In this document: positions 1 to 64,000 of the stretch, piece by piece
Position numbering within the stretch: position 1 is the first letter of the stretch
How the letters are laid out: each line of letters begins with the position of its first letter
Assembly: GCA_001898145.1 (NCBI GenBank)
Contig: MKSR01000036.1
Span: 1-64,000, forward strand
Length of the DNA: 64,000 bases
Source of the DNA: Dyadobacter sp. 50-39
GTDB taxonomy: Bacteria > Bacteroidota > Bacteroidia > Cytophagales > Spirosomataceae
Reading direction: 5' to 3'
Program-made: the position numbers and the translations under genes
The notes under the pieces: generated by a model
Seen by the model: the letters and a program-made list of their open reading frames with translations, nothing else
Told to the model about the DNA's origin: nothing
The model's database searches: none

Positions 1-100
1 TTTTGAAACTGCTTCTGCAGCTTTTTTCTGCTACCGGCCGCCAGACAATTAGGTGGTCAATTTGCCACGGAATCAGGTGGTCAACTTCTCCGAAATACCC
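1..100. mobile_element. Probable IS21-family end remnant
   Basis: The decamer AGGTGGTCAA occurs at 51-60 and again at 75-84, each followed by a short TTTGCC or CTTCTCC stretch. Spaced direct repeats of the type GGTGGTCAAyTT are what I associate with the termini of IS21-family elements in Bacteroidota. No transposase (IstA) or helper ATPase (IstB) gene is complete in the window; any would lie to the left of base 1. I infer an insertion-sequence end abutting or inside the accessory region. Nothing else is recognisable before 127. Confidence 0.45.
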
Positions 101-126
101 ATGCTAGGAACGGGATCAGGAGTAAG

Positions 127-354
127 GTGCTCGGCTTTATTGAAGATTTCATTTTCCCACGCTTACGAAGCGGGCCAATTGTAGAATTTTTGCAAGGAAG
201 AAAGCTTCTGATGGCCCGATTGCTGGATCGCACGGATCTAGATATAGCTGATTGGGGTAGGGTTATTTTGGAGAAACTACAAAAGGATATTGAATGGGAG
301 ATTCAAGACCAAGAGAATCGTAATAAGGAAACTGTGCACGATTCGTTTGAATGA
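127..354 (+). CDS. Small hypothetical protein
   Basis: A 75-codon frame with a GTG start (an internal ATG lies at 211). The product is charged, with a Glu/Gln/Asp-rich C-terminal third and no signal peptide or membrane segment. I recognise no family. It lies just inside the probable insertion-sequence end and may be the surviving 3' part of a larger disrupted gene. The 185 bases that follow it, up to 540, hold nothing I can identify. Coding status is uncertain. Confidence 0.25.
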   Translation: MLGFIEDFIFPRLRSGPIVEFLQGRKLLMARLLDRTDLDIADWGRVILEKLQKDIEWEIQDQENRNKETVHDSFE

Positions 355-539
355 CCATTTTTTTCGAAGATCAGTCCAGGATGGGCTTTTATGGCAATCA
401 GAAGAATCTAAAACACTAACAATCTCTCTTGAAGGACGCTGCGTAAGTATCGTCTAGGTTGATGGCCACCATGATCACGTAAATATTTTGGAGACCAGTA
501 GATATTTCTCAGATATGGAAAAGACGACTGATTTCCTCA

Positions 540-1103
540 CTAACGTGCGTTTCTTATACGACTTAGGGTATAGGGCATAATGCCCAAGAAATTAGCAATA
601 TCCCGTAGCTTTATCCGGGCAGCGGGAAATTGCTCCTGGAAAATTGAGTAAGCTTCGTTGGCTGGTAAAATGAGGATATCGCCTCGTTCCCTTAAACGGC
701 GTCTTTCGATTAGATAAACGGCCTGGGCTAAGCGGCGGGCTTCACAGAACTGCTTCACCAGTCTTTCCAGGTCGAAATTGGAAATGGAAATCAGTATGGT
801 ATCTTCCACAAAAAGCAGGTGTTCGGCTTCATGAATGCTGTTTTGCTTTGTTATCACAAACATCTTCTCCCACCAGAACCCAGTAACTATCTCCCTGCCT
901 TGTTGATTAAAGTAATTGCCTTTTACCAAACCGGAAACGACAAAGTAGACGGCACTTTTGCTGATGACTTTAGGGGCTAATTCCGTATTTTTTTCAAACC
1001 GTTCAACAATAACCTTTTCGGATAATTCGGCGATAAACTCATCTGAAATCGGCGAGAGTTTGGCCAGTAAGTCTAATAGTTTTCCGGTTGCTGCACCTTT
1101 CAT
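540..1103 (-). CDS. Crp/Fnr-family transcriptional regulator
   Basis: A 187-residue protein of the short Crp/Fnr type common in Bacteroidota. The N-terminal two thirds fit a cyclic-nucleotide-binding-like beta roll (AVYFVVSGLVKG followed by QGREIVTGFW), then a long helix with the charged stretch YLIERRRLRERG. The C-terminal helix-turn-helix reads RIKLRDIANFLGIMPYTLSRIR, close to the usual layout of these regulators. The ligand cannot be predicted. Its ATG lies one base beyond the stop of the upstream 399-residue gene, so the two are probably translated from one message. It is the last gene of the minus-strand run that begins with the LanB gene and may regulate that run. Confidence 0.8.
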   Translation of the reverse strand: MKGAATGKLLDLLAKLSPISDEFIAELSEKVIVERFEKNTELAPKVISKSAVYFVVSGLVKGNYFNQQGREIVTGFWWEKMFVITKQNSIHEAEHLLFVEDTILISISNFDLERLVKQFCEARRLAQAVYLIERRRLRERGDILILPANEAYSIFQEQFPAARIKLRDIANFLGIMPYTLSRIRNAR

Positions 1104-1104
1104 T

Positions 1105-2304
1105 TCAGTATTCTTTTATCCAGTTTACCATTCCTTCCAGCATCCTGATGACAACTGCCTTGTCGCCTTCTTCAAAGGCATACGATTTGTTGCGCATGCT
1201 TTCCTGTGAAATGTCCTCCTTCCGTGGTGTAGAGAGGTACGGGGCTATCGTCTGGATAACCGTATTCAGCGATTTGGCTTTCACGACCCGTGTAGCATCC
1301 ATCGCGCGGAGCGCCAACGCGACCTGATCAACGGATAAGAAACACATGATCTTGAACGGGTCCGTCTTGATCTTGGGAGCTTGTTGCTGCTGGTTCTGAA
1401 GAGGTAGTACGTCCCACTGATGCTTCTTTTCTAGGTAAGTGATTTCCTGGGCAAACCAGTTGCCCAGCACTTTCTTTAAATCGGCGTGGTGCGGGTTGAG
1501 CTTCACGGCGGGCTTTCGGTGCATCTGGTTAAATTCCTTGTATGCTAAAAGCAGCTCTGTCATCTTTTCGTGAACTGCCCCATATGCGTTAATTTTTTGC
1601 GCAAGCTTTTGTGTGTAATAGTTCATAAAGCTGCGACTATTGAAGTTTAGGTATACCAGTAGCTCGACCACAGCGCGGTGTAGCGTCTGCTGATCCTCTT
1701 GCTGGCTGATCTTTTCAAGTCCAGCCAGCAGGTCTTTCTTGTAAAAAACCTCACGGAAAGAGATCGGCCTTTTTTCAGAATCATAAATGAAATAGTGCAG
1801 GCTCTGTGATACCATATCAGTCAAAGCGCGGTTATCGACACGGACGAAGAGCTCCTGACGAAGCAGCTCGAGCCGGTCGAGCATTTCCCTTTTGACCTGT
1901 GCCAGGTAGGCTGCCGGTACCCGTTCATCCAGGCTCAGATATTCGTGAAACCGGTTTTCTACAAAGCCCAATAACTCATCCAGACTCGATGAAATGCTCA
2001 CCAGCGCATCGTGCAGAATGCTCAGATTGCTTTCCGCCCTTGATGTATTTTCATAAGCCTGGTCAAGCAGCATGACAAGGCTTGCATGATATTGTCTGAT
2101 CAATAGTTGGATTTTACGGCGAGAGTCCAGATGAAAGCTCTGGTGTTTGAGAAACGAAATATGTCGGTCTTTTTCCTCTTGTGCTTTGGCGACAATTGTT
2201 TCCAGCTGCTTTGCTGTCAAGGTGCTGACATCGGTCTTACCCTCATTAAGGGTCACATTAATGATAAAATCAAGCCATTCGAGCGTATAGTTTTTTTCCA
2301 GCAT
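1105..2304 (-). CDS. Hypothetical protein, 399 residues, in lanthipeptide-like locus
   Basis: Soluble, largely helical protein with no signal peptide or membrane helix. The first 180 residues are rich in Leu, Glu and Lys and look coiled-coil-like. The last 85 residues form a separate segment (LSVDQVALALRAMDATRVV, then TPRKEDISQESMRNKSY) of a kind I associate with proteins on Bacteroidota conjugative elements, but I cannot name a domain. It sits 61 bases downstream of the small candidate precursor peptide and is coupled to the Crp-family gene. There is no similarity to LanC: the Trp-His, Cys-His-Gly zinc motifs of cyclases are absent. Function unknown. Confidence 0.65.
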   Translation of the reverse strand: MLEKNYTLEWLDFIINVTLNEGKTDVSTLTAKQLETIVAKAQEEKDRHISFLKHQSFHLDSRRKIQLLIRQYHASLVMLLDQAYENTSRAESNLSILHDALVSISSSLDELLGFVENRFHEYLSLDERVPAAYLAQVKREMLDRLELLRQELFVRVDNRALTDMVSQSLHYFIYDSEKRPISFREVFYKKDLLAGLEKISQQEDQQTLHRAVVELLVYLNFNSRSFMNYYTQKLAQKINAYGAVHEKMTELLLAYKEFNQMHRKPAVKLNPHHADLKKVLGNWFAQEITYLEKKHQWDVLPLQNQQQQAPKIKTDPFKIMCFLSVDQVALALRAMDATRVVKAKSLNTVIQTIAPYLSTPRKEDISQESMRNKSYAFEEGDKAVVIRMLEGMVNWIKEY

Positions 2305-2365
2305 TGCAATCTCCGTTGAGTTGGTCGGAGGGCCTTTTCATCCCCCCGACCGGATGGGTGCCTGT

Positions 2366-2503
2366 TTAGTTCTGGGCGACCAGCGTACATATTGTGCCGC
2401 TCGTCGTGATAGGATCATCGTCGTCTGGTGTAGGCCCGAGATGGATCGTTTTTACTTTGGGTAGCGAATGGACTACTAGTTTCGGTTTGCGCGTTCTTTT
2501 CAT
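2366..2503 (-). CDS. Candidate lanthipeptide-type precursor peptide (45 residues)
   Basis: A 45-codon gene with an ATG at 2503 and TAA at 2366. The N-terminal part is strongly basic (MKRTRKPKLVVHSLPKVK), followed by TIHLGPTP, an acidic run of four Asp, and a C-terminal tail PITTSGTICTLVAQN with four Thr, one Ser and one Cys. This leader-like plus Ser/Thr/Cys tail layout is that of a RiPP precursor, and it lies in the same transcription direction as a full-length LanB dehydratase with a LytS/LytTR pair between them. Its start is preceded by GTTAGAACCAA, which is also found just before the LanB start. The precursor role is inference: no known leader motif such as FNLD is present, and only one Cys is available for ring formation. 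Confidence 0.55.
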   Translation of the reverse strand: MKRTRKPKLVVHSLPKVKTIHLGPTPDDDDPITTSGTICTLVAQN

Positions 2504-2515
2504 TGCGTTTGCTGT

Positions 2516-2526
2516 TTGGTTCTAAC
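2516..2526 (-). promoter_or_regulatory. Shared 11-base leader element upstream of the peptide gene
   Basis: On the minus strand the sequence GTTAGAACCAA ends 12 bases before the ATG of the candidate precursor peptide. The identical 11-mer lies before the lanB start (7688-7698). It may be a translation-enhancing leader or a regulator site; its role is inferred from recurrence only. Confidence 0.35.
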
Positions 2527-2606
2527 ACCAGCAAAGCAATGATTTGGATCGGCTAGGGGCAATTTTTGGGGCTGAACCGGAATGCGCAGGGGCTAAAAGT
2601 GCTGTT

Positions 2607-3791
2607 TCAGGGTTTTTGTTGAAGCGGTATCGAAAGCGTTACAGCGTAGTTGCGGTGGGTTTCCGTGATTTGCACTTCATGACGGCCTGGATATAACAGA
2701 TCCAGCCGCCGTTGAATATTCTTTAGGCCGAGTCCGTGCGCGCTGCTTTTGCGCGGCTTGTTAGCAGCGAAGGGTTTATCATTCTCAATTGAAAATCGCA
2801 GTTGCCCCATGTCTACGTGAATGTTGATCCTGACAGTGGACTTTCCCGAGTGGGAGCGAACGCCATGTTTTATCGCATTTTCAGCCAGAGTGACCATTAA
2901 AAGGGTGGGGATTTTATGTATCGCGTTACTACCTCCCTGGTGGTTCCAGATAATCCGTAGCCTCCGTCCGTGGCGGAGACGTTCGAGTTGAAGGTAACGT
3001 TTAAGACCTCTGATCTCAGCTGAAAGTGGTACCCAATCATCATTGGTTTCGTAAAGTGTGTATTTGAGAAGTTGGGATAACTTTTCAAGATAACCCGCTG
3101 CATCCCTGGAAATAGGTAGAATTTTGGCATAGGCAGAACTGATTACGTTGTAAACGAAATGAGGTTCAAGCTCCGATTTCAGGATATTAAGCTCACTTCG
3201 CAATGCTTCTTTTTCAAGTCGCGCCTGCAGCATTTGTTGTCTGAGACCAAATTGTACCATTTTAATCCCAACCGGAAGAACCAAAAGCTGTAGTTCCTGA
3301 AAATCGTAGACGAAAAATAGCCGCTCCCAGCCGTTACGGTGGCTCAGTGGTTTCAGATATAAACCGCCAATTGCCTGAAAGGCTGGGCTTAACTGGGAAA
3401 GGTTGTAGAGGCGGTCAAGGCCGAAATACATTGCCAATGTTACAAGGTGCATACTGCCAAACAAAACCACAAGCATCAGCAGCAGCAGCGATAGGCCTGA
3501 AAACTTTCGCTCGAACCGGTAGAAGAGGTGTACCGACAGATAAAAGATAGGAATAAACCGAAGGTAGTATACGGTGTAGGAGATTCCGAGTTTGGCGTCA
3601 AGGGCCTGGCCCGAAAATGCGGGCAGGAAATACAGTAGGTGATAAGCGACAAAAAATGCCCAGAAACCAATATGGTATCCCGGGCGCAATCTGCCGCTTA
3701 GGTTGAAAAGGCCCCAGAAAGGTTCTTTGGTCAGCTCATCCCATCCGCTTAAACCCGGTCGTGAGCCGGAGGATAATTTCGTTTCGCTCAT
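2607..3791 (-). CDS. LytS-type sensor histidine kinase
   Basis: Membrane sensor kinase of the His_kinase (LytS/YehU) class, about 394 residues from the ATG at 3791; the longer frame to 3800 would need a TTG. The N-terminal half contains about four hydrophobic segments (near residues 41-60, 75-90, 100-123 and 165-180). The phosphoacceptor region reads SELEPHFVYNVISSAY with His near residue 211, and the C-terminus has the ATPase motifs LAENAIKHGV and GLGLKNIQRRLDLLY. It overlaps the end of the response-regulator gene by 56 bases, so the two are co-translated. Located between the candidate precursor and LanB genes, it plausibly senses the product or a host signal for this locus. Confidence 0.88.
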   Translation of the reverse strand: MSETKLSSGSRPGLSGWDELTKEPFWGLFNLSGRLRPGYHIGFWAFFVAYHLLYFLPAFSGQALDAKLGISYTVYYLRFIPIFYLSVHLFYRFERKFSGLSLLLLMLVVLFGSMHLVTLAMYFGLDRLYNLSQLSPAFQAIGGLYLKPLSHRNGWERLFFVYDFQELQLLVLPVGIKMVQFGLRQQMLQARLEKEALRSELNILKSELEPHFVYNVISSAYAKILPISRDAAGYLEKLSQLLKYTLYETNDDWVPLSAEIRGLKRYLQLERLRHGRRLRIIWNHQGGSNAIHKIPTLLMVTLAENAIKHGVRSHSGKSTVRINIHVDMGQLRFSIENDKPFAANKPRKSSAHGLGLKNIQRRLDLLYPGRHEVQITETHRNYAVTLSIPLQQKP

Positions 3792-4536
3792 CTTTGGCAA
3801 TGCTTACTTTATAGTTGTTAAGCATCTTGATAGTGCTACCTTCGATGCTGTTTACCTGGTACCGGTTAACGATATAGGACCGGTGCGTTTTAACAAAGTG
3901 TTCAGGCAAGCCTTGATAAATTTCACTGACAGTGGCCCGGGTTCTTATGATATTGCCGCCTGTGCAAAAAATGGCAACATAGTTGTGCTGGCCTTCGATA
4001 AAGCAAATGGTCTGATAGGGTATTGCATATAATCGGCGGTCAAATTTGACCCAGAGCGAGGTGGCATCAAAATGAGGTGTTTGTAGCGGATAATCCGTTG
4101 CCGAAATGTTTTGTTCTGCAAGTTTTTCGGGTCGAGACTGCTGCACCGGGGATTTCTTCTGCTTCTTCTCGAGTGCTTTGCTGACTGCCTTCACAAAATT
4201 TTTGTAGCTGACAGGCTTTGAAAGAAATCCCAACACATCGTAATCATATCCATCAATCGCGTATTTCTGGTGGGCGCTGGTGACGATTACCGAACTTCCC
4301 AACCACGGAACCATCTGTAAAAGCTCCAATCCAGACAGTTCCGGCAGGTTAATGTCAAGGAAAACCAGGTCCGGCCGGAGCTTGCTAATGCATTGCAACC
4401 CTTGCAAGGCATCCTCGCAGGTTTTGATTAATGTCAAACTTGACATTTCCGAAATATGTGTTTTCAGAATGCGGCGGGACGAGGGCTCATCATCGATAAT
4501 GACGCACCGGGTTGGAGAGATCGGTTGTGTGTTCAT
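3736..4536 (-). CDS. LytTR-family response regulator
   Basis: 266 residues. The receiver domain spans about residues 8-125 with acidic pair IIDDE (15-16), phosphoacceptor Asp near 61 in LVFLDINLPELSG, and the conserved Lys near 107 in FLSKPVS. A C-terminal LytTR DNA-binding domain covers about 165-262 (ICFIEGQHNYVAI, then HFVKTHRSYIVN). It is encoded directly downstream of the LanB gene (77-base gap) and overlaps the partner kinase. By family precedent it binds paired direct repeats in promoters; I did not find an unambiguous pair. Likely target is the lanB/peptide locus. Confidence 0.9.
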   Translation of the reverse strand: MNTQPISPTRCVIIDDEPSSRRILKTHISEMSSLTLIKTCEDALQGLQCISKLRPDLVFLDINLPELSGLELLQMVPWLGSSVIVTSAHQKYAIDGYDYDVLGFLSKPVSYKNFVKAVSKALEKKQKKSPVQQSRPEKLAEQNISATDYPLQTPHFDATSLWVKFDRRLYAIPYQTICFIEGQHNYVAIFCTGGNIIRTRATVSEIYQGLPEHFVKTHRSYIVNRYQVNSIEGSTIKMLNNYKVSIAKDERNEIILRLTTGFKRMG

Positions 4537-4613
4537 AACAGTTCATTGGCCTGCCCGCGCAACCGGGCTGATGGTGTCAGATAAGGTTAATTTAAGACAC
4601 AAGCGGTTACTTA

Positions 4614-7600
4614 TCAAATTTTTGTTGATGATTTTTTACCCTTCAGCTGATAGTCGTAAAACTTCTTAAGAAAATGATAGATTGCGTGTTCCTGTCGACG
4701 TTGATCGCTGATGAACAGCCTGTTACAGCACAAGTGCATTAGATCGATTATCAGCGTTTGCTGTATTTGGTGATCGCCCATCGGATTGCGGGTCAGCGTG
4801 TGCATGATCTTGGCATCCCGTTCATTTAGTTGCTGATGGATTTCGGCTAAAACGGTGCTGTCCGAGGCCATGGCGGTAGCGATGTGCTCCCTGTGTTGGC
4901 GGAACTGCTGATCCAAGGCTATCAGGTCGTTTTTTTCAAGAAGGTTACCAGCTGCCTGAAGCGTTTGGAGCTTCATTGCCGGGTTATATTTTCCGAATGC
5001 AGTAAGCAGGCCATCGCAGGCTATCATTGCGACCAGCCAACGCTGTGTTTGCTGACCATTCAATTGTAGCAGCGCGATGGAGCTGGCGATCGCGTAGCTA
5101 TCGCTGCAAAAGATAGACTCGATATCCTCGTATCCAACGCTGCTGTATCTTTCCAGTTCCCTTTCATAGAGCTCAGATTGTAGCCGAAATACCAGGCCGC
5201 TTTCAATTTCATCTTTCAGTTTTTCTGTCAACGATATCGCAAATCGTGCACTTTGCTGTTTGCCAGGGCCGGTAAAGAGCCTAAGCCGAATATGTGGATC
5301 CGGATCCTTGAATCGAAGGAAAAACCAGCCTTTGATGCGGTTGGTCTGTTGCAGTGTGAGACAGAAATCAAATAGTTTTCCGACCAGTAGCCTTTCACAA
5401 GTTTCTTCGCTGGCGTATATTTTCAGGTATGTCCAGCCATCCTGGGCAGATACCCATCTCTTGCTTGCCTGCTGATGTGTCACAAGTAGCGGCTCAACGA
5501 GCTTTGGCTCAACATCGTTAAAGATCGGTATAACCATCTCATTGAGATGCATCTTCCTGCCTGCGTGAAGAAACCCGTATTTTACTGAGTGCAAAGATTC
5601 CTGGATACACAAGCTCTTTTCCTTACGCAGTTTATTCAAACAAATCCTAACTGCCGGGGCTGAATGTCCATCGATTGACAGGAGCTGGTCGTTGGTCCCG
5701 ATCAGAACAAAGCGGGGCATGTTGAGCTCTTTTTCAAGGCCTTGCCACCACCTTACAAGTTCCTGGTCACTGAGCGCCTTTTTGGGGATCAACGAAGGGC
5801 CAAGGTTCCAACATGCCTTGCGCAAAACAATGCCGCGATACTGGATACGGGGAAGAAATAGGCTATCACTGAGGTGTCCCCAGTCCCATAGGGGTGTAAG
5901 TGCGTTTTCACTTACTGCAACATCCGCCAGAAATTGGTAGGCGGATGGTCCAAGCCTTGGGTTATAGGCCGTGGTGAGCCTGGGGATAATGCGTTTTCGC
6001 AATGAAGCAGAACTGACGATCACTTGTCCCGCTCGCACGCTTACCATTAAATCACTGGCCGCAATAGAAGTGCCTGACTGGCCTGGCCCACACAACAGGT
6101 TGATATGGTAGTCACCCAGGGATGGACGACGTACTACATTTGCGTCCTTTCCGGCTGGCACGAAATTGACCTCAGCTACGATTGCGCCTGCATATTGTCC
6201 TATCTCTTTGGCCTTAACAGCTCTTAAGCGATCTGCAAGGGGTGTATCCGCGTCTGCAAAACGAGATAAGAAATGCAGTGATCCAGGGCCAGAAATGCCG
6301 CGAAGGTCAAAAAAGTAATCGCCCCCATCAAAATCTCGCTCCCCGGAGCAGAACAGGTTGCCCAGCACCGAAACGCCTTCTGCGATCCTGGGCGGATGCT
6401 CTGGCTGTATCAGCTTGAGGTCTTCGTCGGTTAAGAGATAGAATTTTCTTTTGAAATGCCTCGCGTCATGGTAAGCCCTATCGATCAGCTTGACCCGTTC
6501 AACCGCAGATGGTGTTGTCGTCCGGGATTGTTTGGTTTGGGAGGCCATCGGAACGTGGCCAAAGTAAGATGAATTCATATGGCCGTAGCCGATACCAAGC
6601 GCCGGGTCGAGTGCTTGCAACAACGGGACTTGTTTGTCCCCGTAGCGCTGGTAGAATCTGGTTGCGAAGGATTTGAGCGCTTCGGGTTTACGATTTTGAG
6701 TTGTGCGTAGTAGTTTGCCAAGATCAGCCACAATCCCTTTCACACTTTCCCGGCTAACCGTCGACATTGTCGTTTCAAATTCCATATCGATCTGCACCGG
6801 GTTTCGCTCGGCGATACCTGCCGCACTCAAACTGGCTTCGAGCGCGGCAAACCGTGCAGGGTCATCCCGTCTTCCCCTCGCCAATGCGGCAGTCTGCTCG
6901 AATACCTTGACCAGTTGCGGCTCGGTCTGAGAAATCTTTCTTAGCACATTCTCAAAAGTGCTCAGGCTTACCAATGGTTCGGTATTACCGGTCAAAATTT
7001 GCTCCGCACACAATTGAGCAACATACTCGGAGGCATGCCTGTGCGGGAGACCTTGTCGGCATAGCGCCTGAACAATCGTTGATACTTTCGCGCCCGATCG
7101 GGCTGCCTGCAGTGCAGTGACAAGGTACAGATCGTTTTGGACTTCTTTCAAGGCAAATTCGAAGGTGCCCTCGCCTGTGGGTGCTCGCTCAGTGAAGCGC
7201 AGGTAGTCGCCGTTACGGTATAGACTGCTGTTAACTGTCAATATTTCGTCGGTCCTTTTCGAGCTTAACCGCCTGGCTATTTGCTGCAAGACGTGAGCAT
7301 TCAGGGTCGTGTGCTTTTTAATCTTTCCGCTAAACTCGATTTGGGTGTGCTCGGAAAGTTCTGCAACGAAATACCCTGCAAAAAGACCAAAGGGAGTACA
7401 ACGGCTTGCCGCCCGTGCGAAGTATTTGTACAGGCTCAGCATCACATTCGGGTCCGCTGGCTCGGCCTCGCCCATGTTCTCCATTTTGACTAAGGAGTCG
7501 TAGAGCGCGGGCGAGGCCAAGTAGAGCGCTTCTCTGAGGATGGGCCGTTTGTATGCCTGGCAGAGCAACGCTTTGAGCGAATCCGGCTTTTTTTTCAGCT

Positions 7601-7682
7601 GGCCATTAAGCTTTCTTAGAATCGAGTAGGGCAATAGCGGTCTTCTCAGGACGACAAAGTCATGTGGTTCGAGTTTGTTCAT
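4614..7682 (-). CDS. Lantibiotic dehydratase (LanB, full length)
   Basis: A 1022-residue class I lanthipeptide dehydratase. Family members use glutamyl-tRNA to activate Ser/Thr of a precursor and then eliminate glutamate to give dehydro-residues. The N-terminal glutamylation domain shows HDFVVLRRPLLPYS at residues 7-20 and the hallmark SRCTPFGLFAG at about 93-103. The C-terminal elimination domain (SpaB_C / thiopeptide-type) starts near residue 748 with GWTYLKIY, then WFFLRFKDPDPHIRLRLF and YERELERYSS. I chose ATG 7682 because the protein then begins like other LanB proteins; the longer frame to 7736 adds 18 atypical residues. It is the first gene of the minus-strand run. No LanC, LanT or LanP gene is visible in the window. 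Bases 7699-7900 upstream hold no other recognisable feature. Confidence 0.9.
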   Translation of the reverse strand: MNKLEPHDFVVLRRPLLPYSILRKLNGQLKKKPDSLKALLCQAYKRPILREALYLASPALYDSLVKMENMGEAEPADPNVMLSLYKYFARAASRCTPFGLFAGYFVAELSEHTQIEFSGKIKKHTTLNAHVLQQIARRLSSKRTDEILTVNSSLYRNGDYLRFTERAPTGEGTFEFALKEVQNDLYLVTALQAARSGAKVSTIVQALCRQGLPHRHASEYVAQLCAEQILTGNTEPLVSLSTFENVLRKISQTEPQLVKVFEQTAALARGRRDDPARFAALEASLSAAGIAERNPVQIDMEFETTMSTVSRESVKGIVADLGKLLRTTQNRKPEALKSFATRFYQRYGDKQVPLLQALDPALGIGYGHMNSSYFGHVPMASQTKQSRTTTPSAVERVKLIDRAYHDARHFKRKFYLLTDEDLKLIQPEHPPRIAEGVSVLGNLFCSGERDFDGGDYFFDLRGISGPGSLHFLSRFADADTPLADRLRAVKAKEIGQYAGAIVAEVNFVPAGKDANVVRRPSLGDYHINLLCGPGQSGTSIAASDLMVSVRAGQVIVSSASLRKRIIPRLTTAYNPRLGPSAYQFLADVAVSENALTPLWDWGHLSDSLFLPRIQYRGIVLRKACWNLGPSLIPKKALSDQELVRWWQGLEKELNMPRFVLIGTNDQLLSIDGHSAPAVRICLNKLRKEKSLCIQESLHSVKYGFLHAGRKMHLNEMVIPIFNDVEPKLVEPLLVTHQQASKRWVSAQDGWTYLKIYASEETCERLLVGKLFDFCLTLQQTNRIKGWFFLRFKDPDPHIRLRLFTGPGKQQSARFAISLTEKLKDEIESGLVFRLQSELYERELERYSSVGYEDIESIFCSDSYAIASSIALLQLNGQQTQRWLVAMIACDGLLTAFGKYNPAMKLQTLQAAGNLLEKNDLIALDQQFRQHREHIATAMASDSTVLAEIHQQLNERDAKIMHTLTRNPMGDHQIQQTLIIDLMHLCCNRLFISDQRRQEHAIYHFLKKFYDYQLKGKKSSTKI

Positions 7683-7687
7683 AGCGC

Positions 7688-7698
7688 TTGGTTCTAAC
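7688..7698 (-). promoter_or_regulatory. Shared 11-base leader element upstream of lanB
   Basis: Minus-strand GTTAGAACCAA ends five bases before the LanB ATG at 7682 and is identical to the element before the small peptide gene (2516-2526). It supports 7682 as the start and suggests coordinated expression of enzyme and peptide. Role inferred. Confidence 0.35.
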
Positions 7699-7900
7699 AG
7701 GTTACACCCTGGTAAAATCAGTGCTGAAAAGACCAAATAGAAATTTCAGGGACGAATCACGTCATGGAGGGTACGAAAGGATGTGTTTGAGGGAGGATTT
7801 AGATGTTTTGACCCGAAACAAGCCAAAAAGTGCAGCCAAGCTACCGGCGGCGATTCCTGAGCCCGCTGTTAAACAGCCAAAAGTGTTCGGCATAACCGCG

Positions 7901-8077
7901 CTACTGCGCTTTCTTATTCCGCTTCCTTTTGGCCGGTGCGCCACCGGTTGTGCAGAGCTTTCTTTTTTTCTTGTTTTTTCTTTGGGTCAAAACATTGTCG
8001 TTTTCGGCAGGCAGATCATCGGAAAGCAGGGCGAAAAGAACGGGTTCAATCTTATAATTTAAACCGTTTAAGCTCAT
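7901..8077 (-). CDS. Possible small basic protein, divergent from the DUF932 gene
   Basis: A 58-codon frame starting ATG at 8077, whose start codon overlaps the start codon of the plus-strand DUF932 gene (8076). The product ends in a very basic tail (RKNKKKRK, then KRKRNKKAQ), which could bind nucleic acid. There is a competing plus-strand frame through the same bases, so it may not be a gene. No family recognised. Two divergent start codons sharing bases would leave no room for ordinary leaders, which argues against one of them. Confidence 0.25.
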   Translation of the reverse strand: MSLNGLNYKIEPVLFALLSDDLPAENDNVLTQRKNKKKRKLCTTGGAPAKRKRNKKAQ

Positions 8078-9143
8078 GGCGCACAACATTCATTTCAACG
8101 AAAACACAGGCAAACATTCCTTTTTCTCCGTCAAAGAGAAAGCATGGCACGGCCTTGGCCTGATCGTGGACAACTGCGGGTTAAGCAGTGAGGCAATCGC
8201 CTACGCAGGCCTTGACTACGACGTCGTAAAATCTCCGCTTTTTACTACCGGGATTACGACCGGTAACGGGGACGGCGTAACTATCCACGAGCCCGGACAG
8301 GCTACTGTTCCGGGATATTACGCGACCCAGCGCATAGATACCGGTCAGGTACTCGGCGTGGTCGGCTCGGATTACCGGGTAGTACAGAACCGCGACGCGT
8401 TCACATTTTTTGACAGCATCGCAGACGGTAAAGGCATACGCTACGAAACAGCGGGAGGCCTCGGAAGCGGGGAACGTATATTTATCACCGCCAAGATCGA
8501 CGACAAAATCATAGTCGGTAAAAACGATGAAATCGAGCAGTACCTTTTTCTGACCAATTCGCACGACGGTTCTGGAAGTATTACCGTGGCTTTTACCCCA
8601 ATCCGGGTGGTATGCCAAAATACACTGAATGCAGTCGTCGGAAGTTTGTCCTCCGCTGTACGCATCCGCCACACGGCAAGTGCTAAGGAGCGGCTCGCAT
8701 CTGCCCATAAATTGATGGGGATGGCCGCAAAGATTTCAGTACAGACCGAAGCGGTTTTTAATAAGTGGGCCAAAGTCCGCATCACAGACGGCCAGCTGCG
8801 TCGACTGATTCAAATGGCGATGGCGCCAGGAAAAGAAACCCTTGGCAAAATTCAGGATAGCCGGTTTGAGTTGCTCTCTACTCAATTCAATAATCTGGTT
8901 GACCGGGTTTACAGCTATGCGATGGCAAGCCCCGAGCAAAACCTTGAAACGACGGCGGGTACCGTTTTCGGAGCGTACAACGCGGTAACCGGATACTTTC
9001 AAAATGTCAGGTATTACAACACCGCAGAACACAAAGCCAAATCGATCCTTTTCGGAGGAAGTGCAAGCCAGCGCGGTAAAGCAGCTTTTAAGCTTTGTGA
9101 CAGGTTTGCCACGCATGGCCCGGAAATATTCGGATCTAATTAG
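8076..9143 (+). CDS. DUF932 (phage/plasmid-like) protein
   Basis: 355 residues matching the DUF932 / phage-plasmid-like protein family: HFNENTGKHSFFSVKEKAWHGLG at the start in outline, then the paired segments GYYATQRIDTGQVLGVVGSDYRVVQN and ITVAFTPIRVVCQNTLN in outline (shown by their order, not quoted in full elsewhere). The family is common on plasmids, phages and conjugative elements and its biochemical role is not established; an anti-restriction role is sometimes suggested. It is the first gene of the mobile-element backbone block and is followed by a strong hairpin. Confidence 0.85.
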   Translation: MAHNIHFNENTGKHSFFSVKEKAWHGLGLIVDNCGLSSEAIAYAGLDYDVVKSPLFTTGITTGNGDGVTIHEPGQATVPGYYATQRIDTGQVLGVVGSDYRVVQNRDAFTFFDSIADGKGIRYETAGGLGSGERIFITAKIDDKIIVGKNDEIEQYLFLTNSHDGSGSITVAFTPIRVVCQNTLNAVVGSLSSAVRIRHTASAKERLASAHKLMGMAAKISVQTEAVFNKWAKVRITDGQLRRLIQMAMAPGKETLGKIQDSRFELLSTQFNNLVDRVYSYAMASPEQNLETTAGTVFGAYNAVTGYFQNVRYYNTAEHKAKSILFGGSASQRGKAAFKLCDRFATHGPEIFGSN

Positions 9144-9149
9144 AAGACG

Positions 9150-9180
9150 GTCACCCGGAGGCCTATTGCCTCCGGGTGAC
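9150..9180 (+). terminator. Hairpin after the DUF932 gene
   Basis: A perfect 13-base-pair inverted repeat (GTCACCCGGAGGC, loop CTATT, GCCTCCGGGTGAC) begins seven bases after the DUF932 stop codon. There is no T-run after it, so it may act as a transcript-stabilising or factor-dependent terminator. Confidence 0.6.
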
Positions 9181-9498
9181 TAACGGCTAGCCGAAAAAAT
9201 CGCGGCCGCCCTGCGGGGCGGCGGTCAGCGGTGTCGCGGCGGATCGGATAAGGTTTTTGAGAATAAACAGCCGCCGCGACGGGCATTTTTGATTTAGGGG
9301 GATTTCTTTCTTCAGGGATTCATAGGGCGTGGATTAAAGATTGGCCGCTCATTAAGGAGCCAAGTTAGCCGGGCTGGCTCTGGAAGCGGTATGAAATTCC
9401 GGCATAAAACACCGGCCTTGCATGCCGGCATTTATTCCGTTGCTTCACGCCGCTTATCGCCCTCCGGCAAGTGCTGCACCATAATTCACTTAAACCAG
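9181..9498. other. Gene-free GC-rich spacer before the radC-like gene
   Basis: About 318 bases without a convincing gene. A second hairpin lies at 9205-9222 (GCCGCCC, loop TGCG, GGGCGGC), in a stretch of CG-rich sequence. The upstream in-frame extension of the RadC-like frame (from 9391) has no family resemblance and is taken as non-coding. Confidence 0.4.
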
Positions 9499-9975
9499 AT
9501 GATTATGGAAACGCTAGCAAGATTTACACAGACTTTTCAGGTAGCAGAAATTGACCTGATCTACAAAACAGGCTTCAACGTAACCGAGCGTCCGAAAATA
9601 ACTCAGGCTACTGACGCTTATGAGCTACTGCTTAAGAACTGGAATCAGGGAAGACTAGGCTTTGTTGAAGAATTCAAAATCCTGCTGCTCAACCAGGGCA
9701 ATTTTGTTTTGGGAGAATACCAGGTTTCACAAGGGGGCGTAAGCGCCACATCAGTAGACGTACGACTTATTTTTGCCGCTGCGTTGAAAGCAAACGCGTC
9801 AGGACTAATCCTTGCACATAACCACCCATCAGGACAGCTGTATCCGTCCGATGCAGACCGCAGCGCAACCCGCAGGATATGTGAGGCGGCAACCCTTTTT
9901 CAAATCGATGTGCTGGATCATCTAATCATCACAAGCGGATCTTTCTATTCTTTTTTAGAGGGCGGCGACCTTTGA
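9499..9975 (+). CDS. RadC-like JAB-domain protein
   Basis: About 158 residues from the ATG at 9499. It carries the MPN+/JAB metalloprotease-like signature of the RadC family: LAHNHPSGQLYPSDAD gives the HxH, Ser and Asp metal-site pattern, and the C-terminus LLDHLIITSGSFYSFLEGG-like ending is usual. The N-terminal HhH domain of chromosomal RadC is absent, as is typical of copies carried on mobile elements. Despite the name, a DNA-repair role is not supported for this family. A good hairpin terminator follows the stop. Confidence 0.85.
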   Translation: MIMETLARFTQTFQVAEIDLIYKTGFNVTERPKITQATDAYELLLKNWNQGRLGFVEEFKILLLNQGNFVLGEYQVSQGGVSATSVDVRLIFAAALKANASGLILAHNHPSGQLYPSDADRSATRRICEAATLFQIDVLDHLIITSGSFYSFLEGGDL

Positions 9976-9988
9976 CGCAAAAAAAATA

Positions 9989-10019
9989 AAAAGCTGCCGG
10001 AGTCGCTCCGGCAGCTTTT
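9989..10019. terminator. Terminator between convergent radC-like and hypothetical genes
   Basis: A perfect 14-bp stem (AAAAGCTGCCGGAG, loop TCG, CTCCGGCAGCTTTT) lies 14 bases past the RadC-like stop. Symmetric A- and T-tracts flank it, so it can terminate transcription from both sides. Confidence 0.8.
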
Positions 10020-10053
10020 ATCGTACGTGGATCTGATTGGCCAGCAACGCTGT

Positions 10054-10422
10054 TCAGGTTTTTGACAGCTGCTGCAACTTTTGGTTCACCTCGGTAAGCC
10101 CGGCCTTAAAAAGTAACTTTTCGATAAATTCTCCCAGGTCTGTTGCTACGGCCTCACCCGCAAAAAAGAGAAGTGATGATGGGGCTTCCTTCGCCCCTGT
10201 GAGCCCTGCCTGCAATCCGGCGGCCAAGGCCAGCGTAGCTTTCCGTGTCAGCTTCATATCAAGCTTGATTTCTTCATTCATTCCCGGGCTTGAAAGCAAT
10301 GTTTCAAAGAGCAGGTTGATCTCGACCTTATTTTCCATCACGTCTCTGGTTTTTGTTGAACATCGAGAGCAAATGAAACGCGTCTGAACCAGTTTCACCC
10401 ATTCGAAAATCGAAAGGGTCAT
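10054..10422 (-). CDS. Hypothetical protein
   Basis: 122 residues from ATG 10422; an internal ATG at 10338 gives 94 residues. The N-terminus contains CSRC, possibly half of a metal site; the rest is Leu/Ala/Glu-rich and helical (LTRKATLALAAGLQAGL). No signal peptide. A plus-strand frame through the same bases is Ser-rich and looks like a shadow. It sits in the mobile-element backbone between the RadC-like gene and the mobilisation operon. Family not recognised. Confidence 0.5.
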   Translation of the reverse strand: MTLSIFEWVKLVQTRFICSRCSTKTRDVMENKVEINLLFETLLSSPGMNEEIKLDMKLTRKATLALAAGLQAGLTGAKEAPSSLLFFAGEAVATDLGEFIEKLLFKAGLTEVNQKLQQLSKT

Positions 10423-10518
10423 TTTTGTCCAGCCAGCTTGTCCTATTTTCGTATCACATCTGGGGCTAATCCCGTATGCGGCTTCGCTAGAAGCAGGTCA
10501 ACCGAATTTAGATGATAG

Positions 10519-10553
10519 GGTGGGACGCCCCCTTTTTGGGCGGCTCAACCACC
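10519..10553 (+). other. Two-part hairpin upstream of mob genes, candidate oriT region
   Basis: Nested inverted repeats GGTGG/CCACC (10519-10523 and 10549-10553) and CGCCC/GGGCG (10526-10530 and 10538-10542) surround a T-rich loop, about 150 bases before the MobC-like start. Transfer origins of mobilisable elements commonly lie just upstream of relaxosome genes and contain such repeats. No nick site can be assigned from sequence alone. Confidence 0.3.
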
Positions 10554-10701
10554 TGTCTTTCCGTGGTTGGCCAGATGTACAAATGTATCACGCGGCCAGC
10601 CGCGGTGCTTCATTTGGATCTGGCTGCTCGCGCAGGGCGGGCCACTCGGAACTCGTGGTCTTTTGCAGAGTGAGATTTTTGAAACAGATAAACGTCTGGA
10701 C

Positions 10702-11091
10702 ATGGAAGAGGGGAAAGAAATTCGAGAAAAATGGCTTCATGTAAGGCTATCAAGTCAGGAGTCGGCTGAGCTTAACAAGCTTTTCAAGGCAAGTGCAGAA
10801 AGGTATCTGAGCGATTTTGCAAGGAAGAAATTACTCGGCAAACCAGTTCTGGTCGCTACCCGAAACGCATCCCAGGACGGGCTCATCGAACAGCTCGCAG
10901 GGCTCCGTACCGAGCTCTCGCGCCTAGGCACAAACTACAATCAGGCGGTCAAAAAACTGCATGCCGTCTCGCGGATCAAAGACTTTGAGCACTGGCTGGT
11001 TGCCTATGAATTAGACCGCAGAAAACTGCTGTCTCAGGTAGAACAAGCCGGGCTTGTAATTGCTGATTTGGCTGAGCAATGGTCGCAGTGA
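10702..11091 (+). CDS. MobC-like relaxosome accessory protein
   Basis: About 129 residues from the ATG at 10702 (MEEGKEIREKWLHVRLS). Layout fits the MobC family: an N-terminal ribbon-helix-helix-like start (VRLSSQESAELNKLF), a central RKKLLGKPV, then the family-typical LSRLGTNYNQAVKKLH and a C-terminal helix. Such proteins bind oriT and assist the relaxase. The gene overlaps the relaxase by 13 bases, indicating coupled translation. The upstream extension of the frame to 10567 shows no family match. Confidence 0.8.
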   Translation: MEEGKEIREKWLHVRLSSQESAELNKLFKASAERYLSDFARKKLLGKPVLVATRNASQDGLIEQLAGLRTELSRLGTNYNQAVKKLHAVSRIKDFEHWLVAYELDRRKLLSQVEQAGLVIADLAEQWSQ

Positions 11092-12344
11092 TTCACAGTG
11101 GCTCCTCTCTCAGAGAGGCGCTCAACTACAACGAAAATAAGGTCAAACGCGGTGTTGCCGAGTGTATCGACGCCGGTTATTATGTGAAGGACGCGGGAGA
11201 TTTGAGCTACCGGGACAAGTTCTCACGGCTAAAAAAATTGATGGACCTCAATAGCCGGACAAAAGTCAACACGCTGCATATCTCCCTGAATTTTGCAGCA
11301 GAAGATAAACTCGACAAGGCGTCTCTCAGGCAGATTGCCGGCGTGTACCTGGATAAGATCGGCTTCGCATCGCAGCCCTATTTGCTCTACGAGCACCGGG
11401 ATGCGGCTCATCAGCACGTGCATATTCTGACTACGAATATCCGTGCCGATGGAAAAGCTATCAACCTGCATAATATAGGCAAAATCCGCTCGGAAGCTGC
11501 ACGCAAAGAGATCGAGAGCGAGTTCTCTTTGGTGCGGGCCGAAGACCACAAACGGCAGGTTTTTCAGCTTAAACCTGCCGTGCTTTCACCCTTGCAATAC
11601 GGCCGGGCAGAGACAAAGCAAGCCATAGGCAACGTATTGCAAACTGTGATAAAGGGTTATCATTATAGTTCGCTCGTCGAGCTCAATGCTGTTCTCGCGC
11701 AGTACAATATCTATGCCGATCCAGGAGCAGAAGGATCCAGGGTCAGACAGGGCGCAGGCTTGTTGTTCCGTGTTTTGGACGGCAACGGACAAAGCGTTGG
11801 TGTGCCCATCAAAGCCAGTGATTTTCATTTTAAACCAACATTAAAATCATTGCAAAGCCGTTTTCTTGCAGGCAAAATTGCCCGGGAAAAGCATGCAGCA
11901 CGCTTGAAGAATACGATTGACAAGGCTGTTTCTTCCGCTAATTTCGGTGATCTGCCTGCCCTTCAAGAGACGCTAAAATCAGAAGGAGTAGCGCTTGTTC
12001 TGCGCACGAGCAAGACCGGTTTGACCTATGGGCTTACCTACGTCGACCACCGGACTAAGGTAGTCTTTAACGGAAGTGATCTGGGAAAAGCTTATAGTGC
12101 CAAAGCGGTTCAACAGGCGCTTGCATCCCAAATCATGGATAGTCGGCAAAGGATGCAGCACCAGTCTGCTGCACTGGGAACACCAACAATTGGTGGTCAA
12201 TTTAGCCTCCCAACTTTCAGCGGTACTGCACCGGAGAGGAAGCATGAGACAGACGACTTACTCGCTTCCCTATTCAATCCTGAAACCGGCGAGCAGGGCG
12301 TGCCATGGCAGCTTAGAAAGCCACGTCGAAGGCGAGGAAGGTAA
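11079..12344 (+). CDS. Relaxase / mobilisation nuclease (MobA/VirD2 type)
   Basis: 421 residues. The N-terminal 160 residues match the relaxase fold: Tyr candidates in ALNYNEN (near 17) and GYYVKD, and the metal-binding motif EHRDAAHQHVHILTTN with His 106, 111, 113 and 115. It nicks oriT and stays attached to the transferred strand. The remaining part is probably a DNA-binding or helper region; the last 25 residues are Arg-rich. Overlaps mobC upstream and is followed 25 bases later by the coupling protein gene, forming a three-gene mobilisation operon. Confidence 0.88.
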   Translation: MVAVIHSGSSLREALNYNENKVKRGVAECIDAGYYVKDAGDLSYRDKFSRLKKLMDLNSRTKVNTLHISLNFAAEDKLDKASLRQIAGVYLDKIGFASQPYLLYEHRDAAHQHVHILTTNIRADGKAINLHNIGKIRSEAARKEIESEFSLVRAEDHKRQVFQLKPAVLSPLQYGRAETKQAIGNVLQTVIKGYHYSSLVELNAVLAQYNIYADPGAEGSRVRQGAGLLFRVLDGNGQSVGVPIKASDFHFKPTLKSLQSRFLAGKIAREKHAARLKNTIDKAVSSANFGDLPALQETLKSEGVALVLRTSKTGLTYGLTYVDHRTKVVFNGSDLGKAYSAKAVQQALASQIMDSRQRMQHQSAALGTPTIGGQFSLPTFSGTAPERKHETDDLLASLFNPETGEQGVPWQLRKPRRRRGR

Positions 12345-12369
12345 TTTATCAAATCAAAATCATAAGCTT

Positions 12370-14361
12370 ATGAGCATCCAAACTGCAGAAAACCAGCAAG
12401 CTCTGGCGCGCATCTCGGATATGACGCGCCTTCTGTCATTGGCAATTTTGCTGATCCATTTCTACTATTATTGCTACGGGTTGTTCCAGATCGCAGGCTT
12501 TGTAAACGGGTTCGCCGACCGGATCCTGGACAATATTGCAAGGACCGGTCTGTTGAGTGCGGCATATAAATCCAAGGCGATTGCTCTATGCCTGCTTCTG
12601 GTTTCCCTAGTAGGCACCAAAGGCAAAAAACATCAGAAACTAAAAAGCAGGTCAGGTATTTATTTAGCCCTAATCGGTCTCTTGGTCTACTGGCTACCAG
12701 TGTTGATTCTGGGAGTATCTGGTCCTATAAAGCTGCTCGCCGGTCTTTACATTGGCCTGACGCTGATTGGATTTTCGCTCATTCTCTCCGGCGGGACATT
12801 ACTTTCCCGGGTGATCAAAGTGAAACTTGGCGGGGATATTTTTAACCGGGAAAACGAGACCTTTCCGCAAGAAGAGCGCCTTTTGGAAAACGAGTTTTCG
12901 ATCAATCTGCCCGCCGAATATATCCTTAAAGGCAAGTGGCGGAAAAGCTGGATCAACTTCATTAACCCATTTCGCGGGGTTTTGGTGCTGGGTTCTCCGG
13001 GATCGGGAAAAAGCTACTTCGTGATCCGGCACATCATCACCCAGCACATCCGGAAAGGCTTCTCCATGTTTATCTATGATTTCAAATTTGACGATCTATC
13101 GCTGATTGCCTACAACAGTTTCCTGGCTAATCAACGTGCCTACAAAGTTTTGCCGCGGTTCTATACCATCAATTTTGATGACCTGGACCGTAGTGCCAGG
13201 TGCAACCCGCTCGAGCCTTCGACCATGCTCGATATCACTGACGCCGCCGAATCTGCGCGTACAATCCTGCTTGGTTTGAACCGCGAGTGGATCAAAAAGC
13301 AAGGTGATTTTTTTGTAGAATCTTCGATCAACTTTCTTACCGCAGTCATCTGGTTTCTTCGCCGTTACCAGGATGGGGAGTTCTGTACTTTACCTCATGT
13401 GATTGAGCTGATGCAAATGAACTACGATGAGCTCTTTACGGTCCTGCGAACTGAAAAAGAAATCGAGGTATTGGTTAACCCCTTCATTAGTGCATACCTG
13501 AATAACGCCATGGAGCAGCTGGAAGGCCAGATCGCATCTGCCAAGATCGCATTGGCCAGGCTTTCATCACCGCAACTCTATTATGTGCTATCAGGCAATG
13601 ATTTGACACTGGACATCAATAACCCAGACGCCCCCAAGATTCTGTGCATCGGCAATAATCCTCAGAAAATTCAGGTATATGGTGCCGTGATTTCACTCTA
13701 TGCAACAAGGCTCATCAAGCAGGTGAACATGAAGGGTAAGCTGAAAAGCAGTCTGATTTTCGATGAGTTTCCGACCATCTTTCTCAATAACATCGACGGG
13801 CTGATCGCCACAGCGCGGTCTAATAAGGTCGCCACTACCCTGGGTGTTCAGGATGCATCCCAACTCCGGAAAGATTACGGGAAGGAGCTCGCTGAGGTTA
13901 TCGTAAACATCACGGGCAATGTCATCAGTGGTCAGGTTTCTGGCGATACCGCAAAGCACCTCTCGGAGCGGTTTGGTAAAATTCAGCAGGATCGGACAGC
14001 ACTGTCGCTGAACCGGTCGGATACCTCAATCAGCAAGTCGATCCAGTTGGAGCTTGCCATTCCGGCCTCCAAAATTTCGTCAATGAGCTCAGGCGAATTT
14101 GTGGGACTGGTCGCCGACAATCCTGATCAGCCCATCGATTTGAAAGCGTTTCACAACCGCATCTTAAACAATCATCAGGCCTTGGCGGCAGAATCAGCGG
14201 GCTATAAACCGATCCCTGTTGTAAGGCAGATCAGCGGCCAGATCATCAAAAAGGTGTTCGAGCAGATTAAAGATGATGTGCGCGAGATCATTGAAACCGA
14301 GATTGCGAATATCAAACAGGATCCGGCACTGAAACATTTGCTCGTCGCAAAGAAAAAATAG
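12370..14361 (+). CDS. VirD4/TraG-like coupling protein (YWFCY type)
   Basis: 663 residues from ATG 12370; the longer frame overlaps the relaxase and is unlikely. The N-terminus has the Bacteroidota YWFCY-type membrane segment (HFYYYCYGLF, residues 30-39) and two or three further helices to about 143. Walker A is GSPGSGKS at 208-215, and a Walker B-like SLIFDEFPTIF follows. The family links relaxosome to a conjugative pore at the inner membrane. No pore genes are present, so the element would depend on a helper for transfer. It ends shortly before a spacer with a hairpin. Confidence 0.9.
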   Translation: MSIQTAENQQALARISDMTRLLSLAILLIHFYYYCYGLFQIAGFVNGFADRILDNIARTGLLSAAYKSKAIALCLLLVSLVGTKGKKHQKLKSRSGIYLALIGLLVYWLPVLILGVSGPIKLLAGLYIGLTLIGFSLILSGGTLLSRVIKVKLGGDIFNRENETFPQEERLLENEFSINLPAEYILKGKWRKSWINFINPFRGVLVLGSPGSGKSYFVIRHIITQHIRKGFSMFIYDFKFDDLSLIAYNSFLANQRAYKVLPRFYTINFDDLDRSARCNPLEPSTMLDITDAAESARTILLGLNREWIKKQGDFFVESSINFLTAVIWFLRRYQDGEFCTLPHVIELMQMNYDELFTVLRTEKEIEVLVNPFISAYLNNAMEQLEGQIASAKIALARLSSPQLYYVLSGNDLTLDINNPDAPKILCIGNNPQKIQVYGAVISLYATRLIKQVNMKGKLKSSLIFDEFPTIFLNNIDGLIATARSNKVATTLGVQDASQLRKDYGKELAEVIVNITGNVISGQVSGDTAKHLSERFGKIQQDRTALSLNRSDTSISKSIQLELAIPASKISSMSSGEFVGLVADNPDQPIDLKAFHNRILNNHQALAAESAGYKPIPVVRQISGQIIKKVFEQIKDDVREIIETEIANIKQDPALKHLLVAKKK

Positions 14362-14592
14362 ACGGGCACTATATTTACTGCGTAGCAAGCGATCTGGGGA
14401 TTGCGAATTTGGTAGCTGGTGTAATCAACAGTTTTTCGACGGGTCACATCAATGAACCGAACAGGCGATTTTCATAGACCTTTGACTAGGGCTGAAAGCA
14501 GGGCCTGTGCCAAGGTATAGATGTTTAAGACATAAATGCATTCCTGAAAAACTTATCGCGTACCGAGTCGGCAGTGTCTAGCCATGCCCTTA

Positions 14593-14627
14593 GCAAATAC
14601 TCTCTCGTTACTGGCGAGAGTATTTGC
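14593..14627. terminator. Hairpin in spacer after the mobilisation operon
   Basis: Inverted repeat GCAAATACTCTC / GAGAGTATTTGC (12 bp, 11-base loop) lies between the coupling-protein stop (14361) and the convergent small gene at 14688. The 326-base spacer holds no other feature I can support. It may be a terminator although T-runs are weak; a recombination or binding site is also possible. Confidence 0.4.
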
Positions 14628-14687
14628 ATTTGCCGGTGATGGACATTTTGTAATCGACCGTTTCGCCTAATAATACTTGAATCATAG

Positions 14688-14954
14688 CTAGGAGCGCAAA
14701 AACTCCTTGTTTAGCCCGGCGCTTAATGAGCAGAGATACCAAGCGGGGCGCCCTGTTATTTCACACCTATCAAGCGCAACCTGGTAGATGAGTCCAGCCC
14801 TTTCCAGTTCACGTTTATAACGGCAAATGTTCTTTTGCGGAATGCCAGTCGCGACTGAGATCATTGTTGCGGTCGCAACATGATGGGCAAGAAAACGATA
14901 CACAAGCGAGCGCTGAGTCCCGCTATTTCTGAGCTTGAATTTTTGATTTTTCAT
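14688..14954 (-). CDS. Small winged-helix-like DNA-binding protein
   Basis: 88 residues, basic N-terminus (MKNQKFKLRN) followed by SLVYRFLAHHVATATMISVATGIPQKNICRYKRELERAGL in outline, which has the spacing of a winged helix (helix, turn, recognition helix, then wing YQVALDRCEITGRPAWYL). Similar short proteins occur on Bacteroidota plasmids and conjugative elements. Target unknown; could control the neighbouring mobilisation or cargo genes. Confidence 0.6.
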   Translation of the reverse strand: MKNQKFKLRNSGTQRSLVYRFLAHHVATATMISVATGIPQKNICRYKRELERAGLIYQVALDRCEITGRPAWYLCSLSAGLNKEFLRS

Positions 14955-15028
14955 ACAGAGTGATTTTTTTAGATCCTCTGCAACGTTAGGAGGGTGTTTT
15001 AGGGTTGATGGTGTTCGATAGTCCCTAT

Positions 15029-17086
15029 TTATAGTCCCTTTAAATCTTCTTTTACCTTGTCCAAGTGGAGATGAGCGGTATAAGTAGTCCTATTTTCCTT
15101 AGACTTTTGGTTGATAACCAGAATATTACCCTTTATTTTTCGCTCATTCGCCGAAAGGATCTTTTCCAATATTTTATATAGGTGGTTGCTTTTCTGATTT
15201 GCAAACTGGCTTTTTAGAAATTCCAGATACCCCATTGTGTCTAACAGCGCGATACGATATGGTAGTTTGTTGGTTTTTAGCAGATTGAAGATCTTAGTAG
15301 AGTCGAGTTCTCTTTCCTTGCAGAATCCTTCGAAATCATACCGGTACAATTCATTTCTGAACTGGTTCTCATTTTTCGGGATTTTCGCTAATGTTGTTAG
15401 ATCTTCCGGCATGATAAACTGTACTTCCTTGGGTTTGTCAACGGTCGGCACGGGAAACTGAACTTTTTGCTGACTTTGGTACCCATAATCTTTCGAACAG
15501 AAGTCTTTTTCCGGCGTTTGCTGTGGAAAGTCTAGAAATTCCTTTTCCAGCAACTTATAAAAAAGCTTTTCATCGGCATCCCGAACTTGTATAGGATAGC
15601 CGCCCTTCCATTTGAGCATAAAACCGAATAATATATGCCTTTGCTCTTCATTCAATGGTAGTGACCTTAATACCTCCAGTGTTGAGATCGCCTTTCCGTA
15701 CAAGTTTGCCCTCGAATACCGGTCCTGCTCCCAAAACAAGTTCAGAAATCCTAATGGAGAAAATGTCCCTTTTCGTGGACCTGATTCGAAATAATCATAT
15801 GTCTGAAAAACAAGTTCGCTATTGCCGATGTTTTTTTCGTTAAAGTAGAAGTCCAAATCATTTGGGGCAGATAGGGAACAGATATCACTGTCGTTGTAAA
15901 TAAAATTTTTGGGGCTTGGTTCAAGTATAATTTTGTCAGCTGGCATAGTGCCTGGACGTAAGAAGAGATGCTTTTCCGGGGAGTTTTCAGGGAAACTCAG
16001 GAACTCCCTTTCCAGGAATCTGAGCGCATTCGCTGAGTTGGCATTGATGTGGCTAATGGGATACCCGCCGTAAAATTTCAAAATGAATCCAAACAAAATG
16101 TGTTTTTTCTCTTGGTCTAGTCTTAGTTTAGTTAGCGTTTGAACCACTGAGTAGGGGCGATTCCAATTACTCTCAAAATACGACCATTGCTTATGCCAGA
16201 GGTTTAAAAAGGCCAAGGGGTCAAACAAGCCAGCGCGGGGACCGGATTCGAAGTGTCGAATTGTTTCATTGACAAAATCTCCATCGTGATTCCTTAGAAG
16301 ACTATAGAAAAAGTCAAGAGAGTTGTGACTGGAAATCGAATCGATATACGCCGAGACGGGTATGTTTTTTCTTTTTAAACCGAGATTTACTGAGAAGTTT
16401 TCATTTTCTGCCGCTAATTGCCGTTTCAGGTAAAAATTGAAGTAACGCTTCAATTTTTGATAGTCTTCCTTTTGCTGTTGAGTGTCGACACCGGTCATTC
16501 CGTGAATGTCGACAAATATGTTCTCATCGTCTTGCAGTATTGCTTCCAGTATTTTGATGGCTATTGGATTAAAAAGATTTTTTGCTTCGTCGACGATGCT
16601 TGTTGCCAGTATTTCAGCTTCTTTATCATACCCGGCTACTTCTTGATTTTGAATTACTGTTTTTTTTAACGCTTGGATCTCTTGCTGGATTTTTTTCAGG
16701 ATTGTTACAGTGGGCGTTTTTCTCAGATCCTGGACATAGAATTTCTCATCCAACTCATTTTTGGTTAGTTTATCGTAGAACTCATTGGTGATTTCATAGA
16801 CCCGGCGTTCAAAGTCGGTTTGGTGGACAATGTGCGCCATCACTGGTATTCCACTCGATGTTACAGGAATTCCTTCGTGTACGTGCTCGAATCCTTCCTT
16901 CAACTGTTGACGGGTAAAATACTGTGAAATGTACCGGCTCACATCTGGCATTTGCGGGGCTGACTGAAACTCCTTGAGCAGCTGCCGCTTTGCATACCTA
17001 TCTTCGGTGAGGATTGCCTTAAAGGGGAATTCAGATTTATCTAGTTCTTCAATAAATTGACGAAGCCTATTTAGACTTTCCTTCAT
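15029..17086 (-). CDS. Hypothetical protein with tandem internal repeat
   Basis: 685 residues from ATG 17086 (the longer frame needs TTG at 17110). No signal peptide or membrane segment. Two related segments of about 96 residues, near 279-374 and 433-529, each begin FESGPR, continue with PLxFLNL, share HILFGF(I/M)LK and GGYPI, and end with (E/K)EFLxFP and PEK. Between them is a variable linker. The first 200 residues are helical and Lys/Glu-rich; the last 70 are basic. Unknown family. It is more AT-rich than the flanking chromosome and appears to be mobile-element cargo, transcribed away from the next gene. Confidence 0.7.
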   Translation of the reverse strand: MKESLNRLRQFIEELDKSEFPFKAILTEDRYAKRQLLKEFQSAPQMPDVSRYISQYFTRQQLKEGFEHVHEGIPVTSSGIPVMAHIVHQTDFERRVYEITNEFYDKLTKNELDEKFYVQDLRKTPTVTILKKIQQEIQALKKTVIQNQEVAGYDKEAEILATSIVDEAKNLFNPIAIKILEAILQDDENIFVDIHGMTGVDTQQQKEDYQKLKRYFNFYLKRQLAAENENFSVNLGLKRKNIPVSAYIDSISSHNSLDFFYSLLRNHDGDFVNETIRHFESGPRAGLFDPLAFLNLWHKQWSYFESNWNRPYSVVQTLTKLRLDQEKKHILFGFILKFYGGYPISHINANSANALRFLEREFLSFPENSPEKHLFLRPGTMPADKIILEPSPKNFIYNDSDICSLSAPNDLDFYFNEKNIGNSELVFQTYDYFESGPRKGTFSPLGFLNLFWEQDRYSRANLYGKAISTLEVLRSLPLNEEQRHILFGFMLKWKGGYPIQVRDADEKLFYKLLEKEFLDFPQQTPEKDFCSKDYGYQSQQKVQFPVPTVDKPKEVQFIMPEDLTTLAKIPKNENQFRNELYRYDFEGFCKERELDSTKIFNLLKTNKLPYRIALLDTMGYLEFLKSQFANQKSNHLYKILEKILSANERKIKGNILVINQKSKENRTTYTAHLHLDKVKEDLKGL

Positions 17087-17338
17087 CGGGGATGTTTCTT
17101 GCACAATCAAAATAAATTCGAGGTCCGTTATTCGTTGACTTGCAATTTATGAAAACGGACGGATCAAAATTGCATAGAGTTGGGATTTGGAACGACTCCG
17201 CTAATAGATCTCTTAGCTGCGTCAGCTGCTTTGAAATAATCTGCTGACACTACTTCCTTGGACAAACCCTAGAATTGACAGTTTTTGATATTCGAAGGAT
17301 CGACCTATATTGCCTGCATTGTTAATTGTTTTCTCTTT

Positions 17339-18385
17339 ATGGATAAAGAAGCTAAGGAGATAAGGAAAATTATCGCTGTTAATCAAGAGGTTGAAGCCTC
17401 ATACCAGTTTATCGCTGCCGGACTGGGCCATCTTCATAACCAAAATTCGATGGTCTCTAACAACCATGTTTTCCTTCAGCTGATGGCAGCCGGAATAGAA
17501 AGGTTACTGAAAATTTTGCTACTGCTTAAGGACAAGCATTTAAACGGAAGCTTTCCAGATCTTGAGCACGCAAAGAACAGATTTCAACAATACAACGCGG
17601 GGCACGGGATAGCCAAAATGTTAAATGAGCTCCTAGATTATTCTGATTCGGTGCCGGTGATGCAAGTTCATCCGATGCTGACGGAGGGGATGTCATTTTT
17701 GAAGAATGATGCCAAGTTCAATGAATTTGTCGGTATCCTAACAGAATTTGCTATTAGTCAGCGCTATCATTATATAGACACAATCATCTTGGATAAGGAA
17801 AACCCCAAACCGAACCCATTTGAATTGACCAAGACATTCATTAGCAGTTTCAATAAAGATATTGATGTTTCGGAAATATCTTATGAAACCGAGGAGAGAA
17901 TCGCTATTGAAAAAACCATAATCTGCATTGAAACCGGTGTGGTTGCACTGAGCCGATTTTTTACACATGGGTTAGGGCAAGAGGCAAACCGGTACTCGGG
18001 AGATTTTTCCAAATTCATTCTTCTCAAGGAAGACGAGATGGGCAAACTACTTTACAACAAAAAGTCCAGTTCTCCCAGGGATTTTTATGAACCCATGTCT
18101 GTCGTCTCCTTAAGATTTCTACTACTAATTGCTTCCTCGAAATCTAAGGTCATACATCACTATCAGAGAGAAGAATGGCCATTTCATGTTGACAAGGTGA
18201 CAGTTTACTACAAAGGTCCACGCTCATTTTTAGTACGAATCGGCAACCAAGTATTTGCATTGACCAGCAAGACGGCGACTCGATTCAAAATACCGGTTTA
18301 CAGGATGAGTAAGAATCTTAAGCAGCGACAAGTAGCGCAATTCCTGCTTGAAGATGCAGAAAGATTAGTTTCCGCTCAGCGATGA
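17339..18385 (+). CDS. Hypothetical protein, possible HEPN-like N-terminal region
   Basis: 348 residues from ATG 17339. The N-terminal 120 residues are helical with AAGIERLLKILLLL and, about 35 residues later, AGHGIAKMLNELL, an arrangement that resembles HEPN-type helical bundles where a GH-x-I/L element follows an Glu-Arg-x-Leu-Leu-Lys helix. This is a weak inference. The C-terminal part (VTVYYKGPRSFLVRIGNQVFAL) looks beta-rich. It is divergent from the repeat-containing 685-residue gene, 250 bases away, within AT-rich cargo. Confidence 0.6.
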   Translation: MDKEAKEIRKIIAVNQEVEASYQFIAAGLGHLHNQNSMVSNNHVFLQLMAAGIERLLKILLLLKDKHLNGSFPDLEHAKNRFQQYNAGHGIAKMLNELLDYSDSVPVMQVHPMLTEGMSFLKNDAKFNEFVGILTEFAISQRYHYIDTIILDKENPKPNPFELTKTFISSFNKDIDVSEISYETEERIAIEKTIICIETGVVALSRFFTHGLGQEANRYSGDFSKFILLKEDEMGKLLYNKKSSSPRDFYEPMSVVSLRFLLLIASSKSKVIHHYQREEWPFHVDKVTVYYKGPRSFLVRIGNQVFALTSKTATRFKIPVYRMSKNLKQRQVAQFLLEDAERLVSAQR

Positions 18386-18522
18386 AGTTATTTTCCATTT
18401 TTGCGCGGAAGATATTGAAAGAAAATAAGTGAAATTGATTACCACCAAATCACTGTTACTTGGTGCTTTAATGCTAGCCGCTCTGTAGATTTATCCATAG
18501 ATACCAATAAGAGAGAAAGCCA

Positions 18523-19113
18523 ATGGATGAACAGCCAAAAGTGGAATGGAAGATCGTACCAGTGTATGAGGTATTCTATATTGAGTGTATCCGGCTGGCC
18601 TCACTCGCAGCGATTAACAGCTGGGAAAGCTTAAATGAAATCGTCAACAGTGAAACTTTACTAAAAAGCGATGGCCTTGACCTCATCGACCTGGCGGAAA
18701 ACATCATAAACCAGACGGCAATTCTTTCGAAGTATTTTTACCCGCCCAGAATTCAGGGAAGTAAAAATGTAATTCACAGGCTACGTGGAGAAAAATTGAG
18801 ATCTTCATACTTGATCGATGATAGCAATCCATTGAAGGACCGAACATTCAGGGATTTCATTGAGCACTTCGATGAAAAACTTGATGAATTTTTGAATGGT
18901 ATTGTGGCAGGAAACATCATTCCCCCAAAAAGGCTCTTCTGGAAATCCGAAGATATCAGTGAAGTTACCATTTTGTTTAAGGCTTTTGTTGTCAGCGAAT
19001 TCAAGTACATCTCGTTGAGTCGGGAAATCTACTTGCCGCCCCTAATGCAGGAGGTCTATCGCATTTATAATTTGAGCCTTGACTACCTGGACAATGGAGG
19101 AAGGCTTCGATGA
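18523..19113 (+). CDS. Hypothetical protein, possible HEPN-like
   Basis: 196 residues, ATG start, no membrane segment. The centre carries LKDRTFRDFIEHFDEKLDEFL; a basic residue followed by a Glu-His-x-Asp-Glu cluster is a pattern I have seen in several uncharacterised all-helical proteins, some with HEPN folds. The rest is helical and acidic. It lies 137 bases downstream of the preceding cargo gene in the same direction and may be co-transcribed. Function unknown. Confidence 0.55.
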   Translation: MDEQPKVEWKIVPVYEVFYIECIRLASLAAINSWESLNEIVNSETLLKSDGLDLIDLAENIINQTAILSKYFYPPRIQGSKNVIHRLRGEKLRSSYLIDDSNPLKDRTFRDFIEHFDEKLDEFLNGIVAGNIIPPKRLFWKSEDISEVTILFKAFVVSEFKYISLSREIYLPPLMQEVYRIYNLSLDYLDNGGRLR

Positions 19114-19240
19114 TCCAGAGGTCAGTGGCAATAGCGTCTATGGCAGAATGTAAACCTGCGGTTCATTTGCTCATAGCGCAAATACAAAAAAATGACGCCT
19201 TAGTTGACGAGTAGTGGAATTCTATTGTGCGGTTGGTTGA

Positions 19241-19603
19241 CTAGTGGCAATGATATTTTAATGATATCTCGGCTTTGCGGTTTTTAGGTAACACTGTGAT
19301 AAATGACGTTAGCGCTTGGTAGAGGTGAAAAAATTCGAGGACTGTAATTGGGCCGGCATCAAGGTAAAATAGCGAAGTTAGTGATGGATATCCAAAAGCG
19401 TCTTGTTGATATCCATAGGTGGCCTCCCGCGATTCAGGCAGATCGAATGCATTGCATAATAAATCCAACTTTTCTTTTGTCTCTTGACGCATTAGGGACA
19501 AACTTGCATCGTCAGCGGCTTTGTGTTTGAATTTACAAGCAAATGTCACCCAGAATGGGCTTGTATGTTCTGTATGGTAATTTATACTAACTTTTTTCGC
19601 CAC
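19241..19603 (-). CDS. Hypothetical protein
   Basis: 120 residues with a GTG start at 19603. Mixed composition with several aromatic and His residues (INYHTEHTSPFWVTFACKFKH), ending LKYHCH. No recognisable domain, signal peptide or membrane helix. Single-gene unit between two cargo genes facing differently. A plus-strand frame of 60 codons overlaps it and looks like a shadow. Confidence 0.5.
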   Translation of the reverse strand: MAKKVSINYHTEHTSPFWVTFACKFKHKAADDASLSLMRQETKEKLDLLCNAFDLPESREATYGYQQDAFGYPSLTSLFYLDAGPITVLEFFHLYQALTSFITVLPKNRKAEISLKYHCH

Positions 19604-19702
19604 GGACTTATTCTTATTGTGTTAAGCGGGTATGACAACTATTTAATGTAATCGAGCTAGCCCCTGGATCGGAGGAGCATAATGGAAGCGAATAAAGATC
19701 CT

Positions 19703-20305
19703 TCATTTTCTGGCTTTGTCAAAGTCATTGATAAATATTGAAAGAAGATCCCCACTTTTTAGCTCTCTATTTGATAGGCCTATGTCTTCACGAAACTGAA
19801 AAAGGACATCTTCGAATTTCAATAACCCTTCTTTCGTTCCCTCCTGATCCATTTGCGTGGCCGCACTCTGCTTTCTCAGATGCTTGATCCAATCAATATA
19901 TATGGCAAGGCTGTCATCCGACATCCAAATGATAGCTCTTTGATTAAACTTGCTCAAGAACTCTGTAAGCTCGTTTTCACTCAATTGCTCTTTTGTAAGT
20001 AACTGGGTAACGAAGGCGATGAATTCCTCATAGACTGGGATTTTCTTGTCACGAATTTGCTGCTCGATCACCTTCCGACGTTCGGAACTGCGATTTATAA
20101 AGTATCCGGAAACAGTTACAATTGCGGCGATGCTTGCGACAACAATATTTGGGTTAATTGTGCCTAACTGGCTATGCACCGTAGACACGATCCCCCACCA
20201 TAATAAAAGAAGAAGGCCTATTCGTAAGGCCCAGTCAACCAAATCACTTGCAATGCTCCACACCGCTGGGCGCACATATTTTAATAATTTAGATTTCAGG
20301 TTCAT
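19703..20305 (-). CDS. Membrane protein with two N-terminal helices
   Basis: 200 residues. Two hydrophobic helices near residues 24-45 (WALRIGLLLLLWWGIVSTV) and 52-70 (NIVVASIAAIVTVSGYFI), then a cytoplasmic part beginning NRSSERRKVIEQQIRDKKIPVYEEF in outline. This layout (two helices, then a basic S/R/K segment and IRDKKIPVYEEFI) recurs in uncharacterised bacterial proteins, sometimes in defence-rich regions. Function unknown. Located in the AT-rich cargo block. Confidence 0.6.
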   Translation of the reverse strand: MNLKSKLLKYVRPAVWSIASDLVDWALRIGLLLLLWWGIVSTVHSQLGTINPNIVVASIAAIVTVSGYFINRSSERRKVIEQQIRDKKIPVYEEFIAFVTQLLTKEQLSENELTEFLSKFNQRAIIWMSDDSLAIYIDWIKHLRKQSAATQMDQEGTKEGLLKFEDVLFQFREDIGLSNRELKSGDLLSIFINDFDKARK

Positions 20306-20445
20306 TTAGTTGGAAGGTTATCCTTCAAAGTAAGTAATGTTGGGCCTTATTAGCTAGGCGCTGGAATAATTTTATCGCAAGTAGCAGTGAAACTTTCAAT
20401 CTGTTATCTTTAGATTAGTAGCAGCATCAGTAAACCTAGCGGGAT

Positions 20446-20754
20446 ATGAATTCCTCAGAGCAGAAAGAATATCAACACAACATTCCGACAACCACAGAAA
20501 TAGCGGATACGCTCGATCTTGTACGAAACAAGCTTGCGTTGCCAGAAATTTGGACGGAGCCTAATGAAGATATTAGAGAAGGGTATACCGAGGTCTTGCG
20601 AATACTATCAGAAAGGGTGGAAGTATTCGAGGAAATTGATCAATCACTTGCGAGTGAAGAGGCTAAAAAGCTGGCCGTGTGGGCGGTAAAATACCTCCGG
20701 GGGGAGGGGATAACACTCGAGCGGCTCCTGTCGGTTGCTGTAAAAAGGCCGTAA
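20446..20754 (+). CDS. Small acidic hypothetical protein
   Basis: 102 residues, ATG start, acidic and helical (EPNEDIREGYTEVLRILSERVEVFEEID). No recognised family. It stands alone in its direction between the two-helix membrane protein and the possible toxin pair, about 140 bases from each. Could be a regulator or antitoxin-like protein, but nothing in the sequence proves it. Confidence 0.5.
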   Translation: MNSSEQKEYQHNIPTTTEIADTLDLVRNKLALPEIWTEPNEDIREGYTEVLRILSERVEVFEEIDQSLASEEAKKLAVWAVKYLRGEGITLERLLSVAVKRP

Positions 20755-20887
20755 TTTCGGCGAGTGATCGCAGACCCCACGGCTAGTCAAACCTAAATTG
20801 ATGTTCTCCACAGGGCATTTGCCGTGATGGTTGTACGATGGTCGACTTTCTGACAACGTTTAAGCCAGCGTACAATAATGGAAATAT

Positions 20888-21475
20888 TTAGTTTTCGGGG
20901 TCAAAGAGTTCAGTTATGCAGGCCAAGTCACGTACACAAATCTGAATGTGGTCATGCTCAAAAAATCTGCTGCCTGGGTATAATTCGTTACCTTCCTGAA
21001 AAGGTGCCCTAACGGTGCCGTATTTCACGTCTGGTTGGGCCTGCGGTAGTAATGTATTGAAAAGGTGATGCATGACAGCACGGTCCAAAAATCGCAAGAC
21101 CAAGTCGTCCGTATTGCCAGCGTGATTTTTTGGATTGATGTTTGTGGGCAATTGGAGACCTTCGACAGCGTAGAGACTGACCATATCTTCGTACGCAATC
21201 GGTAAAAACTGGCGGGAAACGGAATTTGCCAGATCGAAGCATGTCGCCAATTTAATTTTGGCTCCAATTACTGCTCCCTCTTCTTTGTGATAATTAGCCG
21301 CCCAATTCAGGGCACGCTGGAAGTCATTTTCCCAGAAATATATCCCATCACCTAGCCAGTCCCAGGGGTTTTTGCTTCCCTCGAAGTGTATCTGATGGGA
21401 TAACAACGAATCCTTTACTTCCTTTTTACATCCATGAAATCCAAAAACCTGGATGTCTGTATAGGGTTCGTTCAC
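20888..21475 (-). CDS. Possible ADP-ribosyltransferase-like protein
   Basis: 195 residues, GTG start at 21475. The N-terminus reads VFGFHGCKKEVKDSLL, followed by NPWDWLGDGIYFWENDFQRALNWA. The order G-F-H-G, G-x-G-I-Y-F-W-E, then A-x-x-W-A resembles the His and Tyr elements of the DUF3990/PARP-like ADP-ribosyltransferase group found in toxins. A third catalytic element is not obvious. It lies 35 bases downstream of a small gene in the same direction, an arrangement seen in toxin-antitoxin pairs. Assignment is inference. Confidence 0.55.
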   Translation of the reverse strand: MNEPYTDIQVFGFHGCKKEVKDSLLSHQIHFEGSKNPWDWLGDGIYFWENDFQRALNWAANYHKEEGAVIGAKIKLATCFDLANSVSRQFLPIAYEDMVSLYAVEGLQLPTNINPKNHAGNTDDLVLRFLDRAVMHHLFNTLLPQAQPDVKYGTVRAPFQEGNELYPGSRFFEHDHIQICVRDLACITELFDPEN

Positions 21476-21510
21476 CTGTCAATTCCAAATTTATGCGATT
21501 CGACTCTGAA

Positions 21511-21909
21511 TTATTTTTTTTTGTGGGAAGCTTTTTGGCTTGGAAGAGGATTGAATAATCGTTGACCACTTCGCCTGAATCGTTTTGATAAAGCCTTTGG
21601 ATAACGACGTAAAAACGTCGGAACCTCAATATGTTCGGAGGAGATCTCAGCCACGATGTAGTCTTCGCTCAGTGGTTTTGTAATTGGCTTTACACCAGTG
21701 ACAGTGAAAAGCTGCTTACCAGCGGTCGCCACTTTAACCTGCTGATATGCCGAGCTGTCAAATACAGGGTTGGCTTTGCCATTTGCCAATACTAACCCAC
21801 TATCTGCAAGCCTCTGCCGAGCAAGTCCCTTGGGATCATCTGACTCGTCGAGCTCCTTTTGTCTTGTTACGACAAGAGCTTTTAATTTTTCTAATGATTC
21901 TCGGATCAT
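21511..21909 (-). CDS. Hypothetical partner of the ADP-ribosyltransferase-like protein
   Basis: 132 residues from ATG 21909. The N-terminus is helical and charged (IRESLEKLKALVVTRQKELD), followed by GLARQRLADSGLVLANGK, a beta-rich middle part, and a strongly basic tail (LSKRFRRSGQRLF, then SQKASHKKK). Its position directly upstream of the possible ART-like gene suggests an antitoxin or substrate-recruiting partner. No known antitoxin DNA-binding domain is evident. Confidence 0.5.
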   Translation of the reverse strand: MIRESLEKLKALVVTRQKELDESDDPKGLARQRLADSGLVLANGKANPVFDSSAYQQVKVATAGKQLFTVTGVKPITKPLSEDYIVAEISSEHIEVPTFLRRYPKALSKRFRRSGQRLFNPLPSQKASHKKK

Positions 21910-22160
21910 GTCCAAATCAATCTTTAATTCCTAAAAGATAAACGGTAAAAGCTGAGAAACAGTGCAAAATAGCGATTAATCGTAAAGATAGTATATAACT
22001 TCTTGATGTTGAAACGAGGTAGCAGATAATAAATCGATGATTGACGAGGGCAATTTATATCGGCTCCCGAAATGATAGAGGAATTATAGCCGCAGGTTAG
22101 ACAAACTTCGACTTGCGCAGTTCTTCCAGCGGAACCAGCACCATTAGAATAGAACAGGAA

Positions 22161-22298
22161 ATGAGGATTTTAGAATATGAATGGCAATGCCTATTGGAGC
22201 AACTGGCGCCGAGGGGAGAGCTCGTCGCCTGGCATTATCGAAAAACTGATCTCAGTGGTGCGGCCTTCTACGGGTTACATGAAATTCGCGGGAACTGA
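22161..22298 (+). CDS. Possible 45-residue small protein
   Basis: A short frame from ATG 22161 encoding MRILEYEWQCLLEQLAPR and ending LHEIRGN. It is preceded by AGGAA seven bases before the start. No homology recognised. It is the only candidate gene in the 21910-22374 spacer, which is otherwise AT-rich and featureless to me. May be spurious. Confidence 0.25.
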   Translation: MRILEYEWQCLLEQLAPRGELVAWHYRKTDLSGAAFYGLHEIRGN

Positions 22299-22374
22299 GT
22301 TAGGATTGCTAATATCTACACAGACTGAATGACAAGTAGTCGTTTTCGCATCATGTGCGAGTCATCGTGCCCAC

Positions 22375-22839
22375 CTATTGGTGAGCCGATGACAAGCAGC
22401 CGCATTCTGGTTGGGATTTCGCGTCCACCCTTATTTCGGCCTTGATTTTTTCAAAGTTGCAGTCGCACAGATCGTCGATAGCATCTACCGGGCAAGAATA
22501 GGTGTACAAGCAAATGTGCTCCATCAGCTCAGTGCAGCATTCACCCAAATTGCCGAGATATCCTATCACGTCGTCTTCCGTCAAACAGTCGCTGCTGTTC
22601 ACTCGGACAAAGGTCCTCTCCGTGCGATACCTGAACCAGTGCATTGGTAGACTGAAACTACTGACGTTGATCAGAACCTCACCCGGTGCGTAATCCGAGC
22701 TCGTGAAGTTGCAGGCGCGAACGCAGTGTGTAAAGGATTTTACCGTGCTCAATATTACCCAAACGTGTTCGGCGGTATCACCAGGTCTTATAGCCCGTAC
22801 AACGTCGCCTTTCCTCAAATTTCTAAACTGTTTAATCAT
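22375..22839 (-). CDS. Cys-rich hypothetical protein with SH3-like start
   Basis: 154 residues, ATG at 22839. The first 35 residues (LRKGDVVRAIRPGDTAEHVWVIL) have the small-barrel look of PemK-type or KOW-like proteins, inferred only. The C-terminal half has nine or so Cys residues (GECCTELMEHICLYTYSC, then DLCDCNF and ECGC), which could bind metal. It is the last cargo gene before the recombinase module. Function unknown. Confidence 0.5.
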   Translation of the reverse strand: MIKQFRNLRKGDVVRAIRPGDTAEHVWVILSTVKSFTHCVRACNFTSSDYAPGEVLINVSSFSLPMHWFRYRTERTFVRVNSSDCLTEDDVIGYLGNLGECCTELMEHICLYTYSCPVDAIDDLCDCNFEKIKAEIRVDAKSQPECGCLSSAHQ

Positions 22840-23250
22840 AGGATTTTATATTTAATGAAGATGCAATAGTACTATATCCTTTAATTGAAAGATAGTTTTA
22901 TAATAAAGATTGATTAGAGGATGGCTCCTGTAATATTTCTTATTTTCTTTTTAATTGTTTAATAATGAGTGATTTATAAATATTTCGATAAGGGAGTCAT
23001 AATAAAGATTTGTTAAAGCTATATAGGCCATCACTTTGAAAATGTGTTATCGCCGCATCGGCGGGTGTTGCCTTTGAAACAATCCCCGACCACTCGGTGA
23101 TGAGGAATCGACGCCAAATTCACCCTGACACCAACGAGATAAGTGGTGACAGGCCGCTCAATAAAAACTTTTCGTTCCATTGGAATTCAAAGAATTCTTC
23201 TCTGAATTTCTCCAGTTAGATTCCTGCTTCATCAATTAAAGAGCAGCGCC
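22840..23250. other. Gene-free AT-rich spacer before the recombinase module
   Basis: About 411 bases; the first half is markedly AT-rich with no reading frame of interest, and the phrase AATAAAGATT occurs twice (about 22903 and 23001). It probably holds the promoters of the flanking divergent genes. No clear terminator or promoter consensus could be assigned. Confidence 0.3.
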
Positions 23251-23448
23251 ATGGAGGGAAGAAAGAGGGGAGTGACTTCTGAAAAAGACGTTATTGAGTC
23301 TTTTGCAGAAGAGGGGTTTTCGCTTACGGTTGGCCAAGCTAAACAAGTATTAGAATTTTTGCGCGGGCTGGCAAAAGTCGTCGTAAATGATTATCTTAAA
23401 GAATCTGCTTGCAAGGCAAGTGGCAGTAAAGTCTTCAACAACACCTAA
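23251..23448 (+). CDS. Small protein upstream of serine recombinase
   Basis: 65 residues, ATG start, helical and charged (TSEKDVIESFAEEGFSLTVGQ, AKQVLEFLRGLAKVV in order). Its stop lies five bases before the recombinase ATG, so the two are surely co-translated. Similar short genes are often found directly before serine recombinases on Bacteroidota elements; a helper or directionality role is conceivable but unproven. Confidence 0.6.
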   Translation: MEGRKRGVTSEKDVIESFAEEGFSLTVGQAKQVLEFLRGLAKVVVNDYLKESACKASGSKVFNNT

Positions 23449-23453
23449 TAAAA

Positions 23454-25073
23454 ATGAAAGTAGCAGATCTGTACGTTAGAGTAAGTACCGATGAGCAAGC
23501 CGATAAAGGCTATTCGCAGCGAGCGCAGGAGGAAGTTTTGCGGAAGTTCTGTGATATAAACAACATTGATGTTCGAGAGGTCGTCTATGAGGACCATTCG
23601 GCGAAAACCTTCGAGCGCCCCCAGTGGTCGCGCCTGCTATCAACCCTCAAAAAGACCAAGGGAAAGATCAATCTGGTACTTTTCACTAAATGGGACCGGT
23701 TTAGCAGAAATGCGGGAGATGCCTATCAAATGATAAACATACTTCGTAAGCTTGGTGTAGAACCGCAGGCAATCGAGCAACCACTTGACTTGTCTGTCCC
23801 TGAAAACAAGATGATGTTGGCGTTTTACCTGGCTGCACCGGAAGTGGAGAATGACCGTCGGGCGTTGAATACATTTCATGGTATGCGGAGGGCACGGAAG
23901 GAAGGGCGGTATATGGGAGTCGCACCAGTGGGGTACGTAAATCGAATAACCGAGGACGGGACAAAGTATATCGCGTTTCATGAGCCCTACGCGACTATCA
24001 TGAAATGGGCCTTTACCGAAATAGCTCGCGGTATTTACGCGGTCGAGGAGGTGTGGAGGCAGGCAAGAAGAAAAGGCCTCAAATGTGGTAAAACCTCGTT
24101 CTGGCGCGCGCTTGAGAACCCTGTCTATTATGGCAAGATTGAAGTGAAAAGTTATCGCGATGAGGAATACCGACTTGTGGACGGCGTACATGATGAGCTT
24201 ATTTCAGAAAAGATTTTTTATGATGTGCAGGATGCGATTGATGGAAAGCGCAAGCGGCAGCGGCCAAACGTGAAAGCAATATCTGATGAAATATTTCCTT
24301 TGCGTGGATTTCTTGGATGTCCCAGGTGCCATAGAATGTTGACCGCTAGCGCTTCGAAGGGGCGGAACGGGCGGTATCATTATTATCATTGTCGTGCGAC
24401 TTGCGGATGCCGGTTTCCCGCGCAGCAGGTCAATGACAAATTCGTCAACGAGCTTAGAAAATTTAAACCAAGAAAAGCGACACTTCGGATATTTAAAAAA
24501 CTATTGCTTGAAGAGTATTCCGATCAAAACAGAGCCAGCAAGAGCGAACAAAAGTCTTTGCACGAGCAAATTCAAAAGCTGAACGGAAAATTAGGTAAAG
24601 CCAGGGAGCTTTTGCTGACATCGGAATTGGATTCGAAAGATTATAAGGTAATCAAGTCTGAAATTGAGGAACAGTTAATCCGTCTAGAGGCGCGGCTTTT
24701 GGAAACATCTCGCCAAGTTCAGCCAGCAGTTCGAAACATCGAACAAATGACTGAAAGGGCGCTCGAAGCGCTATTAAATCTGGATAGTTTGTTTTTGGGA
24801 GCAGATTCCGAAGCCAAACGACAAATTATCGGTTCGATTTTTCCAGAAGGCTTAATTATCTCAGAAGAAGGATGTCGAACCGCAAAAGTCAACGAAGTTG
24901 CGGCTCTTATCTATCAGATTAACAGTGACTTATACAAAGGAAAAACCGGAACTTACGACGAAAATTCGTCAAAGTTCCGGTTAGTACCCAGAGCCGGAGT
25001 CGAACCGGCACGAGTGTTACCTCATTGGTGTTTGAGACCAACGCGTCTACCAATTCCGCCATCTGGGCATTGA
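23454..25073 (+). CDS. Large serine recombinase (site-specific integrase) at tRNA-Leu
   Basis: 539-codon frame. Resolvase-type catalytic domain at residues 1-150 with the nucleophile Ser 11 in LYVRVSTDEQ, followed by the recombinase domain (GVAPVGYVNR), a zinc ribbon (CPRCHRMLTAS, then HYYHCRATCGC) and a coiled-coil region (about 355-430). Residues from about 497 are encoded by the tRNA terminator and, from about 511, by the antisense of the tRNA-Leu gene, so the natural C-terminus in the excised form probably differs. Catalyses integration and excision of the element; its gene next to the tRNA 3' end marks the right junction. Confidence 0.92.
   Translation: MKVADLYVRVSTDEQADKGYSQRAQEEVLRKFCDINNIDVREVVYEDHSAKTFERPQWSRLLSTLKKTKGKINLVLFTKWDRFSRNAGDAYQMINILRKLGVEPQAIEQPLDLSVPENKMMLAFYLAAPEVENDRRALNTFHGMRRARKEGRYMGVAPVGYVNRITEDGTKYIAFHEPYATIMKWAFTEIARGIYAVEEVWRQARRKGLKCGKTSFWRALENPVYYGKIEVKSYRDEEYRLVDGVHDELISEKIFYDVQDAIDGKRKRQRPNVKAISDEIFPLRGFLGCPRCHRMLTASASKGRNGRYHYYHCRATCGCRFPAQQVNDKFVNELRKFKPRKATLRIFKKLLLEEYSDQNRASKSEQKSLHEQIQKLNGKLGKARELLLTSELDSKDYKVIKSEIEEQLIRLEARLLETSRQVQPAVRNIEQMTERALEALLNLDSLFLGADSEAKRQIIGSIFPEGLIISEEGCRTAKVNEVAALIYQINSDLYKGKTGTYDENSSKFRLVPRAGVEPARVLPHWCLRPTRLPIPPSGH
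24936..24982 (-). terminator. Terminator of tRNA-Leu
   Basis: On the minus strand, two bases after the tRNA 3' end, an 11-bp stem (AACCGGAACTT / AAGTTCCGGTT, 24944-24954 and 24972-24982) encloses a second stem (GACGAA / TTCGTC) and is followed by a T-run. It overlaps the coding frame of the recombinase C-terminus. Confidence 0.8.
24985..25068 (-). tRNA. tRNA-Leu (CAA)
   Basis: 84-base tRNA without encoded CCA. Acceptor GCCCAGA pairs with TCTGGGT (one G-U pair), D-arm GGAATTGGTAGACGC, anticodon stem TTGGT/ACCAA with loop CTCAAAC giving anticodon CAA, a long class II variable arm (TGAGGTAACACTCGT), and T-arm GCCGG TTCGACT CCGGC. Discriminator A. It is the integration target of the serine recombinase element on its 3' side. 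Confidence 0.96.
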
Positions 25074-25091
25074 TCTTCTGGGTTGGGAGTG

Positions 25092-25122
25092 CAAAAGTAG
25101 ACAGAAAAAGAGATTAAGCAAG
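25092..25122 (-). promoter_or_regulatory. Promoter of tRNA-Leu
   Basis: Bacteroidota-type promoter on the minus strand: -7 box TACTTTTG (25092-25099, matching TAnnTTTG) and a -33 box CTTG (25119-25122, consensus TTTG) separated by exactly 19 bases. It lies about 24 bases upstream of the mature tRNA 5' end. Confidence 0.7.
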
Positions 25123-25183
25123 ACGCTGGGGCAAATTTTCACAAGATTTTTATCAGAAAATTCCGGCGTTGCCGCTAACCCGC

Positions 25184-26428
25184 TTATTCATAGCGCAATG
25201 CTTCGATAGGGTCCAGGCGCGAGGCTTTGATGGCCGGATAGATGCCCGAAAGTACGCCCACCATCACGCATATGGCAATGCCGACAGCCATCCATAGCCA
25301 CGGCACGACAAATGTGCTCGTTTCGCTGATAATGCCGGTGATCGAATTTCCGACGAGAATGCCGAGGATCAGACCGCCGATTCCGCCGAGGATACATACG
25401 ACAATGGCTTCGATCAGGAATTGCATGCGGATCACCCGCGGCGTGGCGCCAAGGGACTTTCGGATACCTATTTCGCGGGTCCGTTCGGTAACGGATACCA
25501 GCATGATGTTCATCAATGCAATGGCCGCGCCAAGCAGCGTCACGGTGCCGATCACAAAGCCGCCAATGCGGAGGTAACCGCTCACTTCGGCAAAGTCTTT
25601 CACCATGGCATCGGCCCGGTCGATGGTAAAGGAGTCCTCTTTACCGAGCTCGTCGCCGCGGATGCGCCGCATCATACCCCGCGCTTCTTCCACGATCAGA
25701 TCGCCATTGGCGGCGTTGGGAGCGGATGCGGTAATGTTGTAGGTGAGCGCCCGGTTGGCGGCAAGCCCGCGGCCGTTTTCAAGCGGGATCAGGATCAGCC
25801 GGTCGGAATTGTTGTTGCTGCCGAGCGAGCCTTTTTTGGCGAGCACGCCCACCACTTTATAGCGGCCGCCCATGAAAGTGATTTCCTTATTGAGGGGGTC
25901 GTTGCGCTCGAATAGCTTCCGCGCAATTTCCTGCCCCAAAACTGCAACATTCAGGGATTTTTCGAGGTCATTCTTGTCCAGGTTCCGGCCCAGGTCGATT
26001 TTGTATCCATTGATACCCAGGTACTGGTCGTCCGAGCCCACGACGTCGCTGTTCGGGTTGGTTTTCTTGCTGCGGTAGTTCACCTGCACTGCTCCGCCGA
26101 TGTTGGCCGAGAGCGACGCGGTGGCTTCGTAGGAGCTCTTGAACTTGTCGGCGAAGGTTTTGGCCTGGCGGTAGGTTACCGGCGGGTATTGCTTGCTGCG
26201 GCGGCCTCCCTGGCGAAATTCGTCGTCGTCGCGGTTGCGGACGGTAAAAGTGTTGGCGCCGAGATCGGCGAAGCTGCTGTTCACGGAGCCCTGGATCCCG
26301 TCGATGGCGGTGAGGATCCCGACGAGCGACGTAATGCCGATGGCGATGATCATGGCGGTAAGTACCGTCCGGAGTAGGTTACTTTGAATCGAACGCAGGC
26401 CTTCTTCGATGTTTTCGCGTATTATCAT
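25184..26428 (-). CDS. MacB-like ABC transporter permease
   Basis: 414 residues, no ATPase domain. N-terminal helix (LRTVLTAMIIAIGITSLVGIL), a large periplasmic MacB_PCD region, and three C-terminal helices in the FtsX domain with VTERTREIGIRKSLGATPRVI and the closing SRLDPIEALRYE, both signatures of MacB permeases. Family members move lipoproteins, peptides or drugs by mechanotransmission. It lacks an adjacent ATPase; the plus-strand export locus at 28-34 kb offers a possible partner. First chromosomal gene beyond the tRNA. Confidence 0.9.
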   Translation of the reverse strand: MIIRENIEEGLRSIQSNLLRTVLTAMIIAIGITSLVGILTAIDGIQGSVNSSFADLGANTFTVRNRDDDEFRQGGRRSKQYPPVTYRQAKTFADKFKSSYEATASLSANIGGAVQVNYRSKKTNPNSDVVGSDDQYLGINGYKIDLGRNLDKNDLEKSLNVAVLGQEIARKLFERNDPLNKEITFMGGRYKVVGVLAKKGSLGSNNNSDRLILIPLENGRGLAANRALTYNITASAPNAANGDLIVEEARGMMRRIRGDELGKEDSFTIDRADAMVKDFAEVSGYLRIGGFVIGTVTLLGAAIALMNIMLVSVTERTREIGIRKSLGATPRVIRMQFLIEAIVVCILGGIGGLILGILVGNSITGIISETSTFVVPWLWMAVGIAICVMVGVLSGIYPAIKASRLDPIEALRYE

Positions 26429-26597
26429 GGCATTTGAAGCTGGTGCACCAGAAACAGGGTTTGGTCGTTAGTATTGAGGCCCCCCGGGAATCCGGACGGG
26501 ACCGGGGCATTCGAAACCGGAACGAGATTTGTGGAAGATTTCGGAACCTGACGGTTTCTTTACTATATTTAATCTTTACCTGAATGTAAAACTGCGC

Positions 26598-27884
26598 ATG
26601 AAAGTCGAAAGAATCAAACCAGTGATACGCCTCTATATCCCGCTCGTCATTTTTTTGATCGGCTCGATGAATGCCATGGCAAACCGCCTGCTGATCCCGA
26701 TGGACGAGTCGCAGAAGAACCATCTGAAGGCTTACGGCATATCGTACTGGATACTGAAAAATTACGAAATGGAAATGGACTGGCTCCTCAACTACCGGGG
26801 CGGCAGTTTTATGGTCGCTTACAATCAGCAGTTTGCTTCGGAGATGACCGTGCGCGGCGTAAGTTTCGAGGTGATTTCGGAAGCGCAGGCAGGCCAGATC
26901 CTGAATCAGATCAGTGCGCCGGACGTGAATATGGACGCTGTGAAATTGCAAAAGGCGCCCCGCATTGCGGTGTACTCTCCCAAATCCAAGCTTCCCTGGG
27001 ACGATGCAGTGACGCTCGTGCTGACCTATGCCGAAATACCCTACGACGTGGTGTATGACGATGAGGTTTTGAATAATAAGCTGCCCGAATACGACTGGCT
27101 GCATTTGCACCACGAGGACTTTACGGGCCAGTTCGGCAAGTTTTTCCAATATAAAGATTATCCGTGGTACCGCGAGCAGAAAAAGGACGCGGAAGAGACG
27201 GCTGCCAAGTTTCAGTTCAGCAATGTGCCGCAAATGAAGCTGGCGGTTGCCAAAAGAATAGCCGAGTTTGTGACCGGCGGCGGCTACATGTTCGCAATGT
27301 GCAATGCGACGGACACTTTCGACATTGCGCTTGCCGCCGATGGCGTGGACATCGTGGATGCGATGTATGACGGAACGCCCGCCGACCCGTCCGCCAATTC
27401 GAAATTGAATTACAGCAATTCTTTTGCATTCCAGGATTTCAAAACCATCCCTTATCCTTACGAAATCGAGTTTTCGGACATCGACAACCAGCCCGACGAA
27501 CGGGGGCTGATCGAAGCGAACGACTTCTTCTCGCTCTTCCAGTTCTCGGCCAAATGGGACCCTGTGCCGAGTATGCTCACGCAGAACCACCAAACCATTA
27601 TCAAAGGCTTTTTGGGACAGACAACGGCTTTTAAAAACCGCCTGATCAAACCGGAGGTGATCATCCTGGCCGAAAACAAAAATGCCAAGGAAGCGCGCTA
27701 CATTCACAGCACGCACGGGAAGGGATTCTTCACATTCTATGGTGGCCACGATCCGGAGGATTACCAGCACCGTGTAGGCGAGGAGCCTACGGATCTGAAC
27801 CTGCACCCGAATTCAGCCGGCTACCGTCTGATCCTGAACAATATCCTTTTCCCGGCCGCCAAAAAGAAGAAGTTAAAGACCTGA
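26598..27884 (+). CDS. Secreted protein of the Bacteroidota 'asparagine synthetase B' group
   Basis: 428 residues from ATG 26598 (MKVERIKPV). Signal peptide to about residue 28 (LYIPLVIFLIGSMNAMA). The mature part has LLIPMDESQKNHLKAYG, a middle (YDWLHLHHEDFTGQF, FVTGGGYMFAMCNATDTF) that suggests a glutamine-amidotransferase-like fold, and ends HDPEDYQHRVGEEPTDL and LNNILFPAAKKKK. I recall this conserved family being named asparagine synthetase B in databases; the name is doubtful for a secreted protein without the AsnB ATP-pyrophosphatase domain. Function not established. Followed by a good terminator. Confidence 0.7.
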   Translation: MKVERIKPVIRLYIPLVIFLIGSMNAMANRLLIPMDESQKNHLKAYGISYWILKNYEMEMDWLLNYRGGSFMVAYNQQFASEMTVRGVSFEVISEAQAGQILNQISAPDVNMDAVKLQKAPRIAVYSPKSKLPWDDAVTLVLTYAEIPYDVVYDDEVLNNKLPEYDWLHLHHEDFTGQFGKFFQYKDYPWYREQKKDAEETAAKFQFSNVPQMKLAVAKRIAEFVTGGGYMFAMCNATDTFDIALAADGVDIVDAMYDGTPADPSANSKLNYSNSFAFQDFKTIPYPYEIEFSDIDNQPDERGLIEANDFFSLFQFSAKWDPVPSMLTQNHQTIIKGFLGQTTAFKNRLIKPEVIILAENKNAKEARYIHSTHGKGFFTFYGGHDPEDYQHRVGEEPTDLNLHPNSAGYRLILNNILFPAAKKKKLKT

Positions 27885-27926
27885 CGAAAAGTTAACAGCG
27901 TAAGAAAAGCGTTTGAAATCACACCG

Positions 27927-27953
27927 ACCGTGCGTTATCGCACGGTTTTTTGT
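27927..27953 (+). terminator. Rho-independent terminator
   Basis: ACCGTGCG, loop TTAT, CGCACGGT and a seven-base T-run, 43 bases after the stop of the secreted protein gene. Confidence 0.88.
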
Positions 27954-28072
27954 TTTTATAAATCAATATAAATTTCTGATTAACAGTGTGTTGTGCATTG
28001 GCATGGATTTCGGATAAAGGAAGGTGTATTAGCCATGAATTTTTTCCATTGAAAACCTCCAATCAAACCCAC

Positions 28073-29317
28073 ATGGATCGGGAAATTGCACCGGAATATG
28101 TCAAGCAAAGCAGGAACCGCCGATGGGTACTCCTCGGTGCCTCGGTCATAGGCCTCGCGGTACTGTTTTACTTTTTCAAAAAATCACTTTCAAGTACCCT
28201 CGAAAGCGCCCGCGTCAGGACGGGTACCGTCGAAACGGGCGACGTAGAAAACACGCTGACCGCTTCGGGAGAGATCATCCCTGCCTACGAGCAGATCTTC
28301 ACGAGCCCCATCCGCGCGAGTATCAAGCGTATTCTGCTCACGCCCGGCACCCGCGTCCAGCCGGGTCAGCCCATTGTGGAACTGGACAAGTCATTGACCG
28401 AGATCGAGTTTGAGCGCTATCAGGACCAGCTCGAGCTGAAAAAGAACGGAATCGATCAGCTGCGGATGAAGCTGAACAAAGATTTGTACGATGCGGAGAT
28501 CAACGACAAGATAAAATCTTTGAATATCAATAAACTGAAAGCGGATTTTGAAGACGCAAAACGGTTGCAAAAGGTGGGCGGCGGTACTTTGGAGGACATT
28601 ACCCGTGCCGAGAATGCATTGAAAATCGCCGAACTCGAAAAGAACCAGCTCGAAAACGACCTGAAATACAACCGCGAATCGATGGGTGCGAGCCTGCGGG
28701 AAACCGAGCTGGGTGCCCGGATAGAAGGCAAAAACTTGCAGGAATTGCAGCACAAACTCAAAATGGCCGACATCGTAGCCGACCGCCGGGGCGTGCTGAC
28801 CTGGGTGAACGAAAATATAGGCTCGTCGGTGAACGAAGGTGAGATGCTTGCCAAAGTGGCCGATCTGGGGAGTTTCCGCGTGGAGGGAAATTGCTCCGAC
28901 GTGTACGCCGACCAGGTAAAAGCGGGGCTCGACGCGATCATCAAAATCAATGAAACGCAGCTGCGCGGTGTGATCACGCAGGTGAAGCCCGCGGTGAAGG
29001 ACGGGGTGATCGGCTTCACGATTCAGCTGGATAATGCCCGGAGCGAGTCGCTCAGGCCCAATATGAAAGTGGAGGTGTATGTGGTGACGAGTAAGAGTGC
29101 CCGTACCATGCGCGTCGCAAATGGCCCTGCGTTTACGGGTAAGCGGAAACAGTATGTGTATGTCGTTGAAAACGGTAAGGCGCGCCGGCGGCAGATAGAA
29201 ACGGGACTCTCCAATTTTGATTATGTGGAAATCAAAAGCGGACTGAAAGCGGGAGAGAAGGTGGTCCTGACCAATATGAACGAGTACGAACATCTTGAAG
29301 AGCTGACCATCGAATGA
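28073..29317 (+). CDS. MacA/HlyD-type periplasmic adaptor
   Basis: 414 residues from ATG 28073. One N-terminal transmembrane helix (WVLLGASVIGLAVLFYFF), a barrel-sandwich start (GDVENTLTASGEIIP), a long alpha-hairpin of about 130 residues (LELKKNGIDQLRMKLN to the LKMAD region), the second lipoyl half (ADRRGVLTWVNENIGSSVNEGEMLAKVAD) quoted by its order, and a membrane-proximal end (GLKAGEKVVLTN). It bridges inner-membrane ABC permeases with the TolC-like protein encoded next, overlapping by four bases. A weak -24/-12-like site lies upstream at 27999-28013. Confidence 0.9.
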   Translation: MDREIAPEYVKQSRNRRWVLLGASVIGLAVLFYFFKKSLSSTLESARVRTGTVETGDVENTLTASGEIIPAYEQIFTSPIRASIKRILLTPGTRVQPGQPIVELDKSLTEIEFERYQDQLELKKNGIDQLRMKLNKDLYDAEINDKIKSLNINKLKADFEDAKRLQKVGGGTLEDITRAENALKIAELEKNQLENDLKYNRESMGASLRETELGARIEGKNLQELQHKLKMADIVADRRGVLTWVNENIGSSVNEGEMLAKVADLGSFRVEGNCSDVYADQVKAGLDAIIKINETQLRGVITQVKPAVKDGVIGFTIQLDNARSESLRPNMKVEVYVVTSKSARTMRVANGPAFTGKRKQYVYVVENGKARRRQIETGLSNFDYVEIKSGLKAGEKVVLTNMNEYEHLEELTIE

Positions 29318-30765
29318 CTGTGAGAAAGCTTTTCCTCCTGATTTTCGTCATGGCCGCGGGGCGCGCTTCCGCACAGTTGCGCAAGCTGACGCTCGAAGAA
29401 GTAGTGCAGCAATCCAGAGAGCAGTCGATCTCTTCGAAGCAGGCTGTGACGCAAAAAAAAACCAATTACTGGCAGTACCGTTCGTTCCAGGCCGACTATA
29501 AGCCGCAACTGAGCCTGCTCGGTACCCTTCCGGGTTTTACGCGCTCCTACATTCAGGTGGTGCAGCCCGACGGTACGGTCTCGTTCCAGCAGGTTTCCAA
29601 CAACAACTCCACGCTCAACCTTTCGCTCAGCCAAAGCATTGCCATGACAGGCGGCACCGTGTATGTACAGCAGCAAATGCAGCGTTTCGACGACTTCCAG
29701 CGCGATGTTACCCGTTACAATGGAATTCCGTTTGAAATCGGGATCAGGCAGCCGCTTTTCCAGTTCAATCCCTTGAAATGGGACCGCAAGATATCGCCGC
29801 TGAAATACCAGGAAGGTAACCAGCAATACATTCAATCGCTGGAACAGGTGGCGCTGGATGCTACCGGTTTCTACTTCGATTTGCTGGTGGCGCAGGTGAA
29901 CTTGCAGATCGCGGAGAAGAACCGGAGCAACAATGATACGCTCTTCAAAATTGCCCGGCATAAGCTGGAATTGGGTAAAATATCGCAAAACGACCTCTTG
30001 CAGCTGCAAATGGGCCTCTTGACGGCTCAGAAAGACCTGGCCTCTGCCCAGCAATCGGCGGCGGTGGCTTCGCTTAAACTGAAAATGTATATGGGCTCCC
30101 GCGACGAGCGTGAGCTGGAACTGGGAATACCCTCGGAGGCATGCGAGTTCGCGATCGACCCGCAGATGGCCCTCGACGAGGCATTCGCCAATCGCTCCGC
30201 CTCGGTGGCATTCCGGCGAAGGTTGCTCGAAGCGGACCGGGACGTGCAGCAGGCACGCAGGAACAATGGCCTCAATGCGACGCTGAATGCCACATTCGGG
30301 CTGTCGAACCAGGGTAATCTCCCGCGCGAAGTGTACATGAGCCCGCAGGACCGGGAATTTGTGGAGCTGCAACTCACCCTGCCCATTCTCACATGGGGCC
30401 GCAACAAGGCGAGAACGGAAGTCGCCCGTGCGGCGCAGGAATTTGCAAGGCAGTCGGTGGAGCAGGATAAGCTTACATTTGAACAGGAAATTTTCACCCA
30501 GGTAACCCTTTTACAAATGCTCCAGAAGCAGGTTAAGCTCACGCAGGTGGCCGATGGCATTGCCGCCGACCGCTACCAGATCGCCAAGGAACGTTTCATT
30601 CTGAGCGACCTGAGCGTAACCGACCTGGGCATCGCCACGCAGGAAAAGGACATCGCCCGCCGCGACTACATTCTCGCATTGCGCGACTACTGGCAGGCGT
30701 ATTACAGCCTGCGGCTCCTGACGCTTTATGATTTTGAGCGGGGGAGGAAGATAAGTTATCAATGA
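29314..30765 (+). CDS. TolC-family outer membrane efflux protein
   Basis: 483 residues with a signal peptide ending ...VMAAGRASA. Two outer-membrane-efflux repeats; typical LTLEEVVQQSREQS near the start, PLFQFNPLKWDRKI in the first half, and long helices (LLQLQMGLLTAQKDLASAQQ) of the channel tunnel. ATGA overlap with the adaptor gene. Its TGA stop codon is formed by the first unit of the 8-base repeat array that fills the following spacer. Confidence 0.92.
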   Translation: MTVRKLFLLIFVMAAGRASAQLRKLTLEEVVQQSREQSISSKQAVTQKKTNYWQYRSFQADYKPQLSLLGTLPGFTRSYIQVVQPDGTVSFQQVSNNNSTLNLSLSQSIAMTGGTVYVQQQMQRFDDFQRDVTRYNGIPFEIGIRQPLFQFNPLKWDRKISPLKYQEGNQQYIQSLEQVALDATGFYFDLLVAQVNLQIAEKNRSNNDTLFKIARHKLELGKISQNDLLQLQMGLLTAQKDLASAQQSAAVASLKLKMYMGSRDERELELGIPSEACEFAIDPQMALDEAFANRSASVAFRRRLLEADRDVQQARRNNGLNATLNATFGLSNQGNLPREVYMSPQDREFVELQLTLPILTWGRNKARTEVARAAQEFARQSVEQDKLTFEQEIFTQVTLLQMLQKQVKLTQVADGIAADRYQIAKERFILSDLSVTDLGIATQEKDIARRDYILALRDYWQAYYSLRLLTLYDFERGRKISYQ

Positions 30766-31063
30766 GTGAATGAGTGAATGTGTGAATGAGTGAATGAGTG
30801 AATTTTGAATGATTGAATGACTGAATGATTGAATAAATTTTGAATAGGTGAATGAGTGAATATTTCGCCACCCCGGCACTTCCAACCAGTCAACATTCTG
30901 AATTTCTTCATAATGTATTTCATTTAAGCCAAAATAAAATCTATCAAACAATCCATCCTCTTATTGATTCATTGATTCATTCAATCATTCAATCATTCAC
31001 CCATTCACTCATTCACCCATTCACCCATTCACCCATTCACCCATTCACTCATTCAATCATCAA
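30762..31063 (+). repeat. Inverted pair of 8-base repeat arrays (spacer 1)
   Basis: The tolC-to-ATPase spacer begins with a GTGAATGA-type array (30762-30861, includes variants TGATTGAA and TGTGAATG), continues with about 100 unique bases, and ends with the complementary TCATTCAC-type array (about 30965-31063). The two arms could fold into a long imperfect stem. The left arm contains TGA stops in all frames, the right arm none on the plus strand. No gene is evident within. Confidence 0.9.
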
Positions 31064-31081
31064 CCATACCCGTACCGTGCC

Positions 31082-31744
31082 ATGATCAAACTCCAAAACG
31101 TAGAAAAAGTATACCGCACCAGTTCGATCGAGACGCTGGCTTTGAACAACATCAACATCGATGTGAAGAAAGGCGAGTTCGTTTCGATCATGGGGCCTTC
31201 GGGCTGTGGGAAGAGTACTTTGCTCAACATCATCGGGCTCCTCGATGCGCCTTCGAAAGGCCAGATCGAGATCGATGGCTCCCCTGTGGAGCGTTATACC
31301 GACAAGCATCTGGCCGAATTGCGCAACCGGAAGCTAGGTTTTATTTTTCAGAGCTTTCACCTGATAAACGATCTATCGGTGATAGATAACGTCGAAATTC
31401 CGCTGCTTTACAGGAATACGTCGGCAAAGCAGCGCCGCGAGCTCGCGCAGGAAGCGCTGGAAAAGGTTGGGCTGAGCAACCGGATGAAGCATTTTCCGAA
31501 ACAACTTTCGGGCGGACAGAAGCAGCGCGTCGCCATTGCGCGGGCTATCGTGGGAAAACCCGAGATCATCCTCGCCGATGAGCCGACCGGTAACCTCGAC
31601 AGCGCCATGGGCAACGAAATCCTGGGCATTCTGCAAAAGCTCAACACCGACGGCGCGACGATCGTGATGGTCACCCACGACGAGGCCATGGCCAAAAAAA
31701 CGGACAGGCTGATCAGGCTGTTTGATGGAACGCAGGTTAGTTAA
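31082..31744 (+). CDS. ABC transporter ATP-binding protein (MacB/LolD type)
   Basis: 220 residues. Walker [10 protein letters not shown] near 39-47, Q-loop [12 protein letters not shown] signature [14 protein letters not shown], Walker [12 protein letters not shown], switch His in VMVTHDEAM. Stand-alone ATPase of the MacB/LolD subfamily, expected to power the two FtsX-type permeases encoded downstream and perhaps the divergent permease at 25.2-26.4 kb. It is flanked on both sides by repeat-array spacers, unusual inside an operon. Confidence 0.95.
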
Positions 31745-31961
31745 TGAGTTAATGAGTGAATGAGTGAATGACTGAATAGGTCGAGAGGCCAAAAATGGTC
31801 ATGACATTGTCAAGATTAGTTTAATACAACACCTGACCACTTGACCAGTCCTGACAGAACATTCACACATTCAAAATTCATTCAGTCATCGCTCCGGCGA
31901 CCCGGTCACACATTCAAAATTCACTCATTCAGTCATTCAATCATTCGGTCATTCAATCATT
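31742..31961 (+). repeat. Repeat arrays and 21-base motif copy (spacer 2)
   Basis: The left array starts at the ATPase stop codon (31742-31778, units GTTAATGA/GTGAATGA), then about 80 unique bases, then the right TCATTCAC-type array (31861-31961). The right arm contains one copy of the conserved 21-base motif at 31888-31908, beginning ATCGCTCCGG and ending CGACCCGGTCA. Confidence 0.9.
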
Positions 31962-31970
31962 AAACAAAGT

Positions 31971-33215
31971 ATGCTAACCAACTACATAAAAATCGCCTGG
32001 AAGGTATTGCTGCGGCATCCTTTCTATACGTTTATCACGCTGTTCGGCATTACCCTTACGCTGACGGTGCTGATGGTTGTGACCTCTTTTCTGGACCACC
32101 TTTTCGGGGCGCATTATCCCGAGGAGAAGCGAAGCCGGTCGCTGTATATTGCTACCCTCATACAAACCGATTCGGCCAATACGACCATGTCGTCCGGGCC
32201 GGCTTCTTTCGAGTTTTTGAAGAAGTATGCCAAAACCCTGAAGACTGCCGAGCGGGTTTCGGTGATGAACAACTTCGGCTTTTCGAATGCTTATGTGAAC
32301 GGCAAGCGCATCAAGCTGAATACGAAATATACCGATGTGGAGTTCTGGTCGGTAACCGATTTCGAGTTCCTGGAAGGCAAGCCTTACGATGAAACGAACA
32401 TCCGCAATGCCGACCATGTGGCTGTGATTACCGACGCGCTGCGTGACCAGTATTTCGGGTTCGACGGCGAATCAGTGGTGGGCAAGACGATCGACATCGA
32501 GAATATCAACTACCGGGTGATCGGGGTCGTGAAGGGAAGCCCTCCGACGAGGGTTTACACCTATTCGGACGTCTATTTCCCTTACACAGCGCCCAAAAGT
32601 AATTATGAGGAAAAAGGAATGCGCGGTCGTTTCGTTGCTATTGTGCTCGCCAAAAACCCGGCCGATCTTCCGGCAATTCAGGCGGAGTTCGACAGCCATA
32701 TTGCCCGCATCCCGCGCTCCGAATACTCCGATAACAACCGTTTCAATGTGCTGATCGTGAAGGCTGACACCTATTTTGACCATTTCCTCAGCATGTTCAC
32801 CCGGAGCGACAAGGACCGCATTGCGCTCTACGCGATTGTGGGTCTGGTGCTGCTGATGATCATGGGGTTGCCGGCGGTGAACCTGGTCAATGTGAATGTC
32901 AGCCGCATTCTGGAACGTGCTTCGGAGATCGGCGTACGGAAGGCATTCGGGGCACCCGCCAAAGCGCTTTTGTGGCAATTTATCATAGAAAACATCTTCA
33001 TCACATTTATCGGAGGGGCATTTGCCCTGATCCTGACATTTGCCGTCATCCAATTTATCAATGCCAGCGGCTGGATCGCCTATGCCGACCTGACGATCAA
33101 TCTCCCAGTCTTCCTGATCAGCATATTGGTGTGCCTGGTGTTCGGGCTACTGTCGGGTGTTCTGCCCGCTTTCAGAATGTCGCGCCTGAAAATAGCGGAA
33201 GCGCTGAAAGTGTGA
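31971..33215 (+). CDS. FtsX-family ABC permease
   Basis: 414 residues. N-terminal helix (FYTFITLFGITLTLTVLMVVTSF), a periplasmic MacB_PCD-like domain, and three C-terminal helices (ALYAIVGLVLLMIMGLPAVNL; NIFITFIGGAFALILTF; LPVFLISILVCLVFGLLSGV by order) with the motif RASEIGVRKAFGAPAKALL and the ending RMSRLKIAEALKV. Works with the ATPase 31082-31744. The next gene is a shorter paralogue-like permease, so the pair may form a heterodimer. Confidence 0.9.
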   Translation: MLTNYIKIAWKVLLRHPFYTFITLFGITLTLTVLMVVTSFLDHLFGAHYPEEKRSRSLYIATLIQTDSANTTMSSGPASFEFLKKYAKTLKTAERVSVMNNFGFSNAYVNGKRIKLNTKYTDVEFWSVTDFEFLEGKPYDETNIRNADHVAVITDALRDQYFGFDGESVVGKTIDIENINYRVIGVVKGSPPTRVYTYSDVYFPYTAPKSNYEEKGMRGRFVAIVLAKNPADLPAIQAEFDSHIARIPRSEYSDNNRFNVLIVKADTYFDHFLSMFTRSDKDRIALYAIVGLVLLMIMGLPAVNLVNVNVSRILERASEIGVRKAFGAPAKALLWQFIIENIFITFIGGAFALILTFAVIQFINASGWIAYADLTINLPVFLISILVCLVFGLLSGVLPAFRMSRLKIAEALKV

Positions 33216-33262
33216 CTGAACAAGGGCTTTGACTCGCAGCGGCTCCAATGCGACCACTTAGC

Positions 33263-33314
33263 ATTCATCGCTCCGGCGACCCGGTCACTCATTCAATCAT
33301 TCAATCATTCAAAA
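33263..33314 (+). repeat. Right-arm repeat array with 21-base motif (spacer 3)
   Basis: Only the TCATTCAC-type arm is present between the two permease genes, with one copy of the 21-base motif at 33267-33287. The left complementary arm is missing; 33216-33262 is unique sequence. Confidence 0.88.
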
Positions 33315-33323
33315 TTAAATTCC

Positions 33324-34490
33324 ATGCTACGACATCTTTTTAAACTAATATGGAATAAAAAAGGCACGCATTCTCTGCTGATCATCGAGGTATGGGCCGC
33401 TTTTATGGTGCTTTTCGGCGTGCTGACGCTCATTGTTTTCAACCTGCGTAATTATTTACAACCCATCGGATTCCAGTACGACCAGGTGTGGAACCTGGAA
33501 CTATCGTCGAACCAGGATACAACCGAGGTCGCTGCGAAACTGCAGCGTGCGATGCAGCGGGTCAAATCGTATTCCGAAGTCGTCGCTGCCAGTCGTATGA
33601 GCAGCAATACCCCCTTTTCGGCCAATCAGATCGGCAATTCAGTGGGGTACAACAAAGTGAATGTCGGCGGAGATTTTTACTATACCGACGGTGAGCTTTT
33701 CAAGGTGCTGGACCTCCCGCTTAAAAAGGGCCGCTGGTACCGAGAGGCCGATCTGGCCGGTAAATTTGTGCCGCTGGTGATCAACCAGAAAATGGAAGAC
33801 AAGCTGTTCCTGAATGAGTCGGGATTGAATAAGGTGGTGAAAATTGACGATAAGACTTCCGGTAAGATTGTCGGCATTGTCGATAAGTTCAAAGCGAAGG
33901 GCGTGTACATGTCGGATAACCCTGCTTTGTTTTATATGTTCAGGAAAGACGACCGGTGGAATTCCAATATATTGATCAAAACCCGCCCGGGCACCGATGC
34001 GAACTTCGAAGCACGGCTGGTGAAGGATATTGCCATGATGCTGCCTGGATGGGGTGTGGAAGTGGGGTATCTCAAAGATTCACGCAAGAACCGGGATAAC
34101 CTCACACTCGTGCCGGTGCTTATATTCCTGATCGTGAGCGGATTTCTACTGACCAATGTTGCATTGGGCCTTTTTGGGGTGTTGAACCTTAACATCGCAA
34201 AGCGAAAGGGCGAGATAGGCCTGCGCCGTGCTATGGGCGCCACCGAATCCGGCGTGACGAGCCAGTTTCTCGGGGAAATCTGGGTATTGGCGACATTCAG
34301 CCTGGTCGTCGGACTTATTTTTGCCGTCCAGTTCCCGCTCATGAACGTTTTTGACCTCGACAGGGAAATTTACATCATCGCGATTTTGGCGGCAGTTGCC
34401 ATAATTTATATCATTGTAACACTATGCGCCTGGTTCCCCAGCAAGCAAGCCGCCGCGATCCATCCGGCCGTGGCGCTGCATGAGGAGTAG
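33324..34490 (+). CDS. FtsX-family ABC permease
   Basis: 388 residues. N-terminal helix (SLLIIEVWAAFMVLFGVLTLIVF), periplasmic domain, then helices VPVLIFLIVSGFLLTNVALGLFG, FLGEIWVLATFSLVVGLIFAV in part, and IIAILAAVAIIYIIVTLCAW, with the FtsX motif KRKGEIGLRRAMGATESGV and ending HPAVALHEE. Partner of the preceding permease and ATPase. The N-terminus starts directly after the array spacer without an obvious ribosome binding site. Confidence 0.9.
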   Translation: MLRHLFKLIWNKKGTHSLLIIEVWAAFMVLFGVLTLIVFNLRNYLQPIGFQYDQVWNLELSSNQDTTEVAAKLQRAMQRVKSYSEVVAASRMSSNTPFSANQIGNSVGYNKVNVGGDFYYTDGELFKVLDLPLKKGRWYREADLAGKFVPLVINQKMEDKLFLNESGLNKVVKIDDKTSGKIVGIVDKFKAKGVYMSDNPALFYMFRKDDRWNSNILIKTRPGTDANFEARLVKDIAMMLPGWGVEVGYLKDSRKNRDNLTLVPVLIFLIVSGFLLTNVALGLFGVLNLNIAKRKGEIGLRRAMGATESGVTSQFLGEIWVLATFSLVVGLIFAVQFPLMNVFDLDREIYIIAILAAVAIIYIIVTLCAWFPSKQAAAIHPAVALHEE

Positions 34491-34497
34491 GGCGGCG

Positions 34498-34911
34498 ATG
34501 AGTGAATGAGTGAATGTGTGAATGTGTGAATGAGTGAATGAGTGAATGAGTGAATTTTGAATGATTGAATGATTGACCGGGTCGCCGGAGCGATGATTGA
34601 ATTTTGAATGATTGACCGGGTCGCCGGAGCGATGATTGAATGGATTAAGTCATTAGGTCAGGAGTAGTCATGCAGTTGTTTCAATTTTGACTGTCCCAAC
34701 AATATCACTCATTTGAAATTCACTCATCGCTCCGGCGACCCGGTCAATCATTCAATCATCCACTCATTCACTCACTCACTCATTCAATCATCCACTCATT
34801 CACTCACTCACTCATTCAATCATCCACCCATTCACTCATTCACTCATTCACTCATTCACTCATTCACTCATTCACTCATTCACTCATTCACTCATTCAAT
34901 CATTCAATCAC
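34498..34911 (+). repeat. Large inverted repeat arrays with three 21-base motif copies (spacer 4)
   Basis: The spacer between the second permease and the NtrC-type gene. Left GTGAATGA-type arm 34498-34643 with two reverse-oriented 21-base motifs (34574-34594 and 34613-34633), about 60 unique bases, then a right TCATTCAC-type arm 34705-34911 with one forward motif (34726-34746). The right arm has about twelve near-perfect consecutive octamers at its end and stays open in frame into the regulator gene. Confidence 0.92.
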
Positions 34912-34919
34912 TCCCCCCA

Positions 34920-36293
34920 ATGCTCCTAATCGTAGACGACGACCTGGCCATCCGTACTTCCCTTCTGCTGCTTTTGAAAAAGGAGGGGTTTGAGGTGCGT
35001 GGGGCCGGGTCGCCGGAAGAAACTTTTGAAATACTGAAAGTGGCGACGCCCGAGCTGATATTGCTCGACCTCAATTTCTCGATTGAAACGTCGGGAAAGG
35101 AGGGAATGCATTTGTTGCAGCGGATCAAAAAGCACAATGCGGCCATTCCGGTGATCCTCATTACCGGCTGGGGGACGATCGACCTGGCGGTGCGCGGAAT
35201 GAAAGAAGGCGCCGCCGACTTCGTGACCAAACCCTGGCAGAACGATTACCTGATCCAGTCGATCCGTACGATCCTGAACCTCGCCAAACCAGCACAGCAG
35301 GCAGGCAGCCGGCGGAAACTGGACCAGCAATACCATTTCGAAAACATCGTAGGAGAGGACCCGAAGCTGCTGGACATCCTGGAAACCATCGGACGCGTTG
35401 CTCCTACGGATGCGCCGGTACTCATTACGGGTGAAAGCGGTACGGGCAAGGAACTGATTGCCGAGGCCATTCACCTGAACAGCCGCCGGAAAGTTCGCCC
35501 GTTTGTAAAAGTCAATCTCGGCGGCATTTCCTCGACATTGTTCGAGAGCGAGCTGTTCGGGCATGTGCGCGGCGCATTCACCGACGCCAAAACCGACCGC
35601 ATGGGCCGCTTTGAAATGGCCCACCGCGGAACAATTTTCCTGGACGAGATCGGCGAGCTGGATTTGTCGAGCCAGGTGAAACTCCTGCGCGTGTTGCAGG
35701 AACGCACGTTCGAGCCGCTGGGAAGTAGCAAAAGCCGGACCGTGGATGTACGGGTGATTTGCGCCACCAACCGGAACCTGGAAGATATGGTAGCCCAGGG
35801 CACATTCCGTGAAGACCTTTATTACCGCATTAACCTCATCACCGTGAAACTCCCCGCACTGCGGGAGCGGCCGGACGATATTCCGTTGCTGTCGGCGTTT
35901 TTTGCCGACAACCTCAAAACGATTTATAACAGGCCGGAACTTAAAATAGGGACGGCGGCATTGAAATGGCTCAAAACGTTGCCATTGCAGGGAAATATAC
36001 GCCAGCTCAAAAACCTGGTGGAGCGGACGGTGCTGCTGGCAGGTAACAATGTGCTCGATATCGACGATTTTCAGCGCAACCTGACGGCGGGTAATGCAGC
36101 GTCAGCGCAAAAGCATGTGCCGGAGGTAGGCAGTGTCACGCTTGAAGAAATGGAGTATCAGATGATTGTCAGGGCCATGCAACACCATCAGAACAAGGTG
36201 AGCAAGGTCGCCCGCTCGCTGGGGATCACGCGCTTCGCATTGTACAGGCGGTTGGAAAAATTCGGCATTTCGTTCGATTCGGAGGAGGTATGA
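34920..36293 (+). CDS. NtrC-family sigma-54-dependent response regulator
   Basis: 457 residues from ATG 34920. Receiver domain 1-120 (IVDDDLAIR, LILLDLNF, FVTKPW), AAA+ domain with Walker A GESGTGKE, loop motif GAFTDA in place of the usual GAFTGA, Walker B GTIFLDEIGEL, and a C-terminal Fis-type helix-turn-helix (NKVSKVARSLGITRFALYRRL). The upstream in-frame extension to 34713 is encoded by the repeat array and is unlikely to be translated. Pairs with the overlapping kinase gene and probably controls the export locus. Confidence 0.93.
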   Translation: MLLIVDDDLAIRTSLLLLLKKEGFEVRGAGSPEETFEILKVATPELILLDLNFSIETSGKEGMHLLQRIKKHNAAIPVILITGWGTIDLAVRGMKEGAADFVTKPWQNDYLIQSIRTILNLAKPAQQAGSRRKLDQQYHFENIVGEDPKLLDILETIGRVAPTDAPVLITGESGTGKELIAEAIHLNSRRKVRPFVKVNLGGISSTLFESELFGHVRGAFTDAKTDRMGRFEMAHRGTIFLDEIGELDLSSQVKLLRVLQERTFEPLGSSKSRTVDVRVICATNRNLEDMVAQGTFREDLYYRINLITVKLPALRERPDDIPLLSAFFADNLKTIYNRPELKIGTAALKWLKTLPLQGNIRQLKNLVERTVLLAGNNVLDIDDFQRNLTAGNAASAQKHVPEVGSVTLEEMEYQMIVRAMQHHQNKVSKVARSLGITRFALYRRLEKFGISFDSEEV

Positions 36294-37576
36294 GGCTATC
36301 TACGAAAGCAAAATACGTGGCCTACATTGCCGTCGTGCACCTGGTGCTGGTGTTGCTGGTCTACCGGCTGCTATTCGACAATAAAGTGCTTTTTATTGCC
36401 TCGGAAGTGTTTTTACTGCTGTCGGCCGGAATGTCAATCGTTCTCTACAATAATTTTATGCAACCTATCCAATTTGTGAAGTCCGGGATCGAGGCTATCA
36501 AGGACAAAGACTTTTCCATCAAGTTTGTGCCGACCGGCAAAGGGGAAGTCGATGTGCTGATCGAAGTGTACAACCTGATGATCGACCAGCTGCGTGAGGA
36601 GCGCATCAAGCTGAACGAGCAGCATTTCTTTTTGGAAAAACTCATAGAGGCATCTCCCATTTCGATCATTATCTTGGATTTCGACGACCGGATCGAATCG
36701 CTCAATAGTAAAGGGAAGAGCCAGTTTGAGCAGGATAACCGTACATTGTTGGGCAGGAAACTGGATGAAACCGGCCTGCCGCTGCTTACAGAGCTGGCCG
36801 GTATTCTCGACGGCGAATCCAGGCTGGTCAAAACCAATGGGATCGCGACATTCAAGGCGCAACGTTCGCATTTTATGGACCGCGGTTTCCGGCGCTCTTT
36901 TCTGATGATCGAGGAGTTGACCCATGAGATACTCGAATCCGAGAAGAATGCTTATGGTAAGGTAATCAGAATGATGGCGCATGAAGTTAACAATACCCTC
37001 GGCGCGACGGATTCGATTTTGCAGACAACCACCCATTTACTGCCCGACCCCGATTACAGCGACATCAAGGACGCATTGCACGTAGCCTCGGAACGGAACC
37101 AGCAGCTGACGCGGTTCATGCGCAATTTCGCGGACGTGGTGCGCCTGCCTGCGCCCGTGCACGAACGCACGGATATGGGCCTCCTCACGCGCGATGTGGC
37201 GGTATTTATGCAGAATGCGGCTTCGCTGCGGAATGTAAAAGTAACGAGCGAGTCGGAGGAAAATGTGTTCTGGGACGTCGATAAAGGCCAGATGGAGCAG
37301 GTGCTGATCAATGTGATCAAGAATGCGGTAGAGGCTTGCGGAGGCGGGCAGGAGGTGCGTATCGCTACCAGTTCTTCCCGTATCGTCATCCGCAATAACG
37401 GAAAGCCCATTGATCCGGAAGTGACTGGCAAGCTCTTCAACCCGTTTTTCAGTACCAAGCGCGACGGCCAGGGCATCGGCCTTACGCTGACCCGTGAAAT
37501 CCTCGGCAACCATGGCTTTGATTTTGCACTGGAAACCGGGCCGGACGGCTGGACCGAGTTCCGCATCGAAAAGTAG
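36290..37576 (+). CDS. Sensor histidine kinase (NtrB/NtrY-like)
   Basis: 428 residues. Two N-terminal helices (YVAYIAVVHLVLVLLVYRLL and VLFIASEVFLLLSAGMSIVLY), HAMP-like segment (GIEAIKDKDFSIKFVPTGKGEVD), a PAS-like region (EASPISIIILDFDDRIESLN in part), phosphoacceptor His in RMMAHEVNNTLGA, and ATPase motifs NVIKNAVEAC, FSTKRDGQGIGLTLTREIL. ATGA overlap with the NtrC-type gene. The 211 bases after it hold no recognisable feature. Confidence 0.93.
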   Translation: MRLSTKAKYVAYIAVVHLVLVLLVYRLLFDNKVLFIASEVFLLLSAGMSIVLYNNFMQPIQFVKSGIEAIKDKDFSIKFVPTGKGEVDVLIEVYNLMIDQLREERIKLNEQHFFLEKLIEASPISIIILDFDDRIESLNSKGKSQFEQDNRTLLGRKLDETGLPLLTELAGILDGESRLVKTNGIATFKAQRSHFMDRGFRRSFLMIEELTHEILESEKNAYGKVIRMMAHEVNNTLGATDSILQTTTHLLPDPDYSDIKDALHVASERNQQLTRFMRNFADVVRLPAPVHERTDMGLLTRDVAVFMQNAASLRNVKVTSESEENVFWDVDKGQMEQVLINVIKNAVEACGGGQEVRIATSSSRIVIRNNGKPIDPEVTGKLFNPFFSTKRDGQGIGLTLTREILGNHGFDFALETGPDGWTEFRIEK

Positions 37577-37787
37577 CGGCGTCAGTTTCTGCGGACATTG
37601 ATTGCAAATGCCCTGGCCGGGTTAGCGACCATTAATGTTTGAAGCGGTCGGGTGAAATCTTGTCCGCGCCGATGAAATCGACCAACAGGTGCTCATGAAT
37701 TAACGTAGGGCCGAGCCGTGCGATGTCTGCGGGAAGTATCCATAATCAGCCTTTGTCTCAAAAAGGGCCGACGACTGGCTACCTCCT

Positions 37788-38987
37788 TCACTCGATCATG
37801 ATAAATGGCGTTGGACTGAACGAGATCACGAAAATGACAAACGCGATGACCCCTAGAATCATCCTCTTTCCGTCGAGCGGCGTATTGTCTTCCGTGTCCG
37901 GATGGCGGATGCCGAGGAACCGGCCGAGAATGAGTACAAACGGAAGCAGATTGACCGAGCCGTCGAAATCCGGACGCAAGTAGGTAACTGCAAACTGGCC
38001 TACAACGATCAGCAGGCTGATCATCAGGGCCGTAGAGGGATTGTCGAATGCCCTTTTGAAACAGATATACAAAAAGTAAATGTAGATGGCGAGGTAGAGC
38101 AGCCGCTCGTAGAACTCGGCATCGCTGCCGGTGGCGAAAGACTCGGTGCGGAAAACGCCGAGGCCCGCGTAGAATGCGAAAACACCGAACAAGACTGGGG
38201 CCACCACATCAAAACGTTTCTTACCGATCATTCCGTAGAGAATGTGGCCGCCGTCGAGCTGACCGATCGGGATCAGGTTCAGGGAAGTGAAAAACAAAGC
38301 CAGGTAACCCGCAAAAAGGTATGGATAATGGATGATCTCGTAAGCGTGGGGCAGGCGTGCGGGATCGGCTACGTAATTTTTGAAAAACCAGAACAGGATA
38401 TTATCCCCGAGCATCAGGTTACCCGCCGGATTTTCATAGGCAAATTGCGGGTAGCTCAGCCCGAAACGCTCGTATTCGGGATGTATTTTGAAAATGTAGT
38501 CGGGAGGGGGCAGATGGGTGAATCCATACCAGAGTACCACCAGCGCTGCTACAAAGCCGGCCAGCGGGCCAGCAATGCCTATATCAAAGAATTTGACGCG
38601 TGATTTGACAACCTCCTTAATGCGGATGAACGCGCCCAGCGTTCCGATGCTTTGCGAGATGCCGAACCAAAGCGGGATATAAAATGGCAGGGTAACTTTC
38701 ACTTTATGTGCTTTCGCAACGAAATAGTGTCCGAATTCATGGATCGTAAGGATCAACAGGAAAGGAATCGAAAAATGGAAACCCTGCACAAATTGCGCCC
38801 AGCCCATCGGCCTGGAAGGCATAGGAACCTCCTTCCCGTCGGGTTTACCGACCAGGAAAAAGATCATGTCGTACACAAAACCGAATATGTTCCCGAACAT
38901 CCATTCGGCACCGGCCATCGTGGTGGTGATGATGGTAATGATAAAAAGGGCTGCCTGAATGATGTGGGTCCGTGTGCTAGACTGCAT
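37788..38987 (-). CDS. Site-2 protease family zinc metalloprotease
   Basis: 399 residues, polytopic. HEFGH zinc motif in LLTIHEFGHYFVAKAHKVKV near residue 86, second metal motif LIPIGQLDGGHILYG near 240, and about six or seven hydrophobic segments. Family members cut transmembrane segments, often to release transcription factors. Its start overlaps the end of the upstream HAD gene by 11 bases. Last gene of a minus-strand run that includes accA. Confidence 0.9.
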   Translation of the reverse strand: MQSSTRTHIIQAALFIITIITTTMAGAEWMFGNIFGFVYDMIFFLVGKPDGKEVPMPSRPMGWAQFVQGFHFSIPFLLILTIHEFGHYFVAKAHKVKVTLPFYIPLWFGISQSIGTLGAFIRIKEVVKSRVKFFDIGIAGPLAGFVAALVVLWYGFTHLPPPDYIFKIHPEYERFGLSYPQFAYENPAGNLMLGDNILFWFFKNYVADPARLPHAYEIIHYPYLFAGYLALFFTSLNLIPIGQLDGGHILYGMIGKKRFDVVAPVLFGVFAFYAGLGVFRTESFATGSDAEFYERLLYLAIYIYFLYICFKRAFDNPSTALMISLLIVVGQFAVTYLRPDFDGSVNLLPFVLILGRFLGIRHPDTEDNTPLDGKRMILGVIAFVIFVISFSPTPFIMIE

Positions 38988-39612
38988 AGTCTTTGAGGTA
39001 TTCCAGGATGGTTACCGGCTTTTGAACATGGATAGTTTCGATGCCCAGCTGTGCTGCACTACGAATGTTGTCCGCGTTGTCGTCGAGGAAAATCGTTTCG
39101 TCGGCTTTGATGCCAGCCTTGTCGAGTACTTCCTGATAAATGCGGGTATCGGGCTTCATGATGCCCATTTCATAGGAAAGAAAAACGGTTTCGAAGAGAT
39201 CGTCAAGCTTTTCGACGCCTGTGGATGCTTTCAGGATTTTGTTGACCTGCGTAATGTGGATCGAGCTGGTGTTGCTCAGCAGGAACAGGCGGTATCGCGT
39301 CGCCAGCTTTTTCAGCAGCTCTACACGCTCGGGCGGGAGGTCCAGCAGCAGGCTGTTCCATGCCGTGTCGATCGCTTCGTCCGACAAATCGGGGAAATTC
39401 AGGATTTCGCGTACGTAGTTCCGGAACGTGGGTTCGTCCATCAAACCGGTTTCAAACTGGCGGAAAATTTCGCTCTCTTTGAAAATAGTAAGAATTTCGC
39501 TCTGCTCCCGGCCGCTCAGTTCGGCGAATGATTTGGAAGCAACGGGCACATCGATGTTCAGAATGACGTCACCGAGGTCAAAAATGATATTCCTGATCTT
39601 GTCGTTTTTCAT
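38977..39612 (-). CDS. HAD-family phosphatase
   Basis: 211 residues from ATG 39612; the longer frame to 39753 reads antiparallel through accA codons and is rejected. HAD motifs: I DLGDVILNID, II LFLLSNTSS, III Lys in MKPDTRIY, IV FLDDNADNI. Cap is helical (subclass IA, YihX/GPH-like). Substrate unknown, probably a small phosphomonoester. Eight bases downstream of accA in the same operon. Confidence 0.88.
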   Translation of the reverse strand: MKNDKIRNIIFDLGDVILNIDVPVASKSFAELSGREQSEILTIFKESEIFRQFETGLMDEPTFRNYVREILNFPDLSDEAIDTAWNSLLLDLPPERVELLKKLATRYRLFLLSNTSSIHITQVNKILKASTGVEKLDDLFETVFLSYEMGIMKPDTRIYQEVLDKAGIKADETIFLDDNADNIRSAAQLGIETIHVQKPVTILEYLKDYAV

Positions 39613-39620
39613 GGATACAC

Positions 39621-40580
39621 TTACGCTTCTTCTACGACCACGCCCATTGCACAGAATTTGTCGATGCGCTGATCGATGCGGTCCTGTTCGCTGATAGTGG
39701 TAAGCTCGGCGATATTTTCGAGAATATTTCTTTTCAGCTCTTCGGCCATCCATTTATGGTCGAGGTGCGCGCCACCCAGCGGCTCGGCGATAATGCCGTC
39801 TACCAGCTTGTAGTTGGTCATATCCTTGGCTGTAATTTTCATCGCTTCCGCTGCCTGCTCTTTGAAATCCCAGCTTCTCCACAGGATTGCGGAGCAGTTT
39901 TCCGGCGAAATAACGGAGTACCAGGTGTTTTCGAGCATTAGTACACGGTCGCCGATGGCAATACCCAACGCACCGCCGGAAGCACCTTCTCCGATCACGA
40001 TACAGATCACGGGCACTTTCAGCATAAACATCTCTTTCAGGTTGCGCGCGATCGCCTCACCTTGTCCGCGCTCCTCCGCTTCCATTCCGGGAAATGCACC
40101 TGGGGTGTCGATGAGCGTCACGATAGGCTTGTTGAATTTTTCGGCCAGCTTCATCAGGCGCAATGCCTTACGATATCCTTCGGGGTTGGGCATACCGAAA
40201 TTGCGGTGCTGACGCTGCTTGGTATTACGGCCTTTTTGCTGGCCGATCAGCATGAACGACTGCCCGCCGACATTTGCCAGGCCACCGATAATGGCCGGAT
40301 CGTCGCGCACCTGGCGGTCTCCGTGCAATTCGATGAACTCGTCGCAGATCAATTCGATGTAGTCGAGCGTGTAGGGGCGGTCCGGGTGGCGGGAGAGTTG
40401 CACACGCTGCCAGCGCGTGAGGTTTTCAAATATTTCCTTTCGAAGGTTAGTGATGTTGCCTTCCAGCAACGCAATGGCATCAGAAAAATCGACATTGTTT
40501 TCTTTTGCCAATGCTTTCATTTCTTCGAGCTTGCGTTCGAGCTCGGCCATAGGCTTTTCAAAATCGAGGTATGTTCTCAT
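39621..40580 (-). CDS. accA: Acetyl-CoA carboxylase carboxyltransferase subunit alpha
   Basis: 319 residues, the usual family length. N-terminal coiled coil ([15 protein letters not shown]), then [22 protein letters not shown] and the CoA-binding core ([27 protein letters not shown], shortened here in meaning; [29 protein letters not shown]). Transfers carboxyl from biotin to acetyl-CoA in fatty acid synthesis with AccD, not present here. Lies 33 bases after the MBL-fold gene in the same direction. Confidence 0.97.
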
Positions 40581-40613
40581 AATTCAGGTTCTGTGATTAG
40601 TGGGCGGGGTGGT

Positions 40614-42035
40614 TCAGAGTTCGTAGGTCGTGCCCCGTAACGGCGTTTCCACCGAATGATAGCCGATTTCCTGGATTTTACTTTGGAACTCAGCCATGCT
40701 TTGCTGCTCTCCGTGGACGAGGAAAATGCGTTTCAGTTTTTCCGGATCCTGCATTTTTACAAAATTAATTAAGTCGTTCTGGTCTCCGTGGCCGCTAAAT
40801 ACGTCAATTTTTTCAATATTAGCCAAGACCGGGTACTGCTTTCCGCGAATCGATATCGTGTCCTGCCCGTTCAAAAGCCGCCATCCGAGCGTTCCTTCCG
40901 AGGCATAACCGATCATCAGGATCGTTGCATAGGGATTGCCGATATTGGCTTCCACATGGGCCTCTACGCGCCCGCCCTGTACCATTCCCGAAGAAGAAAT
41001 GATAATGCAGGGTTCGTTGTAATTCGATACCGCGCGGCTTGCATCGGCGCTTTCGAGATAGATCAGGTTTTCGAAATCGAAGAGCATATCGTTGTCGTCC
41101 TGAAATTCGCGCGCCTGTTTGTTCAGCATCCGCACGTGCTTTTGGTAAACCTTCGTGCTGCTGTGCGCCAGCGGGCTGTCGGAGAATACCTTAATGAACG
41201 GGAACGATTTATCGAGATAGAGCTGGTTGAGCGTGTAAAGCAGCGCCTGCGTGCGCCCGACGCTGAACGACGGAATGATGAGCCTGCCCGGAATGTCGAT
41301 GCAGGTACGCTTGATGACATCCGCCAGCGTCTCCACCGGCCCGCGCTGGTCCTCGTGCAGCCTGTTTCCATATGTCGATTCGCAGATCAGGTAGTCCACC
41401 TGCGGGATTTCCTGCGGGTCGATCAGCAGTGGATAGTTTTTCCGACCGATATCGCCGGAGAAGCAGAGGCGCTTTTTCTCGCCGTTTTCATACACTTCCA
41501 ATACGATATGCGCCGCGCCGAGCAAATGGCCGGCTGCATAGTAAGTCACCGTCACATTGTCGGCAATGCGGTAGCGCTGGCCAAAAGCAACGGGCACGAA
41601 GTTATCCATGGCCTCGATCACATGTTTTTCAACATAGTAATCCATCGGCACTTCCCGCTTTTTCTTCCCGCTTCTTTTTTTGGAATTGATGCGCGAATTG
41701 AGCCTTTTCTGGTGCAGATTGGCCGCATCTTTCAGCAGAAGCGACGTCAGGGCCATGGTAGGCTCAGTACAAACCACCTGTCCTTCGAAGCCCTCCTTAT
41801 ACAGGTTCGGAATGTTACCCGAGTGGTCGATGTGCGCGTGTGTAAGCAGTACGGTGTTGATCAGACTGGGTTCAAACGGGAAAACGCTCTTCTGCTGTTC
41901 GTATCTTGTTTTCTTGCCGATCTCATCCAGATCAAAATCGGAGCCGCAGTCGATCAGGATGCGGTAGTCATCGGATTCCACTAGGAACATGCTACCTGTG
42001 ACCTGCTGCGAAGCCCCCCAAAATGTCAATTTCAT
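40614..42035 (-). CDS. Beta-CASP MBL-fold ribonuclease-like protein
   Basis: 473 residues. Metallo-beta-lactamase motif THAHIDHSGNIP at about 65-76, further metal ligands in AAGHLLGAAHIV and FSGDIG, beta-CASP domain with SFSVGRTQALLYTLNQL, and C-terminal VFSGHGDQNDLI plus FLVHGE. Resembles CPSF/YSH1-type RNA-processing nucleases in bacteria. Likely an RNA or DNA nuclease. It starts the minus-strand run leading to accA; a TACTTTTG -7-like box lies about 110 bases upstream (42145-42152). Confidence 0.92.
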   Translation of the reverse strand: MKLTFWGASQQVTGSMFLVESDDYRILIDCGSDFDLDEIGKKTRYEQQKSVFPFEPSLINTVLLTHAHIDHSGNIPNLYKEGFEGQVVCTEPTMALTSLLLKDAANLHQKRLNSRINSKKRSGKKKREVPMDYYVEKHVIEAMDNFVPVAFGQRYRIADNVTVTYYAAGHLLGAAHIVLEVYENGEKKRLCFSGDIGRKNYPLLIDPQEIPQVDYLICESTYGNRLHEDQRGPVETLADVIKRTCIDIPGRLIIPSFSVGRTQALLYTLNQLYLDKSFPFIKVFSDSPLAHSSTKVYQKHVRMLNKQAREFQDDNDMLFDFENLIYLESADASRAVSNYNEPCIIISSSGMVQGGRVEAHVEANIGNPYATILMIGYASEGTLGWRLLNGQDTISIRGKQYPVLANIEKIDVFSGHGDQNDLINFVKMQDPEKLKRIFLVHGEQQSMAEFQSKIQEIGYHSVETPLRGTTYEL

Positions 42036-42234
42036 ATAAATAGTATGGGGTGAAAGCTATATTGGTATTTTTCGTCTGGCGGAAAAATCAATATCACTAT
42101 TGCGTCTTTTCTTTGTAAACTACTAATCAATTGTCTAATATCTTACAAAAGTACCAAAAAACAGCCTGAGATGTGGACATTAGTTGCTAGATTGGACAAA
42201 GCGGCATAAATTTTGTGCCATGTGAAGATTTAAT

Positions 42235-43713
42235 ATGATGAGAACCACCCTTCTATTATTCAGCATTTTCCTGGTAACCCGTATTTCGTTGGCACAGGCG
42301 ATCGACAGCGCCGGACTGGTCCGGTTCAGCGATGCGGTGCTCGAATTGCAAAACAGCGAATTCATGCGGAGCGGCTCGCTAGCCGTGAGCGTCAAGGGTG
42401 TGAAAGAAGCCAAAAATATATTTGCATTGAATGCGGAGCGGTCGCTGCCGTCTGCATCCACATTGAAACTCGTTTCCTCCGCCACCGTCCTCGCTCTCTT
42501 CGGAGGTGATTTCCGGTTTCAGACTTTCCTCGAATATGACGGCGCCCTCCGCGGCGATACGCTCGCTGGAAACCTTTACATTCACGGCACCGGGGACCCG
42601 TCACTCGGAAGCGACCGCATGAAAGGCTATCCGACCGCACCGGAAATGATCAATAGGTGGGTAGCGGCGGTAAAAAAGTCGGGTATCCGGTATATCAAGG
42701 GTAAAGTCATTGCCGACGCCTCATTTTTCGACAAGGAAGCCGTGGCGAGTACGTGGATCTGGGGCGATATGGGCAACTACTACGGTGCGGGCGTGCAGGG
42801 CTTGAATTTCAATGAAAATCTCTATCGGGTCAAATTCAAGCCCGGAGTGGACGTCGGCGATCCTACCACGGTGCTGGGTACCGATCCTGCGATTCCATAT
42901 TTGTCGTTCACCAACCAGGTAGCCACCGGCGAACGCGGCTCGGGCGACAATACGATCATTTACAGCAGTCCGCTGGGCAATAATGTACTGCTGACCGGTA
43001 CCGTGCCGGCCGGTAACGCGAGTTTCACCGTGAAGGGCTCCATTCCAGATCCTGCCTGGTACGCGGCTTACGCATTGAAAAATGCATTGTCCGGCAATGG
43101 CGTGGTGGTAGCCGAAGCATCGCCCGTACCAGGCAACGAAGTACTGCTGACGCCGAATCCAAGGAAGATTATCGACGAATACAAATCGCCTCCATTGCGC
43201 GAACTCTGCCAGCAGGCCAATTTTTGGAGCATTAACCTCTTCGCGGACGCCTTTTTCAAACAATCGGGCAAGCGGCTGTCGGGTAGTTCGGGTTTCGATG
43301 CCGCGGCTACGGCCATTACCGGCTACTGGTCGGGCAGGGGAGCCGACCTGAGGGGTTTTTATATCAAAGACGGCAGTGGTCTTTCGCCCTCCGGCTCCAT
43401 CACCGCCGGCAGCCTCACCGATATTCTCAATTTGGCTAACAAGGATGTTAGTTTCAAGGATTTTTACGGCAGCATCGCCGTACTCGGGCAGAATGGCACA
43501 GTTCGTAACCTGGGAAAGGGAACGCGGGCTGCGGGTAATGTGCATGCTAAGAGTGGTTCTATCGAAGGAACGCGGGCGTTTGCGGGGTATGTGAATGCGA
43601 AATCGGGTGCCCTGCTGAGTTTCACGATCATCGCGCACAAGTACGTGCCGGGAAGTAACCGGGTGATTTCCGATTCACTGGTGAAGCTGATGACGCTGAT
43701 GGCGGAGATGTGA
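42235..43713 (+). CDS. dacB: D-alanyl-D-alanine carboxypeptidase/endopeptidase (PBP4)
   Basis: 492 residues with a signal peptide ending ...RISLA. Peptidase S13: SxxK motif Ser 75-Thr-Leu-Lys 78, SxN motif in FWSINLFAD, KTG-like HAKSGSIEGTRAFAGY. The 200-residue insertion between the first two motifs is typical for PBP4. Trims peptidoglycan in the periplasm. Divergent from the MBL-fold gene; a 199-base shared spacer separates them. Ends before an inverted repeat. Confidence 0.93.
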   Translation: MMRTTLLLFSIFLVTRISLAQAIDSAGLVRFSDAVLELQNSEFMRSGSLAVSVKGVKEAKNIFALNAERSLPSASTLKLVSSATVLALFGGDFRFQTFLEYDGALRGDTLAGNLYIHGTGDPSLGSDRMKGYPTAPEMINRWVAAVKKSGIRYIKGKVIADASFFDKEAVASTWIWGDMGNYYGAGVQGLNFNENLYRVKFKPGVDVGDPTTVLGTDPAIPYLSFTNQVATGERGSGDNTIIYSSPLGNNVLLTGTVPAGNASFTVKGSIPDPAWYAAYALKNALSGNGVVVAEASPVPGNEVLLTPNPRKIIDEYKSPPLRELCQQANFWSINLFADAFFKQSGKRLSGSSGFDAAATAITGYWSGRGADLRGFYIKDGSGLSPSGSITAGSLTDILNLANKDVSFKDFYGSIAVLGQNGTVRNLGKGTRAAGNVHAKSGSIEGTRAFAGYVNAKSGALLSFTIIAHKYVPGSNRVISDSLVKLMTLMAEM

Positions 43714-43770
43714 GGACTTTTCTGAAGATAATGGGGACCTATGACCAGCATGTAACCGCACAATTTCAGT

Positions 43771-43843
43771 CTGAGCGAAGTCGAAGACAATCCAGACCGT
43801 AATCGCGTAATGACATCACGCAACTACCTTCGACTTCGCTCAG
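43771..43843. repeat. Inverted repeat between convergent dacB and hslV
   Basis: CTGAGCGAAGTCGAAG (43771-43786) and its exact complement CTTCGACTTCGCTCAG (43828-43843) flank 41 unique bases in the spacer between convergent genes. I recognise the TTCGACTTCGCTCAGGGTGA phrase as a recurrent intergenic repeat in many Bacteroidota and other genomes. It could act as a bidirectional terminator. Confidence 0.75.
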
Positions 43844-43858
43844 GGTGACAATAGCGTG

Positions 43859-44401
43859 CTATTGAACGACCTTCTCAATCACCAGATTATGGTTGGTATA
43901 AATGCAAAGGTCCGCAGCGATCGTCAGGCCTTCCCGCACCATTTCTTCCGCTGACAAATGCGTCGCGTGTTTCTTCAGCGCCTGAGCAGCCGATAATGCA
44001 AAGTTTCCGCCCGAGCCGATGGACGCAATGCCGTTTTCAGGTTCCAACACATCGCCCGTGCCCGAAATAACGAGGATTTCGTCTTTATTGGCGGTGATCA
44101 TCATCGCTTCCAGCTTTCGCAGGTAGCGGTCGGTGCGCCAGTCTTTGGCCAGTTCAATGGCCGCGCGTTTCATATTGCCGCCGTAGCCGTTCAATTTTTC
44201 TTCGAAACGGTCCAGTAAGGTGAATGCATCGGCCGTAGAGCCGGCAAAGCCTACCAGTATTTTCCCGCCTTGCAGGGTCCGGATCTTTTTGACATTACTT
44301 TTGGCAACGGTATTGCCCATGGTAGCCTGACCATCCGCGCCCAGGGCGACAGTTCCGTTGTGCAGCACCCCAAGGACGGTGGTAGCGTGTATTTTCTCCA
44401 T
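43859..44401 (-). CDS. hslV: ATP-dependent protease subunit HslV
   Basis: 180 residues from ATG 44401 (a TTG at 44419 would add six residues). Proteasome-type threonine protease: propeptide MEKIHA followed by the catalytic [10 protein letters not shown], then [27 protein letters not shown] and [14 protein letters not shown]. Partner ATPase HslU is not in the window. Lies downstream of the E2 gene but separated by a terminator, so probably has its own promoter. Confidence 0.96.
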
Positions 44402-44455
44402 ATTGATATTTAAATGCAAATGTTAGTCGCTTTTGAAACAAAATGCCTCTGAAAA

Positions 44456-44490
44456 CAAAAGTGCCAGACCTTGCGGGCCTGACACTTTTT
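44456..44490 (-). terminator. Terminator after the E2 gene
   Basis: On the minus strand AAAAGTGTCAGGCC, loop CGCAA, GGTCTGGCACTTTT pairs fully when G-U pairs are allowed and is followed by more T residues. It lies 18 bases after the E2 stop codon. Confidence 0.82.
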
Positions 44491-44508
44491 CATGCATTTG
44501 TAACAGGG

Positions 44509-46188
44509 TTAAACCAGCATGCTCATCGGCTCTTCCAGCAGCTTCTTCACTGTCAGAAGGAATTGAGCAGCCGTCGCGCCGTCTACCACGCGGTGGTCGG
44601 CCGAAAGCGTTACTTTCATGATGTTGGTCGGGTAAACCGTTCCATCTTCCTTGAAAGCAGCTACTTTCTTGATTGCACCGATCGCCAGGATACAGGAATC
44701 CGGCGGGTTGATGATCGCGGTGAATTCATCTACACCGAACATACCCAGGTTCGACACCGAGAATGTGTTGCCTTCCCAGTCTTTCGGTTGCAGCTTTTTA
44801 TCTTTCGCTTTGCCGGCCAGGTCTTTTACTTCACCTGAAATGGCAGAAAGCGTTTTCTTGTCAGCCTCGCGGATTACCGGCACGAGCAGACCTTCGTCCA
44901 CTGCCACGGCCACGCCGATGTTGACATAATTGTATTTGCGGATTTTGTCACCCAGCCATGCGGAGTTGACGGCAGGGTGCTGCTTCAATGCCACGGCGCA
45001 GGCTTTGATCACCATGTCGTTGAAAGAAATTTTTGCAGTAGCCACTTCGTTCAGCTGCGGACGCAATGCCATTGCCTTGTCCATGTTGATTTCCATGGTC
45101 ACATAGAAGTGAGGCGCGGTGAACAAGCTTTCGCTCAGGCGGCGTGCAATGGTTTTGCGCATTTGCGATATCGGGGTATCCACAAAGTCGCCGGAAGCCG
45201 GTGCCGCAGCAGCGGGGGCAGCTTCTGTTTTCGCAGCGGGGGCGGATTGTGCAGCTGGTGCAGCAGCCGGAGCCGACGCTTGCGCAGCGGGTTTGAACTC
45301 GTCCACATCGCGTTTTACGATGCGCCCGTTATCGCCGCTTCCTGAAACTTCGCTCAGATTAATGCCTTTCTCGTCAGCCAGGCGTTTCGCCAATGGAGAT
45401 GCTTTCACACGATCGCCCGAATCGGCTACCGAAGTGGCTTTCTCGGAACCATTTACGGCAGGGGCAGTTGGTGCAGGAGCAGCCGCGGCAGTTTCCGCAG
45501 GTGCCTCGCCGTTTTCACGGGCCAGCAATGCTTCCACGTTCGCACCTTCTTCACCGATTACTGCGATGATCGCGTCCACAGGTACCGCATCGCCTTCTTT
45601 GATGCCCACATACAGCAGGGTACCATCTTCATATGCTTCCAGTTCCATCGTAGCTTTGTCGGTTTCGACCTCAGCCAGGATATCGCCTGATTTTACTTTA
45701 TCGCCTACTTTTTTCTGCCATGAAACCAGCGTACCTTCTTCCATGGTATCGCTCATTTTGGGCATACGCACTACCGCAGCGTTGATTTTTTCGGTAGAAG
45801 CCGCAGCAGGGGCTGCCGCAGCTGGTGCGGATTGTGCAGAGACAGTCTCAACAGCGGGAGCTTCTTGCTTGGGGGCATTGGCTGCCGGCTCCTCTTTGGC
45901 AGGAGCGCTTCCGTTGCCTGCACCGTCGAGCAGTGACTGGAAGTCTTCGCCTTCGTTACCCACGACCGCCATGATACCGTCGATAGGTACTGCGTCGCCT
46001 TTGTTTACGCCGATATAAAGAAGGGTACCATCCCAGTAAGATTCCAGGTCCATGGTTGCTTTGTCGGTTTCCACCTCGGCAATCACTTCACCGGATTTAA
46101 TTTTATCACCTACTTTTTTGTGCCATTCCGCGATAACACCTTCTTCCATGGTGTCGCTCATTTTGGGCATACGAATTACTTCTGCCAT
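44509..46188 (-). CDS. Pyruvate dehydrogenase E2, dihydrolipoamide acetyltransferase
   Basis: 559 residues. Two lipoyl domains (residues 1-80 and about 137-215), each with ETDKAT, joined by Ala/Pro-rich linkers; E3-binding domain KASPLAKRLADEKGINLSEV in the middle; catalytic domain with the C-terminal DHRVVDG motif and VTMEINMDKAM. Transfers acetyl groups to CoA in the pyruvate dehydrogenase complex. E1 and E3 genes are not adjacent. A TAATTTTG -7-like box lies about 50 bases upstream (46237-46244). Spacer 46189-46420 holds nothing else. Confidence 0.96.
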   Translation of the reverse strand: MAEVIRMPKMSDTMEEGVIAEWHKKVGDKIKSGEVIAEVETDKATMDLESYWDGTLLYIGVNKGDAVPIDGIMAVVGNEGEDFQSLLDGAGNGSAPAKEEPAANAPKQEAPAVETVSAQSAPAAAAPAAASTEKINAAVVRMPKMSDTMEEGTLVSWQKKVGDKVKSGDILAEVETDKATMELEAYEDGTLLYVGIKEGDAVPVDAIIAVIGEEGANVEALLARENGEAPAETAAAAPAPTAPAVNGSEKATSVADSGDRVKASPLAKRLADEKGINLSEVSGSGDNGRIVKRDVDEFKPAAQASAPAAAPAAQSAPAAKTEAAPAAAAPASGDFVDTPISQMRKTIARRLSESLFTAPHFYVTMEINMDKAMALRPQLNEVATAKISFNDMVIKACAVALKQHPAVNSAWLGDKIRKYNYVNIGVAVAVDEGLLVPVIREADKKTLSAISGEVKDLAGKAKDKKLQPKDWEGNTFSVSNLGMFGVDEFTAIINPPDSCILAIGAIKKVAAFKEDGTVYPTNIMKVTLSADHRVVDGATAAQFLLTVKKLLEEPMSMLV

Positions 46189-46420
46189 ATCGCTTGTTAA
46201 GGTATTTTTGTTCTTGGTCGAAATTCAGACTTTGGTCAAAATTACAATAAAAGGTGAATAGGAGAGATGTTTGACATTATAAAATTGCCCCCCGCCATGA
46301 GGGGCCTCCTGTTTTGAAAAAATAACCGTTCTTGTAATGCTTGATAATCAATGCGGTAGGGTGTTTTCTGGCGATTCTGTCAATTTATGATGCCCCGAAT
46401 GGTGCCTGTGCGCGGCGCTT

Positions 46421-47167
46421 TCATTGCTTTTTCCCGGTATATGAATGATCCGCCAAAAGATGTGAATTAAGCCATCCGGCTGCATTCACCTCCGGTTTCT
46501 TTGACTGAAGGCGCAGGGTTCGGAAAAAGCTGCGGGCAACAAGCACGCGTTTTCTAAAGGTATAGGATGTTTCTCCAAAGGCATTGCCAGGCCGCTCAAC
46601 CGTTACGGTTGCACATCGCAGGCCGGCTTTGGCGATCAGTCCGATCAGGTAGGGGGAATGCGGTAAGTAGGGGATAAAACCGGCGGCGGCCTCGCGCCTC
46701 ATCACCATGAACAAGCCTGCATTCATGGGAATCTTCCGGGCCGAAAACCAATGAACCATTCCCTTGAACAAGTAGGAGGTCAGCAGCCGCCCCGGTGACT
46801 CGTACCGTCCGTTCCGACGGGCAAATACCACATCTATCCCCGGCTTCATGGCATCGATCAGCGATGGCAGGTTTTCGGGCTCGTCCTGCAAATCCGCATC
46901 CATCGTTGCCACCAGTTCTCCCCGGGCGAACGCCATTCCGGCTATCAATGCACCGGTTTGGCCGGCATTTCTTTTCAGGTTGACAATATGAAAAGGAATA
47001 GTGGACGGTAATCCACGCAGAATAGCGAGCGAATGATCGGGAGAAGCGTCATTCACATACACGATCTCCAAGGGAATGCCTAGAACCGCCGCTACCCGGC
47101 TGATCCGCTCGTGCAAAGCTGCCAGTGTGGAAGCGCTTTTGTAAACGGGAATAATAATGCTGATCAT
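46421..47167 (-). CDS. Family 2 glycosyltransferase
   Basis: 248 residues. GT-A fold: ISIIIPVYKSASTL at the start, nucleotide-binding VYVNDASPDHSL, metal-binding MDADLQDEPENLP, and the DPM1/ArnC-like region RRNGRYESPGRLLTSYLF. No C-terminal membrane helices. Probably transfers a sugar to a polyprenyl phosphate or to a glycan. Its start shares one base with the stop of the preceding dehydrogenase gene: last member of a coupled six-gene operon. Confidence 0.88.
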   Translation of the reverse strand: MISIIIPVYKSASTLAALHERISRVAAVLGIPLEIVYVNDASPDHSLAILRGLPSTIPFHIVNLKRNAGQTGALIAGMAFARGELVATMDADLQDEPENLPSLIDAMKPGIDVVFARRNGRYESPGRLLTSYLFKGMVHWFSARKIPMNAGLFMVMRREAAAGFIPYLPHSPYLIGLIAKAGLRCATVTVERPGNAFGETSYTFRKRVLVARSFFRTLRLQSKKPEVNAAGWLNSHLLADHSYTGKKQ

Positions 47168-48111
47168 CAGTAACCCTTTTCGTAGTTGACGATATTCAGC
47201 AGCGTTTCCCCGCGCGAGTAGCGTGCGAGGTTTTCTTCAAAAAGGGATTGCCATTTGTACTCAGGCCCTTCCAGGCTCCGGCCTACGTGCGGGGTAATGA
47301 GGATTCGCGGCTCTGCCCACATCGGATGGGAAGCATTCAAAGGCTCCTCTTCAAATACGTCAAGCGCGGCACCCGCCAGTTTGCCCGCCCGGACGCTTTC
47401 CAGTAAGGCCTGATCGTCGAGGGTTCCGCCTCTTCCTATATTCACTACAAATGCGCTGTCGGGTAGCTGGTTTAGCACGTTTTTGTTTACGAAATGGCGT
47501 GTTTCCTCCGTTTTGGGCAGGCAAATGACCAACGCGTCTGTTTCGGCGAGTTGTGCTTGCCAGCTCTGCTGCCCGTATAGCGGAATGCCCTGTTCTTGAG
47601 AGTCATCGGGACGGTTCCTCACTGCGGATACGCTTCCGCCCAAGGCCGTTATTAATCGGGCGATCTCCTGCGCAAGGCTGCCCCAGCCGAGGATCAGGCA
47701 GCGGCTGCCGTGCAAAGTGCGCAACCTGTGTCGCTGCCAGGAATGCCCGCGCTGTTCGTCGCGAAGCAAATGGACGTTCCGGAACAAGGCAAGTAGCAGG
47801 GTAAGGGTATGCTCAGCCAATTCCGCGTCGTACACCCCTCGTGCACAGGTGAGGGTTACGCCTTTTTCGAGGAGCTGTTGTTTTTCGGTTAAGATAATGT
47901 CCACGCCCACAGAATTCGATTGCATCCAGCGAAGCTTTCTGGCAAATGGGAGGCTTTGAATAAAATAGCGGTTTCCCAGCACGATTTCGGCATTTTCAAT
48001 CAATTTGCAGGCTTCTTCATAAGAATGGGCGACGGCGATTTCGTGCCCGGGAGCAGCTTGTTGCAGGCGTTGCCGATGGGCCTTCACCGGCTCATACATC
48101 AGAAGGATCAT
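47167..48111 (-). CDS. D-isomer-specific 2-hydroxyacid dehydrogenase
   Basis: 314 residues. Rossmann segment CLILGWGSLAQEIARLI (GxGxxG variant with GWGSLA), catalytic Arg in VVNIGRGGTLDDQAL, Glu in VFEEEPLNASHPMW and His in ITPHVGRSLEGPEY. Reduces a 2-keto acid with NAD(P)H or the reverse. In this operon it may act on the product of the upstream aldolase-like enzyme. ATGA overlap upstream. Substrate unknown. Confidence 0.88.
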   Translation of the reverse strand: MILLMYEPVKAHRQRLQQAAPGHEIAVAHSYEEACKLIENAEIVLGNRYFIQSLPFARKLRWMQSNSVGVDIILTEKQQLLEKGVTLTCARGVYDAELAEHTLTLLLALFRNVHLLRDEQRGHSWQRHRLRTLHGSRCLILGWGSLAQEIARLITALGGSVSAVRNRPDDSQEQGIPLYGQQSWQAQLAETDALVICLPKTEETRHFVNKNVLNQLPDSAFVVNIGRGGTLDDQALLESVRAGKLAGAALDVFEEEPLNASHPMWAEPRILITPHVGRSLEGPEYKWQSLFEENLARYSRGETLLNIVNYEKGY

Positions 48112-48926
48112 GCGTGGTGCGGATTGGTGGTCCAGCGCTCTACCTGCTCGCGGAAGATGCGGAAATCTGCCACGACCTCCTCATGCGACCGTGCCCGCGC
48201 CTCGTCATAAGCTTTGCGGATGTGATGGACCATGTGCTCCATGCTGTGGGTCGCGTGGTCTTTGATAAATGTCCGTCGGAGGAAGCTGAAATCGATCCCG
48301 AGACGGGCATATTCGTTGATCAGGTACTTGCTGGGAATGGGCAGGCCATTGGGTGGGTAGGTCACGCCGCCCGCACCGAGCGGTATTCCGAAATGCCTGC
48401 GAATGTCGATCACCGTTTCATTCATGAGCGGAATGAAAATGTTCCTGCTGTTTTGCTGGATATGCAGGTCGTTGAGCCCGATGTAGGCCCTGTTCAGGGG
48501 AAGTTGACTGAGCTCTTCCAGGCACGCGAGCGCGGAAGTCGTTTCGATGAGGATATTGAACCTGGCGCGTCCTCCGATCATCTGCAGGGTGTTACGCGCC
48601 TCGGCCACGGTCCGGACCATAGGGAGGAAAATCTCGTCGGCACCCGCCCGCAGCGCGAGCTCCACCTCTTCTTCGGTGTGCTCTCCCGAAAAGCCATTGA
48701 TCCTGCATATCAGCTTGCCGGCCGGCGTCACATCCCGCACGCGGCACAGATCTTCGTAGGTATCGTAATTGATCTGCGTATCGAAATTTTCCTGGCGGAG
48801 CTTCTTTCCCTGGTTTTCCCAATCGACAATGATGCCGTCCACGCCCGCTGCCATGGCCGTTCTGACGATGGCCGGGTCGGTCGAGAATAGAAAGAGCTGG
48901 AAATGGTTAGGTAAATGTAGGTTCAC
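48108..48926 (-). CDS. HpcH/HpaI aldolase / citrate lyase family protein
   Basis: 272 residues starting at GTG 48926, chosen because it makes a GTGA overlap with the methyltransferase stop; the longer frame uses TTG 48959. TIM-barrel signs: AAGVDGIIVDWENQGK near the start, LRAGADEIFLPMVRTVAEA, ILIETTSALACLEEL and AYIGLNDLHIQ by order. Family cleaves or forms C-C bonds of 2-keto-hydroxy acids with a divalent metal. Substrate not predictable; pairs naturally with the downstream 2-hydroxyacid dehydrogenase. Confidence 0.82.
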   Translation of the reverse strand: MNLHLPNHFQLFLFSTDPAIVRTAMAAGVDGIIVDWENQGKKLRQENFDTQINYDTYEDLCRVRDVTPAGKLICRINGFSGEHTEEEVELALRAGADEIFLPMVRTVAEARNTLQMIGGRARFNILIETTSALACLEELSQLPLNRAYIGLNDLHIQQNSRNIFIPLMNETVIDIRRHFGIPLGAGGVTYPPNGLPIPSKYLINEYARLGIDFSFLRRTFIKDHATHSMEHMVHHIRKAYDEARARSHEEVVADFRIFREQVERWTTNPHHA

Positions 48927-49717
48927 AAATCTCTTGTTTTCTGTGCAACGATCAGGCAACTGGTACCAAAAGGGATTCTAACTTTGCTTCGGATGGCATT
49001 TACTTCCCATCCAAGCAAGCTCCTCAGCAAACGTGCCGTAGCCGGCCGACCGGCCATATGTTCGTTCCGCTTCTTTTCGGGGGTATTATTTTTTTTGATA
49101 CCAAACTTCTCTGGCAATACCCTCGCAAGCCACATCGGCGCCCATAAAAGCGAAAAAAAGTATGTGGCATAAGTCACCCTGAAACCCGTTTCAGTAAGCA
49201 ACCCGGAAAGCCGGCCGAGCGTATACCGCCGGAAATGGCCCAGCTGCACGTCGTTTTCAGACCATAAGCTCTGAAATGCGGGAACAGTCAGCATGATTTG
49301 CCCGTCCGGGGCAAGCAAACGGTTGATATTTTTGAGGAAAGATTTGTCGTCGGCAATGTGCTCCATCACATCAAAGAACCCTGCTGCTGGAGCGGCGCCG
49401 TCCGCCTGGGCGATGTAATCTTCGAGGGTACTTTGGATGGTCGACCGGATCCCGCGCTTTCTCGCATTTTCGACACCGGTGCCGTACGGTTCCACCAGCG
49501 TAACTGCGTAACCCGCATTCTGCATGGCCAATGCGGTAATGCCGTTCCCGCCTCCGATATCCAGGAATTCGTGGGGGAAGCGGTTGGCTTTCATTGTTTC
49601 CACCAGGCATTCATTCCGGTGCTGGTACCAGAACGACATATCTTCCATCTCGAAGCACACCGAATTGCCGTCGTCCGGATAAGAAACAAGCCACTTTTCT
49701 CTGTTATCTTCAATCAT
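48923..49717 (-). CDS. SAM-dependent methyltransferase
   Basis: 264 residues. Class I fold with motif I FLDIGGGNGITALAM, acidic loop VTLVEPYGTG, motif near FFDVMEHIADDKSFLKN, and VQLGHFRRYTLGRLSGLL, a feature of methyltransferases in polysaccharide or lipid clusters. ATGA overlaps on both sides. Acceptor unknown. Confidence 0.88.
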   Translation of the reverse strand: MIEDNREKWLVSYPDDGNSVCFEMEDMSFWYQHRNECLVETMKANRFPHEFLDIGGGNGITALAMQNAGYAVTLVEPYGTGVENARKRGIRSTIQSTLEDYIAQADGAAPAAGFFDVMEHIADDKSFLKNINRLLAPDGQIMLTVPAFQSLWSENDVQLGHFRRYTLGRLSGLLTETGFRVTYATYFFSLLWAPMWLARVLPEKFGIKKNNTPEKKRNEHMAGRPATARLLRSLLGWEVNAIRSKVRIPFGTSCLIVAQKTRDL

Positions 49718-50445
49718 CTTTTTTCTCCGGTGATGATCTGAAACGGCAGAAAACTGTTCAATCCCGGAATTTTTTCCAGTACAGGTTCGCTCTTTTGCCC
49801 CAGGGCCGTGTTCGACAGGAAAGGGGGGTAAAAGCCGAATCGTTTGATCTTCAAATTAGACCAGCCGGCATAGTCCATTGCACTGAATAGCTTTGTTCGG
49901 GTCATATCCGCCACTCCTTTGTCACCTTCCCAGGACATGCCGGGCGTCAGCGCGATTTGCAGGTAGTAGAGCGGATTATAGGCGTTGGGTTCCAGAAATA
50001 CCAGTTTTCCACCCGGCCTGGCGATCCTGTACATGGCCTGGAAGCAGGCGTGCAGGCTATGAAAATGGTGCAATGCCATGAAGCCCATAACCACATCGAA
50101 CTGGTCGTTCAACTCTTCAGGCGCGTCCAGAATATCGGCGGCGTGGAGCTTCACGGGAAATTTATTGTCGTTGTAAACCAGCAGCTGCTGCAACAGGAAC
50201 GGCGACAGATCGAGCCCTTCGACCTTATAACCCTGTGCGAGAAAATTCAAAGTGTATTTGCCCATTCCACATGCCACATCGATGATCCTGTCGGATTTTT
50301 TGATGCCGGCAAAATCGATCACCTCCTTCACATGCCTGCGCACGTATGGAGAAGAAACCGGGATCATCGTTTTTTTGATCTTGTGCCCGAAATAATCGAG
50401 TTGCTGGTTGTTGTGGAATTTGATGTTCGATACGACAATGCTCAT
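49714..50445 (-). CDS. SAM-dependent methyltransferase
   Basis: 243 residues from ATG 50445 (the longer frame needs TTG 50502). Motif I RIIDVACGMGKYTLNFL, acidic loop VEGLDLSPF, then FDVVMGFMALHHFHSL and RPGGKLVFLEPNAYNPLYY. A UbiE/COQ5-like class I enzyme. Directly precedes and overlaps the second methyltransferase gene, suggesting two methylations on one product. Confidence 0.88.
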   Translation of the reverse strand: MSIVVSNIKFHNNQQLDYFGHKIKKTMIPVSSPYVRRHVKEVIDFAGIKKSDRIIDVACGMGKYTLNFLAQGYKVEGLDLSPFLLQQLLVYNDNKFPVKLHAADILDAPEELNDQFDVVMGFMALHHFHSLHACFQAMYRIARPGGKLVFLEPNAYNPLYYLQIALTPGMSWEGDKGVADMTRTKLFSAMDYAGWSNLKIKRFGFYPPFLSNTALGQKSEPVLEKIPGLNSFLPFQIITGEKR

Positions 50446-50555
50446 AAACAATGGGGTTCCGTTGGTGCGTTGAATATACGCAAAAATGTCCCCAGTGAGC
50501 AACGTGTTCGTAATGACTTTTCAATCGGTTACGAATAATTTCTATCGGGTATACG

Positions 50556-52253
50556 TCACTGATCGTTAGTAACTTCATATAAACTCACATGCCAGAGAGG
50601 CGAACGGAATATCGCAAGCTTGCGCAAACCCGATTGCTCCGGGTTACGAATGTTTTCTACGGATAGAATGTAGCTGCATCCCAGGCGCTGCAATGCTTCG
50701 TGGGAAAGCGTTATCGCCCGTTGGCGCGGGGCTTTGCCGCGTGTCATGTGCGTTTCGAAATAGGGCAGGCCCTGGTCGTAGACAAGGAGGTTCTGGCTCC
50801 CCCAGAAATCGTAGAAACCCCGGTTGTTCCCGTTCTTTTCCAGTTCGGCGGCAATAATTTTTCTGAACTTGTGCTTGTAGGGCAGCGGATAATTGCTGGA
50901 ATACCCGTCCACCGTCCAGATGCCGTTGTACTGGGCCACCGCAGGCGGGATGCCGATACTGGCGACGCGGTAGCTGTTTTCCGGTTTTCCGATTGCCGTT
51001 TTGATGTCGCGGAACATTCGCTCCGCGTAATAGTCTTCGTAGGTAAAGATGTAATGGTAGGGTACAATGGCGATAAACCTTTTTACAAAACGCTCATAGT
51101 AGGTAGGCTGGTAGGCAAAACACACCAGCAGCTGCAATGCGCCCACCACCGCGAGAACCGCTGTCCGGTATTTAGGCACCACCAGCAGCAGGGCTTGCGC
51201 CGCGGCGATATGCCAAAGCAGTTGCAGGAAAATGTGGAACCGTTCCAGGCTGAACATCCGGAGCAGGTCGGAGGCATTCCGCAGTGCGACCACCGGCTCC
51301 CAGTTAAGCATCGCAATGTAAAAGCAAATGGTTACGATGACGGATAAAGTAATCGTGAGGCCGCGGGGTAATGCCTTTTCACGAAAAACGTGCAGGGCAT
51401 ATACGGCACCCACAAACGGGAGAAGCACGAACGTATGCAGTGAAAGCGCCACATCCACATTGCCGAGCAGCAAGTACCGGGCAAATATTTTCAGGCAAAC
51501 GCTCAATGGCACTGCAAACCGCTTCATTTCCGTCCGGTGGGAAACAAATCCCTCCCCGCCGAGCAGGTTCTGGATCAGGTCGATCTTCGTGGACAGGTAC
51601 ACGGCTAAAAGGACAGCGAAGGCAATGAGCAGCCTTCGTACCGGCCGTTTTTGAAACAGATCTATTCCAATCAGCACCGCGAATGCAAAGAGGATAAATA
51701 CCCCGGCGGACTGGAAATTGGACGCAAATGGGAATGCTGCCAGGATCAGCCAGTTCCATCTGGCAGCCCGTCCGCTTCGGATATTCAGGAGCACGAACAG
51801 CAGCAAGGGCTGGCCGGCAATGCTGAGTCCCCAGGTTGGTAGAAATGGCGTGAATGCAAACGACAGCGCCAGCAATGCCGAGGCTGATTCGGAGGTTCCG
51901 AAATGCCGGCGGCAAAGCAGCCACATCCCGGTGAGCGCTACGCCGCTGATAAAGATGTTGTACACCTGGAACGCGTAAAACGTAGGCAGCAGCAGGTTGA
52001 GCCAGTAGTAGATGTTGTAGGTACTTACCAGCGTAAATTTTGGTACACCCCCCATAAATGGCTCGATGATCGTGTACGGGGGCGCCCACGCGTAAGCGGG
52101 CTGCGTGGCGAGGCGGTACCATACCACAAATGAGTCAAGCGAGTCGAACGCATTGAAGAATGCACCGGGACCGAGAAAAATGGTGGGTGCATGATAAAGC
52201 AAAAATACCAGCAACACCGCCCTGAGGTAGTATTGCTGGTATTTTGCTTTCAT
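50556..52253 (-). CDS. Polytopic membrane protein, DUF6044/YfhO-like
   Basis: 565 residues with about ten transmembrane helices in the first 400 and a soluble C-terminal domain. Segments GPGAFFNAFDSLDSFVVW and AWAPPYTIIEPFMGGVP after the first helix recall integral-membrane glycosyltransferase-like proteins (DUF6044 or YfhO groups), inferred from memory. The C-terminal domain has GIWTVDGYSSNYPLPYKHKF. Likely handles a lipid-linked sugar or polymer; first gene of the coupled operon. It lies 11 bases after lepA in the same direction. Confidence 0.72.
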   Translation of the reverse strand: MKAKYQQYYLRAVLLVFLLYHAPTIFLGPGAFFNAFDSLDSFVVWYRLATQPAYAWAPPYTIIEPFMGGVPKFTLVSTYNIYYWLNLLLPTFYAFQVYNIFISGVALTGMWLLCRRHFGTSESASALLALSFAFTPFLPTWGLSIAGQPLLLFVLLNIRSGRAARWNWLILAAFPFASNFQSAGVFILFAFAVLIGIDLFQKRPVRRLLIAFAVLLAVYLSTKIDLIQNLLGGEGFVSHRTEMKRFAVPLSVCLKIFARYLLLGNVDVALSLHTFVLLPFVGAVYALHVFREKALPRGLTITLSVIVTICFYIAMLNWEPVVALRNASDLLRMFSLERFHIFLQLLWHIAAAQALLLVVPKYRTAVLAVVGALQLLVCFAYQPTYYERFVKRFIAIVPYHYIFTYEDYYAERMFRDIKTAIGKPENSYRVASIGIPPAVAQYNGIWTVDGYSSNYPLPYKHKFRKIIAAELEKNGNNRGFYDFWGSQNLLVYDQGLPYFETHMTRGKAPRQRAITLSHEALQRLGCSYILSVENIRNPEQSGLRKLAIFRSPLWHVSLYEVTNDQ

Positions 52254-52264
52254 ATCGGGAATTG

Positions 52265-54052
52265 CTAGTTGATCTTCAAAACGGCCATAAATGCTTCCTG
52301 CGGAATTTCGACGCTACCTACCTGACGCATCCGTTTCTTACCTTTCTTCTGCTTTTCCAGGAGCTTGCGCTTGCGGGAAATATCACCGCCGTAACATTTG
52401 GCCAAAACGTCTTTCCGCATCGCTTTCACCGTCTCGCGGGCGATGATCTTCTGACCGATGGCCGCCTGGATCGCGATCTCGAACATTTGCCGCGGGATCA
52501 GCTCGCGGAGTTTTTCGCAAAGCTTCTTGCCCCATTCGTAGGATTTCGAACGGTGTACGATGGCCGACAAGGCATCCACTGCCTCGCCATTCAGCATCAC
52601 GTCGAGCTTCACCATGTCCGACTCCTGGTAACCTGCCAGTTCGTAATCCAGCGAAGCATAGCCGCGGGAAATTGTTTTGAGCTTATCAAAAAAGTCGAAT
52701 ACGACCTCAGCCAGCGGAATGAGGAATTGAAGTTCCACGCGCTCGGCGGTGAGGTAAATCTGGTTTTTAAGGATACCCCGCTTGTCCATACACAGGTTCA
52801 GGATCGGGCCGATGTAGTCCGATTTGGTGATGATCTGCGCATTGATATACGGCTCCTCGATGTATTTGATATGGTTAGGCTCTGGCATTTCCGACGGCGC
52901 GCTGATGTTCAGGAGCTTGTCTTTGGTCGTCAACACCCGGAACTGTACCGACGGCACCGTGGTGATCACCGTCATGTCGAACTCGCGTTCGAGTCGTTCC
53001 TGAACGATCTCCATGTGCAGCATACCGAGGAAGCCGCAACGGAAACCGAAGCCCAGCGCCGCAGAAGTTTCCGGTTCCCAAACCAGCGCGGCGTCATTCA
53101 GTTGAAGCTTTTCCATGGCCTCGCGAAGCTCTTCGAACTCGCTGGTGTCAACAGGATAAATACCGGCGAAAACCATCGGCTTTACCTCCGAGAACCCTAC
53201 GATCGCTTCGCTGGCGGGGCGGTCGATATGCGTAAATGTGTCGCCTACCTTTACTTCCTTGGCTACTTTGATACCCGAGATCAGGTAACCTACGTCGCCG
53301 CATTCCACTACTTGCTTGGGTATCTGCTGCAAACCGAGCGTACCGATTTCGTCGGCAATATATTCCTTGCCGGTCGCCATGAATTTTACTTTATCACCCT
53401 TTTTGATGCTGCCGTTTTTCACACGGAAGATTACCTCGATACCGCGGTACGAATTGAAAACAGAGTCGAAGATCAGCGCCTGCAGCGGACCTTCCGGATC
53501 GCCGACCGGCGCAGGAATGCGCTCGACAATGGCATTCAGGATGTCCTCGATACCGATACCTTCCTTGCCGCTGGCCGGGATAATGTCGGCACGTTCGCAG
53601 CCCAGCAGGTCTACCATTTCATCCTTGATCTCCTCGGGCATCGCGCCGGGAAGGTCGATCTTGTTCAGGACAGGGATGATCACCAGGTCGTGGTTGATAG
53701 CCAGATAGAGGTTGGAGATGGTTTGCGCCTCGGTTCCCTGTGAAGCGTCCACGAGCAGCAATGCGCCTTCGCAGGCGGCGATCGAGCGGGAAACCTCGTA
53801 GGAAAAGTCCACGTGGCCCGGGGTGTCGATCAGGTTCAGTATATATTCTTCTCCTTTATAAACATAGTTCATCTGGATCGCGTGGCTCTTGATGGTGATG
53901 CCGCGTTCCCGTTCCAGATCCATATTGTCGAGCAATTGCGCCTGCATTTCGCGCTGCGATACAGTTTTGGTGAATTCCAGCAGGCGGTCCGCCAGGGTAC
54001 TTTTCCCGTGGTCAATATGGGCAATAATGCAAAAATTACGGATTTTCTTCAT
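52265..54052 (-). CDS. lepA: Elongation factor 4
   Basis: 595 residues, the usual length. G1 [11 protein letters not shown] at 10-20, G2 [13 protein letters not shown]3 DTPGHVDF, G4 NKID, then domain II and the LepA-specific C-terminal domain ending [21 protein letters not shown] in part. Back-translocates or remodels stalled ribosomes. ATG start at 54052 with a promoter about 55 bases upstream. Confidence 0.98.
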
Positions 54053-54106
54053 GAAAGTAGTTCCTATTCCAATGCTTTGAATATATAGTTCAGGTCAAAG
54101 CAATCA

Positions 54107-54136
54107 CAAAATTACGAGGGTAATTAATATTTCAAG
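54107..54136 (-). promoter_or_regulatory. Probable lepA promoter
   Basis: Minus strand: -7 box TAATTTTG (54107-54114, fits TAnnTTTG) and -33-like CTTG (54133-54136) with an 18-base spacing, about 55 bases before the lepA ATG. One base short of the usual 19-base spacing. Confidence 0.5.
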
Positions 54137-54178
54137 ATGTTTTCAAACAGAAGTTCAAACTAAAAATGACACGCATGC

Positions 54179-55231
54179 TCACAGGCCTGCGGGCCGGGGT
54201 GCCTGTGCGGCACGTCTGCGCTGCGGCCAGGCGTAGACCCAAAACGCTGCGATCGTGAGCAATGTCAGCGGCATTAATTTGCCGTAACGAACCAATGCGG
54301 CCGCCAGGACGGTCATTCCGAGGAGGATAACGGGGTGGGGCAGGTAGCCAATGAGCGTTCTCAGCCAGAGGGCCGGCGTCTCTTTTGCATCGCTCCTACA
54401 TGTGCCAACTTGACCATTAAAATCGAGCGAGCTGAGCCATTTGACAAGCAAGTTACTGTGAGGGCCGGCGTTGCAATCCAGATGCCGCGGCCACGTGAGC
54501 AGCGAACCGTAGGCAGTGACCAATGCGAAAAGAAAAGGCCCGAATGTCATTTGCATCAATACCACCATAGGCAAATGCAGCACAAGCGCCAATGCCATGG
54601 CGTAAACGACCGTCCGGCGGCGGAGCAGGAGCATGACGATGCCCATTTGCAATACGATCACGCCAATGCCCATCATTTGGGACAAAAAGCCATTCGGGAA
54701 AGCGCCGGCTGCATGTATGTAGGCTGTTAGCTGGTGCTTGGTCACGAGAAGCGTCTCCATGCTGGCGCCGGTCCACCAGTCGGTATCGGATATTTTATTG
54801 AGGTCAGCACCGAGGTAGAGTACCGCCAGCTGAAAGCGGATCAGGCCGGTTCCGGTGATGTGATTGCTTAGTGCTGTGCAAAGAAACACGCAGGCCGTGA
54901 ACAGGTGCGCCACTGAAATGCAGATCTGGCATGAAAGCACCCCGGTAACGAAGGCAAGGCCCACGCCCAATGCGCCGAGCCGCACAAGCCGGGAGAACAG
55001 CAGCGCCGCGATGCCGCCCAGAAACAATACCCTGACGCCCATATTGAATTGCGCATCGCTGCCGAATTCTCCCAGAAAACCGATCACCGGGTAGAACCGC
55101 CCGCCGCCCTGGTTGCCATTGAAGGGAAATTCGCTCGTCAGCAGCAGGTATACCGCGAGCAAGCGCACCGCTATAACCAACTCCGGCACGACCGCTTTTC
55201 CGGTGACATACAAAGGATTGAGGTGGCGCAT
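54179..55231 (-). CDS. HTTM-domain membrane protein
   Basis: 350 residues from ATG 55231 (MRHLNPLYVTG). About eight hydrophobic segments; the early RLLAVYLLLTSEFPFNGNQ and the middle LIRFQLAVLYLGADLNKISDTDWWTG match the horizontally-transferred transmembrane (HTTM) fold shared with vitamin K gamma-carboxylase. Bacterial members have unproven roles. It starts five bases after the stop of the small companion gene, so both belong to one message. Confidence 0.85.
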   Translation of the reverse strand: MRHLNPLYVTGKAVVPELVIAVRLLAVYLLLTSEFPFNGNQGGGRFYPVIGFLGEFGSDAQFNMGVRVLFLGGIAALLFSRLVRLGALGVGLAFVTGVLSCQICISVAHLFTACVFLCTALSNHITGTGLIRFQLAVLYLGADLNKISDTDWWTGASMETLLVTKHQLTAYIHAAGAFPNGFLSQMMGIGVIVLQMGIVMLLLRRRTVVYAMALALVLHLPMVVLMQMTFGPFLFALVTAYGSLLTWPRHLDCNAGPHSNLLVKWLSSLDFNGQVGTCRSDAKETPALWLRTLIGYLPHPVILLGMTVLAAALVRYGKLMPLTLLTIAAFWVYAWPQRRRAAQAPRPAGL

Positions 55232-55236
55232 GATGC

Positions 55237-55593
55237 TTAGCGGCTGGCTTTCCACAGATAGGTTCGCTCTGCGGCTCCGTTTCGGCGGTAGGTTACGATC
55301 ACGCTGTCGGGGTTGCCCGGCGCGACAGCTTCCACCGATTCTATCAGCCGCCGCAAATTACCCGCCGCATGCGCTTCCCATTGGGTTTGGGCTACGCCGT
55401 AGCGTGCCTCAATAGCACGCCTGCCCCAGCCGAGGCCGTTCTGGAAAGCATCTATCCGGTAAAAAACCTGGGTGGTATGCGGGGCCCATGAAATGGTCCG
55501 GGTGTCGAGCGTGAGTTCATAGAGTGTGTTTACAAGCTGCGCCGAGAGAAAAAGCAGTCCCGGGAGCCATTTTTTGAAGTGTGAGTACATCAT
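55237..55593 (-). CDS. Small companion protein of the HTTM gene
   Basis: 118 residues with an N-terminal hydrophobic segment (WLPGLLFLSAQLVNTLYEL) that is a membrane anchor or signal peptide, then a soluble domain with AFQNGLGWGRRAIEARYG and a basic end. Family not recognised. Tight linkage to the HTTM gene suggests a functional partner. Start ATG at 55593. Confidence 0.6.
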   Translation of the reverse strand: MMYSHFKKWLPGLLFLSAQLVNTLYELTLDTRTISWAPHTTQVFYRIDAFQNGLGWGRRAIEARYGVAQTQWEAHAAGNLRRLIESVEAVAPGNPDSVIVTYRRNGAAERTYLWKASR

Positions 55594-55730
55594 GGATGGA
55601 GGAGTAGATTTACAAATCAGTGAGCGTAGGTTATGGTGGAATTTTTATAAAAGTTAAGTAAAAAATCCTGTGGATCGAAAATGGGTGCGTAGAAAAATAG
55701 CCACCCGTGTTCAACCCGTCTTGAGCGGCG

Positions 55731-55772
55731 TTAACCAAAATATTTAATCAAATGATTAAATATTTTGGTTAA
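55731..55772. promoter_or_regulatory. Perfect palindromic operator upstream of tetR
   Basis: Arms TTAACCAAAATATTTAATCA and its exact complement are separated by AA; 20-base arms, 47 bases before the TetR ATG. The core TTAATCA-AA-TGATTAA recurs before the efflux operon (56452-56467), so this is very probably the autoregulatory operator of the TetR-family gene. Confidence 0.8.
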
Positions 55773-55818
55773 ATAAAAAACAGCATTTACCTTTGGCGCA
55801 TCAATTGGAAACTGAACA

Positions 55819-56430
55819 ATGGCGAAAGCGAAAAAGGCGGAGTTGGATCTGAGCACCGAGGAGCGGATCAAAGAGGCGGCGAGCATTGTATTTACCAAAA
55901 AAGGGTACGGCAATGCGCGAACAAGGGATATTGCAGAAGAGGCGGGCATTAACCTTGCATTGCTGAATTACTATTTCCGGAGCAAGGAGAAACTTTTTCA
56001 AATCGTGATGGCCGAGCGGATCGATAAGTTATTCGGCGTGCTGGGGCCGATACTTCACGATGAGGCGACCACCTTGGAGGAGAAGCTGGAAAAGATCACG
56101 GAAAGCTACATTAATATGCTCCTCGAACATCCCGACCTGCCGATTTTCGTGCTGAGTGAAATCCGCAACAATCCCGAGCAATTAGCCAACCGCTTCCAGG
56201 CCCGCAAACACTTGAAAGAATCGGTATTTATCAAACAGCTGATCGCCCGCAGAAGCGATATCAATCCATTTCACTTTTTGATGAACCTGTTGGGTATGAA
56301 CCTGTTTCCGTTCGTCGCCAAACCCGTGATGGCCCCCATCGTAGGGAATGAGGAAATGTACAGGCAGCTTATGGAGCAGCGCAAAAAGCTGGTCCCCGCG
56401 TGGATGAAGCTGATGCTGGATCAGGGTTAA
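55819..56430 (+). CDS. TetR/AcrR-family regulator
   Basis: 203 residues. N-terminal helix-turn-helix at about 14-55 (RIKEAASIVFTKKGYGNART, then RDIAEEAGINLALLNYYFRSKEKL by order). The ligand domain is hydrophobic and helical with no clear family. Sits between two matching palindromes and directly upstream of an efflux operon, so probably represses itself and that operon until a substrate is bound. Confidence 0.93.
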   Translation: MAKAKKAELDLSTEERIKEAASIVFTKKGYGNARTRDIAEEAGINLALLNYYFRSKEKLFQIVMAERIDKLFGVLGPILHDEATTLEEKLEKITESYINMLLEHPDLPIFVLSEIRNNPEQLANRFQARKHLKESVFIKQLIARRSDINPFHFLMNLLGMNLFPFVAKPVMAPIVGNEEMYRQLMEQRKKLVPAWMKLMLDQG

Positions 56431-56451
56431 CGCCCTTTTTTTACCTATATA

Positions 56452-56467
56452 TTAATCAAATGATTAA
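56452..56467. promoter_or_regulatory. TetR operator copy before the efflux operon
   Basis: TTAATCA-AA-TGATTAA, the same core as in the larger palindrome at 55731-55772, 18 bases before the TolC-type ATG. Binding here would block transcription or initiation of the efflux operon. Confidence 0.7.
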
Positions 56468-56485
56468 ATAAAACGAATAAATAAA

Positions 56486-57772
56486 ATGATTAACAAAATT
56501 AAAATAGGCACGCTGCTATGGGGCCTGGTGCTGGCCTTTACGGGGGCATTTGCACAGGATAGGCCGCTGACGATCCGGGAAGCATACCAGCTCGCCCGGA
56601 AAAACTACCCGATGATCCGGCAGCAGGTACTGATAGACAAAACGCGGGACTACTCGGTGAGTAATGCGGCAAAAGGTTACCTGCCCCAGCTCGCAGTGCA
56701 GGGTCAGGCCACGTATCAGTCGGCCGTGACGGAATTCAAACTGCCCGTATCGATCCCCGGAGTGGAGTTTCCCAGCATCAGCAAAGACCAATACAAAGTC
56801 TACGGCGAGGTAAACCAGACGATTTACGACGGCGGGAACGTCCGTACCCAGGCGCACTCGTACGAGGCAAATGCGGCGGTGGAATCCCAAAAACTGGAAG
56901 TAGAGCTGTACAAGCTCAATGAACGGGTAAATCAGCTGTTTTTTGGGGTATTGATGCTGGATGAGCAGCTGAAACAGAATGAGCTGCTGAAAAAGGACAT
57001 CAACCTGGGCATCGGCAAAGTCCAGGTCCTGGTAGACAACGGTACGGCATTTAAGAGCAATGCCAATACTTTGAAAGCAGAGTTGCTCAAAGCGGACCAG
57101 CGCACGATCGACCTTGGCGCGAGCCGCAAGGCTTACCTGGAAATGCTCGGATTATTGATCGGGAGGGAGCTGACGGATTCGGACGGGCTGCAAAGACCTG
57201 CCGATCTGGTGTCGGGAACCGATATCAGCCGGCCCGAGCTGAAACTGTACGAGGCTCAGAACCGAAGCCTGGATATTCAGTCGCAGCTGCTCGACGTCCG
57301 CAACCGCCCGAAACTCAACTTCTTCTTCCAGGGTGGTTACGGCCGGCCGGCATTGAATATCCTCAGCAATGGGTTCGATCCCTACTACATTACCGGCTTC
57401 CGGCTTAACTGGTCACTTTCCGGGCTTTATACCATTAAAAAGGACCGCGAGCTGATCCGGAACAACCGCGATGCCATTCAGCTTCAAAGGGAGACATTCC
57501 TTTTTAACACCAACCTGGCTGCCAGACAGCAGCATGCCGAACTCGACCGTTTCAACCAGTTGCTGAATACTGATAACGAGATCATTATACTCCGGGAAAG
57601 CATTAAGACAACCGCTGCCGCCCAGCTCGAAAACGGGGTGATCAATACCAACGATTTTCTGCGCGAAGTGAATGCGGAAGACCAGGCGCGGCAGAACAAA
57701 ATCCTGCACGGGATTCAGCTGCTGATGTCGCAATACAATCTTGACAACACCCTGGGAGGCCATATTGAATAA
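56486..57772 (+). CDS. TolC-family outer membrane protein
   Basis: 428 residues, signal peptide to ...GAFA (about residue 23). Begins with the usual LTIREAYQLARKNYPMIRQQ, contains VYGEVNQTIYDGGNVRTQAHS and long helices. First gene of an efflux operon under the TetR-type operator. Spaced 18 bases from the adaptor gene. Confidence 0.92.
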   Translation: MINKIKIGTLLWGLVLAFTGAFAQDRPLTIREAYQLARKNYPMIRQQVLIDKTRDYSVSNAAKGYLPQLAVQGQATYQSAVTEFKLPVSIPGVEFPSISKDQYKVYGEVNQTIYDGGNVRTQAHSYEANAAVESQKLEVELYKLNERVNQLFFGVLMLDEQLKQNELLKKDINLGIGKVQVLVDNGTAFKSNANTLKAELLKADQRTIDLGASRKAYLEMLGLLIGRELTDSDGLQRPADLVSGTDISRPELKLYEAQNRSLDIQSQLLDVRNRPKLNFFFQGGYGRPALNILSNGFDPYYITGFRLNWSLSGLYTIKKDRELIRNNRDAIQLQRETFLFNTNLAARQQHAELDRFNQLLNTDNEIIILRESIKTTAAAQLENGVINTNDFLREVNAEDQARQNKILHGIQLLMSQYNLDNTLGGHIE

Positions 57773-57790
57773 GCATTTAAACAGAACCAC

Positions 57791-58726
57791 ATGAAAACAT
57801 ATTCTTATCTGATCATATTGGCCGCGGGGATGGCGGCTTGCAACGGGAAAGAGAACCCTTACGATGCTTCGGGGACATTCGAGGCCGTGGAGACGATCGT
57901 ATCCGCCGAGGCAACCGGCCGCATTATAGCTTTGAACCTGGAAGAAGGCCAGCAGCTGAAAGCGGGCCAGACGGTAGGCTACATCGACAGTTTGCAGCTA
58001 TCGCTCCGCAAAAAGCAGCTCGAAGCGCAGATCAGGGCTACCGGCAGCCGCGTACCCGATATTGTAGCGCAAACCAATGTATATAAACAACAGATCGCCG
58101 TCTCGCAAGTGCGGCTCGATAACCTCCTGCATGAACAAAAGCGCGTTCAAAACCTGCTGAAAGCCGACGCGGCAACGCCCAAGCAGCTGGATGATATCGA
58201 TGCGCAGGTGGAAGAATTGCAAAAGCAGCTGGATGTGATCCGTAAACAGGATGCGGCCCAAACCTCCGTTTTGAAAACGCAGACCTCAGGCCTCCGGGCG
58301 GACGTGCAGCCGTTAGTTATTCAAATCGAACAGATTAACGACCAGATTTCGAAGTCGAAAATTGTTAACGAAGTGAACGGCACTGTGCTGACCAAATATG
58401 CCGAAGCCAATGAAGTGGCCGCTGCGGGTAAACCATTGTATAAGATCGCGGATCTCTCTACCATTATCCTGCGCGCCTACCTGACGGGCGACCAACTGAC
58501 CGGCATACGATTGAACCAGCAGGTGACCGTGCTTGTAGACAGCGCCGGCGGACAGTACCGAAAGCTGCCGGGTACCATTGAGTGGATCAGCAGCAAAGCG
58601 GAATTTACCCCTAAAACCATTCAGACGAAGGACGAACGTGCCAATCTGGTCTACGCGGTGAAGATCCGTGTGAAAAATGACGGGTATCTGAAAATAGGCA
58701 TGTACGGAGAAGTTGCATTGAAATAA
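57791..58726 (+). CDS. HlyD-type adaptor lipoprotein (YbhG-like)
   Basis: 311 residues. Lipoprotein signal with Cys 17 (ILAAGMAAC). GTFEAVETIVSAEATGRI and LNLEEGQQLKAGQTVGYID mark the lipoyl half, followed by a long coiled coil and a beta-barrel end (SKAEFTPKTIQTKDERANLVY by sense). Links the ABC-2 permeases with the TolC-like channel. Its stop overlaps the next ATG by one base. Confidence 0.9.
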   Translation: MKTYSYLIILAAGMAACNGKENPYDASGTFEAVETIVSAEATGRIIALNLEEGQQLKAGQTVGYIDSLQLSLRKKQLEAQIRATGSRVPDIVAQTNVYKQQIAVSQVRLDNLLHEQKRVQNLLKADAATPKQLDDIDAQVEELQKQLDVIRKQDAAQTSVLKTQTSGLRADVQPLVIQIEQINDQISKSKIVNEVNGTVLTKYAEANEVAAAGKPLYKIADLSTIILRAYLTGDQLTGIRLNQQVTVLVDSAGGQYRKLPGTIEWISSKAEFTPKTIQTKDERANLVYAVKIRVKNDGYLKIGMYGEVALK

Positions 58727-59631
58727 TGGAAGCGGTTGTTGTCAAAAATCTCGTCAAAACGTATGGCAAGGAGCAGACCGTGGCGGTGGACGACGTTTCG
58801 TTTTCCGTCGGCCGGGGCGAGCTGTTCGGCCTGATAGGACCCGATGGCGCCGGCAAAACGAGCATTTTCCGTATGCTGACGACGCTGCTCCTGCCGGATG
58901 GAGGCTCAGCGAGGGTGGATGGGCATGATATTGTGAAGGATTTCAGGCAGATACGCAGTTCGGTAGGGTATATGCCGGGCAAGTTTTCGCTCTACCAGGA
59001 CCTGACCATCGAGGAAAATCTCAACTTCTTTGCAACTGTTTTCGGTACGACGATCGAGGAGAATTACCATTTGATCAAAGACATATATGTGCAGATCGAG
59101 CCTTTTAAAAACAGGCGCGCGGGCAAGTTGTCCGGCGGGATGAAGCAGAAGCTGGCATTGTGCTGCGCATTGATCCACAAACCCACGACTTTGTTTCTGG
59201 ACGAGCCTACCACGGGCGTCGACCCGGTTTCCCGGAAGGAATTTTGGGAAATGCTCGGAAGGCTCAAAGCGCAGCAAATCACAATCCTTGTTTCAACCCC
59301 CTACATGGATGAGGCCTCGCTTTGCGACCGCATTGCATTGATCCAGGGCGGCAGGATACTGTCGATCGACACGCCGCAGAACATCATAGAAGCCTACCCC
59401 GACCGGCTGCTCGCCGTGAAAGCCAACGAAATGTACCGGCTGCTGAAAGCGCTGGAAAGCCATCCCGATGTGCCGAGCAGCTACGCATTCGGCGAGTACG
59501 CGCATGCCACGTTCCGGCATGCCGACACACGGCCGTTGGAGGCATATCTGCGTGAGCAGGGACTCACGGGCGTGGAAGTGAAGGACGCCGAGGTAACGAT
59601 CGAGGATTCATTTATCAAATTATTACACTAA
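58726..59631 (+). CDS. ABC-2 type transporter ATP-binding protein
   Basis: 301 residues. Walker A GPDGAGKTS, signature LSGGMKQKLALCCAL, Walker B LFLDEPTTGVDPVSR, switch region STPYMDEASLCDR (Tyr in place of the usual His). C-terminal 70 residues form an accessory domain. Together with the next gene it corresponds to the two halves of YbhF, here split. Energises export. Confidence 0.93.
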   Translation: MEAVVVKNLVKTYGKEQTVAVDDVSFSVGRGELFGLIGPDGAGKTSIFRMLTTLLLPDGGSARVDGHDIVKDFRQIRSSVGYMPGKFSLYQDLTIEENLNFFATVFGTTIEENYHLIKDIYVQIEPFKNRRAGKLSGGMKQKLALCCALIHKPTTLFLDEPTTGVDPVSRKEFWEMLGRLKAQQITILVSTPYMDEASLCDRIALIQGGRILSIDTPQNIIEAYPDRLLAVKANEMYRLLKALESHPDVPSSYAFGEYAHATFRHADTRPLEAYLREQGLTGVEVKDAEVTIEDSFIKLLH

Positions 59632-59645
59632 AAACCGTCACAGCT

Positions 59646-60392
59646 ATGATGCAGGACGACAGAGTGATAGTCTGCGAGAAGCTCACGAAGCGCTTCGGAG
59701 ACTTTGTTGCCACCAACGAAATTACATTTGACGTACACAGAGGCGAGATTTTCGGCTTTCTCGGCGCGAACGGTGCCGGTAAAACCACCGCTATGCGCAT
59801 GCTCTGCGGGCTCTCGTCGCCTAGCTCGGGGAAGGCGACTATTGCGGGCTTCGACGTGTACACCCAAACCGAGCAAATCAAGAAGCATATCGGCTATATG
59901 AGCCAGAAGTTTTCCCTTTACGAAAACCTGACTGTACGGGAGAATATCGAGTTTTTCGGAGGGATATACGGCCTTTCCGACGAGCGGATCCGGTCTAAAA
60001 CAGCGGAACTGCTGCAAAGGCTCGGCCTGAAAAGCGAGGCCAACAAGCTGGTGGCTTCATTGCCATTGGGCTGGAAACAGAAACTCTCTTTTTCGGTGGC
60101 AGTATTGCACGAGCCCAAAATCGTATTCCTCGACGAGCCCACCGGCGGCGTCGATCCGGTGACCCGGCGGCAGTTTTGGGATATGATCTACGAGGCGGCG
60201 AACAGCGGCATTACGGTATTCGTGACTACACATTATATGGATGAGGCGGAGTATTGCAATCGTATATCCATCATGGTGGATGGCAGAATGGAAGTGCTCG
60301 ATACACCGGCAAACCTGAAAAGCAGTTTTCACGCACGTTCGATGGACGAGGTATTTTATCAACTCGCGCGCGGCGCCAAAAGAGGGGATTAG
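59646..60392 (+). CDS. ABC-2 type transporter ATP-binding protein
   Basis: 248 residues. Walker A GANGAGKTT, YMSQKFSLYENLTVRENIEFF, Walker B IVFLDEPTGGVDPVTR, switch His in VTTHYMDEAEYC. Partner of the preceding ATPase. Three bases before the first permease gene. Confidence 0.94.
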   Translation: MMQDDRVIVCEKLTKRFGDFVATNEITFDVHRGEIFGFLGANGAGKTTAMRMLCGLSSPSSGKATIAGFDVYTQTEQIKKHIGYMSQKFSLYENLTVRENIEFFGGIYGLSDERIRSKTAELLQRLGLKSEANKLVASLPLGWKQKLSFSVAVLHEPKIVFLDEPTGGVDPVTRRQFWDMIYEAANSGITVFVTTHYMDEAEYCNRISIMVDGRMEVLDTPANLKSSFHARSMDEVFYQLARGAKRGD

Positions 60393-60394
60393 TG

Positions 60395-61501
60395 ATGAAA
60401 CAGTTTCTCGCATTCGTCAGAAAGGAATTTTACCACGTCCTCCGCGACCGGCGTACGCTGCTGATCCTCTTCGGTATGCCCATCGCGCAGATATTGATCT
60501 TCGGTTTCGCATTGACCAACGAAGTGAAGGATTCCGAGATCCTGGTGGTGGATTATGCCAAAGACAATGCTTCGCAGGAACTCCTGACGAAGATCGGTTC
60601 GAGCCGGTACTTCAATATCCGGCAGGCTGCATTAAGCCACAACGAAATATTGAGCACATTCCGCAAGGGTAAAATCAAAGCAGTGGTCGTTTTTCCGGCT
60701 CATTTCAATGAGGACCTGCTGCATCAGAACAAGGCGCAGGTCCAGATCATTACCGACGCCAGCGATGTGAACACGGCCAATATGGTCACGAACTACCTGT
60801 CCTCGATTATTGTGGATTATCAGAACCAGATCAATGCGAACCTGGAAATCCCGTACCGCATCACGCCGGAAGTGCGCATGCTCTATAATCCGCAGCTCAA
60901 AGGTGCGCACGGTTTCGTGCCGGGTGTAATGGCGTTGGTGCTGCTGCTGGTTTCGGTGATGATGACGGCCATTTCCATCGTGCGGGAAAAGGAAACGGGT
61001 ACGATGGAGATCCTGCTTGTGTCGCCATTCAAGCCCGTGCTGGTCATTTTTGCAAAAGCATTTCCCTACCTGGCATTGTCGCTCGTGAATGTGACGGCGA
61101 TTCTGCTGCTCAGCGTTTTCGTGCTCGATTTGCCTGTGAAAGGGAGTGTGGCGCTGTTGTTTGCCGAAAGTACTTTATTCATCATTACCTGTCTGGCGCT
61201 GGGTATTTTCATATCCATTAAAACTTCGTCGCAGCAGGTCGCAATGCTCATTTCGCTCATGGGAATGCTGCTGCCGACGATCATGTTCAGCGGTTTCCTG
61301 TTCCCGATCGAGAATATGCCGTTGCCATTGCAAGTCATTTCCAACATTGTCCCTTCCAAGTGGTTTTACATCATCGTCAAATCCATCATGATCAAAGGTT
61401 TGGGCCTTGCCGCACTTTGGAGAGAAACGCTGATTTTGCTGGGTATGACCTTATTTCTGCTTTTGGTGAGTTTGAAAAGCTTTAAAATCCGGTTGCAATG
61501 A
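60395..61501 (+). CDS. ABC-2 type permease (YbhS/YbhR-like)
   Basis: 368 residues from ATG 60395; the longer frame overlaps the ATPase and is rejected. N-terminal helix (RTLLILFGMPIAQILIFGFAL), a large extracellular domain, then five helices including MALVLLLVSVMMTAISIVREKETGTMEILLVSP in outline. The REKETGTMEI motif is characteristic. Pairs with the next permease. Confidence 0.92.
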   Translation: MKQFLAFVRKEFYHVLRDRRTLLILFGMPIAQILIFGFALTNEVKDSEILVVDYAKDNASQELLTKIGSSRYFNIRQAALSHNEILSTFRKGKIKAVVVFPAHFNEDLLHQNKAQVQIITDASDVNTANMVTNYLSSIIVDYQNQINANLEIPYRITPEVRMLYNPQLKGAHGFVPGVMALVLLLVSVMMTAISIVREKETGTMEILLVSPFKPVLVIFAKAFPYLALSLVNVTAILLLSVFVLDLPVKGSVALLFAESTLFIITCLALGIFISIKTSSQQVAMLISLMGMLLPTIMFSGFLFPIENMPLPLQVISNIVPSKWFYIIVKSIMIKGLGLAALWRETLILLGMTLFLLLVSLKSFKIRLQ

Positions 61502-62616
61502 GGACATTAAGATTTTTATTACGCAAAGAGTTCAGGCAGATTTTCAGGGACAAAGCCATTGTGGCGATGATCTTTTTCATGCCCATGGTGCAGCTGATAC
61601 TCATGCCGCTGGCAGCGGATTATGAGGTGAGGAATATCAATTTGGCGGTAGTCGACCATGATAAATCGCCCTATTCCCAAAAGCTGATCTCCAAAATCGT
61701 CGCGTCCGGCTATTTCCGATTGACAGGCTACAATACCTCCTTTCGGGAAGCATTCGGCCTGATTGAATCCGACAAGGCGGATCTGATCCTTGAAATCCCG
61801 CATGATTTTGAAAGAAACCTGATCCGGGAAGACCACGAAAAGCTTTTCGTGGCCGTGAATGCGATCAACGGTACCAAGGCCAGTCTCGGAGGTTCCTACC
61901 TCGGCAGCATTATCGGGGATTTTAATGGGGATATCAGAATGCAGCTGGTAACGCCGCCCAGGTTCAGCCAGTTTCCGGTAATCGAGGTGGTGGCGTCGAA
62001 CTGGTTCAATCCGGTGTTGAACTACAAAGTTTTTATCGTTCCGGGCATTCTCGCTATCCTGGTCACGATGGTCGGCGGGTTCTTATCGGCATTGAATATT
62101 GTGCGGGAAAAGGAGATTGGTACGATCGAGCAAATCAATGTGACGCCGATCCGGAAGCACATATTTATTCTAGGTAAACTGATCCCTTTCTGGGTTTTGG
62201 CCAATATCGTATTCACGATCGGCTTGCTCGTGGCCCGGTTTGTGTACGGCATTGTGCCGGTAGGAAGTCTGCTGACGCTCTACGCATTCATTTCAGTGTA
62301 CCTGCTGGCGGTGCTGGGCTTCGGTTTGCTGGTATCCACATTTTGTGACACCCAGCAGCAAGCCATGTTCATCATGTTTTTCTTTATGATGCTGTTCATA
62401 CTGCTGGGTGGTCTGTTCACTTCTATCGATAGCATGCCCGAATGGGCGAAGCTGATCACGCGTATCAATCCGGTGCGCTATATGATCGAGGTCATGCGGA
62501 TGGTCATTCTCAAAGGAAGTAGTTTTTCCGACATACTGCCGCATGTGGGAATAGTGGCATTCATGGCCCTGGTACTGAACAGCTGGGCGATTCTGAACTA
62601 CAAAAAAACCAACTGA
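61498..62616 (+). CDS. ABC-2 type permease (YbhS/YbhR-like)
   Basis: 372 residues, ATGA overlap with the preceding gene. Same layout: N-terminal helix (IVAMIFFMPMVQLILMPLA), extracellular domain, helices with VREKEIGTIEQINVTPIRKH and a C-terminal hydrophobic end. Completes the TolC / adaptor / two ATPase / two permease efflux set controlled by the TetR-type regulator. Confidence 0.92.
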   Translation: MRTLRFLLRKEFRQIFRDKAIVAMIFFMPMVQLILMPLAADYEVRNINLAVVDHDKSPYSQKLISKIVASGYFRLTGYNTSFREAFGLIESDKADLILEIPHDFERNLIREDHEKLFVAVNAINGTKASLGGSYLGSIIGDFNGDIRMQLVTPPRFSQFPVIEVVASNWFNPVLNYKVFIVPGILAILVTMVGGFLSALNIVREKEIGTIEQINVTPIRKHIFILGKLIPFWVLANIVFTIGLLVARFVYGIVPVGSLLTLYAFISVYLLAVLGFGLLVSTFCDTQQQAMFIMFFFMMLFILLGGLFTSIDSMPEWAKLITRINPVRYMIEVMRMVILKGSSFSDILPHVGIVAFMALVLNSWAILNYKKTN

Positions 62617-62633
62617 CCCCTGATCAAACCCGG

Positions 62634-63647
62634 TTAATCCAGCTCCACCATCGCCTTGATCACCCCATTGGCCGGATCCAGCCAGCGCTCAAATTCATCC
62701 TTCACCTGACCGAATGCGACGCGGTGGGTGATGTATGTTTTAGGGTCAACCAGGCCGTTTTTCATGCTGTGGATCACGTGCTCGAAATCGGCGCGGGTAG
62801 CGTTGCGGCTGCTCATGAGGGTAGCTTCGCGCTTATGGAATTCGGGGTGGCTGAATACAATTTCGCCCTTTTGAAGGCCTACGAGCACATATTTGCCGCC
62901 GTGTGCGAGGTAAGCGAATGCCGTGTTGATCGCCCGTAAATTGCCGGTTGCGTCAATCACCACGGTCGGCATATCGCCGTTGGTGATTTCGGCCAGGCGC
63001 TCGGCTACGTTTTCGGTCTGGCCGTTCACGGTATGCTCTACGCCAATGCGCTCGCGGCAAAAGGCCAGACGCTGGTCGTTCACATCCAGCGCGATCACAT
63101 TGCCGCCGGCAATGCGGGCAAATTCCATGGTCCCTAAACCAATGGGGCCCGCGCCGACCACAAGCACGTATTCATCCTTGCGTACGTCCGCACGGCGCAC
63201 GCCATGTGCACCGATCGCGAGCGGCTCCACGAGCGCGAGCTCGTCGAAGCTCAGACCGTCGCCGTGCACAAGTGAGTAGGAGGGAACGGAGAGGTATTCT
63301 ACCATTCCGCCGTCGATATGCACGCCCGACACTTTCAGGGTGGTGCAGCAGTTGGGTTTGCCATTCCGGCAGGCTACGCATTTGCCGCAGTTGAAATACG
63401 GAACAAATGTAACGGCCTCGCCTTTCACAAAACCGGGCGCATCCGTTTCAACGATTTCCCCCGCCAGTTCATGGCCGAGGATTCTCGGGTAGTTAAAAAA
63501 AGGCTGCGTTCCCTGGTAGGCGTGCAGGTCGGTCCCGCAAATGCCTATTCTTTTGATTTTCAAAATGCTGTGCCCCGGCGTAGCTACGGGTGCGTCGGCC
63601 TGTTCATAGGAAAACGAGCCGGGGGTGGTGCAAACGAGTATTTCCAT
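62634..63647 (-). CDS. Zinc-dependent alcohol/polyol dehydrogenase
   Basis: 337 residues, MDR family. Catalytic zinc ligands Cys in GICGTDLHAY and His-Glu in RILGHELAGEI, structural zinc Cys cluster in FNCGKCVACRNGKPNCC, Rossmann motif VLVVGAGPIGLGTMEFA. Oxidises a secondary hydroxyl with NAD; the exact sugar or polyol cannot be named. Convergent with the efflux operon and downstream of a short-chain dehydrogenase, suggesting sugar catabolism. Confidence 0.9.
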   Translation of the reverse strand: MEILVCTTPGSFSYEQADAPVATPGHSILKIKRIGICGTDLHAYQGTQPFFNYPRILGHELAGEIVETDAPGFVKGEAVTFVPYFNCGKCVACRNGKPNCCTTLKVSGVHIDGGMVEYLSVPSYSLVHGDGLSFDELALVEPLAIGAHGVRRADVRKDEYVLVVGAGPIGLGTMEFARIAGGNVIALDVNDQRLAFCRERIGVEHTVNGQTENVAERLAEITNGDMPTVVIDATGNLRAINTAFAYLAHGGKYVLVGLQKGEIVFSHPEFHKREATLMSSRNATRADFEHVIHSMKNGLVDPKTYITHRVAFGQVKDEFERWLDPANGVIKAMVELD

Positions 63648-63656
63648 CGGTCGTGA

Positions 63657-64000
<344 letters not shown>

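Follow-up and report, generated by a model that had tools for sequence, protein, structure and literature searches.

The making of nisin-like ring peptides normally starts with a LanB-type enzyme, and the nisin system also has a linked two-component pair. Class I lanthipeptide systems, e.g., those of nisin (NisB/NisC) and maddinglicin (MadB), combine a full-length two-domain LanB with a small precursor composed of an N-terminal leader and a tail with Ser, Thr, and Cys. The Dyadobacter locus considered here resembles them in both respects, having a full-length LanB whose fold and catalytic residues match theirs and a linked precursor with a leader and a core of Ser/Thr plus Cys. What sets it apart is that its cassette includes neither a zinc-competent LanC nor an exporter of the peptidase type, that the peptide contains a single Cys, and that the tail is very short. 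Class I lanthipeptides of the same phylum, the Bacteroidota, include those with NF038153 leaders, the pinensins, and the products of the Runella and Chryseobacterium clusters. The latter, obtained by expressing refactored clusters in E. coli, are described as having three thioether rings (PMC9993889), whereas a single ring is probable for the Dyadobacter peptide. In a literature search confined to open-licence papers, no description of LanC-free LanB-peptide cassettes was recognized. One large lanthipeptide survey, by its own description, searched with the LANC_like profile (PMC7268733), and hence LanB loci without a LanC-like neighbor were outside its reach.

We estimate at roughly 0.6 the probability that the locus is a class-I-like RiPP cassette that does without LanC and is associated with mobile-element genes. 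Its product would probably carry one small lanthionine ring along with dehydro residues and would probably act as a signal via LytS/LytTR.

The cassette and its LanB enzyme

The window, i.e., the whole analyzed stretch of 64,000 nucleotides, starts at the first base of contig C36. Sequence to the left of base 1 lies beyond the contig, and orthologous loci were therefore used for the leftward neighborhood. The 45-codon frame, the full-length LanB, and the LytTR/LytS pair claimed in the sequence-only reading were all recovered by ORF reading and domain matches (Table 1).

Table 1. Coordinates of the cassette genes and of the adjoining element features in the window
Feature	Position	Strand	Basis or remark
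Crp-like small regulator	540..1103	-	No Pfam match for the window copy; sub-threshold cNMP_binding matches for the L005 and L007 homologs
399-aa all-helical protein, next in cassette	1105..2304	-	Matches neither a Pfam family nor a PDB fold
45-aa precursor peptide	2366..2503	-	ATG frame, 45 codons; conserved tail ITT-S35-GTI-C39-T
LytS-type histidine kinase, PF06580	2607..3800	-	His_kinase match
LytTR response regulator, receiver and LytTR DNA-binding domain	3736..4536	-	Domain match
LanB dehydratase, full length, glutamylation and elimination domains	4614..7682	-	1022 aa from ATG 7682
Intergenic region containing a large nested inverted repeat, with conservation across related loci	7683..8075	.	
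DUF932 plasmid-type protein	8076..9143	+	
RadC-like JAB protein	9391..9975	+	
MobC/NikA-like mobilization protein	10567..11091	+	
Relaxase, MobB-like	11079..12344	+	Below MobB curated cut-off, above Pfam relaxase cut-off
TraG/T4SS coupling protein with YWFCY domain	12241..14361	+	
Large serine recombinase	23454..25073	+	Frame ends across tRNA-Leu gene

An in-frame TTG at 7736, upstream of the LanB ATG, gives a form of 1040 residues, in the numbering of which Lant_dehydr_N matches residues 64-693 (4e-105) and Lant_dehydr_C matches residues 768-1027 (3e-47). The fold matches MadB, MibB, and NisB, although with TM of 0.58-0.63 and rmsd of 17-19 over the whole chain. The NisB catalytic residues R786, R826, and H961 (PMC4979651), together with R87 and T89, have counterparts in the Dyadobacter enzyme: the first three map to R801, R845, and H983, invariant in 27/27 sequences, and the other two map to R94 (27/27) and T96 (26/27). 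Among 72,556 plasmid records, 85 match LanB, all of them with less than 60% identity, and thus there is no close plasmid copy.

The 399-aa helical protein and the Crp-like gene belong to the cassette, and many relatives show in addition a SusCD/thioredoxin neighborhood. The neighborhood survey used tblastn with family members, and a DUF6520 profile yielded a single weak match in the own genome. For the window copy, the end of the contig hides any SusCD genes. The AlphaFold model of the 399-aa protein has a pLDDT of 82, and its best PDB hit has an E-value of 0.95. Its identification as RteC was rejected, since 24 members of its family, searched up to E = 10, gave no match to PF09357; a PF09357 search also returned nothing in the own genome.

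The precursor peptide and its pairing with LanB

The precursor (MKRTRKPKLVVHSLPKVKTIHLGPTPDDDDPITTSGTICTLVAQN) has a basic N-terminus, four Asp, and a Thr/Ser/Cys tail, and its translation confirms the single Cys among 45 residues. It belongs to no curated family in Pfam or NCBIfam. The proposal that this hidden frame is a real gene is borne out by relatives in the same slot beside LanB and by a tail that is conserved at the protein level while its synonymous sites have diverged. In three orthologs, the pattern of substitution is strongly non-random, with pN of 0.02 and pS of 0.65 for the last 17 codons; pN is 0.23 in the codons outside this tail. Judging from these values, the tail is under purifying selection.

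The tail reads TTSGxxC in 24/27 aligned relatives and TTCxxxS, with Ser and Cys swapped at the same spacing, in the other three, and two Ser or two Cys at positions 35 and 39 occur in none of the 27. The swap, probably one evolutionary event seen in three close loci, would be expected from a bridge between residues 35 and 39. Ends of the form [ST]TSGxxC were found in 25 of 11,110 small frames from 63 fetched loci, whereas letter shuffling predicts 0.15. Of these 25 frames, 23 sit in the LanB-linked slot. The precursor is the sole frame with a TTSG-type end among 548 small frames of the window. This result, the conservation beside related LanBs, and the non-random substitutions all go against the refuting observations named in the sequence-only reading.

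The genus-wide profile search, in which matches with E >6e-4 were taken as chance, found the precursor in 18 of 48 Dyadobacter genomes. The numbers of LanBs and peptides are equal in 18 of the 20 genomes carrying this LanB clade, and distances between LanBs correlate with those between peptides (r 0.78, n=26, p 0.001). The small frame lies within the fetched stretch in 26 of 30 clade loci. The four loci without a nearby peptide comprise a LanB at a contig end, a decayed locus, a peptide 17 kb off, and a second peptide on another contig. Decay is seen in L088 (LanB cut), L117 (LanB split), and L082 (neither peptide nor kinase). At the level of sequence, the 45-aa peptide is shown to be a dedicated precursor, paired one-to-one and co-diverging with a LanB in which the catalytic residues are retained.

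A sister LanB clade has a similar slot peptide in 12/12 loci, and a profile alignment links the two peptide families with a probability of 92%. The class I lanthipeptide leader profile NF038153 matches one of the two sister-clade slot peptides tested (L064, 26.3 bits with a cut-off of 22; L077 gave no match), which is a likeness to the Bacteroidota lanthipeptides. Unlike lanthipeptides with this leader, neither the window precursor nor any of the five slot relatives tested matches it.

Cyclase, exporter, and the fate of the tail

The sequence-only reading had seen no LanC, and indeed LANC_like has no match on contig C36, nor do LanC queries match in the window. Zinc ligands were checked at ten loci, including Rhabdobacter, and the LanC-like proteins beside clade LanBs (L006, L007, L087, and Rhabdobacter L201) lack all three. 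Bacteroidales LanC-like proteins without the zinc motif are reported to occur without any LanB (PMC10352776), whereas those found here adjoin LanBs. The zinc-dependent LanC of class I lanthipeptide loci is missing at this locus, and protein comparisons show that a zinc-competent LanC is not part of the cassette, clade-wide and not just in the window.

Across the genus, PF05147 matches are present in 37/48 genomes. The own genome encodes a kinase-LanC fusion, frames of like length occur in G023, G027, and G044, and a 653-aa frame of G018 matches LANC_like strongly. LanC is found near other LanBs in G003, G020, and G022; only for the first two of these were its zinc ligands confirmed. One-third of the peptide-bearing genomes (6/18: G008, G024, G030, G036, G038, and G046) have no LanC, returning either nothing or only GH76-kind matches.

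A dedicated peptidase-type exporter, also typical of class I lanthipeptides, was sought with two peptidase-ABC queries and found in 0/30 clade stretches, compared with 10/33 other LanB stretches (one of them weak). In the window, these queries match weakly at 31 kb and at 58-60 kb, and a MacB/HlyD/outer-membrane efflux set is located at 25-33 kb. Since this set lies beyond a tRNA-Leu and outside the cassette, the claim that no exporter is visible holds for the locus, but not for the whole window.

If LanB only dehydrated its substrate, the product would be a linear, ring-less dehydropeptide with Cys39 free or capped. We regard this as rather unlikely: the six LanC-less genomes and the lone Cys of the window tail agree with it, but the Ser35/Cys39 swap with spacing kept in three loci is not easily explained by a free thiol. 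The swap points to one small thioether ring, so that the description of the product as mainly dehydrated would stand with one ring rather than in a purely linear form. It is doubtful that the locus makes an ordinary lantibiotic with the help of a LanC and an exporter that are encoded elsewhere in the genome and act in trans. The widespread PF05147 matches, including the own kinase-LanC, and the efflux set would provide for such help, but this reading is weakened by the six genomes that have the LanB-peptide pair and no LanC, or only GH76-kind matches, and by the loss of the zinc site in LanC-like proteins right beside clade LanBs.

Regulation, mobile-element context, and proposed mechanism

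The kinase gene overlaps the regulator gene by 65 bases, and the precursor gene directly follows this pair, a gene order that points to a probable signal role of the peptide. Copies of the downstream module also occur without LanB; in three of the five fetched, a TetR-type gene (family assignment tested in L249 only) takes the place of the precursor, and in L252 and L253 that position has no such gene. The peptide could instead belong to the two-component system as a regulator or membrane peptide in its own right rather than be a LanB substrate, considering its position next to LytS and its lack of a curated precursor match. This is very improbable, as the conservation of the tail centers on Thr/Ser/Gly/Cys, peptide counts agree with the LanB clade, the genus-wide peptide search has no match at LanB-free modules, and the profile links the family to slot peptides, one of which has a class I leader. 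Addition of a residue to the peptide by a peptide-aminoacyl-tRNA ligase (PEARL) is scarcely credible, since PEARLs, although relatives of LanB, are not known to have an elimination domain, a domain that is complete here with its three catalytic residues invariant.

Mobilization genes are present, as the sequence-only reading had proposed for a mobilizable element, and occur nearby in 14/30 clade loci. This claim can be refined, since the two closest orthologs adjoin apparent CTnDOT-type tra genes, and the element may thus be conjugative as well as mobilizable. The L256 ortholog has TraG, DUF4134, and TraJ families past the SusCD genes, and its LanB is flanked on the opposite side by Mob genes; the tra look-alikes of L257 were recognized by appearance, not by profile. 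In these genes, L256 resembles CTnDOT-type elements. The cargo is different, namely a LanB-peptide-LytS/LytTR cassette together with SusCD, and the 399-aa gene is not RteC. In the window, the contig ends before the side on which tra genes would lie. The right edge of the element may lie at the serine recombinase and tRNA-Leu. To place the left edge, the rest of the window was searched for a direct repeat of this tRNA-Leu region; the sole match, 13 bases at 47.5 kb, was judged chance. The conserved block upstream of LanB, first read as the LanB promoter, mostly accompanies DUF932 or its remnants and in L082 lies away from LanB; in L105 and L063 it is present with no DUF932 match.

In the preferred reading of a LanC-free cassette with a one-ring product, LanB would bind the N-terminal half of the precursor, glutamylate Ser/Thr of the tail from Glu-tRNA, and then eliminate glutamate; the likeliest sites of the resulting dehydro residues would be Thr33, Thr34, and Ser35. 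Cys39, as the Ser/Cys exchange suggests, would add to dehydroalanine 35, either without help or while positioned in LanB, and would thereby form a single small ring. Based on gene order, the modified peptide would leave by a general export route and be sensed by LytS/LytTR; it would steer the 399-aa and Crp-like genes and the SusCD/thioredoxin surface module of relatives, and would not be a stand-alone antibiotic.

More tentatively, and with the odds against it, the family may consist of self-closing lanthionine pheromones. LanB alone would dehydrate the minimal TTSGxxC tail, a single ring would form without a cyclase, and the peptide would be a private LytS/LytTR signal controlling the SusCD/thioredoxin module, moved between Dyadobacter strains by conjugative elements. 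In larger class I lantibiotic clusters, a slot peptide of this sort would serve as inducer, and the family here would have kept the inducer only.

Overall, the interpretation given in the sequence-only reading is supported and largely survives these comparisons. A LanB with a small conserved peptide and no LanC, often near transfer genes, suggests that a minimal family of modified peptides, which may serve as signals, has been overlooked. The family is conserved in 18/48 Dyadobacter genomes, and most of its loci would escape a LanC-anchored search. If the preferred reading is true, the peptide would be an unusually small natural LanB substrate, the loci would offer a natural test of cyclase-free ring closure with Ser and Cys in both polarities, and the product would be a candidate modified peptide signal in Bacteroidota.

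A conserved small gene beside LanB

The window covers the opening 64,000 bases of a contig that is 354,897 bases long and belongs to a 7.7-Mb genome. The genes of the LanB cassette form a single run (see the table), and DUF932, RadC, a MobC-like protein, a MobB-like relaxase, and a TraG-type coupling protein are encoded, in that order, in the opposite orientation.

Genes of the LanB cassette in the window
Gene	Coordinates	Strand	Place
LanB	7682-4614	-	start of minus-strand run
LytTR	4536-3736	-	after LanB
LytS-type kinase	3800-2607	-	after LytTR
45-aa peptide	2503-2366	-	after kinase
399-aa protein	2304-1105	-	after peptide
Crp-like protein	1103-540	-	last of run

All 63 Dyadobacter LanB loci detected with E no higher than 1e-40 (65 matches, two loci being split into two pieces each) were fetched, their genes were mapped, and a LanB tree was built, in which the window LanB falls within a clade of 30 loci. 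A search with the 45-aa peptide revealed a paralogue elsewhere in the window's genome, close to a second LanB (59%), and orthologues in two other species (71-73%). Within the fetched stretches, a small gene occupies the same slot beside LanB in 26/30 clade loci, as expected from the sequence-only reading, which had proposed a 45-residue precursor with a Thr/Ser/Cys tail. At the remaining loci the contig ends (L116), the locus is decayed (L082), the peptide lies 17 kb away (L073), or the genome's peptide is on another contig (L120 for L074, paired by count only).

The leaders of the 27 aligned slot peptides diverge and the tail is fixed: it reads TTSGxxC in 24 and ITTCTIIS in three, with both Thr of the TT pair invariant. 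Substitutions in the last 17 codons are non-random, with pS 0.65 and pN 0.02 for three orthologues, 0.77 and 0.11 for five members of the wider group, and 0.54 and 0.09 for a second subgroup. The [ST]TSGxxC ending was found in 25 of 11,110 small frames in the 63 loci (0.15 expected), 23 of these being in the slot. Judged by its sequence, the 45-aa frame is a genuine gene.

The peptide profile was searched over 222 family genomes, no more than 31 initial candidates being scored in each. It detected 28 copies, spread over 18 of the 48 genus genomes, all with E <1e-7 (next match 7e-4), and one copy among 174 genomes of other genera (Rhabdobacter roseus, G155; E <1e-7). Of 570 named LanB relatives, the best 80 were examined, and only Dyadobacter and Rhabdobacter loci showed a TTSG or ITTC slot peptide. 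A LanB 65% identical to the window LanB lies on a contig of 7.9 kb that bears the label Nostocales cyanobacterium LEGE 12452 (L168) and is probably a Dyadobacter contaminant. The numbers of clade LanBs and peptides are equal in 18 of the 20 genomes bearing such LanBs (four each in the source genome of the window, G000). Protein distances between LanBs correlate with those between LytTR (r 0.93) and LytS proteins (r 0.90; n 57 for both), peptides (r 0.78, n 26), 399-aa (r 0.65) and Crp-like proteins (r 0.76; n 23 for both), and MobB (r 0.78, n 14), each with p 0.001 by permutation, although these correlations partly mirror shared descent and are no proof of contact between proteins. The 399-aa and Crp-like genes are present in 23/30 clade stretches and in none of the 33 other LanB stretches.

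The LanB enzyme and a candidate ring

The LanB, full-length as initially noted, matches MadB, MibB, and NisB both by sequence and by its predicted model (pLDDT 83), the fold matches being 5e-46, 2e-44, and 4e-42, respectively, with TM 0.58-0.63 and rmsd 17-19 over the whole chain; structure 9g04 is MadB in the fold listing and according to PMC12241602. Residues R786, R826, and H961 of NisB, mutation of which abolishes elimination (PMC4979651), correspond to R801, R845, and H983 of the window LanB and are invariant in all 27 aligned clade LanBs (cut or truncated L088, L116, and L117 were excluded). R90 and R94 are likewise invariant, and T96 is kept in 26/27; R94 and T96 align with NisB Arg87 and Thr89, named among the residues required for dehydration in PMC7296275.

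When the alignment is anchored on the invariant TT, Ser stands at position 35 and Cys at position 39 in 24 peptides, and the two change places in three, so that the i,i+4 pair is kept in both polarities, and none of the 27 has two Ser or two Cys. A lanthionine bridge would impose this pattern, which we regard as the strongest pointer to a ring so far available. The exchange was probably a single evolutionary event; the three reversed peptides come from related loci with LanBs in one tight tree cluster.

Cyclases, exporters, and the sister clade

LanC was sought with LANC_like over 48 genomes and, in the 18 that bear the peptide, with a LanC profile of the genus. Neither identified a LanC in six of these 18: G008 gave no match, and in G024, G030, G036, G038, and G046 matches fell only at GH76-associated profile positions (inferred from one case, in the source genome), apart from a single 17-bit match of G046, which lies in a frame of 1417 aa. 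All three zinc ligands, as named for NisC in PMC7296275, are missing from the LanC-like genes beside clade LanBs (L006 and L007 in the source genome, L087, and L201 in Rhabdobacter) and from one 12 kb past the G009 peptide (L156). On the contrary side, zinc-complete LanCs lie beside other LanBs in G003 and G020 and probably in G022; G018 has a candidate 653-aa LanC-like frame; and frames of kinase-LanC size occur in G000, G023, G027, and G044. The original observation that no LanC is visible holds for the locus. In the source genome, the LANC_like matches comprise two low-scoring genes that adjoin other LanBs, a fusion of a protein kinase with LanC, and a glycosidase of the GH76 type. This fusion (L057, G000:C43) is 782 aa long, class III/IV-like, and carries CHG and CCG motifs; eight further genomes of the genus have frames of similar length. 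At L064, L068, L098, and L103, two LanC-like genes stand in tandem near LanB, one zinc-complete and its partner lacking some or all ligands; they are perhaps a catalytic and a helper cyclase.

The presumed lack of an exporter stands for the peptidase-type ABC family, present in 0/30 clade stretches versus 10/33 others, but a MacB-type permease pair lies immediately past tRNA-Leu together with genes of HlyD type and for outer-membrane efflux (25184-33215), a possible general export route.

In the sister LanB clade, a similar slot peptide is present in 12/12 loci, and a profile comparison aligns the two families with 92% probability. Of two sister-clade slot peptides examined, that of L064 matches the class I lanthipeptide leader NF038153 (26.3 bits, curated cut-off 22), and that of L077 does not. 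GG-type precursors accompany four of the 12 loci (L064, L068, L076, and L080), which also have an exporter and a stronger LanC, and were not seen in the other eight; all three examined match NF038153. On these grounds, we suspect the slot peptide of being an inducer able to persist alone.

Mobile surroundings and proposed function

The cassette was thought to travel on a mobilisable element. MobB lies near 14/30 clade LanBs versus 0/33 others. In the closest orthologues (L256 and L257), SusCD is followed by a series of tra genes (CTnDOT-type families found in L256), so that the element may be conjugative and not only mobilisable. At L257:15143-17019, in G003, an AbiEi/AbiEii-type toxin-antitoxin pair adjoins the Crp-like gene. 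On the far side of the window's Mob genes, a large serine recombinase frame (23454-25073) ends across tRNA-Leu (24984-25068) on the opposite strand, a likely integration edge; the ten genes examined past it are of chromosomal kind (e.g., MacB, HlyD, and LepA). Between LanB and DUF932, a large nested inverted repeat (7683-8075; computed RNA energy about -122 kcal/mol) shows 76-86% conservation in four related loci, and another nine retain it in part. It mostly accompanies DUF932 or its remnants, and is possibly a transfer origin or leader.

In many clade loci, the region beyond the Crp-like gene encodes a MauE-like membrane protein (17/30), a small secreted DUF6520-like protein (19/30), and a convergent SusD (15/30, one weak); SusC and a thioredoxin-like protein are frequent companions. 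Many stretches stop short of this region, and families were examined on single members. Near the 33 other LanBs, MauE and DUF6520-like proteins gave no match and SusD none above 96 bits. Five copies of this downstream module without LanB were fetched (L249-L253), and the peptide profile has no match there. In L249-L251, a TetR-type gene (family run on L249) replaces LanB-LytTR-LytS-peptide; these modules comprise 399-aa, Crp-like, MauE-like, and DUF6520-like genes with convergent SusD-SusC-thioredoxin, two of the three being near MobB.

Among open-licence papers that mention both Dyadobacter and lanthipeptide, PMC12584681 reports a class I cluster that includes LanC; no paper on a LanC-free LanB-peptide cassette was recognised in the open-licence literature searched. 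The cassette appears to resemble the first half of class I lanthipeptide biosynthesis, but differs in having no zinc LanC, and for this reason we do not class the locus among lanthipeptide systems. The sequences support a dedicated precursor, a LanB with catalytic residues, and a cassette with neither zinc LanC nor peptidase exporter. In the proposed mechanism, LanB would dehydrate the peptide tail, one ring would close without a cyclase, and the modified peptide would signal through LytS/LytTR.
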